Source: Enterospora canceri (Eukaryota > Microsporidia > Enterocytozoonidae). Taken from it: 38,674 nucleotides of DNA. Location: assembly GCA_002087915.1 (NCBI GenBank), contig LWDP01000021.1, forward strand, positions 1 through 38,674, given 5' to 3'. Both the position numbers and the translations under genes were made by a program. Of this stretch, positions 1 through 38,674 are shown in pieces. Each line of letters opens with the position of its first letter. Position 1 is the stretch's first letter. The notes beneath the pieces were generated by a model that was not told the DNA's origin, made no database searches, and worked only from the letters and a program-made list of their open reading frames with translations.

Positions 1-409
1 CCAGGAAGAGTGGCTTGACGATCTTGTAGAAGACCAGGAATGCGGCACAGAAGAGGAATGCAACCAGTGCCTGGACCCAGGCACCGTCGATGTTGAGGGT
101 GCTTCCAATTGAGGCAAAGAAGTCGGTGAAGAAGCCTAGGAACGTGTACATGAAGATTGTCATCAGGAAGACGACGCCAACACGCTCCTGGACGATTCCA
201 GCGAAGTTGAGTCCTCCTGCAAAATGCAGAAAGAGCAGCAAATAGAGCATTTCAAGGTTGAGGATTCTGAAGATGCCCGACCTCTCTGCTGCCGCCTCTC
301 CTGCCTTGATTGACGAGGCACAGAGATTCATGAAGTTGACTTCGTAGGACGTGAAGAAGCCGACTGAGTCACCTGCTGCCCGTACGCCTGATACAAATTG
401 TGTGAACAT
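1..409 (-). CDS. Multi-pass membrane protein, 5' part only (paralogue of the gene at 3937-4788)
   Basis: The reading frame opens at the ATG at 409-407 and stays open to the window edge, giving about 136 residues and no stop. The protein is hydrophobic with at least three membrane segments (about residues 52-70, 75-97 and 112-132). No named family is recognised. Its N-terminal part lines up with the gene at 3937-4788: both have an MN[LM]C[AS][ST] motif, then a similar ML-x-L membrane segment, then ER[VI]-x-V followed by a second hydrophobic stretch with MY or VY. I infer that the two are paralogues flanking the three peptidase-like genes on the same strand. An AT-rich box (ATATAAAAT) lies about 25 bases upstream of the ATG. 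The C-terminus is outside the window. Confidence 0.75.
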   Translation of the reverse strand, partial: MFTQFVSGVRAAGDSVGFFTSYEVNFMNLCASSIKAGEAAAERSGIFRILNLEMLYLLLFLHFAGGLNFAGIVQERVGVVFLMTIFMYTFLGFFTDFFASIGSTLNIDGAWVQALVAFLFCAAFLVFYKIVKPLFL

Positions 410-458
410 ATTGTACGAGTCTATACCATTTTATATCAATGTGAAACAGTTTGAAATT

Positions 459-1478
459 TTACTTGTTTACTGGTAGAATGACTGTCTGATAGATTGGATT
501 TCCTGCCAATATTTCATTTAACAAGAATGGCCTCATTCTACGTGTGTTGTAGTGTTTGATTGATCTCTTTAGCACCAAATCCCTGAGAACACACAGTGCC
601 AGTACACCACAGTCGTGGTGATTGCACTCAAATTCAGGCCACTGTTTGAATCCAATATTCTCTGTGTTTTCCGCCCCTAGAAATGCAGATAGCATCCTCC
701 AATTCAGGTGATCGTTCAAATTTGGCCTATGATAAAGATGCACCTTCATTGCTACTGAATCGTAAATTGTCGTCCTCTTTTCCTTCTTATTGTAGTGCAT
801 CACAAACCAGTGTAATCCGTGCTCTGTAAGTGGCATCGTGAAATAGATGTCATCCATTTTGGACATTGCTTCGTATAACTGATGCATATTGCGCATTGGT
901 CTTTTTGATCCATCCTCATTTTGATCACAGAAGAATGTCTCGCCTGATTCACTGAATAGCATTTCCAGTAGACACTGTTCATCTTTAGTTGGCTTACTAT
1001 CTTTATTGTGTTCTTTGTTATCAATGCTTCTTATGCTCCCAACATTGTATTTCATGTAGCATGCGCATCCCAGGTTTACAATTAGCCTGTTTTCACCACA
1101 ATGCTGATTTAATACCTTTTTGATGTACAAATCAATGACATATTGAGTCAGATCCTCTTTCCTGTTTACAAATGATAGAATATCTATCTCATTGTGTGCG
1201 TCACCTTTACCAATTAATCCACAAAGAAGCGTAGTCATTTCTCCAAGGAATAATTCTGGGTTTTTGATTGGAATATCAGTGAATGATTCAGCAAAATCAT
1301 TATCATCTCTTGGCTGAAATAGATCATTAAGAATCAATTCTGGTTCAGGGTGTGGATTGTGCACCTGAGTGGGGCTGTTCGCTCTGAGAGGCCTTTCTCT
1401 TTCAGTTGCAGCGTAGCATGCTCTACCGTAGTACAATAATGCACAATTCCATTTCAATACTTGATTTACACCAAACAT
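459..1478 (-). CDS. Ulp1-like (C48) cysteine peptidase homologue, probably secreted; copy A of a tandem trio
   Basis: The protein has 339 residues from the first ATG (1478); seven codons of open frame lie upstream but only after a TTG. The C-terminal half carries a Ulp1/SENP-type catalytic layout: His223 in HW, Asp240 in YDS, and Cys290 in DCG. The His-Asp spacing of 17 and Asp-Cys spacing of 50 are close to those of yeast Ulp1 (17 and 49). The position of the oxyanion Gln, six residues before Cys, holds Glu. The N-terminus (MFGVNQVLKW, then a hydrophobic run ending RACYA) resembles a short signal sequence. The next genes downstream in window order (1627-2664 and 2838-3839) are clear paralogues. 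Family knowledge suggests removal of SUMO or a related modifier; secretion and a host target are inference. There is no CCC motif before the ATG. Confidence 0.72.
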   Translation of the reverse strand: MFGVNQVLKWNCALLYYGRACYAATERERPLRANSPTQVHNPHPEPELILNDLFQPRDDNDFAESFTDIPIKNPELFLGEMTTLLCGLIGKGDAHNEIDILSFVNRKEDLTQYVIDLYIKKVLNQHCGENRLIVNLGCACYMKYNVGSIRSIDNKEHNKDSKPTKDEQCLLEMLFSESGETFFCDQNEDGSKRPMRNMHQLYEAMSKMDDIYFTMPLTEHGLHWFVMHYNKKEKRTTIYDSVAMKVHLYHRPNLNDHLNWRMLSAFLGAENTENIGFKQWPEFECNHHDCGVLALCVLRDLVLKRSIKHYNTRRMRPFLLNEILAGNPIYQTVILPVNK

Positions 1479-1626
1479 CAGGATCAAACAAACAAACAAT
1501 TAATAGTTGATTACGACACATTTGATTGATTTGTTATTGTCAGATAATAAGTGCAATATACTACAACTGGAACTATAATTAATCTGATTTGATCCCTAAC
1601 AAATATCAATTTGTTTTCTTGCTATT

Positions 1627-2664
1627 TTACATTTCAGGCAAGTGATGATTAATGTAAATCATTTGTTCTGCATACAATTCATGTAGCAAAAATGGTCTCA
1701 ATTTCTTTACATCGTATCTTTTGACTTCTCTTTTCAGTATCAGCTCCCTTAGAATTCCAAGTACTTGAATCCCACAGTCGTTTACACCTTGCTCAAATTC
1801 AAGATCATGGCAGAATGCGACATTCCTATAGTTGTCTCCTCCCAATAATTTCATCATCAGATTCCATTTGATGTAGTTGTTCATGTTTGGTTGCTCGTGA
1901 AGACTCTGTTTCACATCTTTTGAATCGTAGATCGTTGTCCTTTTTTCACGCCTATCAAAATGCATCAAATACCAATGTACTCCTGTTGCCGTCATTGGAT
2001 GTATGAAATAGATGTTGTCCTTCTCTCTAAACTTATCACAAAGAGCATCCATACTCTTCAGTCGGCAGGTAGTTCCATCTTTTTTGTAATCCGCAAACTG
2101 CATATTTCCTGATTCACTGAGCAACAAGTCCAATAAATGATTCTCTTTCGCATTTGACCTCTTGACAACTTTTCTCCGCTTGCTCTTTCGAGCAATATCC
2201 ATTTCCTTTTCATACTCGTCCATTGGTTTGATAGCATCCTCATTCTGATTTAAAATGATCATACATCCAGAATTCACAATCATGTCATTACTACGCATGT
2301 ATTTGCTTAACACATTTCTAACGTACGCATCAATGGCGTATTGTGTGAGTTCTTCGTCATTTAGAAATGAGTTCGCGTCTTCTTGTTTGATTTGAGTTGT
2401 ACATTCCTCAGTTTTGGATTTGATCAGTGGAATCAGATCTCTGGCGTATTCACTGATGTTCTTGATTGGTGATTTGTAGTATTTTTCAGAGAACTCATCG
2501 GCATCTGCTGGGCTGTTTAGGTCACTGATGTTTAAGGTAGGTTCATTGTAGTGTATTATTTCTTCCACTAATGAAGCTGCATGGCTTGTACTTGCTGTTG
2601 CACAGTCTGCTAGGTGAAAGAATATCACTGCATTGTGAAGCAATGACTTAACGGATCCAAACAT
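1627..2664 (-). CDS. Ulp1-like (C48) cysteine peptidase homologue, probably secreted; copy B
   Basis: The first ATG in frame is at 2664 (345 residues); the upstream extension starts only with TTG. The N-terminus begins MFG like copy A and runs through a hydrophobic stretch (NAVIFFHLADCATAS) that could be a signal peptide. The triad is complete: His230 (HWYLMHF), Asp247 (IYDS) and Cys297 (NDCG), with spacings 17 and 50. Glu occupies the Ulp1 oxyanion-Gln position, and a Gln lies one residue later. A lysine/arginine-rich insertion (about residues 158-170) is not shared with the other copies. The DNA just upstream of the ATG in copies A and B is also alike (TTGTTTGTTT, then ATCC, then ATG), which supports recent tandem duplication. 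Function beyond the fold is unknown. Confidence 0.72.
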   Translation of the reverse strand: MFGSVKSLLHNAVIFFHLADCATASTSHAASLVEEIIHYNEPTLNISDLNSPADADEFSEKYYKSPIKNISEYARDLIPLIKSKTEECTTQIKQEDANSFLNDEELTQYAIDAYVRNVLSKYMRSNDMIVNSGCMIILNQNEDAIKPMDEYEKEMDIARKSKRRKVVKRSNAKENHLLDLLLSESGNMQFADYKKDGTTCRLKSMDALCDKFREKDNIYFIHPMTATGVHWYLMHFDRREKRTTIYDSKDVKQSLHEQPNMNNYIKWNLMMKLLGGDNYRNVAFCHDLEFEQGVNDCGIQVLGILRELILKREVKRYDVKKLRPFLLHELYAEQMIYINHHLPEM

Positions 2665-2837
2665 GGATACAAAAAACAAACAACTGATTTGTATTTGTTT
2701 GATCAATTTTATTGTTTCTGTTAGCAGAAGACCAAATTTAAATAAACCTGTAACTAATCATGTTAACTTAAGCAAATACAACAGTTTAATTGAATATGTT
2801 TAGAATAATGAAACATCATAAAAATCCATTTTATTGA

Positions 2838-3839
2838 TCACCGTTCTTGGTGTTCGATAAGTGGTAGGTTGTAATCTCGATATATCATTTCTCCTGATAT
2901 AAGTTCGTGTAATAGAATTGTCCTCATATTCATCATATTGTGCTTCTTAGCACATCTTCCTAACATCATGTCCCTAATAAATGATAAAACCAGTACACCA
3001 CATTCACTTGTATTCTCATTCTTAAATCCCCTATCAATTGTATTATTGATATGTACGATGTTCTCATTCCCTACAATATATGAGAGTGTACGCAACTTGA
3101 CATATGGACATGCTAACTTCTCCAAATAATGGGATTGTAATTTGGCTCCATCATATAACGTGATAGATTTTCTTTCCCTATTGAAGTGTGTCATATACCA
3201 GTGATATCCTTCTTTTGTAAGTGGCATCATGAAAAATATATCATCCATACCGTCTATATACCCCCTGAACTCCTCTTTACTTTCCAATGGAACCCTTTTA
3301 CCTTCGTGATCCATTTTGTAGAAAAATGCTTCATTTGCAAGTATGAAAAGCAATTCTAGAGCAGGGATTTGTCGTTCTAGTAAAATGTCAAATTCACTGA
3401 GCCCGTCTTCTTGATTCGGCACCATCTCATTAATCATGTGAAGTACACAATCTGAATTTATGATCAATTTTCGAGCATGGCATTGTGGTTTCAATACTCT
3501 TTTAACATACATATTCATTGCTGTACTAGTCAACCATGCTTCAAACCCAAATGATCGCATATCTTCTGCCTTATAATTGCACTGTGGTTCATCCTTCATT
3601 TTCATGCCCATCATACAAGCAAGAAATGATCCAATGTTACGAATTGGTTTGCTTTGATATTTTGATTCAAAAGTGATATCAAGCCAAGCTCTGGGTAAAT
3701 CATGAAGAGACAAATGTGGTTCTGGGAGTGGTTCAAAGCCTTCAGTAACTGAAACTGCTGCCATTCGAGTGGTTAAATCATCAGCGCCTCCTTCTGCAGC
3801 AGATATCATCGAAATGAAAATCAACAAAATGATTTCCAT
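2838..3839 (-). CDS. Ulp1-like (C48) cysteine peptidase homologue with signal peptide; copy C
   Basis: The protein has 333 residues and the clearest signal peptide of the three: MEIILLIFISMISAAEGG, with a plausible cleavage site after Ala14 or Ala15. The catalytic layout is His213 (HWYMTHF), Asp230 (LYDG) and Cys280 (ECGV), again spaced 17 and 50. In this copy the residue before Cys is Glu instead of Asp, and Asn stands at the oxyanion-Gln position, so activity is less certain than for A and B. It shares with the others an N-terminal block ending KPIRNI or PIKN, and a C-terminal block R-x-x-LL-x-E[LI]. It is the most diverged of the trio. Secretion is inferred from the leader only. Confidence 0.7.
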   Translation of the reverse strand: MEIILLIFISMISAAEGGADDLTTRMAAVSVTEGFEPLPEPHLSLHDLPRAWLDITFESKYQSKPIRNIGSFLACMMGMKMKDEPQCNYKAEDMRSFGFEAWLTSTAMNMYVKRVLKPQCHARKLIINSDCVLHMINEMVPNQEDGLSEFDILLERQIPALELLFILANEAFFYKMDHEGKRVPLESKEEFRGYIDGMDDIFFMMPLTKEGYHWYMTHFNRERKSITLYDGAKLQSHYLEKLACPYVKLRTLSYIVGNENIVHINNTIDRGFKNENTSECGVLVLSFIRDMMLGRCAKKHNMMNMRTILLHELISGEMIYRDYNLPLIEHQER

Positions 3840-3936
3840 CTTATTGCGTATCAGGATTAGTAAATTTTTATTGTGTGTTTTTAATTTAATAGTTGATCAT
3901 TTTATCAGCACATAATAAGCGTATCTGAACACATAT

Positions 3937-4788
3937 TTAGTCAGCTGTCTTTTCTGCATTCGCATCTTTCAACTTCAACTTGTCACCCAAGTAATCCTCA
4001 TTAATATATTTTGTCTGATAAATGAAGCATCCCAGTGCCACAGCTGCCCACACCAATGTCACAAAGTTCCAGCCAATGGTGTATCCAAGTCCATAATTCG
4101 CTATTGAGTAGATGAAATTGGTATATGCATTGCTTCCAAGCAATTTGAATATTGTAACCAGCATCAGCAATGATCCGTATGAGGCAAATATAGCACAGAA
4201 TCCAAATTCATAGGTGGCCTTAAATATCCTGTACGTTCTATATGCCAAATAGAACAGAAGCAGTGCTATTACAACACATAGGAACCTGGTGACGTAAATT
4301 GGCGCCCTATCAATCAGATATCCCTCTATCAAATCATCAATCTGATCAATAATCAGTGCTATGAAGACCCATATCACTGCTATCTTCAGTAAAGTGTACA
4401 AAATGAATACCAGTGCACCCACTATCATTGACACTATTGAGATTATCTTGTGAATTGTGGCCGTGCTAAAAAATCGACTTAGCAAGTTGACTATTCGTTG
4501 GAATTTGGTGAAGAATGAATAGACAACCATGCTGATGAGCATTGCGACTGGAATGCGTTCGAAATGTGTTCCATGAATAGCAATGAAGTAGATCACAAAG
4601 GTGGAGAAGAAGAGTACAAGCATATCAGTGCTAAATAGCCCCCAAAACAAACCTACCTCGTCTATTTTGCTTCCCAGGGCCTCAACCAGTTTGTCCTGCT
4701 TTAGTGCAGTAGAACACATGTTCATCTTCAGCTTGTCCAGGAGTGAGCTGCATGCCCCAATTTGGAATAAGAGGATCACAATGATCAT
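3937..4788 (-). CDS. Multi-pass membrane protein with N-terminal signal segment
   Basis: The protein has 283 residues. A hydrophobic leader (MIIVILLFQIGACSS) is followed by a charged stretch with MNMCSTALK, then six or seven membrane segments spread from about residue 52 to 255, and a charged tail (EDYLGDKLKLKDANAEKTAD). I do not recognise a transporter or enzyme family. The partial gene at 1-409 is a probable paralogue, so this may be a small membrane-protein family. The ATG at 4788 is divergent from SPT16 (4888), with 99 bases between. CACC lies seven bases before the start, a weak form of the CCC signal. Confidence 0.75.
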   Translation of the reverse strand: MIIVILLFQIGACSSLLDKLKMNMCSTALKQDKLVEALGSKIDEVGLFWGLFSTDMLVLFFSTFVIYFIAIHGTHFERIPVAMLISMVVYSFFTKFQRIVNLLSRFFSTATIHKIISIVSMIVGALVFILYTLLKIAVIWVFIALIIDQIDDLIEGYLIDRAPIYVTRFLCVVIALLLFYLAYRTYRIFKATYEFGFCAIFASYGSLLMLVTIFKLLGSNAYTNFIYSIANYGLGYTIGWNFVTLVWAAVALGCFIYQTKYINEDYLGDKLKLKDANAEKTAD

Positions 4789-4882
4789 TTTAGGTGAAAC
4801 AACCCTGAAATAATTAAAGCTGTGTCAAATTGTAAACCTGATATTTATTCACTACGGTTGGGAAATGCTTTTTAAAATTTTA

Positions 4883-4886
4883 CCCC
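4883..4886 (+). promoter_or_regulatory. CCC start-proximal motif of SPT16
   Basis: CCCC preceded by an AT-rich run (TTTTAAAATTTTA) and one base before the ATG at 4888. This is the model form of the CCC signal that recurs at many housekeeping starts in the window. Confidence 0.6.
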
Positions 4887-4887
4887 A

Positions 4888-7365
4888 ATGAGCACAGATG
4901 TCATTTTGAATAAGGACCAGTTCTATAGACGAGCTGAGAAGATTAGGAAACACGTGAGTGACCCATTGGTCATCATGCTTGGAAAGCGTGCTGATGTAGA
5001 GGAGTTTGCGCTGAACTCAGCACTCTTCAACTACCTTCTTGGCTTTGAATTCAGCGAGACTGTCATAATTCTGAAGGAGGTACCAGTCATATTCACGTCG
5101 CAAAAGAAGGCTGAAATTCTGGCACAGCTTGGGACGAACGTCACCTTGGTCAGAAACAACTCCAAGGAGAATCCACTCTGCCATTCTCAATTTATTTCTA
5201 CCCTGACTGAAAACTACTCGATTGTAGACCGGGAGAACATCAAGGGTGATTTTTGTAGCACAATTTTGAATGGAATTAGGTTTAAAGAGGTAACTGAAGA
5301 AATACTACGCATATTCACTGAGAAGGAGGAAGATGAGATTACGAATGTGTTGAAGGCTGGAACAGTCTGTAACAACCTTATTAAGAAGGCTATTGACATG
5401 TGTAGGGACGAGGAATTCAGTAAGGAGGCTGTTGAAAGATGCATGGACTCAAAAATAGGTGGAATAGACCCAACTGCAATTGAATTCAGCTATAACCCAG
5501 AACACAGCTCAAATGGCGTTAGACTTGGAATCAGGTACAGGGGATACTGTGCAGAGATAGGACGAGGATTCATGGACGACTTCTCTGCAGAATACGAGAT
5601 ACAGAAATACGCCATATCGTTGGTGAGGGTAGGAGCCAATTCAGCTGAAATATTGCAGGGAGCCAGGGACTTCGTTGAGGAGAAAGGGCTCAATTTGAAG
5701 ATAAAAATGAGTACAGTTGGATTGATGGCTAAAGAAATGAATTTCAAGAGCAATTTTGAGCTGAAGAATAACACGGTGTTTGTGATGCGTGTTGGTGACT
5801 GGTTGACGAATACGTTCATATTGACTGATGTAGTTGAGTACGTGACAACTAAAGACAGTCACATGGAGTACACCTTGCAGCGGATGAAGTTCAGAAACAA
5901 GACCAATGAGAACGAGGTGAGACAGAGAATCAAGGAGCACCAGAAGGAGCTGCTAGACAATTTGATAACGAATATGGCTGAGAAATATAGGAAGTGTGAC
6001 AAGGAGGAGACAGAGACAGTGTCAAAGGTAATCAGGTATCCAAATGACTCGGCTGTGCCAAGAAACAAGCACGTGAAATGCGACTTCGATTCGCTCTACG
6101 TTTTGGTTCCAATTTTGGGGTATTCGATTCCATTTCACATTTCACTGATAAAAAATGCAGCAGTATCAAATGAGACCAAATTGAGAATTAACCTAAAAGA
6201 CAGCAAAGACATCAAGACACTCAGAGGAGAGACGAAGAAGTGGGATACGCAGTTCAAATCGATCAGTGTGACAATTAGAAACGCAGAGGAGGTGTTGGCA
6301 GAGATCAATGAAATGAAGCGTATTTACAATAGGCCATTTGTGCCTGTGAATAAGCAGGGGGCATTGAAAGAACGGGCCAGGAAGGTGTTTCTTTACAACC
6401 TGTTGGTCAAAACAGACCACAAAATTGTCTCTAAGAAGAACATCTACAATCTTGAGTTACATGAAAATGGATTCAAATATGGGGATACACACTTTCTATT
6501 CAGTAACATCAGGTGCATATTCTATCAGTTAGGAGACTTCGAGAAGATTCCACTGATCCATTTCAACCTCAAGGAGCCAATCATGCTCACAGACAAGCCA
6601 ACTTACAACTTACAGTTCTTCAAGAAACAGGGCCTGAACTACGATGACATCACCAAGCGAGAGAACGAGCACATGGCAATGATTCGCCAACAGGAACAGG
6701 AAGACGAGCTCTACAGAACAAACAGGGAGTTCACAAACTACATTCAGCAAATTGAGAGTGAAACAAGCTTCAGGCCACAGGGGCTAACGAAGACATTCAT
6801 GGGCGTCTACCACAAGGAGTCTGCCTCCATTTCAATGACAAGCGATGCCTTGGTCTCTGTTCACGACACACCGTATCTCGTTGTCTACATTGATGAGATT
6901 GAAATAGTCAACTTTGAGCGAGTCACCTACGTAACCAAGACATTTGATTGTGTCATGGTCTTCAAGGACAAGAAGAGGCAGCCACTGGTTCTAAGTGCCA
7001 TTGAAACAACCAAATTGAACTACATCAAGGCTGCCTTTGATTCAGTCAATATTGTCTTTATGGAAACCAGAATAAGCATAAACTGGAATAACCTGATTGC
7101 TACGATCATGAAGGATCCACTTGGATTCTACGAATCTGGTGGCTGGACTGAGTTGCTGCTTGACGAGCCAGAGGAGGCCTCGTCCGAGACTGAATCAGGC
7201 ACAACAATCAGCTCCTCGATCGAAAGCGAATCGGAAAGTGACGATGATGATGGCATAAGCAGTGATGCATTCAGTGAGAGTGTTGATAGTGACACCGTAT
7301 CCAGTTCATCATTCATAGCAAGCGACTCTGAAGACTACGAAGAAGAAAAGAGAAGGAGGAGATAA
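4888..7365 (+). CDS. SPT16: FACT complex subunit SPT16 (histone chaperone)
   Basis: The protein has 825 residues. Residues 1 to about 420 match the peptidase-M24-like (pita-bread) region of Spt16, which binds histones and has no peptidase activity. The middle region (about 470-720) matches the tandem PH-like part, with typical wording near its end (MKDPLGFYESGGW, about 740-752). The tail from about 758 is rich in Ser, Asp and Glu and ends in a basic EEKRRRR, as in Spt16 C-termini that contact H2A-H2B. It is shorter than the yeast protein (1035 aa), as usual for microsporidia. It acts in the nucleus with Pob3 and the HMG subunit to move nucleosomes during transcription and replication. The start is fixed by the CCCC motif one base before the ATG. 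Confidence 0.93.
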   Translation: MSTDVILNKDQFYRRAEKIRKHVSDPLVIMLGKRADVEEFALNSALFNYLLGFEFSETVIILKEVPVIFTSQKKAEILAQLGTNVTLVRNNSKENPLCHSQFISTLTENYSIVDRENIKGDFCSTILNGIRFKEVTEEILRIFTEKEEDEITNVLKAGTVCNNLIKKAIDMCRDEEFSKEAVERCMDSKIGGIDPTAIEFSYNPEHSSNGVRLGIRYRGYCAEIGRGFMDDFSAEYEIQKYAISLVRVGANSAEILQGARDFVEEKGLNLKIKMSTVGLMAKEMNFKSNFELKNNTVFVMRVGDWLTNTFILTDVVEYVTTKDSHMEYTLQRMKFRNKTNENEVRQRIKEHQKELLDNLITNMAEKYRKCDKEETETVSKVIRYPNDSAVPRNKHVKCDFDSLYVLVPILGYSIPFHISLIKNAAVSNETKLRINLKDSKDIKTLRGETKKWDTQFKSISVTIRNAEEVLAEINEMKRIYNRPFVPVNKQGALKERARKVFLYNLLVKTDHKIVSKKNIYNLELHENGFKYGDTHFLFSNIRCIFYQLGDFEKIPLIHFNLKEPIMLTDKPTYNLQFFKKQGLNYDDITKRENEHMAMIRQQEQEDELYRTNREFTNYIQQIESETSFRPQGLTKTFMGVYHKESASISMTSDALVSVHDTPYLVVYIDEIEIVNFERVTYVTKTFDCVMVFKDKKRQPLVLSAIETTKLNYIKAAFDSVNIVFMETRISINWNNLIATIMKDPLGFYESGGWTELLLDEPEEASSETESGTTISSSIESESESDDDDGISSDAFSESVDSDTVSSSSFIASDSEDYEEEKRRRR

Positions 7366-7508
7366 ATTAAGTCAATAATTATTTGTGTAGGCTGTATCTG
7401 TATTATAGGTGTCTAAGACACTATCCTTATGAACGAACCTAATACTCTACGAGATGTTTTTAGTAGGTTATTCGTATAATCTTGGTCTATAAAAAATATG
7501 AACAAGAT

Positions 7509-8180
7509 ATGATTGATCTAACCCACATGAAAAACGGCATAAGCATCTGTATTCTTCTGGTTGGAATCTGTATCATAATAGGATGTGGCATTGGTACATT
7601 AATATACATAATTGAGCATAAAGAAGAGAGTAAAACTAAGAAAAGTGCACCAGAATCAAAACAAGACGAAAAATCAAAGACAGAAGAGACACCGAAAACA
7701 GAGACAAAGCCACAAGAATCGCCAAAGCCGAAGCCAAAACCAAAGCCAAAATTGAAGCCAAAGATAAAATCAACAACAAAACCACGACCTAAGCAAAGAA
7801 GGAAACCAAAAACTGTACAAAAACTCAAATCACAACCGGAAACATCACCAAATTCAAGGCCATCGAGAAAACCAGGACCAAGAAGGATCATACCACCAAA
7901 AGAAACATCCAAATCAACAACTATAAAAATCAAAGATCGTGATAAAACCCCAATAGAAACAAATCCACAGAATGTAAATCCAATTCAAGCAAATCCCAAA
8001 CCAATACGTGAATCACCAGTAGAATCGCCAGTAGAATCGCCAATACGTGAATCGCCAGTAGAATCACCAAGTAGACAATCTGAACCTATAAAACAGTGGT
8101 GGGAACGAAAGGAGTTTATGGATAGTTTAGCACGCAAACCAATCAGAAGAACTAGAGAATCAGAATCAAGTGAGAATTAA
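7509..8180 (+). CDS. Single-pass membrane protein with a Lys/Pro-rich low-complexity domain
   Basis: I place the start at the ATG at 7509, because the open frame upstream begins only with a non-ATG codon and overlaps a TATAAAAAA box (7490s). An in-frame Met seven codons later is also possible. From 7509 the protein has 223 residues. One membrane segment lies at about residues 10-33 (GISICILLVGICIIIGCGIG and onward). A long hydrophilic domain follows, with KPKPKPKPK-type repeats (about 68-85) and ESPVESPVESP/IRESPVESP repeats (about 170-190). No family is recognised. Composition and topology resemble surface or secretory-pathway proteins of microsporidia, but this is inference. It converges with RSA4, with 33 bases between stops. 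Confidence 0.7.
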   Translation: MIDLTHMKNGISICILLVGICIIIGCGIGTLIYIIEHKEESKTKKSAPESKQDEKSKTEETPKTETKPQESPKPKPKPKPKLKPKIKSTTKPRPKQRRKPKTVQKLKSQPETSPNSRPSRKPGPRRIIPPKETSKSTTIKIKDRDKTPIETNPQNVNPIQANPKPIRESPVESPVESPIRESPVESPSRQSEPIKQWWERKEFMDSLARKPIRRTRESESSEN

Positions 8181-8213
8181 GAAATGAACTAAATAGAAAT
8201 GTAATCATTCTTA

Positions 8214-9401
8214 TTAATTGTTGTAGAAATACACATTTGAGTCTTTGCTTACAGCAACTACAGTTCCCTTGCTGTAATCGAAATCGTATATTTCATCCTT
8301 GGTAACAAATTCACAGACTCGCTTATTCTCACTCGGCCTGTAGTATTTCACAATTCTATCCTTACCAATTGATATGACCAGATCATTGAAATATTTCACC
8401 CTGTATACAAAATCAACATGATATTGCGTAAACAGCAGTGCTCCAGTCTCCGCATTCCACCCTTTCACAGTCTTATCAAATGATCCTGTTACAAAGTTCA
8501 TTCCATTTTCATCCCCTGATACGCTTATCACCTCTCTCTTGTGCTTCATCCTGTATTTCACCTTATTTGATTCGTAGACCAGTACATTTCCTAACTCGTC
8601 TCCTGTTACTATTTTGTCACCAACAATCTCAATACAATTCACCTGTGTATCTGATTCATTGATGTGACAAATGTATTCCAGATTAATATCGGATATTTTA
8701 ACAGCCCCATCCTTGGAACTGCTTACTATGATTTTACCATTGGTTTTGATGTCTGTTATTGGCAATTTGTGTTGTAAAATATTTCTACAATTGGCTATAT
8801 TATCCGAAATATCAAATATAGCAACTGTACCATCCCTAGCCCCCGATACAAATACATTTTGATCGACCTTGATCAATTTGGTGATGCCTTTTTTCTGTTT
8901 AGAAAATGACATGATGAAATCACCTGTTTTGGAATAAACTGAGATGTTTGAGTCCATTCCACCTGCCACGATGAAATCATCCAGCTCAATCAGTGCCATT
9001 ATCCAGTGATTGTGTTTACGATGAATCTTGATTTGTGTTTTAGTTAGCATATCCCAAAAACGTACTGTTTTATCAGCACCAGCTGTAACAAGTGTTCTAC
9101 CGTCTTTGGTGATGACAAGTGTAAGAACAGGACCGCTATGACCTGAAATGACACTGCTACAATATGCCGACGGTGCTGATCCACTCTTAGCTACTACTTT
9201 GATTATTTTGATTGATTCGATATCAGTATCGCCCTTGAGTGTCTTTTGTAGCGTATCAACGATCATGCTGCCATTGATGTAGAGGGAAACGCCTTTATTA
9301 AGATTAAACAGTGTTTTAAGCTGGTTGCTATCTATGCTATCTGGTACTTGAAGCACATCACTGAGTTTATTTTCATCTTCGAATTTAACAAGATACTGCA
9401 T
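8214..9401 (-). CDS. RSA4: Ribosome assembly WD40 protein RSA4 / Notchless
   Basis: The protein has 395 residues. Residues 1 to about 75 form the ubiquitin-like NLE domain that in Rsa4 binds the MIDAS domain of Rea1. The rest is a WD40 propeller. The first repeat is strongly Rsa4-like (SGHSGPVLTLVITKDGRTLV, then TVRFWDM, about 85-118). Further repeats include a clear one near residue 300 (GSFDKTVKGWN). Yeast Rsa4 has about 515 residues, so blades are shortened. Role from family: release of assembly factors from pre-60S particles in the nucleus. Ytm1 is the alternative, but the first WD repeat favours Rsa4. Only a weak motif (CCACACC) precedes the ATG. The gene is divergent from the tRNA-Ala gene, 66 bases away. 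Confidence 0.8.
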   Translation of the reverse strand: MQYLVKFEDENKLSDVLQVPDSIDSNQLKTLFNLNKGVSLYINGSMIVDTLQKTLKGDTDIESIKIIKVVAKSGSAPSAYCSSVISGHSGPVLTLVITKDGRTLVTAGADKTVRFWDMLTKTQIKIHRKHNHWIMALIELDDFIVAGGMDSNISVYSKTGDFIMSFSKQKKGITKLIKVDQNVFVSGARDGTVAIFDISDNIANCRNILQHKLPITDIKTNGKIIVSSSKDGAVKISDINLEYICHINESDTQVNCIEIVGDKIVTGDELGNVLVYESNKVKYRMKHKREVISVSGDENGMNFVTGSFDKTVKGWNAETGALLFTQYHVDFVYRVKYFNDLVISIGKDRIVKYYRPSENKRVCEFVTKDEIYDFDYSKGTVVAVSKDSNVYFYNN

Positions 9402-9467
9402 GGTGTGGTCTACAAAATTTTACTAAATAGAGGTGCATTGGTTATATTCATAATCCTGTTTAAAATT

Positions 9468-9539
9468 GGGGTCATAGCTCAGTGGTAGAGCATTTGCTTT
9501 GCAAGCAAGGGGTCGCGGGTTCAATCCCTGCTGGTTCCA
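9468..9539 (+). tRNA. tRNA-Ala (anticodon UGC)
   Basis: A 72-nt cloverleaf without intron. The acceptor stem is GGGGTCA with TGGTTCC (three G-U pairs). The D arm holds TAGCTCAGTGG, which serves as box A. The anticodon loop is TTTGCAA between TTTGC and GCAAG or similar, giving anticodon TGC. The T arm holds GGTTCAATCCC, which serves as box B. The discriminator is A at 9539. CCA is not fully encoded. Confidence 0.95.
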
Positions 9540-9540
9540 C

Positions 9541-9545
9541 TTTTT
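9541..9545 (+). terminator. RNA polymerase III terminator of tRNA-Ala
   Basis: TTTTT two bases after the discriminator base, followed by ATTTTAC. Confidence 0.8.
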
Positions 9546-9677
9546 ATTTTACCTGATTTGGGTATTCGTGACTGTTGCACAATCCACTTTCTTTTTATTC
9601 TACTCGATTCCATCTTATAACTCTTTTTTCTGTTTTAACTGTTCAAAATCAATTGTTTAAAAATAAAGGATATCTGT

Positions 9678-9680
9678 CCC
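9678..9680 (+). promoter_or_regulatory. CCC motif before the OTU-like gene
   Basis: CCC followed by TTAA and then the ATG at 9685. It supports this ATG as the start. Confidence 0.5.
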
Positions 9681-9684
9681 TTAA

Positions 9685-10587
9685 ATGCCAGAGCAGAATG
9701 TCGGACCCAATAAGGACAACCAGGTGATCTTACAGATCTTCCTGGTGATAATGTTTTTGCTTATGATAGCGTATGTCATCGTTAAAATATACATCAAAAA
9801 GGTGATAAAATACAACAGAGACAAAGTGGACATAGAGCATGTTCTGGATCTACCAGACGCGGAGAAACTGTTCTACAAGAACAAGGAGTTCCCACCACAA
9901 TACAACAAGTACATAACGCAACAGATAAACACATTATCAGAAATCAACCCAAAAATAAAAGACAAAAAGATTGCCATAAAAATACGTGAAAATGACGATT
10001 TCAAGGTAAGCAGAGATGATATCAACAGCATGCTGATTCGCAAAGATATTCCAGCAGATAACAGCTGTGGATTCCATGCATTCTTGAGCCTATTTTTTAG
10101 GTACCTGAAACCTAACGGATCCACTGTCTTCAAAGTGCTCTTCTCATACGAATACTTTAAGTACTGCGTGAACTACAAAATATTCATATACTGGAGAAAC
10201 AAGGCAATAGACGTCGTAAGATACAACGATACGTACGAGAGTTGCACACAAAGAGAACAGTATTTGCTCGTATTCTACATTCGACTATTTGTGTCTGCTG
10301 TTCTGTACAACAAGCAGAAGAAGCTCATTCCAATACAGAAAGACAGGTTATTCAAGAACATATTCAAGTATGCGGTGAATTTGGACGAATGGATGGATCA
10401 ACAGTGTTTGGGTGCACTAGCAAAAGGACTAAATATCAAAATCAACGTATTCGACAACAACAGCAACAATCCGTACACAACTACGTTTGATTTCACCAAA
10501 AACAAGGCAAAGATATCTCTGTACCTGATATTAGCGAATAACCACTGGGAACCGGTTGAAATGGTCGAAGATAAACCTGAGGAATAA
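9685..10587 (+). CDS. Membrane-anchored OTU-like cysteine protease (putative deubiquitinase)
   Basis: The protein has 300 residues. A single membrane segment at about residues 14-36 is followed by a basic stretch. The catalytic core is OTU-like: D125-N-S-C128-G-F-H-A-F corresponds to the Asp/Cys loop, and H287-W in NNHWEPV near the C-terminus corresponds to the catalytic His after a hydrophobic strand (ISLYLILA). Between them is the helix typical of the family (EWMDQQCLGALAKGLNIKINVFD, about 230-252). OTU enzymes cut ubiquitin chains. The N-terminal anchor suggests action at the ER, plasma membrane or a secretory organelle; which side the catalytic domain faces is not known. A CCC motif four bases before the ATG supports the start. 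Confidence 0.78.
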   Translation: MPEQNVGPNKDNQVILQIFLVIMFLLMIAYVIVKIYIKKVIKYNRDKVDIEHVLDLPDAEKLFYKNKEFPPQYNKYITQQINTLSEINPKIKDKKIAIKIRENDDFKVSRDDINSMLIRKDIPADNSCGFHAFLSLFFRYLKPNGSTVFKVLFSYEYFKYCVNYKIFIYWRNKAIDVVRYNDTYESCTQREQYLLVFYIRLFVSAVLYNKQKKLIPIQKDRLFKNIFKYAVNLDEWMDQQCLGALAKGLNIKINVFDNNSNNPYTTTFDFTKNKAKISLYLILANNHWEPVEMVEDKPEE

Positions 10588-10651
10588 ATAACGATGGAAT
10601 TCGTTTGTTTTTAAGCTTAAAATGTATATAAAGGCATAGCTGCGTTTATGC

Positions 10652-11995
10652 ATGTTCTACAAGAAATTTTATAACAAAAAACAATCTAAGAGACCTAATA
10701 TAGGAAAGGGTAGTCTAATTGATAGCATGGAATGTGTATCTAATGATGTGACTTGTTTAACTAACAAGTTACGGAATATCACCAACATCAATCCTGAAAA
10801 TTGTAGTTTCAAATCATTGCCTCTGTCCAATGCATCAAACATAAAAACAGATAACATAATACCACTGGAAACAGTATATGACAGACAGAATACTGAGATC
10901 AAAGTAGAACCAGAGGATCAAATGAATGTAGAATACTATGTAAGCGTACTCAGAAATATTCCAGGTTTTATTGAGAATATAGACGTAGAGCACAAAAGTG
11001 TTCTCAAAAAGTACAAAAATACAGCAAATGAGTTTAATTTGCAATTAAAACACATCAATCTACTCAAAACAAACATAGAAAAATACCAGAAGCGGATTGC
11101 AGAATTAGAAAATGTGAATTGTGCAACAAGTCACAAAATAAACCTGATGGAGCATGAATTAGATACACTAAGAATATACAAGAACGAAATAGATCCATAT
11201 GTAACACTACTAAAAACAACTGTGGAACATAAGACTAATGAAAACAAAAGAATCACCACTGAATTAACACAATCAAAAACAAAGACAAATAAGCTAATTG
11301 TTGAAAACAACATGCACAAAGATGATAAACATACTATAGCAACTATCAAAAACAACAATTATATGATCAAAACACAAATCGGTCAACTCTTAGAAGATAT
11401 TGAACCTGATTTTAATAAAGTAAAAGAAATGATAAAACAAACAATGGTAAAAGAGAAGAAGCGAAAAACTGATAATCAAAGCAGAAAACAGAAATTCAAA
11501 TCGATTTATAACAATCTGATTAGCAATATTGATTACATCACAACAGAATTCAATCAGGTTAAATACGCAATCAATATGTATGGAAAAACTATAAGAGAAG
11601 AGAACAATAAGAACAACATAACACTAAAAGACAGAATAAAAGAATTAGAACGAAAATACAAGAACAAACTGAATGAAGTATCAAAAAGAAATAGAAAAAT
11701 ACGAAAATTCAATGAAAAGGGAATATATGCGATTTCAACTGTAAAACAAGAAATAAGTAATTTATCCAGCACAATACGTCACATTATTAGTCAAATAAGT
11801 AATATTGATTCATCTGTTATTCATAACAGGTATAAAACACAAATCAGGGAGATTGAACAGAAACACCAAAATGAAATCAACTCATTTATAGAACAAAGAA
11901 GGCAATTTGAAGCACAGAAAAAGATATATGAGCGCACTATAAGAGAGTTGGTAGAGAAGTCGAAAACTGAAGATGAAAAACACCTGTATATTTGA
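10652..11995 (+). CDS. Long coiled-coil protein of unknown function
   Basis: The protein has 447 residues, very rich in Lys, Asn, Glu and Ile. The first 110 residues are non-helical. From about 115 to 440 heptad-like patterns dominate, with short breaks near 250-265 and 330-345. There is no membrane segment or known motif, so I give no function; cytoskeletal, tethering or kinetochore roles are all possible. A TATATAAAGG box lies about 27 bases before the ATG. The true start is preceded by an overlapping out-of-frame ATG four bases earlier (ATGCATG). The next gene starts 20 bases after the stop. The coding strand is strongly A-rich. Confidence 0.7.
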   Translation: MFYKKFYNKKQSKRPNIGKGSLIDSMECVSNDVTCLTNKLRNITNINPENCSFKSLPLSNASNIKTDNIIPLETVYDRQNTEIKVEPEDQMNVEYYVSVLRNIPGFIENIDVEHKSVLKKYKNTANEFNLQLKHINLLKTNIEKYQKRIAELENVNCATSHKINLMEHELDTLRIYKNEIDPYVTLLKTTVEHKTNENKRITTELTQSKTKTNKLIVENNMHKDDKHTIATIKNNNYMIKTQIGQLLEDIEPDFNKVKEMIKQTMVKEKKRKTDNQSRKQKFKSIYNNLISNIDYITTEFNQVKYAINMYGKTIREENNKNNITLKDRIKELERKYKNKLNEVSKRNRKIRKFNEKGIYAISTVKQEISNLSSTIRHIISQISNIDSSVIHNRYKTQIREIEQKHQNEINSFIEQRRQFEAQKKIYERTIRELVEKSKTEDEKHLYI

Positions 11996-12005
11996 AATGG
12001 AAATA

Positions 12006-12009
12006 CCCC
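12006..12009 (+). promoter_or_regulatory. CCC motif before the SNARE-like gene
   Basis: CCCC six bases before the ATG at 12016. It argues against the longer frame that begins with a TTG at 11992. Confidence 0.5.
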
Positions 12010-12015
12010 ATAATT

Positions 12016-12543
12016 ATGCTCAGTAATTTCCAGAAATTGGTAAAAGATACACAGAATCTTTTAGAGCAGAACAAACAGAAACAGAATGATGAAATTGAAT
12101 TCAGAATTCAGAGCAACCTGAAAGCACTCAAAATACTGGCAACAAAAATAGAAGACGATGGAGTTAGAAATGAAGCACTAAAAACACTATCTGGCTTGGG
12201 ATATAATGAAACAAGTAACGTAAATAGAGCATTTAGAAATAGAATCAACTCCAAGATAAACAACAAGGTGGAAGAAATCAAATCAAACATTGACGACCTG
12301 GTAGAAGAAGAAATGTACCAAAATAGCAAAAAACTACAGGAAATGACCAACAAATTCAACCAAACACTCTCATATGATAAGAAAGCATTAGAACAAACAC
12401 TTAATGTGTTTGACAAAAACACCAAGGAATCTAAGAGTGCCACCAAGGCCATCATAGAAAATGACAGCTTTAGTTCATTTGGATATTTTACTAGCACACT
12501 CTTCATTCTACTAATAATGTGGATTATTATTGGATGGTTATAG
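12016..12543 (+). CDS. Tail-anchored coiled-coil protein, SNARE-like (possibly Use1-type)
   Basis: From the ATG at 12016 the protein has 175 residues. It is helical and charged throughout, with one C-terminal membrane segment (about 155-174, TLFILLIMWIIIGWL) and no lumenal tail, the layout of a tail-anchored protein. The helical part just before the anchor (about 105-150: EMTNKFNQTLSYDKKALEQT, then LNVFDKN) has the spacing of a SNARE motif with a D-x-x-x-L heptad pattern, reminiscent of Use1 (ER Q-SNARE). Sec20 or another tether is possible. I see the topology; the SNARE identity is a guess. The retrotransposon begins 33 bases after its stop. Confidence 0.6.
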   Translation: MLSNFQKLVKDTQNLLEQNKQKQNDEIEFRIQSNLKALKILATKIEDDGVRNEALKTLSGLGYNETSNVNRAFRNRINSKINNKVEEIKSNIDDLVEEEMYQNSKKLQEMTNKFNQTLSYDKKALEQTLNVFDKNTKESKSATKAIIENDSFSSFGYFTSTLFILLIMWIIIGWL

Positions 12544-12571
12544 AATAAAATGTTGATCATCAGGATGTTTA

Positions 12572-12576
12572 AAAAT
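12572..12576. repeat. Target-site duplication AAAAT (left copy)
   Basis: AAAAT directly before the left LTR; the same five bases follow the right LTR at 16494-16498. Confidence 0.85.
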
Positions 12577-12643
12577 TGTTGTAATCCAAGAAATCAAACA
12601 TTATAGCTAAGGGTTTATTTTAAAAGTTCTCTAATCCTCAACA
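12577..12643 (-). repeat. Left LTR (3' LTR of the element)
   Basis: 67 bp, base-for-base identical to 16427-16493, with TG...CA ends. On the element's coding strand it contains TTTTAAAATAAACCC followed by an ATG ten bases later. Confidence 0.93.
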
Positions 12644-12651
12644 TCCCCCCC
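12644..12651 (-). other. Polypurine tract of the retrotransposon
   Basis: On the coding strand GGGGGGGA lies immediately before the 3' LTR, the expected place and composition for the plus-strand primer. Confidence 0.75.
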
Positions 12652-12655
12652 AAGA

Positions 12656-13249
12656 TTAAGCCTTATCTTCTTTCTTGAATTGTTGGATTGTTGCTCTGCA
12701 ATTTCTACGAATGTGCCCCTCTTTACCACATCCGTAACACCTGATCATTCTTCTCCTTCCTGTGATCTGTCCTCTCATCTTCGCTCTTACTACCATATCC
12801 TGTATCGATATCGAATTCTTCAGTTCCAATGCCAGATCTACTCTACTGGGCCAGCATAACGTTGCTAGCAAGTTCACTGTTTCTCTCTCACCCAATTTGT
12901 ACTTATCCAGTTTCCTGATCATTCTTTCCAAGTATTCCGTCGGCATTTCCGTGCCCATCCTGGGCTCTGCTACTTCTGTTGCTAATTGATTTACTGCCAT
13001 CCTCTGTTCCTTGATTAATGTCTCTGTCTGCGACATTAAGTTCGTGAAGTTCCCTACATCCTTCTCGTTCATCCATTGCAGTACCTCTTCCTCTGCATTC
13101 CTTATAACCAGTGCATATTTCGCTGCCGCTGGTGTTTCTAACGTGTTGATCATCCGTACTGTTGTCTGTAAGTTCGTCATTGTTATCCTTGTCGTCATTC
13201 CTGCTGCCTCTGTCCTCGTGTTCCTCTCCTCTGATTGTGGTGCTGTCAT
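12656..13249 (-). CDS. Retrotransposon third ORF: capsid/nucleocapsid-like protein with a CCHC zinc knuckle
   Basis: The protein has 197 residues. A helical region (about 25-165) is followed by a basic stretch and one zinc knuckle: C171-x2-C174-x4-H179-x4-C184 (CYGCGKEGHIRRNC). This is the nucleocapsid signature normally found at the end of Gag, before protease. Here it lies downstream of integrase, in a different frame from pol, overlapping the 3' 347 bases of the pol ORF. In that overlap this frame reads as a plausible protein, while the pol frame is Asp/Asn/Ser-rich and looks accidental. A CCC motif (TTTTACCCAGAATG) precedes its ATG, so a separate transcript is possible; frameshifting from pol is the alternative. 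RNA packaging is the likely role, inferred from the motif. Confidence 0.75.
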   Translation of the reverse strand: MTAPQSEERNTRTEAAGMTTRITMTNLQTTVRMINTLETPAAAKYALVIRNAEEEVLQWMNEKDVGNFTNLMSQTETLIKEQRMAVNQLATEVAEPRMGTEMPTEYLERMIRKLDKYKLGERETVNLLATLCWPSRVDLALELKNSISIQDMVVRAKMRGQITGRRRMIRCYGCGKEGHIRRNCRATIQQFKKEDKA

Positions 13250-16028
13250 TCTGGGTAAAATTTTCCTTTCTTGCTATTTGTGTATGGCATTTCTTCTTCA
13301 CTTTTCCTGAGTCCTTTTCTCTTACTAAATACGTGTCATTCTCCATCTTTCTTTCCACCATACCTTCTTTGATACATTTTGGACCTATCTTACTGTTCAT
13401 TTCCATCTCTGTTCTTCTAATGTAAATCTCCTGTCCTTCCTTGAATTTTTCTCGTCGCTTCTCCTTAAATTCTCTAGCATATCTTCCTGTTCTCTTATTG
13501 CTAGTTTTCAACTGCTCGCTCTCTGGCCATTTCCATGCTTCCTCGGCCGTCATTCCAATGCATCTTCTATACATCTGATTTTTTCCTGTTACAAAATCCT
13601 CTATTAATTCTTGTACGTTTCTCTCTTTTCCTTCTTCCGTATTCTTTCTTAAATACTCATTCCAATCTCTGTGCATTCTCTCTATCCTTCCATTTCCTTG
13701 GTGATGTTCTGGTGTCACCATATGATGCTCTATTCCATTCATTGACAGTACTCTTTGTAATGTCCTATTTGCAAACTCCTTCCCTGCGTCTGTCACTATC
13801 TTTTCCGGTTTCAAACCTCTTCCTATAAACCGTTCAATCTTCCTTACCACTTCCTCTTCCGTTTTTGTCTCCAATCTCTCCATCCATATCTTTCGTGTGT
13901 AATAATCCAATATGGATAATATCGGTGTAGTCTGGTCTATGTATACCAAATCCATTGCCACTAACTGCATTGGTCTCTCTACTTCTACAAATTTCTCTCC
14001 TCCCTTCTTCTTTGTCGGGTTCCTTCTACATTTTTCACATCCTTGTATCACTTGTTCTATGATCTTCTTCAAATCCTTCCATTCATACATTCTTCCTAGC
14101 TTGTATTCCATCGCTTTTCTACCTTTATGTAGTCCTTTTGATTCATGTTCTTCCTTGACTATCTCCATTCTTTCCGCTCTTTCCGCTTCATTTGTTTCCT
14201 CTGTGTACATCCTACTTAGCGCATCCGGCTTAAACATCTCTTTCCCTTGTCTGTATTCCACTGTAAAGTTATACGTTTGTAGCCTATCTCTTATTCTTTC
14301 CAATTTGTTTGTTCCTAGTGCATCTTTGTTTTCAAAGTATTCTATTGCTTTGTGGTCTGTTCTCAATGTAAATTTGCTTCCTCCTATATAATATTTGAAG
14401 TGCTCTATTCCAAATGCTACTGCTAGGTATTCTTTTTCCGTAATACCCGCCTTCCTTTCTGCTTCCGAAAACTTCTTTGATCCCCATGCTACTATTCGTT
14501 CTTCTCCTGCTTCATCTTCTTGTAGCAGGACTGCTCCCATTGCTAAATCCGCTGCATCTGTCTCGATTATGAATTCCTTCTTATGATCTGGTAAGAACGT
14601 TACCGTTCTTTTCCTACATTCTCTCATTATCTCTGTGTATGCTTTTTTCTGTTCTTCCTCCCATATGAATCTTCTTCCTTTCTTCAATAACTCGTATATC
14701 GGTGCTGCCTTATCTGCGAAACCTTGTATGTATCTCGTATATACATTCGCAAACTGCAAGAAACTCTGTAGCTGTATCTTATTCTTTGGTTCTTCATATC
14801 GTAATGCTTTCTTTTGTCTCGCATTATCTGGTTCTTGTGTTCTCCCTGTGATGTAACTCCCTAATAATTTAACCGTTTTCTGTCTGAATTGTACTTTTTC
14901 CTTGTTCAGCGTCAGTCCGTTTTCCTTCAACCTTTTCAATACTTGTCGTATATTCCTATCATGCGTTTCTTTGTCCTCTCCAAATACCACAATGTCATCT
15001 AGATATGTTCTGCAACACTTATTCAATTCTTCTCTTAATATGCCATCCATCACCCTTTGAAATATCGCTGATGAATTCTTAAATCCTTGTGGCATCACAT
15101 TCCATTCGTATAACTTATTTCCCACATAAAATGCTGTCTTATGTCTATCCTCTTCTCTCAATTCTATCTGAAAATATGCATCTTTCAAATCTAACACTGT
15201 GAAATATTCCATTCCCTGTGCTGCCTCGATCACTTCTTGCATCCTTGGTAAACTGTATCTGTCATTTGCCACTATCTTGTTCAAAAAATATAGATTCAGT
15301 GTCAATCTAATCTTTCCATTTGGCTTCCATACTGGTCTAATCGGGTTGAACCAGCTTGATCTCGATCTTCTCACTAATCCTTTACTCTCCAATTCCTCCA
15401 CTTTTTCTTCTACCGCTTTCATCGTTTTGTATTCCCATCTCCTTCCTTTCATTGTTATTCGCTTCCCTGGTATTGTTTCTATTTCTGCTACCACTCCTTT
15501 TACCTTTCCTGTCGCTTCTTCTCCTAGTATCTGTTTATATTCCTGATTCAGTTCTCTCCATGCTTTCCCATTTTCTTCCATTTCTCCTAGGGTGTCTTTT
15601 CCTATCAAAATTCTCATTCCTGGTGCCTCCACTATCCTGAATCTGTCTGTTCTGTCTGTATCACCTGCCTTGTATGTTATCCATATCTCCTTTGTTAGTT
15701 TATATTTCGTTCCGAAAATGTTTTCTACTATCTGTTCTTCTGTCTCGTATCCTTCCATTCCTATCTCCTTGACTGCTTCCTCTGTAATTACATTTATATC
15801 TGCTCCTGTATATCTTATAATTTCCATTGTCGTTCCTTCTACCTTTATCTCTTCTTTTCTTCTTTTCTCTGTCTTCTCAACATGATTTATTTCTACTTTG
15901 TTCTGTTTCTCCTTCTTCTTCCTTTCCTTTATCCGTCTCTCTGCTCCTTCTATGTTCTTCCTCTTCTCTTCCTTCATCTTCCTTCTGTCTCTGTTCCTCA
16001 ACTCCTCTATCTTGCCTATTACGTCCAA
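12903..16028 (-). CDS. pol: Retrotransposon Pol: protease-like, reverse transcriptase, RNase H, integrase
   Basis: The 1041-codon frame has no ATG at its head; it continues the gag-like frame after a single TAA. In order: a basic coiled stretch (1-65); a retropepsin-like region with Y73-T-G-A-D and ILIGKDTL (about 140-147), where Asp is expected at 73; reverse transcriptase (about 190-400) with VLDLKDAYFQ, MPQGFKNS and the YLDD box (342-345); RNase H (about 485-610) with ETDAADLAMGAVL; and integrase with H-x3-H (628, 634 region), C664-x2-C667 and catalytic D693, D747, E783, the last two separated by 35 residues. After about residue 925 the frame overlaps the CCHC ORF and is probably not meaningful. 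Family: Ty3/gypsy (Metaviridae). Confidence 0.9.
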   Translation of the reverse strand: MDVIGKIEELRNRDRRKMKEEKRKNIEGAERRIKERKKKEKQNKVEINHVEKTEKRRKEEIKVEGTTMEIIRYTGADINVITEEAVKEIGMEGYETEEQIVENIFGTKYKLTKEIWITYKAGDTDRTDRFRIVEAPGMRILIGKDTLGEMEENGKAWRELNQEYKQILGEEATGKVKGVVAEIETIPGKRITMKGRRWEYKTMKAVEEKVEELESKGLVRRSRSSWFNPIRPVWKPNGKIRLTLNLYFLNKIVANDRYSLPRMQEVIEAAQGMEYFTVLDLKDAYFQIELREEDRHKTAFYVGNKLYEWNVMPQGFKNSSAIFQRVMDGILREELNKCCRTYLDDIVVFGEDKETHDRNIRQVLKRLKENGLTLNKEKVQFRQKTVKLLGSYITGRTQEPDNARQKKALRYEEPKNKIQLQSFLQFANVYTRYIQGFADKAAPIYELLKKGRRFIWEEEQKKAYTEIMRECRKRTVTFLPDHKKEFIIETDAADLAMGAVLLQEDEAGEERIVAWGSKKFSEAERKAGITEKEYLAVAFGIEHFKYYIGGSKFTLRTDHKAIEYFENKDALGTNKLERIRDRLQTYNFTVEYRQGKEMFKPDALSRMYTEETNEAERAERMEIVKEEHESKGLHKGRKAMEYKLGRMYEWKDLKKIIEQVIQGCEKCRRNPTKKKGGEKFVEVERPMQLVAMDLVYIDQTTPILSILDYYTRKIWMERLETKTEEEVVRKIERFIGRGLKPEKIVTDAGKEFANRTLQRVLSMNGIEHHMVTPEHHQGNGRIERMHRDWNEYLRKNTEEGKERNVQELIEDFVTGKNQMYRRCIGMTAEEAWKWPESEQLKTSNKRTGRYAREFKEKRREKFKEGQEIYIRRTEMEMNSKIGPKCIKEGMVERKMENDTYLVREKDSGKVKKKCHTQIARKENFTQNDSTTIRGEEHEDRGSRNDDKDNNDELTDNSTDDQHVRNTSGSEICTGYKECRGRGTAMDEREGCRELHELNVADRDINQGTEDGSKSISNRSSRAQDGHGNADGILGKNDQETG
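13253..13255 (-). promoter_or_regulatory. CCC motif inside the retrotransposon, before the CCHC ORF
   Basis: On the coding strand TTTTACCC lies three bases before the ATG at 13249, almost the same string as at SPT16 (TTTTACCCC before ATG). It may mark an internal promoter; the match could also be chance. Confidence 0.35.
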
Positions 16029-16451
16029 TTATTCTATCTTAAGCACGTTCTTCACTCTTTCAGATGTTTCTATCTTCAACTTATTTCTAATGTGCCAAAT
16101 CAGGGCTTGCGTGCCCACCTGTAAAAATTTTTGCAAAGTTGCAATTCTTCGTATCACTTCCTCTGTTTCCTCTGTCTCTCCTTGTTCCGGAAACATCTGT
16201 ATTCTTTCCAGTATATTTACTGTTCTTCTCATGTTGCAGTTGATTTTGAACTCTTCCCATGTCGTCGTTCTGTCTATATCTCGCATTTCTCTATAGAAAT
16301 TCGGTCCTCCTTCTATCAGGGTCTTTGCTATTCTCATGCTGTCATTCTTCTTCTTAGTTTTTGGGTGTTTATCTTCCATTTCCATCCAAAAATACTCCAA
16401 ATCTCTCGATCTTTGAGTGGGTGCCATGTTGTAATCCAAGAAATCAAACAT
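16029..16451 (-). CDS. gag: Retrotransposon first ORF, Gag-like
   Basis: The ORF has 140 residues if it begins at the ATG inside the 5' LTR (16451), or 132 if it begins at the ATG that spans the LTR/internal junction (16427-16425). The segment TTWEEFKIN (about 70-78) followed by helices resembles the capsid region of Ty3/gypsy Gag proteins. It ends at a TAA (16031-16029). The pol ORF continues in the same frame, and the Gag-like helical pattern seems to run through the stop. Either stop readthrough produces Gag-Pol, or the stop disables this copy. It has no zinc knuckle of its own. A CCC motif lies ten bases before the LTR ATG. Confidence 0.65.
   Translation of the reverse strand: MFDFLDYNMAPTQRSRDLEYFWMEMEDKHPKTKKKNDSMRIAKTLIEGGPNFYREMRDIDRTTTWEEFKINCNMRRTVNILERIQMFPEQGETEETEEVIRRIATLQKFLQVGTQALIWHIRNKLKIETSERVKNVLKIE
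16407..16426 (-). other. Primer-binding site of the retrotransposon
   Basis: Directly after the 5' LTR the coding strand reads TGGCACCCACTC and onward. TGG is the complement of a tRNA CCA end, so a tRNA with 3' end GAGTGGGTGCCA is predicted as primer. Neither tRNA in this window fits. The TG of the site also forms the last two bases of an ATG with the final A of the LTR. Confidence 0.6.
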
Positions 16452-16493
16452 TATAGCTAAGGGTTTATTTTAAAAGTTCTCTAATCCTCAACA
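16427..16493 (-). repeat. Right LTR (5' LTR of the element)
   Basis: 67 bp, identical to 12577-12643. On the coding strand it holds an AT-rich box (TTTTAAAATAAA) directly followed by CCC (16463-16461) and an ATG at 16451, which looks like a minimal microsporidian promoter. Confidence 0.93.
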
Positions 16494-16498
16494 AAAAT
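16494..16498. repeat. Target-site duplication AAAAT (right copy)
   Basis: AAAAT directly after the right LTR, matching 12572-12576. Confidence 0.85.
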
Positions 16499-16796
16499 AA
16501 ATATTTTTGCAGCCCTGTTTCCAGAGAGTGTGTCGCTTTAATAAGCATCACATAGTTAGAAAACCAACAACCACTTTTTAATGAATGATTTTATATCATA
16601 TAGGCTACTATTCAATGATATTACAACATCACATACTTCTTTCATCCTTTAAAAATCTGTTACTTTTTTTACCCCACAATTTGTCAGGCTGTCTATTCAT
16701 ATTGATTTGCTGTTACAATTGTGAAATACTCATGTACTACAACTTATTTCAATAGTAGTACAACACATTTTACTCAATATTATGCTATTCCACTAT
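16494..16796. other. AT-rich intergenic stretch without a recognisable gene
   Basis: About 300 bases between the retrotransposon and the 58-aa ORF. I see short T runs and no open frame, tRNA or repeat worth calling. Before the insertion it joined the DNA following the stop at 12543. Confidence 0.5.
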
Positions 16797-16973
16797 TCAA
16801 TACTCCTTCTTCTTATCTTCTGCGTCCTTCTCTCGAATTCTGCTCCAATCTACATCGTAATTCTTCCGCCAGTATTTAACCAACAGCTGGGACTCATCAT
16901 CGTCATTATTGTACACATCCACTACCGTCTTATTGTTCAAATAGAAATGTTCAGCGTAATCCTTGTTATTCAT
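16797..16973 (-). CDS. Small acidic/charged protein, 58 residues
   Basis: A short frame from the ATG at 16973 to TGA at 16799-16797. The protein is hydrophilic, with a central VVDVYNNDDDESQLLVKYW and a Lys/Glu-rich end (EDKKKEY). I do not recognise a family. It is supported by a CCC motif seven bases before the ATG (AACCC, TTTTAAA, ATG), placed 8 bases after the PER1 stop. The opposite-strand frame over the same DNA is hydrophobic and overlaps PER1, so I prefer this one. Confidence 0.55.
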   Translation of the reverse strand: MNNKDYAEHFYLNNKTVVDVYNNDDDESQLLVKYWRKNYDVDWSRIREKDAEDKKKEY

Positions 16974-17015
16974 TTTAAAAGGGTTCTTTCTATGTTAATT
17001 ATTACTTATATCCAT

Positions 17016-18071
17016 TTATTTCCGTTTATCTGTTTCTTTTGTCCTGTTAAACATCTTCCTGTACAGCTTCGCTTCCAAAAAAGTGAATTTATAAAATGGC
17101 TTAATGCTCAATAGTAGCCCAGCATGCCATAAAAAGTGCGAATCCATCAAATAGAATAGCGGCGGGAAGTCACTTAACTCGAATACACCTGATATTATTA
17201 TCAAATTGGTCAATGTTACTATTTTGTCCTTGATATGCTTGTTTTTGTAGTAGACTGTTGTAATCAGGTAATTCAATTGAATCAAACACAACAGTATCCC
17301 ACATACTACCATATTATACTTGTAGTTGAAGTCAATATAGAGCATTCTGTATACATGATACACGTATCCAGTCACAAATATAATTCGTACTGTCTGTTTC
17401 AATACATAATAGCATTTTGGTAATTCTGTACCACTTTGTCTATTCTTTTTGTTTATACTGATCAATATCAGAATATTCCTCTGTGTTGTTACCAATGCAC
17501 TCATTGCAATGGTAAATACAGCTGTAAAATAGTCCATGTTTCTGGTCAGTACTGTTTCATGAAGATGGAATAGAAATGATGATATGAATGCAAGTGACAT
17601 TGCACCGTAGTGAATCAGGTAATCGACTCTGAGTGGGGATCCTCTTGATATTCGCACCAATTTCTTGTAGTAGGACAAGTTTATGATGAACTTGAGCAAA
17701 GCACATCCTGAGCTAAGTAGCTCAGTGAATCCAAGTAACGACATGAATATCCATCTTCCGTTGTACTTACAGTTATTGTACTTCAGTTGCTTGATACAGT
17801 TGTAATTACATAGTAGAACTGCCTTATCCAACTTGGTTCTATTCAATATTCTGTCTACAAAGTTGAGTTTGATTTCTTCCACTATTTCATCAACACAACC
17901 ACCAGAACAGCTTACCAGACTGTTGAACTGGTCATCACTTCCTCGCATGAACAGCCTGTCAAATGGCATGAAGGGTGTTAATTTATTATTATAAATTGAT
18001 TTGAGATATTCTAATGTTTTGTTTGTTTTAAAAACAGATATTCTCAATATGATGATGTGGTGTATTAGCAT
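17016..18071 (-). CDS. PER1: PER1/PGAP3-like protein, GPI-lipid remodelling (CREST superfamily)
   Basis: The protein has 351 residues. A short hydrophobic N-terminus is followed by the lumenal Cys-rich region (CSGGC, 55-59; CNYNC, 88-92) and KYNGRW (102-107), then about seven membrane segments. The CREST-type catalytic residues are visible: FHLHE at about 168-172, the downstream DYFTA, and D310-S-H312 with LWH316 near the C-terminus, after an ELSDFPP block. In yeast, Per1 removes the sn-2 acyl chain from GPI anchors in the ER and needs these His and Asp residues. The N-terminal signal segment is weak. The gene has no CCC motif near the ATG. Confidence 0.88.
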   Translation of the reverse strand: MLIHHIIILRISVFKTNKTLEYLKSIYNNKLTPFMPFDRLFMRGSDDQFNSLVSCSGGCVDEIVEEIKLNFVDRILNRTKLDKAVLLCNYNCIKQLKYNNCKYNGRWIFMSLLGFTELLSSGCALLKFIINLSYYKKLVRISRGSPLRVDYLIHYGAMSLAFISSFLFHLHETVLTRNMDYFTAVFTIAMSALVTTQRNILILISINKKNRQSGTELPKCYYVLKQTVRIIFVTGYVYHVYRMLYIDFNYKYNMVVCGILLCLIQLNYLITTVYYKNKHIKDKIVTLTNLIIISGVFELSDFPPLFYLMDSHFLWHAGLLLSIKPFYKFTFLEAKLYRKMFNRTKETDKRK

Positions 18072-18246
18072 GAGTTAGTACAACAAACGTTAAAGGTTCT
18101 GAAATAGAATATATCAAATATTTGAGAAATTGATCACCTGAAAATATGGGTGGCATAACACACATTTAGTTAAAAACGAATTAGCAGCAACATTTTATAG
18201 GCATTGGCTACAGTTTGAAATATCTTCACTCTTTTTACACCTTATC

Positions 18247-18846
18247 ATGTCACTGGATAACATCAAGAAATATTTTGAAGTGAGAAGATTTGCTATGGAT
18301 GAAGATGACTACAGCAAGTTAATGGGATTGGTTGATGCGCTGGGTGAAGGATTGGACAAGAAAGAAGCAGATTCAAATGTGCTGAAAGATGAAGGTGATA
18401 AGTTGGTGGAAAATGGTAAATTGTTTGATGGTCTGGACAAGTATCAAAATGGATTGGAGATTTGCCCACTGAATAAGTTGATATTGTTGCATAGGGCAGG
18501 AGTATATGGTCAGATCAGTAAGAAACTGAAGAATTGTGACAACTGCATTTGTGGAGACAAACCAAAGGAAGAGGCCAAAAAGTTTGAATACAAATCATTT
18601 TATGATTTGGTAGAAGATAAGAAACTGTGCTACCACCAAAAAGTGAATTTATTCAACAAATGTGCCATCAACGATTCAATCCGAGGACTACACGTTGATC
18701 CATTTGATGCCAGGTTTTATGTTAAACTGATTGAAATCCATGAAGATGATTCCAAGGCACAGGAATATTATTTAAGAGAAGGATTGAGAATAGCACCTGA
18801 GAACGATGAGCTAATGAAGTTGAAAGAGATAATATTAAAGGAATAG
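18247..18846 (+). CDS. TPR-repeat protein (possible Hsp70/Hsp90 co-chaperone)
   Basis: The protein has 199 residues and is soluble. A clear TPR begins at about residue 46 (LKDEGDKLVENGKLFDGLDK, then YQNGLEICPLN and LLHRAGVY). Two more degenerate repeats follow; the last reads AQEYYLREGLRIAPENDEL (about 170-188). A Cys pair motif (CDNCICG, about 98-104) interrupts the series and may bind metal. The wording of the first repeat resembles the two-carboxylate-clamp TPRs of co-chaperones such as Sgt or Cns1, but I cannot assign one. The start is preceded by TTTTTACACC, a weak form of the CCC signal. Confidence 0.7.
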   Translation: MSLDNIKKYFEVRRFAMDEDDYSKLMGLVDALGEGLDKKEADSNVLKDEGDKLVENGKLFDGLDKYQNGLEICPLNKLILLHRAGVYGQISKKLKNCDNCICGDKPKEEAKKFEYKSFYDLVEDKKLCYHQKVNLFNKCAINDSIRGLHVDPFDARFYVKLIEIHEDDSKAQEYYLREGLRIAPENDELMKLKEIILKE

Positions 18847-19126
18847 TTATATTAAACAACCAGTATGATTTATTAAATGACAATTGCAGTTTAATATTAC
18901 CGCAGGTATTTAGCAGTGCACTATTCAACTACCTGAATGCTCAATAGGTTGTTAGATGTTTCAATTATACTTCATCATGTTACATTATTTGTGATTTCAC
19001 TGATCAGATTAAGGTTGCTTAAATGTATAATAATATCAATGCATGTGTTGATTTATGTTTTAATATGATTGTTTTGATGGTTTTTTGTTTATTTGTTAGT
19101 ATTTAAGAATTTTACAACAATAAACA

Positions 19127-19990
19127 ATGATCTTTGTAGCAACCTTTCTCAATGTCGTGCAAACTTCTTTTGATCGGATAAATGAAGCACTTGAAGGAAT
19201 ACAGGAACTGAGTGATTTTATTAATGAATCTCAGCAACAAAGAGGTGAGAGAGAGCCAGCAGAAAACGCCCATCAGATGTTTGGTGATATTCTTAATTCA
19301 ATCGCACGTAATCAAGAACAATCTGAACGTGAATCAACAAGTGCATTGGAAGGTAGATTACATAGAGTAGGACAAGCCCGTAGACGGAGTAGATTCGGCG
19401 AAAGGTCTGGTATGAGCCACGTTGTAATCGAAAATCCAAGAGTGAGACGTGTTAGACCATATATATCACCACTTGATGAATGCAGGGAGGTTATTCGTCC
19501 CAGTACAAGTACTGCAACCAATTTGGTAAAGATGACTTGTTCAGAACCAGCAGAAATTATTGTCACTGAAGAGCCAAGACCTAAGGTTAGGAAAGTGGTC
19601 GTAGTATCAACAGCAAGAAGAGTAAGACCAGCAAGAAGAATACACGTTTCTAGCAGCAGAATCAGATTGAAGAATATCACTACACCATCAATACAAAATG
19701 GTAGGATGTCTACGACTCTTAGTATAATAGGAGATGATCTGGATAGCTTCATTGAAAATTATGAGTTTGGGGTAATATTTCTAGACCGATATAACGAAGA
19801 AATTGATTATAGACCAATTGAACCATCAACATACGGACAAAATCCAAAACAGTTCAAAGTGGTTATGAAGATGTTAGAAGGTACCACCAAGATCACTTTT
19901 ATAGCAAGGTGTTTAACAAACGATTATTCAGATCAATATTACACAAGCTATAAGTACGATCACGTCAAAAAGAGGTTCATGTTGGCGTAA
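19127..19990 (+). CDS. Secreted family protein 1 of a four-gene tandem array
   Basis: The protein has 287 residues. A short hydrophobic leader (MIFVATFLNVVQTSF) is followed by a Gln/Glu/Ser-rich region and an Arg-rich middle (about 80-190, with RRVRPARR and RKVVVVSTARRVRPARR-type strings). The conserved C-terminal domain of about 90 residues (190-285) has the family pattern: alternating strand, D-x-x-x-F/I, then GVIFLDRYNEEIDYRPI, and a last strand ITFIARC. No known family is recognised. The neighbours at 20472, 21194 and 21818 are paralogues. The upstream element AATAAACA sits directly before the ATG in place of CCC. Secretion is inferred from the leader. This is the longest member. Confidence 0.7.
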   Translation: MIFVATFLNVVQTSFDRINEALEGIQELSDFINESQQQRGEREPAENAHQMFGDILNSIARNQEQSERESTSALEGRLHRVGQARRRSRFGERSGMSHVVIENPRVRRVRPYISPLDECREVIRPSTSTATNLVKMTCSEPAEIIVTEEPRPKVRKVVVVSTARRVRPARRIHVSSSRIRLKNITTPSIQNGRMSTTLSIIGDDLDSFIENYEFGVIFLDRYNEEIDYRPIEPSTYGQNPKQFKVVMKMLEGTTKITFIARCLTNDYSDQYYTSYKYDHVKKRFMLA

Positions 19991-20471
19991 GTATGAAATA
20001 TCAAGCAAATAACCACCTTATGTAAATAGTTTAGTTTCTGGCTAGAGAGAAGAATTGTTTTTGACTGTTATTGACACGCAACTAACATGTGCCTGAAAAT
20101 ACCTTGCTTCAACCAGCAGAAAGTACCCATCGTGTTCGTCTTGTTTAGTTAGTAATTGATAGGAGTGACAGCTTTAGTGATCTTACGAATAGTCCCTTAC
20201 ACCTACCCAACATGAATAAATGAGAAATAATAAAATATGAATATTTTTCAGGTTTGATAAATTAAATCATACTTGTATTTTATAGTAGTAACATCATAAA
20301 TTCTCTTGTCACCTTCTAAAGTGTTCTAGAAATTGATCATCCTGTCATTCTTCAATGATCCATGTACATCTCCTGTTCAATTGGTGTTAATTGATCTTCT
20401 TCTATTTTCCAATTGATATTTTTGTTTGTTTGTGATCATATTTAAATATAAACAAAAATTCCAACAAACAT
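19991..20471. other. Intergenic stretch between the first two secreted-family genes
   Basis: About 480 bases without a supported gene. It is AT-rich and includes one TTCTAGAA palindrome (20324-20331) and the TATAAACA-type element just before the next ATG. I see no clear remnant of a family member. Confidence 0.5.
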
Positions 20472-21026
20472 ATGCTGGTTTTTGTAACATTGATCAACCT
20501 GATACTAACAGCAGCTGGGTCTATAGAAGAACGCAGATCATCTAGAATACGAAAAAGAGAACAAGAGCGTTCAAAGGCAGAAGAAGCATCTGGTGTAGAT
20601 GAACCAAAAGCAAAGAAACCAAGACAGAAAAGAACACAAAAAAAGGCTGAAGTGCCAAAGAAAGCACTAAAAAAGACACCAAAGAAAGCAGCAGAAAAGG
20701 TGCCTGAAATCACATTTGTTGCACATCCAATCATTGTTAGTGGGAAAATTGATATGCGAGTCTCCCTCGACACTGAAGATGTGGAAGAATTCCTTGATAA
20801 AAACGAAATTGGAATACTGTTGATGGATGAAAATTCTGATGAAATCAATTATGTTCCAGCTGTAAAAGAAAGAGTACTAAGAAACTCGAAATCCATTCGC
20901 TTGTCCCTCGATAATATCGATCTGACAAGTTTCACTAGCCTATGTGTTGCGATAAAGAACAAGGAAGATGGTAGCTACCTAAAACCATTGAAACATTCAG
21001 GTACAGCACTAATTCAGGTTGTATGA
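20472..21026 (+). CDS. Secreted family protein 2 of the four-gene array
   Basis: The protein has 184 residues. The leader MLVFVTLINLILTAAGS has a plausible cleavage site after Ala-Gly-Ser. The middle (about 20-80) is very Lys-rich with KKTPKKAAEK-type strings and could act as a nuclear-localisation or nucleic-acid-binding region; this is inference. The C-terminal domain (about 90-175) shares the family pattern, including EIGILLMDENSDEINYVP. An ATATAAACAAA element lies about 20 bases before the ATG. No family outside the array is recognised. Confidence 0.7.
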   Translation: MLVFVTLINLILTAAGSIEERRSSRIRKREQERSKAEEASGVDEPKAKKPRQKRTQKKAEVPKKALKKTPKKAAEKVPEITFVAHPIIVSGKIDMRVSLDTEDVEEFLDKNEIGILLMDENSDEINYVPAVKERVLRNSKSIRLSLDNIDLTSFTSLCVAIKNKEDGSYLKPLKHSGTALIQVV

Positions 21027-21193
21027 TTCGTATTGAACAAGAAATAGCTGATCAATAAAATGAAGAATATAAAGTAGTTTGCTACACCAATGTTTCACTA
21101 AATTCGTATTTGTTTCTCACCAATATTCTTTAATTACCTTCCTACCCACAAAATCAGTTTATTTTGTTGTTTTACATTCCACGGTTATAAACA

Positions 21194-21691
21194 ATGCTCT
21201 TCATTTCACACCTAGTTCATTTCATAGAATGCGCTACAAACAACGGCAATAGACCACTACAGCTAACTCAACAGCAGAGGCAAGATAGACCGAACAGAAG
21301 TAGGAATTATCAAGCTCAACTAGAATCAAGAAATGTGGTGCCTATAACCAGTGAGAACACCAAATTGCTATTCAACAGTAATCCGATTCTAATGGGTGAC
21401 AGTTTGAAATGTCGCCTGACAATTGTGACACCTGACATCCACCAATTTAATAAGGATTATACCACAAGTATAGTATTCCTGAATGAATTAGGCAATCAGA
21501 TTCAATTTAACCCAATTGCACCAGAACTATTCATACCAGATCCATCCTACTTTGAATTTAGGTCGAAAGCCCCTGAATTTTTCAATTCAATCATATTTGT
21601 AGCAAAAAGTAGAAATATGAACAGATCAGACATCCAATCACCACAATACAAGTACAAATCAGATGAAAATTACTTCGTTGCAATGGAATAA
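21194..21691 (+). CDS. Secreted family protein 3 of the four-gene array
   Basis: The protein has 165 residues, the shortest member. The leader is MLFISHLVHFIECAT. The middle is short (about 15-60), Gln/Arg/Asn-rich, and the C-terminal domain (about 65-155) follows the family: LKCRLTIVTPDIHQFNKDY, then TTSIVFLNELGNQIQFNPIA, then IIFVAKSRN. The element TTATAAACA ends directly at the ATG. No outside homologue is recognised. Confidence 0.7.
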   Translation: MLFISHLVHFIECATNNGNRPLQLTQQQRQDRPNRSRNYQAQLESRNVVPITSENTKLLFNSNPILMGDSLKCRLTIVTPDIHQFNKDYTTSIVFLNELGNQIQFNPIAPELFIPDPSYFEFRSKAPEFFNSIIFVAKSRNMNRSDIQSPQYKYKSDENYFVAME

Positions 21692-21817
21692 ACAAACATT
21701 TCATTTTGCAACAATCTAAGCATCAAATAACCTGAATTGGTTACGATTTAATGTGCTCGTTTAAATCAGTGATCAAGTTGTTTGTCGTCTATAAACAATC
21801 AATCACACAAACAACCC

Positions 21818-22381
21818 ATGCTTATTCTTGCAACACTGATCAACATCGTGATGTCTTCCTCTGGTGAAGAGTCTCCCAATCCTGGAGCAAATCCTGTGGT
21901 TGTAGTTGTTGGTGATCCATCAAGAATAGAAGTAGCCAAGCTGGTACAAAACCTTACCAAAAGAGAGAGTACCTCACGTATACTAAGAGCACGGACTACG
22001 CCATACAGTAGAACTACACGAAGAACAACAGCTGTTTCTTCTACTCCAAAATTGCACAATTATACGGCACCAGTCCTATCAAATAACGCAATAACCATAC
22101 ATCTCAAAATTGAAACAAGTGATATCACCGCATTTAATACCGAATACACACCAATCATACTATTCATGGATTCAAATGGACATGAACAGTCTCATGTTGT
22201 GATAACCCCTGACATGTATGAGGATGATCACAACTCGTTTAAAATTGAAATTGATGTCCCTGATCATTCACTAGAAAGGGTATCTTTTGTAGGAAGGAAT
22301 AAGGTAACAAAAAAGTACGAGTTGTGGTCGAGTGGATACAAATTCAATTCAACAACTAAAGTCTTCGAATACACTCCATGA
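21818..22381 (+). CDS. Secreted family protein 4 of the four-gene array
   Basis: I place the start at the ATG at 21818 (187 residues), because the open frame before it begins with TTG and would put charged residues ahead of the leader. The leader MLILATLINIVMSSSGEE is nearly the same as in members 1 and 2. A Thr/Arg-rich middle (about 45-80) is followed by the C-terminal domain (about 85-180: ITIHLKIETSDITAFNTEY, TPIILFMDSNGHEQSHVVI, VSFVGRNK). The element CTATAAACAA lies about 20 bases upstream. It converges with RPC1, with 39 bases between the coding ends. Confidence 0.7.
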   Translation: MLILATLINIVMSSSGEESPNPGANPVVVVVGDPSRIEVAKLVQNLTKRESTSRILRARTTPYSRTTRRTTAVSSTPKLHNYTAPVLSNNAITIHLKIETSDITAFNTEYTPIILFMDSNGHEQSHVVITPDMYEDDHNSFKIEIDVPDHSLERVSFVGRNKVTKKYELWSSGYKFNSTTKVFEYTP

Positions 22382-22420
22382 GAATAAATCAGTGTAAATA
22401 ATATACCACTAACTACCCCT

Positions 22421-25400
22421 TCATTCACCAACTATTATTTCAACATCTTCATTGGTTCCCTTATTGATCTGTTTTCCAACAATCACTGATTCACTGACTC
22501 CTCGTATTAAATCAGTTCTTGATTCAACTGCTGCTCCAAACAGGAAGTCTGCTGTCTGCTCAAATGACGCAAGCATCAACGTGCTATTCTTTGCATTCTT
22601 CATCCCAAACCTGGTTATTCCAAGAAGGGCACCACGAACAGTCATTGCGTCACTGAGCAGTTGCAAATGCCTCTGATCTATTTTGATCCCATGTGATTCC
22701 ATCGTCTGCTCTATTTCAGCAATGATTGATTCACGAGCTGCCTCAATTCCAAGAACGCCCTCAATTTCAACCACGTTGTTTGTTTTGATCGTGGAATAGT
22801 CCAATTCGAGGGAGGCAGCAATGCTCAGAATGTTCAGGAACTCACCAACACCAGCATTCACCAGAAGAGCAAAGAGACCAGTCGTGCTCTCTGCTTCGAC
22901 AAAGAAGCCGTTGCACTCCTTCAGCCCAGCCACCTGGGCATTCATCAAGTCGTCTCTCAGCTTATTCTCCCTAAAATCACTGTACCTGTGTTTTACGGTG
23001 TATTTTCTCTCACTGTTTCTGGTGATGTTCAGCCTCTCAGCCACCCTCTCATCAATTGCCTCACTTGTCTCCATCTCAATCACACTAACTACCCTGTCTT
23101 TCACTATTCTGAATTCCCTTCTCATTTCCACCAGAATGTCCCTCATCCTCTTCTTCTGAATCACTGCCCTTAGTTTTGATACGGCCTCTTCTGTCAGACT
23201 GCCCAGTCTCACAACAGGGGTGCTGATGCAATGGGTTCCATTGATGATCTCCTTCAGTCTCGGAACTCCCTGTGTGATATTCATCGATGCTACCCCAGCA
23301 AAGTGGAATGTCTTTAGGGTCATCTGCGTCCCTGGTTCCCCTATCGACTGCGCCGACATCGCCCCAACACAGCTCCCTGGTTCAATCCCCAGGTCGGCAT
23401 CTTTTTTCCCATTCTGCCTATTCCACTTCAGTGGATCCACCCCATCTCCACCGTACGCAAATTGCACTATTTCACCGTGACTGTTTCTCACTGTCCCATC
23501 GTATTTCACACTCAGATCCTCCAATGCCTTCATCAGCCTCCTCTGCATGTACCCCGTCTCAGCCGTCTTCACTGCCGTATCAACCAGCCCCTCTCTCCCA
23601 CTCACCGTGTGAAAGAAGAACTCATTTGCCCTTAATCCACTGAAAAATGAGTTATAGACAAATCCCCTATAAAATATGTCATTTTCAATCGACTCATCCG
23701 TCTTGGTCTCTTTCCTCTCTTCCACCATGTGGGGCAGTGTTCTACCATCCATTCCATTTCGTATTCTCTCACCAGAAACAACCTGCTGTCCCACACATGC
23801 AACCATCTGACTCACGTTGATTCTGCTTCCCTTGCTCCCACACTCAGCCATCACCACGGCTGAGTTGCTGCGACTCAGATTCATCAGGCAGACTGTTCCA
23901 CACTCCTCTCGTATCCGATTCAGGCTGCTTGTGATCTCCATCTCGTCCACTACGTCAAACAGCCTCTTTTTGGTTCTATCAAATATTTCCTCCTTCTTCT
24001 CCCTGACTGCCTCGTTCATGAATACGTCATCCAGGCCAATGCTGAATCCACGTTCCATCAGAAAGCGGGAGCTGATTCGAGAGAGGTCGTTGATGAATCT
24101 GATGCACGCCTCCCTCGATATCTCGAGCAATCTGCACACTACAGATCCCTTTCTGTTTTCTGCCCCAATAATCGCCTTATCCAATTCGCCCATGATGAAT
24201 TTGCCACCCCAAAATAGAACTCGATTCAGCCCCCTGTTTTTGGTATCCAAATTCAGCCTGGTTTCAGACCCAACCAAAATCAGGTCCAACATGGCCTGAA
24301 TCACCTGCTTTCCGCTGTACAATGAAACTGCCCCCATTCTGATCACTGGCTCCACTTCCATTCGCCCAACAATCTCCAGATTTGCCACCAGCCCATAGAA
24401 GTCGCTCTTGTTGAGAAACCTGTCTTTCTTGGTCATCAAATACGCCCCAGTGATGAAGTCCTGGGTCGGCGAGACCAGTGGCTCGTTGTTTCTGATTGTG
24501 CAGATGTTCCGTCGCACACTCATCAGCTCGGCCGCCTCTGCCTGCGCCTCCTTCGTCTGTGGAACGTGAATGTTCATTTCGTCTCCATCAAAATCGGCGT
24601 TGTACGGGTTGCAGACGCACTCGTTGAATCGAAGTGTCTTGTGGTCTCCAACTCGAACTCGATGGGCCATGATGCTCATTCGGTGGAGAGACGGCTGCCT
24701 GTTGAACAGAACGACGTCTCCGTCCCTGAGGTGCCTCTCAACGGTGTCACCCACTTTCAGTCGCCTGTTTTTCGCATACTTCAGAAACACCCTGATTTGC
24801 TTCCTGTTTCCCTCCTTCTCCACCTCTCTCACGACGTAGTTGGCGCCTTCGAGCACCCCTGGCCCGTTTTCAACCAGTTTCTCAAGTCGCCCCTTGTTCA
24901 ACGAGGTGACCTTCTCTGGCACCGTCATTTCCAGTGCCATTTCAAGGGGCATCCCAACCTCCTCCACCGACAGATTCGGATCGGGTGAAATCACCGTCCT
25001 CCCAGAGAAGTCGACTCGTTTCCCACTCAGATTCATCCTGAACCTGCCTCCTTTTCCCTTGATTCGATTCACAAGCGACTTGATTCCAGTCGAATTCGGA
25101 ACACTCACCCCAGGCAGGTCTGAGTTGATGTAGAGCGCAACCTGCAGCTGGACGTAGTCCCAGTCGTCGTTCAGCGTCTGCATCCTCACCCCTCGCCTCA
25201 TCCCGTCCTCCAGCAGACCGTTGCTGTTGATTATTTCGGATATTTTCACTGTCAAATCGTCCTCATTAAATCCATCTTTATGCATATCAACACTGGGGCG
25301 AATGCAACTTGGTGGAACCAGGAGACTTCGGACCAGGAGATTCGTTGGCCTCGTTCTGAGATTCAGCAGCACCAGCTCCTCCTCCTTCGTGTTCTCGAAG

Positions 25401-25966
25401 ATGTTCAGGACGGCCAGTGGATTCAGCTCGTGCTCCACCACGTTCCCCTGGTCCCTGGTCCCAGCCCTGGTCTCCTCGTACACCCTGAATTGCCCATTCT
25501 TCTTCACTGTTCCAGTCGCACCCTTGCACTGGTAGCAGTGTTTCGCCTTCTTGCATTCTGCCCTGATTCTCTCAAGGAGCCTCTTTCTCTCTGGGTCTCC
25601 TTCCCTGATTTGGCCTATTTTGATTAGAAAGGTCGTTTTCTGTGAATTGGTCAGCAGTATCGAACTGCACTTCGTACAGATGCAGTTGAGGACAGAGAGC
25701 ACCTGTTTGATCAGGCAGATGTGGAAGACAGGGAGACAGAGGCTGACTCGGCCCCAGTGGCCAGGACACTCCTGTAGGCCGGCTCCACACGTCTCACAGA
25801 GGGCGTCTCCCGTGCTCACGCCCAGTCTCAGGTCGAGTGGCCCCCCTGGAAACGGCTTCCTGGTCTCCATGTCGTGGATTGTCTTGTTCGTTATTTCAGC
25901 AATGCTCAGGCTGTTTATTTCGTCCTCGTTGAGGAGTCGGAACTCAATTTTATCAACCTCAAACAT
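22421..25966 (-). CDS. RPC1: RNA polymerase III largest subunit
   Basis: From the Met at 25966 the protein has 1181 residues; 18 further codons are open upstream but would overlap the preceding gene. The zinc-binding N-terminus (CETCGAGLQECPGHWG, about 50-65) is followed by C-T-K-C and C-x-x-C pairs. The active-site loop NADFDGDEMN is at about 455-465. The bridge-helix region near 800 includes GEPGTQMTLKTFHFAGVAS, followed by MNITQGVPRLKEIINGT. This last wording is typical of Pol III over Pol I and II. There is no heptad C-terminal domain, which also excludes Rpb1. Yeast Rpc160 has 1460 residues, so this is a shortened form. Role: synthesis of tRNA, 5S and other small RNAs. Confidence 0.93.
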   Translation of the reverse strand: MFEVDKIEFRLLNEDEINSLSIAEITNKTIHDMETRKPFPGGPLDLRLGVSTGDALCETCGAGLQECPGHWGRVSLCLPVFHICLIKQVLSVLNCICTKCSSILLTNSQKTTFLIKIGQIREGDPERKRLLERIRAECKKAKHCYQCKGATGTVKKNGQFRVYEETRAGTRDQGNVVEHELNPLAVLNIFENTKEEELVLLNLRTRPTNLLVRSLLVPPSCIRPSVDMHKDGFNEDDLTVKISEIINSNGLLEDGMRRGVRMQTLNDDWDYVQLQVALYINSDLPGVSVPNSTGIKSLVNRIKGKGGRFRMNLSGKRVDFSGRTVISPDPNLSVEEVGMPLEMALEMTVPEKVTSLNKGRLEKLVENGPGVLEGANYVVREVEKEGNRKQIRVFLKYAKNRRLKVGDTVERHLRDGDVVLFNRQPSLHRMSIMAHRVRVGDHKTLRFNECVCNPYNADFDGDEMNIHVPQTKEAQAEAAELMSVRRNICTIRNNEPLVSPTQDFITGAYLMTKKDRFLNKSDFYGLVANLEIVGRMEVEPVIRMGAVSLYSGKQVIQAMLDLILVGSETRLNLDTKNRGLNRVLFWGGKFIMGELDKAIIGAENRKGSVVCRLLEISREACIRFINDLSRISSRFLMERGFSIGLDDVFMNEAVREKKEEIFDRTKKRLFDVVDEMEITSSLNRIREECGTVCLMNLSRSNSAVVMAECGSKGSRINVSQMVACVGQQVVSGERIRNGMDGRTLPHMVEERKETKTDESIENDIFYRGFVYNSFFSGLRANEFFFHTVSGREGLVDTAVKTAETGYMQRRLMKALEDLSVKYDGTVRNSHGEIVQFAYGGDGVDPLKWNRQNGKKDADLGIEPGSCVGAMSAQSIGEPGTQMTLKTFHFAGVASMNITQGVPRLKEIINGTHCISTPVVRLGSLTEEAVSKLRAVIQKKRMRDILVEMRREFRIVKDRVVSVIEMETSEAIDERVAERLNITRNSERKYTVKHRYSDFRENKLRDDLMNAQVAGLKECNGFFVEAESTTGLFALLVNAGVGEFLNILSIAASLELDYSTIKTNNVVEIEGVLGIEAARESIIAEIEQTMESHGIKIDQRHLQLLSDAMTVRGALLGITRFGMKNAKNSTLMLASFEQTADFLFGAAVESRTDLIRGVSESVIVGKQINKGTNEDVEIIVGE

Positions 25967-26009
25967 AGGCAAAAAAGTAGTGAAATTGGTAAAACAGGAA
26001 ATCACCTGT

Positions 26010-26732
26010 TTAGACCCCACTTTGGTCTTCCGTGCTTGATTCTACGCTGTTTGGTGCCGTGATTCTCACAACCCTGTTGAACTTGGATTCAGCCTCCTTG
26101 GAGTAGTGGCCTGTTATCAGAATGCACTTGTCCTTATTGACTCGGAATATTTCATCCAAATAAATTTCATCTGGATCATCAAAGAGGAGTATTTCCCTAT
26201 TTTCTGCCAGGTAGAGTGCTCGTAACAGGCTGATTGCACTCTTCGTGTCGTAATCAACCCTGTTGTTCGTGAACACCCTATTGCTCCTGATGTGATCAGA
26301 AAGAATTTCATTCAGCCTATCGTACTTAGCAACTACCTCAAGGACACGCATCTTCTCAGACAGAGGCAGAAACAGGTTGTCTAAGACAGTTCCATTCAGA
26401 ATCAGTGGATCCTGCTCCAAGTACGAGATCACGGAATAGAACTCGTCGTAAGTCAGAAATATCGTGGCCGTGATTTCCGAATCGAGATTCTCAAGAAACA
26501 CCTGCGACTTGTAGTCGTTCAACAAGTAGACGAAAAACTTGGTCTTCCCAACGCCATTGGTTCCGCCTATGAGGATCTTCTCGCCCTTTGATCCGGATAT
26601 TCTTTGGATGCGTCTGTTCAGCTCGACTTCGAGGATGACTCGGTAGTTATTGGGCAGTTTGTAGAGAGCACGTGGCTCATTTGACGTCTCCTTCAACAGA
26701 AACGTGTTTCTATCGTAGTTATTGAAGATCAT
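26010..26732 (-). CDS. ABC transporter ATPase domain as a separate protein
   Basis: The protein has 240 residues and one nucleotide-binding domain. Walker A is GGTNGVGKTK (56-65). The Q-loop is Q107 in YLEQDPLILNGTVLDNL, typical of exporter-type ABCB/ATM1 proteins. Walker B is ILLFDDPDE (181-189), with Asp186 where the catalytic Glu normally stands. The H-loop His is H209 (TGHY). The signature LSGGQ is not recognisable (expected about 157-165, where VDYDTKSAISLLRAL stands). The gene follows the membrane-domain gene at 26770-28092 on the same strand, 37 bases away, and has its own CCCC motif, so the two probably form a split half-transporter. Activity is uncertain because the signature and catalytic Glu are altered. 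Confidence 0.8.
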   Translation of the reverse strand: MIFNNYDRNTFLLKETSNEPRALYKLPNNYRVILEVELNRRIQRISGSKGEKILIGGTNGVGKTKFFVYLLNDYKSQVFLENLDSEITATIFLTYDEFYSVISYLEQDPLILNGTVLDNLFLPLSEKMRVLEVVAKYDRLNEILSDHIRSNRVFTNNRVDYDTKSAISLLRALYLAENREILLFDDPDEIYLDEIFRVNKDKCILITGHYSKEAESKFNRVVRITAPNSVESSTEDQSGV

Positions 26733-26737
26733 TGATT

Positions 26738-26741
26738 GGGG
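26738..26741 (-). promoter_or_regulatory. CCC motif before the ABC ATPase gene
   Basis: TTTAACCCC lies five bases before the ATG at 26732. It argues that the ATPase is a separate gene and not a frameshifted tail of the membrane-domain gene. Confidence 0.55.
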
Positions 26742-26769
26742 TTAAAGAGGGTGGAATTGAAAGTAGAAT

Positions 26770-28092
26770 TTATGTGACAGTATTTTGTGCATAAACATAG
26801 AATTCCTTCCCAAAAAGGTGGCCCCTGGACAGTTCCAGGCTGTTGTACGTTTCAAGAAGGGCCTTGGTGCAGCTGTACAGCGACAGAACAGTGGCACAGA
26901 CCTCGTAGTCACTGGCTACCTGCGACTTGAGCAGCAGGTACGCAACTGAAAAGGATACACAGGCAATTATTGCTGAAAATAGGCTATGATTGACGTAAAT
27001 GAGTCTATTGCTGTTATTGTTCCACTTCAGTGCCACTGTGAAGTCGTCGTCATTGTTGAAGAGGCTATGGGTCTCAATGATGTTGCATACGTTCCGATTG
27101 TAGTTCACAATCGTCAGAGAGGCTATTGCGTACTCTTTTCTGTCTATTTTGGTATATGAAATTGTCTTAAATAGCGAATAAATTCCAAATGGCAAATCGT
27201 ACAAGAAAGCAGCTGAGGCTGCTTCAAGCGTGTCTGAGTGCCGATACGTCAACGAGTAGATGTCTGCGGCTGTCATGTGCGTGAATGGGCTTCTTTTTGC
27301 CTTTTTTGTATCCAATGCAATGTTCTGGAAGAAGTAGAACTGTAGGACACTTCCAATGTGGTCGGCGTAGATTGGCTTCATGATATTGGCCAATGACTGC
27401 GTCAGAAGAGACGTCACCTTCAGAATGAGCATTTTGTTGCAATTTCCGGTTGTTGAAGAAGCAAATAATTTCTGTTCGTAGTGTTCTAGNGGCAAATCGT
27501 ACAAGAAAGCAGCTGAGGCTGCTTCAAGCGTGTCTGAGTGCCGATACGTCAACGAGTAGATGTCTGCGGCTGTCATGTGCGTGAATGGGCTTCTTTTTGC
27601 CTTTTTTGTATCCAATGCAATGTTCTGGAAGAAGTAGAACTGTAGGACACTTCCAATGTGGTCGGCGTAGATTGGCTTCATGATATTGGCCAATGACTGC
27701 GTCAGAAGAGACGTCACCTTCAGAATGAGCATTTTGTTGCAATTTCCGGTTGTTGAAGAAGCAAATAATTTCTGTTCGTAGTGTTCTAGAAATCGAATAG
27801 CAATTTCGTTGATTACGATCAGAAGGAAGCTTGCAGCCAGAAAGAGCTGGAGCATCAGCGACTTTCTGATGAAGAAGACGATGAATCGCAGGAAGTTCAT
27901 TCTGCTGAATGACGACTTGATCTTCTTGTGCACCACTGGCTTCTTGATTTTCTTCTCCTTCTTCTTGAAACGAAAGAGTTTCTTGGTTGTCGTGTTCGAC
28001 GTCACTTGGTTTGAGGAACTGCTGCTGATACTGGGGGCCGCTTCTGGATCAGCCTCTTGATTCTCCGGGCTGGTGGAAAAGTTTTTTTCCAT
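26770..28092 (-). CDS. ABC transporter membrane domain as a separate protein (assembly duplication inside)
   Basis: The start is the Met at 28092, supported by a CCCC motif. As given, the frame is 440 residues with one unknown at the N (27490). Removing one of the two 299-bp copies would leave about 340 residues in one frame. The N-terminus is hydrophilic and Ser-rich, then Lys-rich (FRFKKKEKKIKK). Membrane segments follow at about 75-100, then a soluble loop with THMTAADIYSLTYRHSDTLE resembling the elbow/coupling region of ABCB-type exporters, and further segments in the C-terminal third. The closest match by wording is ATM1/ABCB7-like half-transporters; identity is inferred mainly from the ATPase gene next to it. 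Confidence 0.7.
   Translation of the reverse strand: MEKNFSTSPENQEADPEAAPSISSSSSNQVTSNTTTKKLFRFKKKEKKIKKPVVHKKIKSSFSRMNFLRFIVFFIRKSLMLQLFLAASFLLIVINEIAIRFLEHYEQKLFASSTTGNCNKMLILKVTSLLTQSLANIMKPIYADHIGSVLQFYFFQNIALDTKKAKRSPFTHMTAADIYSLTYRHSDTLEAASAAFLYDLXLEHYEQKLFASSTTGNCNKMLILKVTSLLTQSLANIMKPIYADHIGSVLQFYFFQNIALDTKKAKRSPFTHMTAADIYSLTYRHSDTLEAASAAFLYDLPFGIYSLFKTISYTKIDRKEYAIASLTIVNYNRNVCNIIETHSLFNNDDDFTVALKWNNNSNRLIYVNHSLFSAIIACVSFSVAYLLLKSQVASDYEVCATVLSLYSCTKALLETYNSLELSRGHLFGKEFYVYAQNTVT
27191..27489. repeat. 299-bp exact direct duplication, copy 1 (probable assembly artefact)
   Basis: The bases from GGCAAATCGT to GTGTTCTAG are repeated exactly at 27491-27789, with a single N between. The same arrangement and size occur at 32305-32903. 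Confidence 0.9.
27491..27789. repeat. 299-bp exact direct duplication, copy 2 (probable assembly artefact)
   Basis: Second copy of 27191-27489, directly after the N at 27490. Most simply this is an unmerged overlap of two contig ends. Confidence 0.9.
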
Positions 28093-28099
28093 AAATATT

Positions 28100-28103
28100 G
28101 GGG
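28100..28103 (-). promoter_or_regulatory. CCC motif before the ABC membrane-domain gene
   Basis: TTTCACCCC lies seven bases before the ATG at 28092 and favours it over the Met ten codons upstream. Confidence 0.5.
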
Positions 28104-28204
28104 TGAAATTAAAGAAAATCATAATAATCCTGATTAAATAGTTTGTTCATTGATGATCAAATGATATTTTAATACTAACTAGATTGTATTTTACAATAAT
28201 TTAC

Positions 28205-29500
28205 CTACTTTTTGTAATTTGGTCTTTTTTTGAATTCAGTCATCCTTGGAATCCATTCTAGGCCAAATAACGCCTTCAATTCCTCCAAATCAAGCTCCTT
28301 ATAGTTCAAAATGTAGTTGACAATGTGCTCCTTATACGATCGCATGTACGATACAAACGCCTTTGCTGATAATTCAATCATTTTCCGTGGCTCCAGCTTC
28401 TCTTCAAATAGAGCAACCTGATCCATTTTGCATTCACTCACAATCAGGTTAGTGTATTTCAGCCCAATATAATTCAGGTAGTTTCTTTCATTCTCCATTA
28501 CGAACAGGATGCTCTTTCCTGTTCTGCCATTTCGACCTGATCTGCCACTGCGATGAAGAATATTGGCGTGATCTTTTGGAATATCAAAATGAATCACCAA
28601 ATCAACGTCCTTGAAATCAAATCCCCTTGCACTGAGATCAGTCGTAAGCAGAACGTAGTTTTCCATCTCCTTCAATTTCAAGAATATTTCATTTCTTTCC
28701 TTCTGATTCATCTTTCCATGCAACTTGTAAACAACCTGGCCCAGTGTCTCTGAAAAGAAGACGTAAAAATAGTCGACTTCTGCACAGGTGGCGTAGAATA
28801 CGATCATTCTGTCGTTATTCTTCATGAAATACACACATAAGTCTATCTTCCTATGTCCAGACGCCATTACGTAGGAGATAGACAGTTTTTCAGGAATTGC
28901 CTCTTCCAGGATGACTTCTCTATAGTTTCCACTCTGTATTCCTAACTTTCGCACTGATTCTGTCACTGTTGCGGTGTAGAATTGCGTCGTTCTCTTCTTC
29001 TTTGGTATCTGACCCAGAATATTCTGAATTTGTCCTTCAAACCCCTGAGATAGCAGTTTATCAGCTTCATCCAAAACAAGCCATTTCACCCCGTTAACCG
29101 CTTTTACGTTGTTTTTGACAATCTGCCACATTCTCCCTGGTGTTCCAATCAGTACATTCGTCTCCTCCTTGATGATGCTCTCTGAATCAGATGTTCCACC
29201 TATGAATGTTTCTGATTTAATATCAAATTGATCAAATACGGATGTGATCTGCAATGCCAGTTCTCTAGTTGGAACTAGAACAACTGCTTTTATTCCGCTG
29301 ATATTCTGCATATGCAACATATTCACAATTGGTAGGGTGTAACAGAGTGTCTTACCAGAACCAGTTGGTGCTTGCACTATCAAATCAATGTTGTAGTTGG
29401 TTAGTGTCTTCTCCTGTACATCTGTCATATTCGAGTATCCATTTGTCTCCAGCACTTCCTTGATCTCCTTACGGATATTTTTGAGTTCTTCAAATTTCAT
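28205..29500 (-). CDS. SPB4: DEAD-box RNA helicase SPB4 (60S ribosome assembly)
   Basis: The protein has 431 residues with the full DEAD-box set: Q motif region (TDVQEKTL, 26-33), motif I APTGSGKT (44-51), PTREL (77-81), TPGR (120-123), DEAD (144-147), a motif III of TAT in YTATVT, ARGFDFKDVD, and HRSGRSGRNGR. The C-terminal extension is diagnostic: KAFVSYMRSYKEHIVNYIL, then DLEELKALFGLEWIPRM, which matches Spb4/DDX55. It works in the nucleolus on pre-60S rRNA. Its ATG is only 11 bases from the ATG of the divergent gene at 29512, so the promoters must lie inside the neighbouring coding regions or be shared. Confidence 0.9.
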   Translation of the reverse strand: MKFEELKNIRKEIKEVLETNGYSNMTDVQEKTLTNYNIDLIVQAPTGSGKTLCYTLPIVNMLHMQNISGIKAVVLVPTRELALQITSVFDQFDIKSETFIGGTSDSESIIKEETNVLIGTPGRMWQIVKNNVKAVNGVKWLVLDEADKLLSQGFEGQIQNILGQIPKKKRTTQFYTATVTESVRKLGIQSGNYREVILEEAIPEKLSISYVMASGHRKIDLCVYFMKNNDRMIVFYATCAEVDYFYVFFSETLGQVVYKLHGKMNQKERNEIFLKLKEMENYVLLTTDLSARGFDFKDVDLVIHFDIPKDHANILHRSGRSGRNGRTGKSILFVMENERNYLNYIGLKYTNLIVSECKMDQVALFEEKLEPRKMIELSAKAFVSYMRSYKEHIVNYILNYKELDLEELKALFGLEWIPRMTEFKKRPNYKK

Positions 29501-29511
29501 ACGGTTTAAAA

Positions 29512-30030
29512 ATGGAAGAAAAAAATGAGTCGCATTTTATGGCACTGACAGTTGTATTGCACAGGCTGCTTGAGAGTGGTGTTGTTCTGCTTGATGAACG
29601 ACTCAGGAAAGTGAAACCGCACCAGTTGAACCAGTATCTGAGACCGCTAAACTACGAGGCAGTGAAATGGCCTGGTACGAATGAAATAATTCTGGTAGAC
29701 TGTGACTTCGACAAGGAGAGGGAGAGAAAGTACGTGATTGTGCCACCTTGGACCGATTTGAAGGTGAAGGAAGTCAAGGAGGTGCTCACTCAGCTTGCCA
29801 GGGGTGAGCCTGTGAATCGAACACTTCTGAATTTCTTTACTGAAATGGGCTACGTCCAAAAAAGAGACGACAGAATTTGCCTGACAAAAAGAGCCATTTT
29901 GAATTTTGAGCAGTTTCTGCACGAAAAGAATCCAAACAGGTTCAACAGGTGCGAAGTGTGCAGACTGGTTGTAGAAAGAGGAGCCATGCACGAGTATTGC
30001 AGCAGAAAAGTGAGCAAAAGTGACCTATAA
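29512..30030 (+). CDS. Probable NSE1 (Smc5/6 complex subunit)
   Basis: The protein has 172 residues. The middle (about 60-140) reads like the winged-helix part of Nse1: IVPPWTDLKVKEVKEVLTQL, then a second winged helix ending EMGYVQKRDDRICLTKRAIL. The C-terminus has C-x2-C (CEVC, about 147-150) and H-x2-C (HEYC, about 158-161), as if only half of the Nse1 variant RING remained. Yeast Nse1 has 336 residues. If right, it partners Nse3/Nse4 in DNA repair. I rate this as a likeness in order and spacing, not a firm match; another winged-helix plus zinc protein is possible. The stop overlaps the end of the small minus-strand gene. Confidence 0.55.
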   Translation: MEEKNESHFMALTVVLHRLLESGVVLLDERLRKVKPHQLNQYLRPLNYEAVKWPGTNEIILVDCDFDKERERKYVIVPPWTDLKVKEVKEVLTQLARGEPVNRTLLNFFTEMGYVQKRDDRICLTKRAILNFEQFLHEKNPNRFNRCEVCRLVVERGAMHEYCSRKVSKSDL

Positions 30031-30219
30031 CTTCATTTTATTCAGCATTTCAGATATCTTGTATAACATCATCAATTCCTCCAAGTCTGCACTATTCTCC
30101 TCCAGACTCTTCTTATTGTTGTTTATTGCCATCTTTTTCTTCAGAATCTCATTTCTGAATATCGTCATTGCTTCATTCCGTGTTCTGCCTTTTGAAAGTT
30201 CCTCAAAAAACTTGTTCAT
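30025..30219 (-). CDS. Small helical protein, 64 residues
   Basis: The ATG at 30219 is directly preceded by CCCC, which fixes the start. The protein is helical and charged (FFEELSKGRTRNEAMTIFRN, later DLEELMMLYKISEMLNKMKL), probably a coiled coil. No family is recognised. Its stop (30027-30025) lies against the NSE1-like stop, so the two coding ends overlap by six bases tail to tail. The hydrophobic plus-strand frame over the same DNA is rejected. Confidence 0.6.
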   Translation of the reverse strand: MNKFFEELSKGRTRNEAMTIFRNEILKKKMAINNNKKSLEENSADLEELMMLYKISEMLNKMKL

Positions 30220-30223
30220 GGGG
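30220..30223 (-). promoter_or_regulatory. CCC motif before the 64-residue gene
   Basis: CCCC immediately before the ATG on the minus strand. Confidence 0.5.
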
Positions 30224-30303
30224 CTCGTACCCAATGATTGATTGGGTTGATTCAGCTCGCATAACTGATTTATTACTTCCTACAAATCAGATAAGTTAGA
30301 ATA

Positions 30304-30307
30304 CCCC
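30304..30307 (+). promoter_or_regulatory. CCC motif before the 67-residue gene
   Basis: CCCC one base before the ATG at 30309. Confidence 0.55.
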
Positions 30308-30308
30308 T

Positions 30309-30512
30309 ATGAAAAAGGATAATGTTAAGGAACAGACGAAATACCTATTTAGACTGATATTTCTTTCTATAATGGTAGGAATCGCGTACATCACCACGCT
30401 ATTCATTGTCAAAAAGACATTCTTATTTATCATCGGTCTAATTATGCCCAAAGACTCAGTCGTTTCAAAATTGAATGATAACACTGTTGTAGGTGCATTT
30501 GACCCGTGGTAA
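30309..30512 (+). CDS. Small membrane protein, 67 residues
   Basis: A charged N-terminus (MKKDNVKEQTKY) leads into one long or two short membrane segments (about 13-47: LFRLIFLSIMVGIAYITTLF, then TFLFIIGLIM), then a short polar tail ending GAFDPW. The size and topology suit an accessory subunit of an ER complex, but I cannot name one. The CCCC motif one base before the ATG supports the gene despite its size. Confidence 0.6.
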   Translation: MKKDNVKEQTKYLFRLIFLSIMVGIAYITTLFIVKKTFLFIIGLIMPKDSVVSKLNDNTVVGAFDPW

Positions 30513-30588
30513 AATAATACGTGTCACTTGTGAATCACTCTTATTTTTACAATTTTATCTTAGATCCTTAATCAGTTTTTCAAATTAG

Positions 30589-30592
30589 CCCC
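30589..30592 (+). promoter_or_regulatory. CCC motif before the gene at 30595
   Basis: CCCC two bases before the ATG. Confidence 0.5.
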
Positions 30593-30594
30593 TT

Positions 30595-31473
30595 ATGGAT
30601 CGCAAGAGCAGGAATAAGATTGCAATCATATACACTGTTGTCATGGGACTCATCATATTGGCCATTGCTGCCGCACTTGGAATCTACTACGGCAACAACA
30701 AATCAAAGTACAATAAATTCAAAGAAGAAAAAGCAGCAAAGCCTCCTAAGAAAATCAAGTACAAATATTTCATACCAGAAGATGAAATAGAGAGAACAAA
30801 CATGCTCTTCAACTTGAGAGAACTGAAACTGGAAGAGTTGGCTGACAAGTTGCAGCAGCTCGATCCAAACGAGTATCTGAAAAAGAACTTTGATAAAATC
30901 TCAAAGGAGGCTAGAGAAGTAGTCAAGACCAAGTTGAAGAACAACGAGATCCACCTGACTGGAATGGTCCTCTTCAACATCCAACTGATCTACTTCCATC
31001 TCCACGGCTACAACCTGCTTGAAACAGGCTTCTCCTACGACGATTACGCCAATAAGGGGAAATTGGACGTCCTAAGCAGGGATCCAGCACTTTGGTACAT
31101 TTTCCCGTTGGACGAGAATTCGACGCTACAGCCTGAAAAACTCATCATGGAGTTCACGTACAACATGCTGTGCAAGGAAACGACGATTCTGGTCGACCAC
31201 GCCGTCCCAATCTGCAGTGAATTCGAAAAAGGGCTGTCACGCCTGACTGCAGATCCAGAAGTAGGCGATGATTGGTACAACCACAAAGAATACGTCTACA
31301 ACATGTTCAAGATCATACGAGTAGAGAAGTTCTTCAGGAAATTCGAGAAAGGGAATACACATCTGAACAAATACAGGACCTATTTGACAACACACCAGGA
31401 GAGGGTGTTGACAAATAATGTCTATTATAAACAGAAAGACAAAATTGCGGCTACAAAAAGCTTGGTTAAATAA
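30595..31473 (+). CDS. Signal-anchored protein of unknown function, 292 residues
   Basis: One membrane segment near the N-terminus (about 10-31: IAIIYTVVMGLIILAIAAAL) follows a basic start, so the bulk is probably lumenal or extracellular. The remaining 255 residues look helical, with no motif I recognise. The next gene has the same layout, and a stretch of each (here KLKNNEIHLTGMVLFNIQLI, there KIKKMEIKNLEPRDIKRILF) is weakly similar, so they may be distant paralogues. The start is supported by CCCC. Confidence 0.7.
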   Translation: MDRKSRNKIAIIYTVVMGLIILAIAAALGIYYGNNKSKYNKFKEEKAAKPPKKIKYKYFIPEDEIERTNMLFNLRELKLEELADKLQQLDPNEYLKKNFDKISKEAREVVKTKLKNNEIHLTGMVLFNIQLIYFHLHGYNLLETGFSYDDYANKGKLDVLSRDPALWYIFPLDENSTLQPEKLIMEFTYNMLCKETTILVDHAVPICSEFEKGLSRLTADPEVGDDWYNHKEYVYNMFKIIRVEKFFRKFEKGNTHLNKYRTYLTTHQERVLTNNVYYKQKDKIAATKSLVK

Positions 31474-31503
31474 ATTGGGGATTTCAATAGTGCTCCTTTA
31501 TAT

Positions 31504-31507
31504 CCCC
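31504..31507 (+). promoter_or_regulatory. CCC motif before the gene at 31510
   Basis: CCCC two bases before the ATG, preceded by TTTATAT. Confidence 0.5.
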
Positions 31508-31509
31508 TA

Positions 31510-32472
31510 ATGAAATTAGAGGAGAAAACTATCAAGCAAATCAAGTTCATAGCATCCACTGCTGGGATACTACTCTTGTTTGTGATGTGCATTTTAATAT
31601 CGTGGTTGTTGATAAAAAAAGGTGACGGTAGAAAGGACAAACTGGCAAAGGTAGAGGATGAGATTAGACCATTTACGAGGAAGACGACGTATCGGACGAA
31701 GACGACACCAAAAGTGCCAGACGAGAAGACAATTCCAGTTCCAGGGGCATTGAAGTACAAAATGACCAAAGTAGGCAGCAAAATGAATTCAGTGAAAGAG
31801 GTGGAATTGAACTTCAAAATAAGGGAGGACGAGAAGTTCAAAGACCGAATCAGTAACGAAATACAAGAAATATCAGAATACGGGAGGAAGGCAGGAATGG
31901 GGAATGAGAGTGTGGTTGCGAAGATGTACGAGTTGAGACACGGATTTCTGGAGGAAAACTGCCTGAATATGCAGACACCTGGTGATCTGAAAATATTCAA
32001 AATAATTGATAATGATTTGATCAACATTTTGCTGAGTAGGAGACTGGACAGGTTTCCATTTCCATTTGTGGTCTACAGGGGCGACTCAGTTGAGACGTAT
32101 CACGCAGGAGTGTCCAAGACGGAGTTTCTGAGATTCAAGGCAACCAGCCAGTTTGTAGAGAACGATTTGAAGAAAATTAAGGATGCAGCAATTGCAAAAA
32201 TAAAGAAGATGGAAATCAAGAACCTGGAGCCAAGAGACATCAAGAGAATTCTGTTTGGATTCCACCACATGCTGCGGTCATTGAGGCAGTTTGGACAGGG
32301 AAGGATGGCAGAAGGAATGAAGAGGTCATTGGACAACATTTTGAGCAAAATAAAGAAGGAGTACGACGACCAGGACATTGTGGCGGAATACGAGGCAATT
32401 GAGAAGTCGAAGGAGCACATAAAATACAGCAGCACATTATCAGCAATAGATGAAATATTGGAAGACGGCTGA
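31510..32472 (+). CDS. Signal-anchored protein of unknown function, 320 residues
   Basis: A charged N-terminus is followed by one membrane segment (about 14-35: ASTAGILLLFVMCILISWLL), a basic linker rich in Lys, Thr and Pro (about 36-85), and a helical C-terminal part (about 90-320). No family is recognised. Its last 168 bases are repeated at 32605-32772 because of the 299-bp duplication; that second piece is not a gene. Layout and position suggest a relationship with the preceding gene. Confidence 0.7.
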   Translation: MKLEEKTIKQIKFIASTAGILLLFVMCILISWLLIKKGDGRKDKLAKVEDEIRPFTRKTTYRTKTTPKVPDEKTIPVPGALKYKMTKVGSKMNSVKEVELNFKIREDEKFKDRISNEIQEISEYGRKAGMGNESVVAKMYELRHGFLEENCLNMQTPGDLKIFKIIDNDLINILLSRRLDRFPFPFVVYRGDSVETYHAGVSKTEFLRFKATSQFVENDLKKIKDAAIAKIKKMEIKNLEPRDIKRILFGFHHMLRSLRQFGQGRMAEGMKRSLDNILSKIKKEYDDQDIVAEYEAIEKSKEHIKYSSTLSAIDEILEDG

Positions 32473-32603
32473 ACTGAATCTGTGGGTGGGAATAAAAAGC
32501 CTTTAGTGGGGTTTGAACCCACGACCTTTTGTTTACTAAACAAATGCTCTACCACTGAGCCATAAAGGCGTACTATTTACATAGAGATCGTATAGAAGCA
32601 CCA
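32305..32603. repeat. 299-bp exact direct duplication, copy 1 (probable assembly artefact)
   Basis: Repeated exactly at 32605-32903 with one N (32604) between. It covers the end of the 320-residue gene and the tRNA-Thr gene. Confidence 0.9.
32498..32569 (-). tRNA. tRNA-Thr (anticodon AGU)
   Basis: A 72-nt cloverleaf without intron. The acceptor stem is GCCTTTA with TAAAGGC, the D arm holds TGGCTCAGTGG (box A), the anticodon loop TTAGTAA gives AGT, the T arm holds GGTTCAAACCC (box B), and a T run follows on the minus strand (32498-32494). An identical copy at 32798-32869 comes from the duplicated segment. Confidence 0.93.
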
Positions 32604-32604
32604 N

Positions 32605-32903
32605 ATGGCAGAAGGAATGAAGAGGTCATTGGACAACATTTTGAGCAAAATAAAGAAGGAGTACGACGACCAGGACATTGTGGCGGAATACGAGGCAATT
32701 GAGAAGTCGAAGGAGCACATAAAATACAGCAGCACATTATCAGCAATAGATGAAATATTGGAAGACGGCTGAACTGAATCTGTGGGTGGGAATAAAAAGC
32801 CTTTAGTGGGGTTTGAACCCACGACCTTTTGTTTACTAAACAAATGCTCTACCACTGAGCCATAAAGGCGTACTATTTACATAGAGATCGTATAGAAGCA
32901 CCA
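32605..32903. repeat. 299-bp exact direct duplication, copy 2 (probable assembly artefact)
   Basis: Second copy of 32305-32603, right after the N. Its left end is a headless fragment of the 320-residue gene. Confidence 0.9.
32798..32869 (-). tRNA. tRNA-Thr (AGU), second copy in the duplicated segment
   Basis: Identical to 32498-32569 and exactly 300 bases away, inside the duplication around the N at 32604. It is probably not a second gene in the genome. Confidence 0.6.
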
Positions 32904-32927
32904 AACAGCCTAAAACATCAACAAATA

Positions 32928-33452
32928 ATGAAAACTGTTCTGGTTGCCACATTTGTCGTAGCAGTTGCCACGCTGCTCTTCTCTCCCGTAAACGTGATGG
33001 GCTACGTCGGCATCTTCCTGTGCTTCCTGCTGAGTGCCCTTGGAACAGCCAGGGGAATCCTTTCAATTGCCACCTACGTGAGTGGAGCATCCATCAAGGC
33101 GCCTCGAATTGGAACCAAGTCGATTCTGGGGACTGTCGTATGCGAGGCCAACTTCCTGACTGGAATCATCACGTGTGTCATGCTAAATAACACCATGAGC
33201 CACAAGCTGCCTGATAAGGCCCATTACATCTACTTCTGTTCAGGACTGTTTGTTGGAATCTGCAACTACTTCTCGTCAGTTGCCACTGGTCTCCTCTGTG
33301 CCGTGATATCGATGATGGATGCTCGAGACCCGTCGCTCTTCTACAAAATCGTAGTCCTTGAAATCATCCCAGCCAGCGTGGGCCTGGTTGGCTTCATTAT
33401 GGGAATTGTCCTGAATTCAAAGGCACCCTCGTTTATGGAAGTAAACCAATGA
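32928..33452 (+). CDS. VMA16: V-type ATPase proteolipid subunit c'' (VMA16-like)
   Basis: The protein has 174 residues and four or five membrane segments. The proteolipid pattern is clear: GIFLCFLLSALGTARGI (about 28-44), PRIGTKSILGTVVCEANFLT with Glu73 in a membrane helix (the proton-carrying residue of c''), GLFVGICNYFSSVATGLLCA, then DARDPSLFYKIVVLEI with Glu145. The PRI-x-TK wording and the placement of the first Glu favour c'' over c or c'. It belongs to the Vo ring that pumps protons into acidic organelles. Its upstream DNA has no CCC. It converges with the acidic protein, 12 bases between coding ends. Confidence 0.87.
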   Translation: MKTVLVATFVVAVATLLFSPVNVMGYVGIFLCFLLSALGTARGILSIATYVSGASIKAPRIGTKSILGTVVCEANFLTGIITCVMLNNTMSHKLPDKAHYIYFCSGLFVGICNYFSSVATGLLCAVISMMDARDPSLFYKIVVLEIIPASVGLVGFIMGIVLNSKAPSFMEVNQ

Positions 33453-33464
33453 GATTCAACTAAT

Positions 33465-34130
33465 TTATTGTCTTCTGCAGCACAGGAAGTCCATCAGACT
33501 CTCAAAGCATCCTTTCTGTTCGACCTCCTTCTCCTTGGTCTCCTCGAACTTGCTCAGAATTTCAAGTGTCTCGCTCTTCAGCTGCAAATCAGGCGACTCG
33601 TCGTGCTGCTCTTCCGCCTTCTTCCCAGAAAATCCAGACATTTTTGCTTCTTCCTTCTCTGGCTCAATCTCCCCCTGTATCGTCTCTTCAGCCGCCTCCG
33701 CCTTTGTTTCAGTCTCTTTCTCAACCACAGCAGCCACAGCCTGCTCCACTTCCACGGCATTCTCAACTTCTACTGCATTTTCATACGCCTCCATGAACTC
33801 ATTCTCCAAGTCAGAGCCCCCTACTTTTTTATCAGTCTCCTCGTTTTCGATCTTTTCGACCTCGATCGTCTTCTCCAGCTCCTCATCAGCGCATTTCAAG
33901 TCGGCCTCCTCCCACTCCTTTGCGGCATCCTCAAGGAGCTTCTCTCTTAGGAGTGTTTCAGCAGAAGTGGCCTCTGATCCAGACTCAGCAGCGCATATCG
34001 TCTCTTCTTGGACTACGGTGATCTCATCCCCGGTTATCGTCACGTCTTCCTTCTCTATGATCAGTATTTTATCGCTATTCACTCCGTTTTCAAGTCGCTT
34101 TTCTCGTCTAGTTCGTTTTCTCTCTGGCAT
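33465..34130 (-). CDS. Glu-rich acidic protein with a Cys-containing C-terminus
   Basis: The protein has 221 residues. The N-terminus is basic (MPERKRTRREKR), the body is rich in Glu, Ala and Lys with repeats such as NAVEVENAVEVEQAV (about 116-130), and the C-terminus is short and hydrophobic (GCFESLMDFLCCRRQ), with two Cys that could be lipidated. No family is recognised. A CCC directly before the ATG supports this strand; the Ser-rich frame opposite is a mirror of the Glu-rich codons. The gene is divergent from eL22, 154 bases apart. Confidence 0.65.
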   Translation of the reverse strand: MPERKRTRREKRLENGVNSDKILIIEKEDVTITGDEITVVQEETICAAESGSEATSAETLLREKLLEDAAKEWEEADLKCADEELEKTIEVEKIENEETDKKVGGSDLENEFMEAYENAVEVENAVEVEQAVAAVVEKETETKAEAAEETIQGEIEPEKEEAKMSGFSGKKAEEQHDESPDLQLKSETLEILSKFEETKEKEVEQKGCFESLMDFLCCRRQ

Positions 34131-34133
34131 GGG
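34131..34133 (-). promoter_or_regulatory. CCC motif before the acidic-protein gene
   Basis: AATAGCCC directly abuts the ATG at 34130. Confidence 0.45.
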
Positions 34134-34280
34134 CTATTTTTCTAGTTTCCAGTTTGTTTTAGAATTCGTCTCCTGATTGTTTGTTGCAGAATGTGCTATG
34201 TTTGGGACTGTATTGGCTCAGACAGGTGGCTGATCGCACAGAATGGCCCAGTCACTTTTTCAAAAATTTGCTCATTTTTA

Positions 34281-34283
34281 CCC
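34281..34283 (+). promoter_or_regulatory. CCC motif before the eL22 gene
   Basis: TTTTTACCC lies one base before the ATG at 34285 and selects it over an in-frame ATG 42 bases upstream. Confidence 0.6.
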
Positions 34284-34284
34284 T

Positions 34285-34620
34285 ATGACAGCAGAAATTA
34301 GGAAATTTGTAGTTGATTTCGCAGAGCAGAAGAAGGACGGAATTGTGGCATCAGACGACCTGATCAGCTACCTACAGGCCGTGATGAAGGTGAGAAACAG
34401 CAAGATATTCGCAGCAAAGGAGCTGCAGTTCAAGGACAACACCACCTCAGTAGAAATAGAGTGTAAGGAGAATGCAGTCGTAAAGAAGAACATGAAGCAG
34501 TATGTGAGAAGGTTTCTTCGATACAAGAGCCTAGCAAACTACATCAAAGTCATGGGAGACGGCAGCAACAAAATCAGCCTGAATTACATAAATCCAGTTG
34601 AGGAGGATGCTGAGGAATAA
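34285..34620 (+). CDS. RPL22: Ribosomal protein eL22
   Basis: From the ATG at 34285 the protein has 111 residues, matching the family length. It follows eL22 throughout: FVVDFAEQKKDGIVASDDLI at the start, a central strand pair (TTSVEIECKENAVV), KKNMKQYVRRFLRYKSLANY in the middle, NKISLNYINP near the end, and an acidic tail (VEEDAEE). It is a component of the large ribosomal subunit. The upstream in-frame ATG (34243) would add 14 residues not found in the family, and the CCC motif lies between the two. The kinase gene follows 40 bases later on the same strand. Confidence 0.93.
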   Translation: MTAEIRKFVVDFAEQKKDGIVASDDLISYLQAVMKVRNSKIFAAKELQFKDNTTSVEIECKENAVVKKNMKQYVRRFLRYKSLANYIKVMGDGSNKISLNYINPVEEDAEE

Positions 34621-34660
34621 ATAAGCTTATTTTACATATAAAAAAGTGAGTAATTTATGC

Positions 34661-35530
34661 ATGAAGAACTACGAATTCATTGAGAAGATTGGAAGAGGAA
34701 CACATGGGACGACGTATCTGCTCAGAAACAAGAGCAGCGAGTACGTTGTGTGCAAGAGCATCCCTGACAAGTACGCCAAACACGCTGAGCGAGAGACTGC
34801 TGTTTTGAACCAAACTGGTCACCAAAGGGTGGTAAAGATGCTTGAAAACATCAAGGTTAAAAATGGCACCTACATAATTTTGGAGTACGCGAATCACGGC
34901 ACTCTCGAGTCCCTGATCAGGTACTTCAAGAAGAGTGGATCGGCCATCAATAGCAGATTGATCTGGTCTGTTGCAGCCCAGGTTCTCGATGGCCTCAGAC
35001 ACCTCCACTCCCTGAATATCATCCACCGTGACATCAAACCAGCCAACATTCTGATCAATCAGATCAGACACAACGGATCATCGTTTCTTGAATTCAAAAT
35101 AGCCGACTTCTCCCTCTCCACGCAGAAGACGGCCGTTGAAGACCGATCTGTCATTGGTACGCCCTACTACATGGCACCTGAAATCGTATCCAAACAGAAA
35201 TACGATCAAAGAGTCGATGTCTGGGCACTGGGCGTGATAATCTACGAAATGCACCACAATTTGAAGCCATTTTCTGGTTCAACCAGAGACGTCCTCTACG
35301 ACGAAATCCTCAACAAGGACGTGACTGCCCAGAAATCTATCAAAAATGATTCACTCGGCTCCCTCATTCGAAGGTGCCTGAGCCGAAAGCAGAGGCCGAC
35401 GCCAAGGGAGCTGATCAAAGGAAGCGAGAAGCTTCGCCTGACTCTCACGACCATCGAACTCAGGCAGCGTGAAATCCAAATTGAGAAGCTCGAAACGAGA
35501 CTGAAGAAGAGCAAGGTTGATCAGAGATGA
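34661..35530 (+). CDS. NIMA-related protein kinase (NEK/KIN3 type) with DFS instead of DFG
   Basis: I use the ATG at 34661 (289 residues); the earlier frame begins with GTG. The kinase domain covers about residues 4-258: glycine loop IGRGTHGTTY (10-19), Lys32 in VVCK, HRDIKPAN (122-129) as the catalytic loop, DFS (149-151) where DFG is normal, GTPYYMAPE as the activation-segment end, and DVWALGVIIYEM. The wording HRDIKPANIL and GTPYYMAPE suits NEK kinases. A C-terminal coiled coil (about 258-285, TTIELRQREIQIEKLETRLK) follows, as in NEK2, and could dimerise it. NEKs act in mitosis. An out-of-frame ATG five bases earlier (ATGCATG) precedes the start. Confidence 0.82.
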   Translation: MKNYEFIEKIGRGTHGTTYLLRNKSSEYVVCKSIPDKYAKHAERETAVLNQTGHQRVVKMLENIKVKNGTYIILEYANHGTLESLIRYFKKSGSAINSRLIWSVAAQVLDGLRHLHSLNIIHRDIKPANILINQIRHNGSSFLEFKIADFSLSTQKTAVEDRSVIGTPYYMAPEIVSKQKYDQRVDVWALGVIIYEMHHNLKPFSGSTRDVLYDEILNKDVTAQKSIKNDSLGSLIRRCLSRKQRPTPRELIKGSEKLRLTLTTIELRQREIQIEKLETRLKKSKVDQR

Positions 35531-35591
35531 TCTGCTATTGCTTACTATTTATTGCTGAGTCAGCTGCTTCCCAGGCTGACTGGTGCAACAA

Positions 35592-37730
35592 TCACATCGG
35601 TGTCACGTCTGGATTGCCCTGTGGCTGCTGCGCATCCCCAGCCCCCTGCGTTGCCAGCTTCTTGCTGATTGCGTCCTTCTGCTCCTGGATGTGGCTGTTG
35701 ATCTCCTCCACTGTCAGCCCCATGAACTCCTCTGAGTTGAGCCACTTGATTTCCTGATCAATGTCGGCCTTGATTCCACTAACAACATCTGCTGGGGCAG
35801 TGCTCTTCTCGCACGCATCCTCCATCATGTACAACCACGCTTCGTGGGTGTTCTTGGCGTCTGTTCGCTGCCTGAACACCCTGTCTCCCTCTTCGTGTTC
35901 CTCTGCCACCTTCTTCATCCTCTCAATGTCATCGTCAGACAGATTCTTGCTCAGATTCTGGACGAACATCTGCTCGTTCTTCGTGTTCAGGTCCCTCGCT
36001 GTCACCTTCAGCAGGTTGTTCTCGTCCACCTCTACGCTCACCTCAATCTTGGGCTCTCCCTTCCTGGCAGGTGCAATTCCATCGAGGTTGAATTCACCCA
36101 CGTTGTAGTTGTCGCACGACTTGGCCCTGTTTCCCTGCGTGATTCGAATGGTCACGGCTGTCTGGTTGTCTGCCGCTGTCGAAAACACCTGCGTCTGCTT
36201 TGCTGGAATTGGAGTCCTTGCGTGAATCAGCGGCGTGGCCTGTCCACCAAGGGTCTCTATGCACAGATGCAATGGCACTTTGTCAATGAGCAGAATGTGG
36301 CCACCCTGGTCTCCCTCTGCTGGGCAGCACGCATTTGCGTAGTATCCAGCACCGTACGCAATTGACTCGTCCGGATTCATCACGGCCACCACCTTCTTCT
36401 GCGCCGTAGGCGTAGTCTCGGTCTCCCCAAACATCCTCATCAGTGTCTGGCTCACTTTTGGTATTCTCGAGCTGCCTCCGACCATAATCACCCTATCAAT
36501 CTCCTTCTTGCTGTTCTGGATCACCGAATCCAAGTTCGTGTTGCACCCCGGGTTGGCGCGTATCGTGGCCGACGCGTCCAGGACGCCGTTGTCGGTGTAA
36601 ACCGAGTTGATTCTGCCGTACGAGAGCAGGACGCCCTTCACCTTCTCCTCGAGGCGGTCGAACAGCTGCTTCGACGCCCTCTCAAAGCGAGATCGACTCA
36701 GCTCGAAGTTGATTCCTCTTTCGCCCCTGTAGCAGGGCAGGTTGAACGTCACCGTCGTGTTCGAACTCAGCTGCGTCTTCACCTTGATCGCCTCCTGTCT
36801 CAGCCTGATCTCGTTCTTCTTTGCCTCAGTTGGGTCGCAGTTGTCCACCGTCTCCTGGCCAAACTTCCTCACGAACTCCTCCTTCGCCATCTTCACGATG
36901 ATGTTGTCGAAGTCGCCTCCTCCGAGATAGTTGTCTCCATCAGTCGCCTTCACCTCCCCAACCGGGTTGCTCTCGTCGTAGCAGAACTCCAAGATCGACA
37001 CGTCGTACGTCCCGCCCCCGAGGTCGAAGACGAGAATCCTCTCGTCCTGGTTCGGCTTCACCTGCTTGTTCTTGATCATCATCGACCCGTACGCCATTGC
37101 TGCCGCAGTTGGCTCAGCCAGCAGCACCGTCTTCACCTCGAGGCTGTTTCCATTCTCGTCCTTCTTCCTTCCAAATGCGATCTGTGACGCACCCAGCGTC
37201 CTCTGCTTCGCACCGTCGTGGAAGTACGCCGGAACAGTGATCACGATGAATGTTGGAAATGCATTCAGTCTGGTTCGTGCTGACTCGGCCATGTAGTTCA
37301 GCACCGACGCAGATATCTGGATTGGCTCGTAGATCTGCTCCTTTCCGTCGATGTTCACCACAATTCCAATGTTGTCCTCAACCTTCGTCTTGTCTGCCTC
37401 GCTCTTTCCGCCCTTGATCTCCCTGATTTTGAATGGCCAGTATTTCATCGACTTCTGGATGTCACTGTTCCAGTATCCCTTTCCAAACATCCTCTTTGCC
37501 TCGTAGACGTAGTTGTCTGGGTTCGTCTGTGCCGCCAGAATGGCATTGCTTCCTACGCTCACCTTGCCAGTCTTGCTGTCCTTTGGGAAGCAGACTATCG
37601 AGGGCGTGATTCGCTCACCATCGGAGTTGTCGATGATCTGGAGCTCACCGTGCACCATCCCAGCCATGCAGGACATCGTGGTTCCAAGGTCTATTCCAAG
37701 TGTAGTCACATTCGGTATTTTCGTAGACAT
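35592..37730 (-). CDS. HSP70: HSP70 chaperone, cytosolic type
   Basis: From the Met at 37730 (CCC motif one base upstream) the protein has 712 residues; six more codons are open upstream but unlike the family. The ATPase domain (about 1-415) shows LGIDLGTTMSCMAG, LAEPTAAAMAYG, VFDLGGGTYDVSIL and IMVGGSSRIPKV. The substrate domain begins with LHLCIETLGGQATPLI (about 490). There is no signal or transit peptide. Compared with usual HSP70s there is an extra stretch in the ATPase domain (about 385-410, YTDNGVLDASATIRANPGCN). The C-terminus (QPQGNPDVTPM) lacks the EEVD tail used by TPR co-chaperones. Heat-shock elements lie 39-75 bases upstream, so heat induction by HSF is likely. Confidence 0.93.
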   Translation of the reverse strand: MSTKIPNVTTLGIDLGTTMSCMAGMVHGELQIIDNSDGERITPSIVCFPKDSKTGKVSVGSNAILAAQTNPDNYVYEAKRMFGKGYWNSDIQKSMKYWPFKIREIKGGKSEADKTKVEDNIGIVVNIDGKEQIYEPIQISASVLNYMAESARTRLNAFPTFIVITVPAYFHDGAKQRTLGASQIAFGRKKDENGNSLEVKTVLLAEPTAAAMAYGSMMIKNKQVKPNQDERILVFDLGGGTYDVSILEFCYDESNPVGEVKATDGDNYLGGGDFDNIIVKMAKEEFVRKFGQETVDNCDPTEAKKNEIRLRQEAIKVKTQLSSNTTVTFNLPCYRGERGINFELSRSRFERASKQLFDRLEEKVKGVLLSYGRINSVYTDNGVLDASATIRANPGCNTNLDSVIQNSKKEIDRVIMVGGSSRIPKVSQTLMRMFGETETTPTAQKKVVAVMNPDESIAYGAGYYANACCPAEGDQGGHILLIDKVPLHLCIETLGGQATPLIHARTPIPAKQTQVFSTAADNQTAVTIRITQGNRAKSCDNYNVGEFNLDGIAPARKGEPKIEVSVEVDENNLLKVTARDLNTKNEQMFVQNLSKNLSDDDIERMKKVAEEHEEGDRVFRQRTDAKNTHEAWLYMMEDACEKSTAPADVVSGIKADIDQEIKWLNSEEFMGLTVEEINSHIQEQKDAISKKLATQGAGDAQQPQGNPDVTPM

Positions 37731-37731
37731 T

Positions 37732-37734
37732 GGG
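37732..37734 (-). promoter_or_regulatory. CCC motif before HSP70
   Basis: TTTTTACACCC lies one base before the ATG at 37730 and fixes the start. Confidence 0.55.
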
Positions 37735-37762
37735 TGTAAAAATTTCACAAATTTATAGCTCA

Positions 37763-37805
37763 GAAGTGTTCTAGAAGAAGTATTGGAAGAAATACTGTTC
37801 TAGAA
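37763..37805. promoter_or_regulatory. Heat-shock element cluster between HSP70 and YKT6
   Basis: Two TTCTAGAA palindromes (37769-37776 and 37798-37805) lie among further GAA units (GAAGTGTTC to the left, GAAGAAG and GGAAGAAA between). Alternating TTC and GAA blocks at five-base phasing are the binding site of heat-shock factor trimers. The cluster is 39 to 75 bases upstream of the HSP70 ATG and about 80 bases upstream of YKT6. Confidence 0.75.
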
Positions 37806-37840
37806 GGATAATTGGATTAATAGAGATGTAGGTATATAGG

Positions 37841-37868
37841 TAGACTACAACTACAACTACAACTACAT
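37841..37868. repeat. Short (ACTACA)n tandem repeat
   Basis: Four or so units of ACTACA lie upstream of the YKT6 start, between the heat-shock elements and the CCC motif. Confidence 0.7.
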
Positions 37869-37885
37869 GTACACATTAGTAACCC

Positions 37886-38428
37886 ATGCCAATATACGCT
37901 GCATTCTCAGTCAACATAGACAGCTTCAAAATAACAAAGGAAGCATTCATGTTAGAGAAGTACGGCTTCTTCACCAGAATAGCAATCAGAAACCTGCTTA
38001 GGGGACTTGCGTCAGACTTCACCAGGAATATCAAGCACAGTGCGTCCGAGGGCTATCTCGAGATCGAGGAGAAGCTGGAGGACGAGAAGATCGTCATTGC
38101 CACCGTCAAAGAAGGTGGTCGCAGGGTCATCGTGGTCACCGATGGGGCGTACAATGGGTCAGTCAGGTTCAAGGCAGTTCAGGAGGCAAGGAAGGTGGCG
38201 TGCAACTACGACAAGCTGGTTGATTCGTACAGAGACTGGCGCACCAAGGATCTCGGCATGCAGATTGAGCGTGAGATGAAGCAGGCGAATGAGAACGTGG
38301 TGAAGGGGCTCGAGGCCGTGCTGGAAAGGGGGCAGACACTGAATGACCTGGTTGAGAAGTCCGAGTCACTGTCAAAACAGACCAAAATGCTCTATAAAAC
38401 AGCTAAGAAGCAAAACAGGTGCTGTTGA
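37886..38428 (+). CDS. YKT6: YKT6-type longin SNARE
   Basis: The protein has 180 residues. An N-terminal longin domain (about 1-120; MPIYAAFSVNI, then FFTRIAIRNLL) is followed by an R-SNARE motif (about 122-175) with the central-layer Arg in EAVLERGQTLNDLV. There is no membrane segment. The end is KKQNRCC: two Cys, as in Ykt6, but without the -aaX residues of a farnesylation box. It would act in fusion between ER, Golgi and endosomal membranes. The CCC motif touches the ATG. The stop TGA is the first part of a tandem repeat that runs to the next gene. Confidence 0.88.
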   Translation: MPIYAAFSVNIDSFKITKEAFMLEKYGFFTRIAIRNLLRGLASDFTRNIKHSASEGYLEIEEKLEDEKIVIATVKEGGRRVIVVTDGAYNGSVRFKAVQEARKVACNYDKLVDSYRDWRTKDLGMQIEREMKQANENVVKGLEAVLERGQTLNDLVEKSESLSKQTKMLYKTAKKQNRCC

Positions 38429-38500
38429 CACTAATATTATTATAGTAGTAAATGATTGACACTAATATTATTATAGTAAATGATTGACACTAATATTATT
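38426..38500. repeat. Three-copy tandem repeat between convergent gene ends
   Basis: The unit is TGACACTAATATTATTATAG with TAAATGAT following (about 28-31 bases; copy 1 has an extra GTA). Copies start at 38426, 38457 and 38485; the last is cut short. The first copy contains the YKT6 stop codon and the last contains the stop of the minus-strand gene. Confidence 0.85.
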
Positions 38501-38674
38501 CCACTAACTTGAGACAAAGCAGACTGTAATTCTTGTACTTCTCCTCATACGCCTTGATGATCTCGTTGATTGTCTCAGTTGACACATTCTCCTTCATGTA
38601 AATTGGTGCTGCTACTGTCTCATCAGTCACAACCACCCTGTCAATGGCAGGCAACTCGCTTCCAACTGGCTCAG
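38496..38674 (-). CDS. C-terminal part of an unidentified protein
   Basis: An open frame runs in from the right window edge to a TAA at 38498-38496, giving the last 59 residues. The sequence is hydrophilic and acidic (RVVVTDETVAAPIYMKENVS, then INEIIKAYEEKYKNYSLLCL and KLVE). Codon use and the composition resemble the neighbouring housekeeping genes. Too little is present to assign a family. Confidence 0.65.
   Translation of the reverse strand, partial: EPVGSELPAIDRVVVTDETVAAPIYMKENVSTETINEIIKAYEEKYKNYSLLCLKLVE

What the first reader, a model, noticed from the sequence alone, without database searches (positions are those of the whole stretch)
19127..22381. Tandem four-gene family of unrecognised secreted proteins
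Four consecutive plus-strand genes share a nearly constant hydrophobic leader (for example MLVFVTLINLI and MLILATLINIV), a variable and often basic middle (Arg-rich, Lys-rich, Gln/Asn-rich, Thr/Arg-rich), and a C-terminal domain of about 90 residues with strand-like patterns and an I[VIL]FL[DN]-type core. Constant leader plus variable middle is the pattern expected of fast-evolving effectors. I know of no named family with this layout.
Basis: partly seen in the sequence, partly recalled or inferred. Interest (0 to 1): 0.75.

Follow-up and report, generated by a model that had tools for sequence, protein, structure and literature searches.

The report
Lineage-specific secreted Ig-like protein family
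Four neighbouring genes (and a fifth copy on another contig) of a microsporidian parasite encode probable secreted proteins that share a short leader and one immunoglobulin-like folded domain but show no detectable similarity in between; this is the expected look of a family facing the host, and it appears to be a new family of that well-known kind.

Summary
Four plus-strand ORFs (19127-19990, 20472-21026, 21194-21691, 21818-22381) are diverged paralogues: domain alignments score 7.4-18 SD above shuffles, leaders are similar (clearly so for genes 1, 2 and 4), middles show no detectable similarity. New here: (1) a fifth copy elsewhere in the same 2.24-Mb genome has the domain internal, followed by a Lys/Asp/Gly-rich tail; (2) AlphaFold2, from the four window sequences, folds the domain confidently (pLDDT 89.6, pTM 0.81) as an immunoglobulin-like beta-sandwich; (3) all four array genes, not the fifth copy, carry ATAAACA within 45 nt of the ATG, against 2 of 74 other ORFs. 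No named family, PDB-sequence match or outside relative was found, though the protein search is word-limited and missed gene 4 itself. The nearest named relatives, by a neighbouring gene, are Enterocytozoonidae. Fold matches are generic. Best reading: a small, perhaps clade-restricted, tandemly duplicated family of secreted, probably host-exposed binding proteins: a new member of a known kind. Secretion, host exposure and binding are inferred, not shown.

The parts
19127..19990 (+). Gene 1 (287 aa): leader 1-14, long Arg-rich middle 15-171 (pLDDT under 50 at 82-88, 90-166, 171-175), Ig-like domain about 172-287
20472..21026 (+). Gene 2 (184 aa): leader, Lys/Arg-rich middle 15-76 (net +13), most divergent domain about 77-184
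21194..21691 (+). Gene 3 (165 aa): leader, short Gln/Asn/Arg-rich middle 15-51, domain about 52-165 (residues 45-165 folded by AlphaFold2, mean pLDDT 89.6)
21818..22381 (+). Gene 4 (187 aa from ATG 21818): leader, Thr/Arg-rich middle 15-72, domain about 73-187
19120..19126 (+). ATAAACA directly before the ATG of gene 1; the same heptamer lies within 45 nt of the ATG of genes 2, 3 and 4
20057..20115 (+). Spacer stretch 72% identical (43 of 60 columns) to the region upstream of the fifth copy (L019:3183-3242)
   Evidence: 37.4 bits; best of 100 dinucleotide shuffles 26.6; best of nine other spacers 28.1
20139..20215 (+). Dispersed intergenic repeat, 9 further matches on C45, C37 (2), C52, C4, C1 (2) and C73 (2)
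   Evidence: also 58, 62
20218..20291 (+). Spacer stretch 79% identical (60 of 76 columns) to the region just downstream of the fifth copy (L019:4373-4447)
   Evidence: 55.9 bits; best of 100 dinucleotide shuffles 26.6; best of nine other spacers 18.9

Best explanation
A small, tandemly duplicated and perhaps clade-restricted family of secreted proteins of an Enterocytozoonidae-like microsporidian. A short signal peptide sends each protein into the secretory pathway. An unconstrained, mostly basic linker holds, and may help to anchor electrostatically, one Ig-like beta-sandwich that serves as the binding module. The paralogues arose by local duplication with their promoters, then diverged so that each presents a different surface and linker; the likeliest place of action is the host-parasite interface (host cytosol or parasite/spore surface). 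Shown by computation: paralogy, the leader/variable/domain layout, predicted fold, predicted disorder in gene 1, a shared upstream motif in the array, a portable domain in a fifth copy. Inferred: cleavage, secretion, host exposure, binding.
For: Domain homology among five genes. Leaders hydrophobic (best 9-residue KD mean in residues 1-20: 2.62, 2.54, 2.21, 2.16, 1.71; 4 of 5 in the top 15 of 79 ORFs, gene 3 at rank 23). Middle without detectable similarity and disordered over residues 82-88, 90-166 and 171-175 of gene 1. Confident Ig-like sandwich, same order of elements in gene 1. Fifth copy with the domain internal. ATAAACA within 45 nt upstream of 4 of 4 array genes, against 0 of 1 for the fifth copy and 2 of 74 other ORFs. 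No relative outside this genome found in the protein database, although that database holds E. bieneusi and Ec. hepatopenaei proteins. In Nematocida, host-exposed proteins are enriched for targeting signals, large families and clade specificity, and the large families are often adjacent (PMC5423893, passages).
Against: No signal-peptide predictor was at hand. Gene 1's leader is predicted to run on into one long helix (residues 2-37, pLDDT 59-77 by ten-residue block), which could be an anchor or amphipathic helix. Only five members were found, few for an effector expansion. No expression or localisation data. The basic clusters give no nuclear-import motif beyond composition. Clade restriction is provisional: the protein search needs shared 5-residue words, one search did not list the window's own gene 4 although its length was eligible, and could not list gene 1 because of its length limits.
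Confidence: 0.58

Rival explanations
1. Spore-coat or polar-tube structural proteins: the basic linker binds the polyanionic wall or host glycosaminoglycans and the Ig-like domain packs the coat; variation reflects drift, not host conflict.
For: Leader plus charged low-complexity linkers; Lys/Asp/Gly-rich tail in the fifth copy. The microsporidian spore wall protein EnP1 is also described as a secreted protein that targets the host nucleus (PMC12795459, abstract and introduction read), so the two roles need not exclude each other.
Against: 0 to 1 cysteines per domain; no match to a named wall or polar-tube family in Pfam. No spore proteome was available, so this rival was not tested directly.
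Confidence: 0.21
2. Signal-anchor or ER-resident proteins: the leader is not cleaved and the domain stays in the parasite's own secretory pathway.
For: Gene 1's leader is modelled as part of a 36-residue helix; no Lys or Arg in the first 14 residues of any of the five; secretion not demonstrated.
Against: The hydrophobic stretches are only about 11-16 residues by eye, short for a membrane anchor (length rule recalled), and in genes 2, 4 and the fifth copy small residues follow at once. The middle is unconstrained between paralogues, unusual for a resident factor.
Confidence: 0.13
3. Secreted nuclear effectors that mimic an Ig-like histone chaperone (ASF1-like): the basic tail takes the protein to host chromatin and the domain binds histones.
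Confidence: 0.04

Closest known systems
Clade-specific large gene families of host-exposed microsporidian proteins (e.g. NemLGF1 and NemLGF5 of Nematocida; PMC5423893 and PMC10393165, passages read)
   Same: Paralogous, leader-bearing, adjacent through local duplication, no relative found outside the genome, no known sequence domain
   Different: Only five members found here against the 10-member threshold used there; no sequence comparison with those families was made; Ig-like fold predicted here
EnP1, spore wall protein and nucleus-targeted effector (PMC12795459, abstract and introduction read)
   Same: Secreted microsporidian protein; a possible working model for proteins with basic segments
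   Different: Sequence not compared; no homology claimed
Microsporidian ricin B lectin-like family (PMC10759460, passages read; PMC9224602, search listing only)
   Same: Secreted family built on one compact beta-rich domain
   Different: Ricin B lectin domains are beta-trefoils; here an Ig-like sandwich is predicted and no Pfam Ricin_B_lectin hit appears
Ig-like / FN3 folds in the PDB (ASF1, Brr2 FN3-like region, DUF3823, complement MG domains)
   Different: 1-18% identity in the listed rows, tied scores, no shared motif established; fold resemblance only

Membership tests
Microsporidian large gene family (definition of PMC5423893) | At least 10 members in one genome | tested here: inconclusive
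Microsporidian large gene family (definition of PMC5423893) | Enriched in signal peptides or TM segments | tested here: inconclusive
   5 of 5 start with a hydrophobic leader by Kyte-Doolittle (ranks 6, 9, 13, 15 and 23 of 79 ORFs); no SignalP available
Microsporidian large gene family (as described in PMC5423893) | Clade-specific | tested here: inconclusive
   0 relatives outside this window listed in about 5.8 billion proteins although two named Enterocytozoonidae are in the database; the search is word-limited and one search missed gene 4
Microsporidian large gene family (as described in PMC5423893) | Members often adjacent, suggesting local duplication | tested here: met
   4 of 5 members in one head-to-tail array, fifth on contig C36
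Immunoglobulin-like beta-sandwich fold | Two-sheet sandwich topology | tested here: met
   AlphaFold2 models of genes 3 and 1; the top PDB matches are mostly Ig-like, FN3-like and MG domains; predicted, not solved, and genes 2, 4 and the fifth copy were not folded as targets
ASF1 histone chaperone | ASF1-like Ig core distinguishable from other Ig folds | tested here: inconclusive
ASF1 histone chaperone | Sequence homology to ASF1 | tested here: not met
   Profile of five domains finds no PDB sequence at E up to 10; no ASF1 family in the Pfam tables
Ricin B lectin-like proteins | Ricin_B_lectin Pfam match | tested here: not met
   No such hit for five domains at E up to 10, with HMMER's filters on
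InterB / DUF1609 family | DUF1609 Pfam match | tested here: not met
   No such hit for the four full window proteins at E up to 1 or five domains at E up to 10
EnP1 | Sequence similarity to EnP1 | not tested
   EnP1 sequence not fetched

The most novel reading that the evidence does not exclude
A microsporidian 'structural effector' scaffold: one Ig-like domain, kept in fold but hardly in sequence, is duplicated, moved relative to disordered charged segments (N-terminal basic linker in the array, central position with a Lys/Asp/Gly-rich tail in the fifth copy) and exported to bind different host partners, comparable in logic to fold-conserved effector families of plant-pathogenic fungi (comparison recalled). 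Related members may exist in other Enterocytozoonidae below the reach of sequence search and be findable only by fold.
Probability: 0.3. Interest if true: 0.6.

Novelty: new member of a known kind. Interest (0 to 1): 0.4.

Why it matters
Enterocytozoonidae include parasites of people and of farmed animals, and what they expose to the host is largely unknown (general knowledge). A small family with a confidently predicted fold gives a concrete handle: the domain can be expressed, solved and used as a structural query to find relatives that sequence search misses. It also shows that a microsporidian 'orphan' family can be folded from only four diverged paralogues.

Tried and rejected
Family labels: weak Pfam and NCBIfam hits (DUF4934, DUF7034, MC4, PsbQ, GspB and others, below the curated cut-offs and each for a single member) rejected as chance. 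Solved-structure sequence search gave one irrelevant hit at E 1.9 for gene 2 and none for the profile.

Nuclear-localisation idea for the basic middles: not supported beyond composition. dN/dS: not computed, divergence too high. The idea that the gene 1-gene 2 spacer is the vacated position of a fifth-copy-like gene is suggestive only, because dispersed repeats lie in the same spacer and upstream of the fifth copy. The idea that these repeats mark leader-bearing genes is weak: 3 of the 9 other matches of the spacer repeat and 1 of the 3 of the other repeat lie upstream of such a gene.

Literature searches: 17 of 17 papers listed; 20 of 35; 20 of 178; 20 of 32; 20 of 37; 4 of 4; 0 papers. No title or abstract start in those lists points to this family; the unlisted papers were not seen.

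Full report
What was checked. The window is contig C16 (38,674 b) of an unnamed 2,242,678-base, 75-contig genome. Its source is microsporidian: the Per1-like neighbour (17016-18071, Pfam PF04080, E 1.7e-35) has 5 hits in the protein database, one being itself; the named ones are Enterocytozoon bieneusi (56% identity) and Ecytonucleospora hepatopenaei (46%), and two unnamed records are closer (61% and 58%). The window therefore most likely comes from an Enterocytozoonidae-like species; the species itself was not identified, and one gene is a thin basis for placement.

The four genes. ORFs 19127-19990, 20472-21026, 21194-21691 and 21818-22381 all lie on the plus strand, between a 199-aa ORF with no Pfam match (18247-18846) and a large RNA polymerase II-type subunit on the minus strand (22421-26020, named by eye from the sequence). 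Single-protein searches of the own genome link them; the weakest listed array pair is gene 3 to gene 2 at E 0.03. For domain pairs, 10 of 10 local alignments stand 7.4 to 18 SD above 500 shuffles, with 12-29 identities over 42-111 aligned residues. For the middles, 10 of 10 pairs are at shuffle level (z -1.3 to 1.4). For residues 2-14, 0 of 20,000 shuffles reach the observed similarity, but the fairer control, 18 other hydrophobic N-termini of the same genome, shows that only the three pairs among genes 1, 2 and 4 exceed all 90 family/other pairs. The same three are the only matches to a degenerate leader pattern in the whole genome (3 forward, 0 reverse, 0 in both controls).

A fifth copy. 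Genes 1, 3 and 4 each also hit contig C36 near 30,756-31,073 (E 1.6e-6, 1.6e-5 and 5.9e-5); the gene 2 search, at its default cut-off of 0.001, did not list it. The ORF there (L019:3439-4359, 306 aa) has a leader (MLFVWMTVGITSA), a middle with net charge -2, the domain at about 105-212, and a 94-residue tail rich in Lys, Asp and Gly. Searched back, it meets genes 1, 4 and 3 at E 2.2e-6, 2.6e-5 and 1.5e-4 and gene 2 only at 0.047 (domain alone: 1.4e-7, 1.0e-5, 1.7e-5 and 0.085). No sixth member appeared in seven searches; these are single-sequence searches with counts stated to be lower bounds. The genes around it in L019 include, read by eye, PCNA and a TruB/Cbf5-like gene, and two further short leader-bearing ORFs.

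Upstream regions and spacer. ATAAACA lies within 45 nt of the ATG in 4 of 4 array genes, not in the fifth copy, in 1 of 11 other leader-bearing ORFs that I picked by eye and in 1 of 63 remaining ORFs (n = 79 non-overlapping ATG ORFs of at least 120 aa in the window and ten fetched loci). The shorter TATAAA is in 4 of 5 family genes (not gene 1), 0 of 11 and 7 of 63. The position of ATAAACA varies: it abuts the ATG in genes 1 and 3 and begins 24 and 27 nt upstream in genes 2 and 4. This fits duplication of each gene with its promoter. The 481-base gene 1-gene 2 spacer holds, in order, a stretch like the upstream side of the fifth copy (72% over 60 columns, 37.4 bits, best of 100 shuffles 26.6), a dispersed repeat with 9 other matches in the genome, and a stretch like the downstream side of the fifth copy (79% over 76 columns, 55.9 bits, best shuffle 26.6). 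Against nine other spacers, the best scores were 28.1 bits for the upstream and 18.9 for the downstream flank. The same order and orientation would fit an ancestral fifth gene between genes 1 and 2, since lost from the array or moved. Because repeats occur on both sides, this remains a suggestion.

Absence elsewhere. Profile searches with the four full proteins (7,716 candidates) and the five domains (307 candidates) list only this window's own proteins: genes 1-3 and genes 4, 3 and 2. The database does hold two named Enterocytozoonidae. The absence is not strong, however: candidates must share exact 5-residue words, one search did not list gene 4 although its length was eligible, and the length limits shut out gene 1. 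Pfam and NCBIfam give nothing above the curated cut-offs.

Mechanism. Shown by computation: a duplicated family with a similar leader, an unconstrained and (in gene 1) largely disordered linker and a conserved Ig-like domain, with a shared upstream motif in the array. Inferred: the leader is cleaved, the protein is exported, and the Ig-like face binds a partner, most likely at the host interface. The inference rests on published properties of microsporidian host-exposed proteins: targeting signals, paralogous families, clade restriction, adjacency (PMC5423893, passages; PMC10393165, passages). Results against it: no leader-cleavage evidence, few members, a long predicted helix at the start of gene 1, no nuclear motif beyond composition, and a weak basis for clade restriction.

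Verdict. Real, and new as a family in the searches made here, but of a well-known kind. Interest is moderate. It would rise if fold-based searches revealed a wider Ig-like effector scaffold in Enterocytozoonidae, or if a host partner were found.

Noticed in passing
window 459-3839 (-): Three tandem leader-bearing paralogues with C48 (Ulp1-like) protease domains (Pfam PF02902: E 1.6e-4, 1.3e-5, 3e-7): a second tandem family of probably secreted proteins on the same contig.
   Followed up: partly
window 12656-16451 (-): Retroelement with a CCHC zinc knuckle (just under Pfam's cut-off), reverse transcriptase, RNase H and integrase domains; Ty3/gypsy-like by domain order (recalled).
   Followed up: no
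window 27191-27789: Exact 299-nt direct repeat, start-to-start spacing 300, inside a 450-aa membrane-protein-like ORF upstream of a separate ABC-type ATPase ORF (26010-26732): real duplication or assembly artefact.
   Followed up: partly
window 20139-20215 and L019:3052-3172: Two short dispersed intergenic repeats that are adjacent to each other on contig C4. Some copies lie near contig ends (C45, C37, C4); those on C73 (2), C1 (1 of 2) and C26 lie about 110-370 bp upstream of leader-bearing genes, the rest do not.
   Followed up: partly
L064:4258-5496 and 6551-7348 (contig C26): Another neighbouring pair of leader-bearing paralogues (MIMELILLNTLGLISASQPS / MIMEFLFFNTLGLISASQPS) with a dispersed repeat about 200 bp upstream of the first.
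   Followed up: no
L019:2204-2584 and 4639-5055: Two short leader-bearing ORFs flanking the fifth family member on contig C36.
   Followed up: no
window 9685-10587 (+): Protein with a hydrophobic N-terminal stretch and a weak, below-cutoff OTU-protease match (E 0.021).
   Followed up: no
C68:1489-1887: DNA similar to the low-complexity Lys/Asp/Gly tail of the fifth copy (72%); probably simple-repeat convergence.
   Followed up: no
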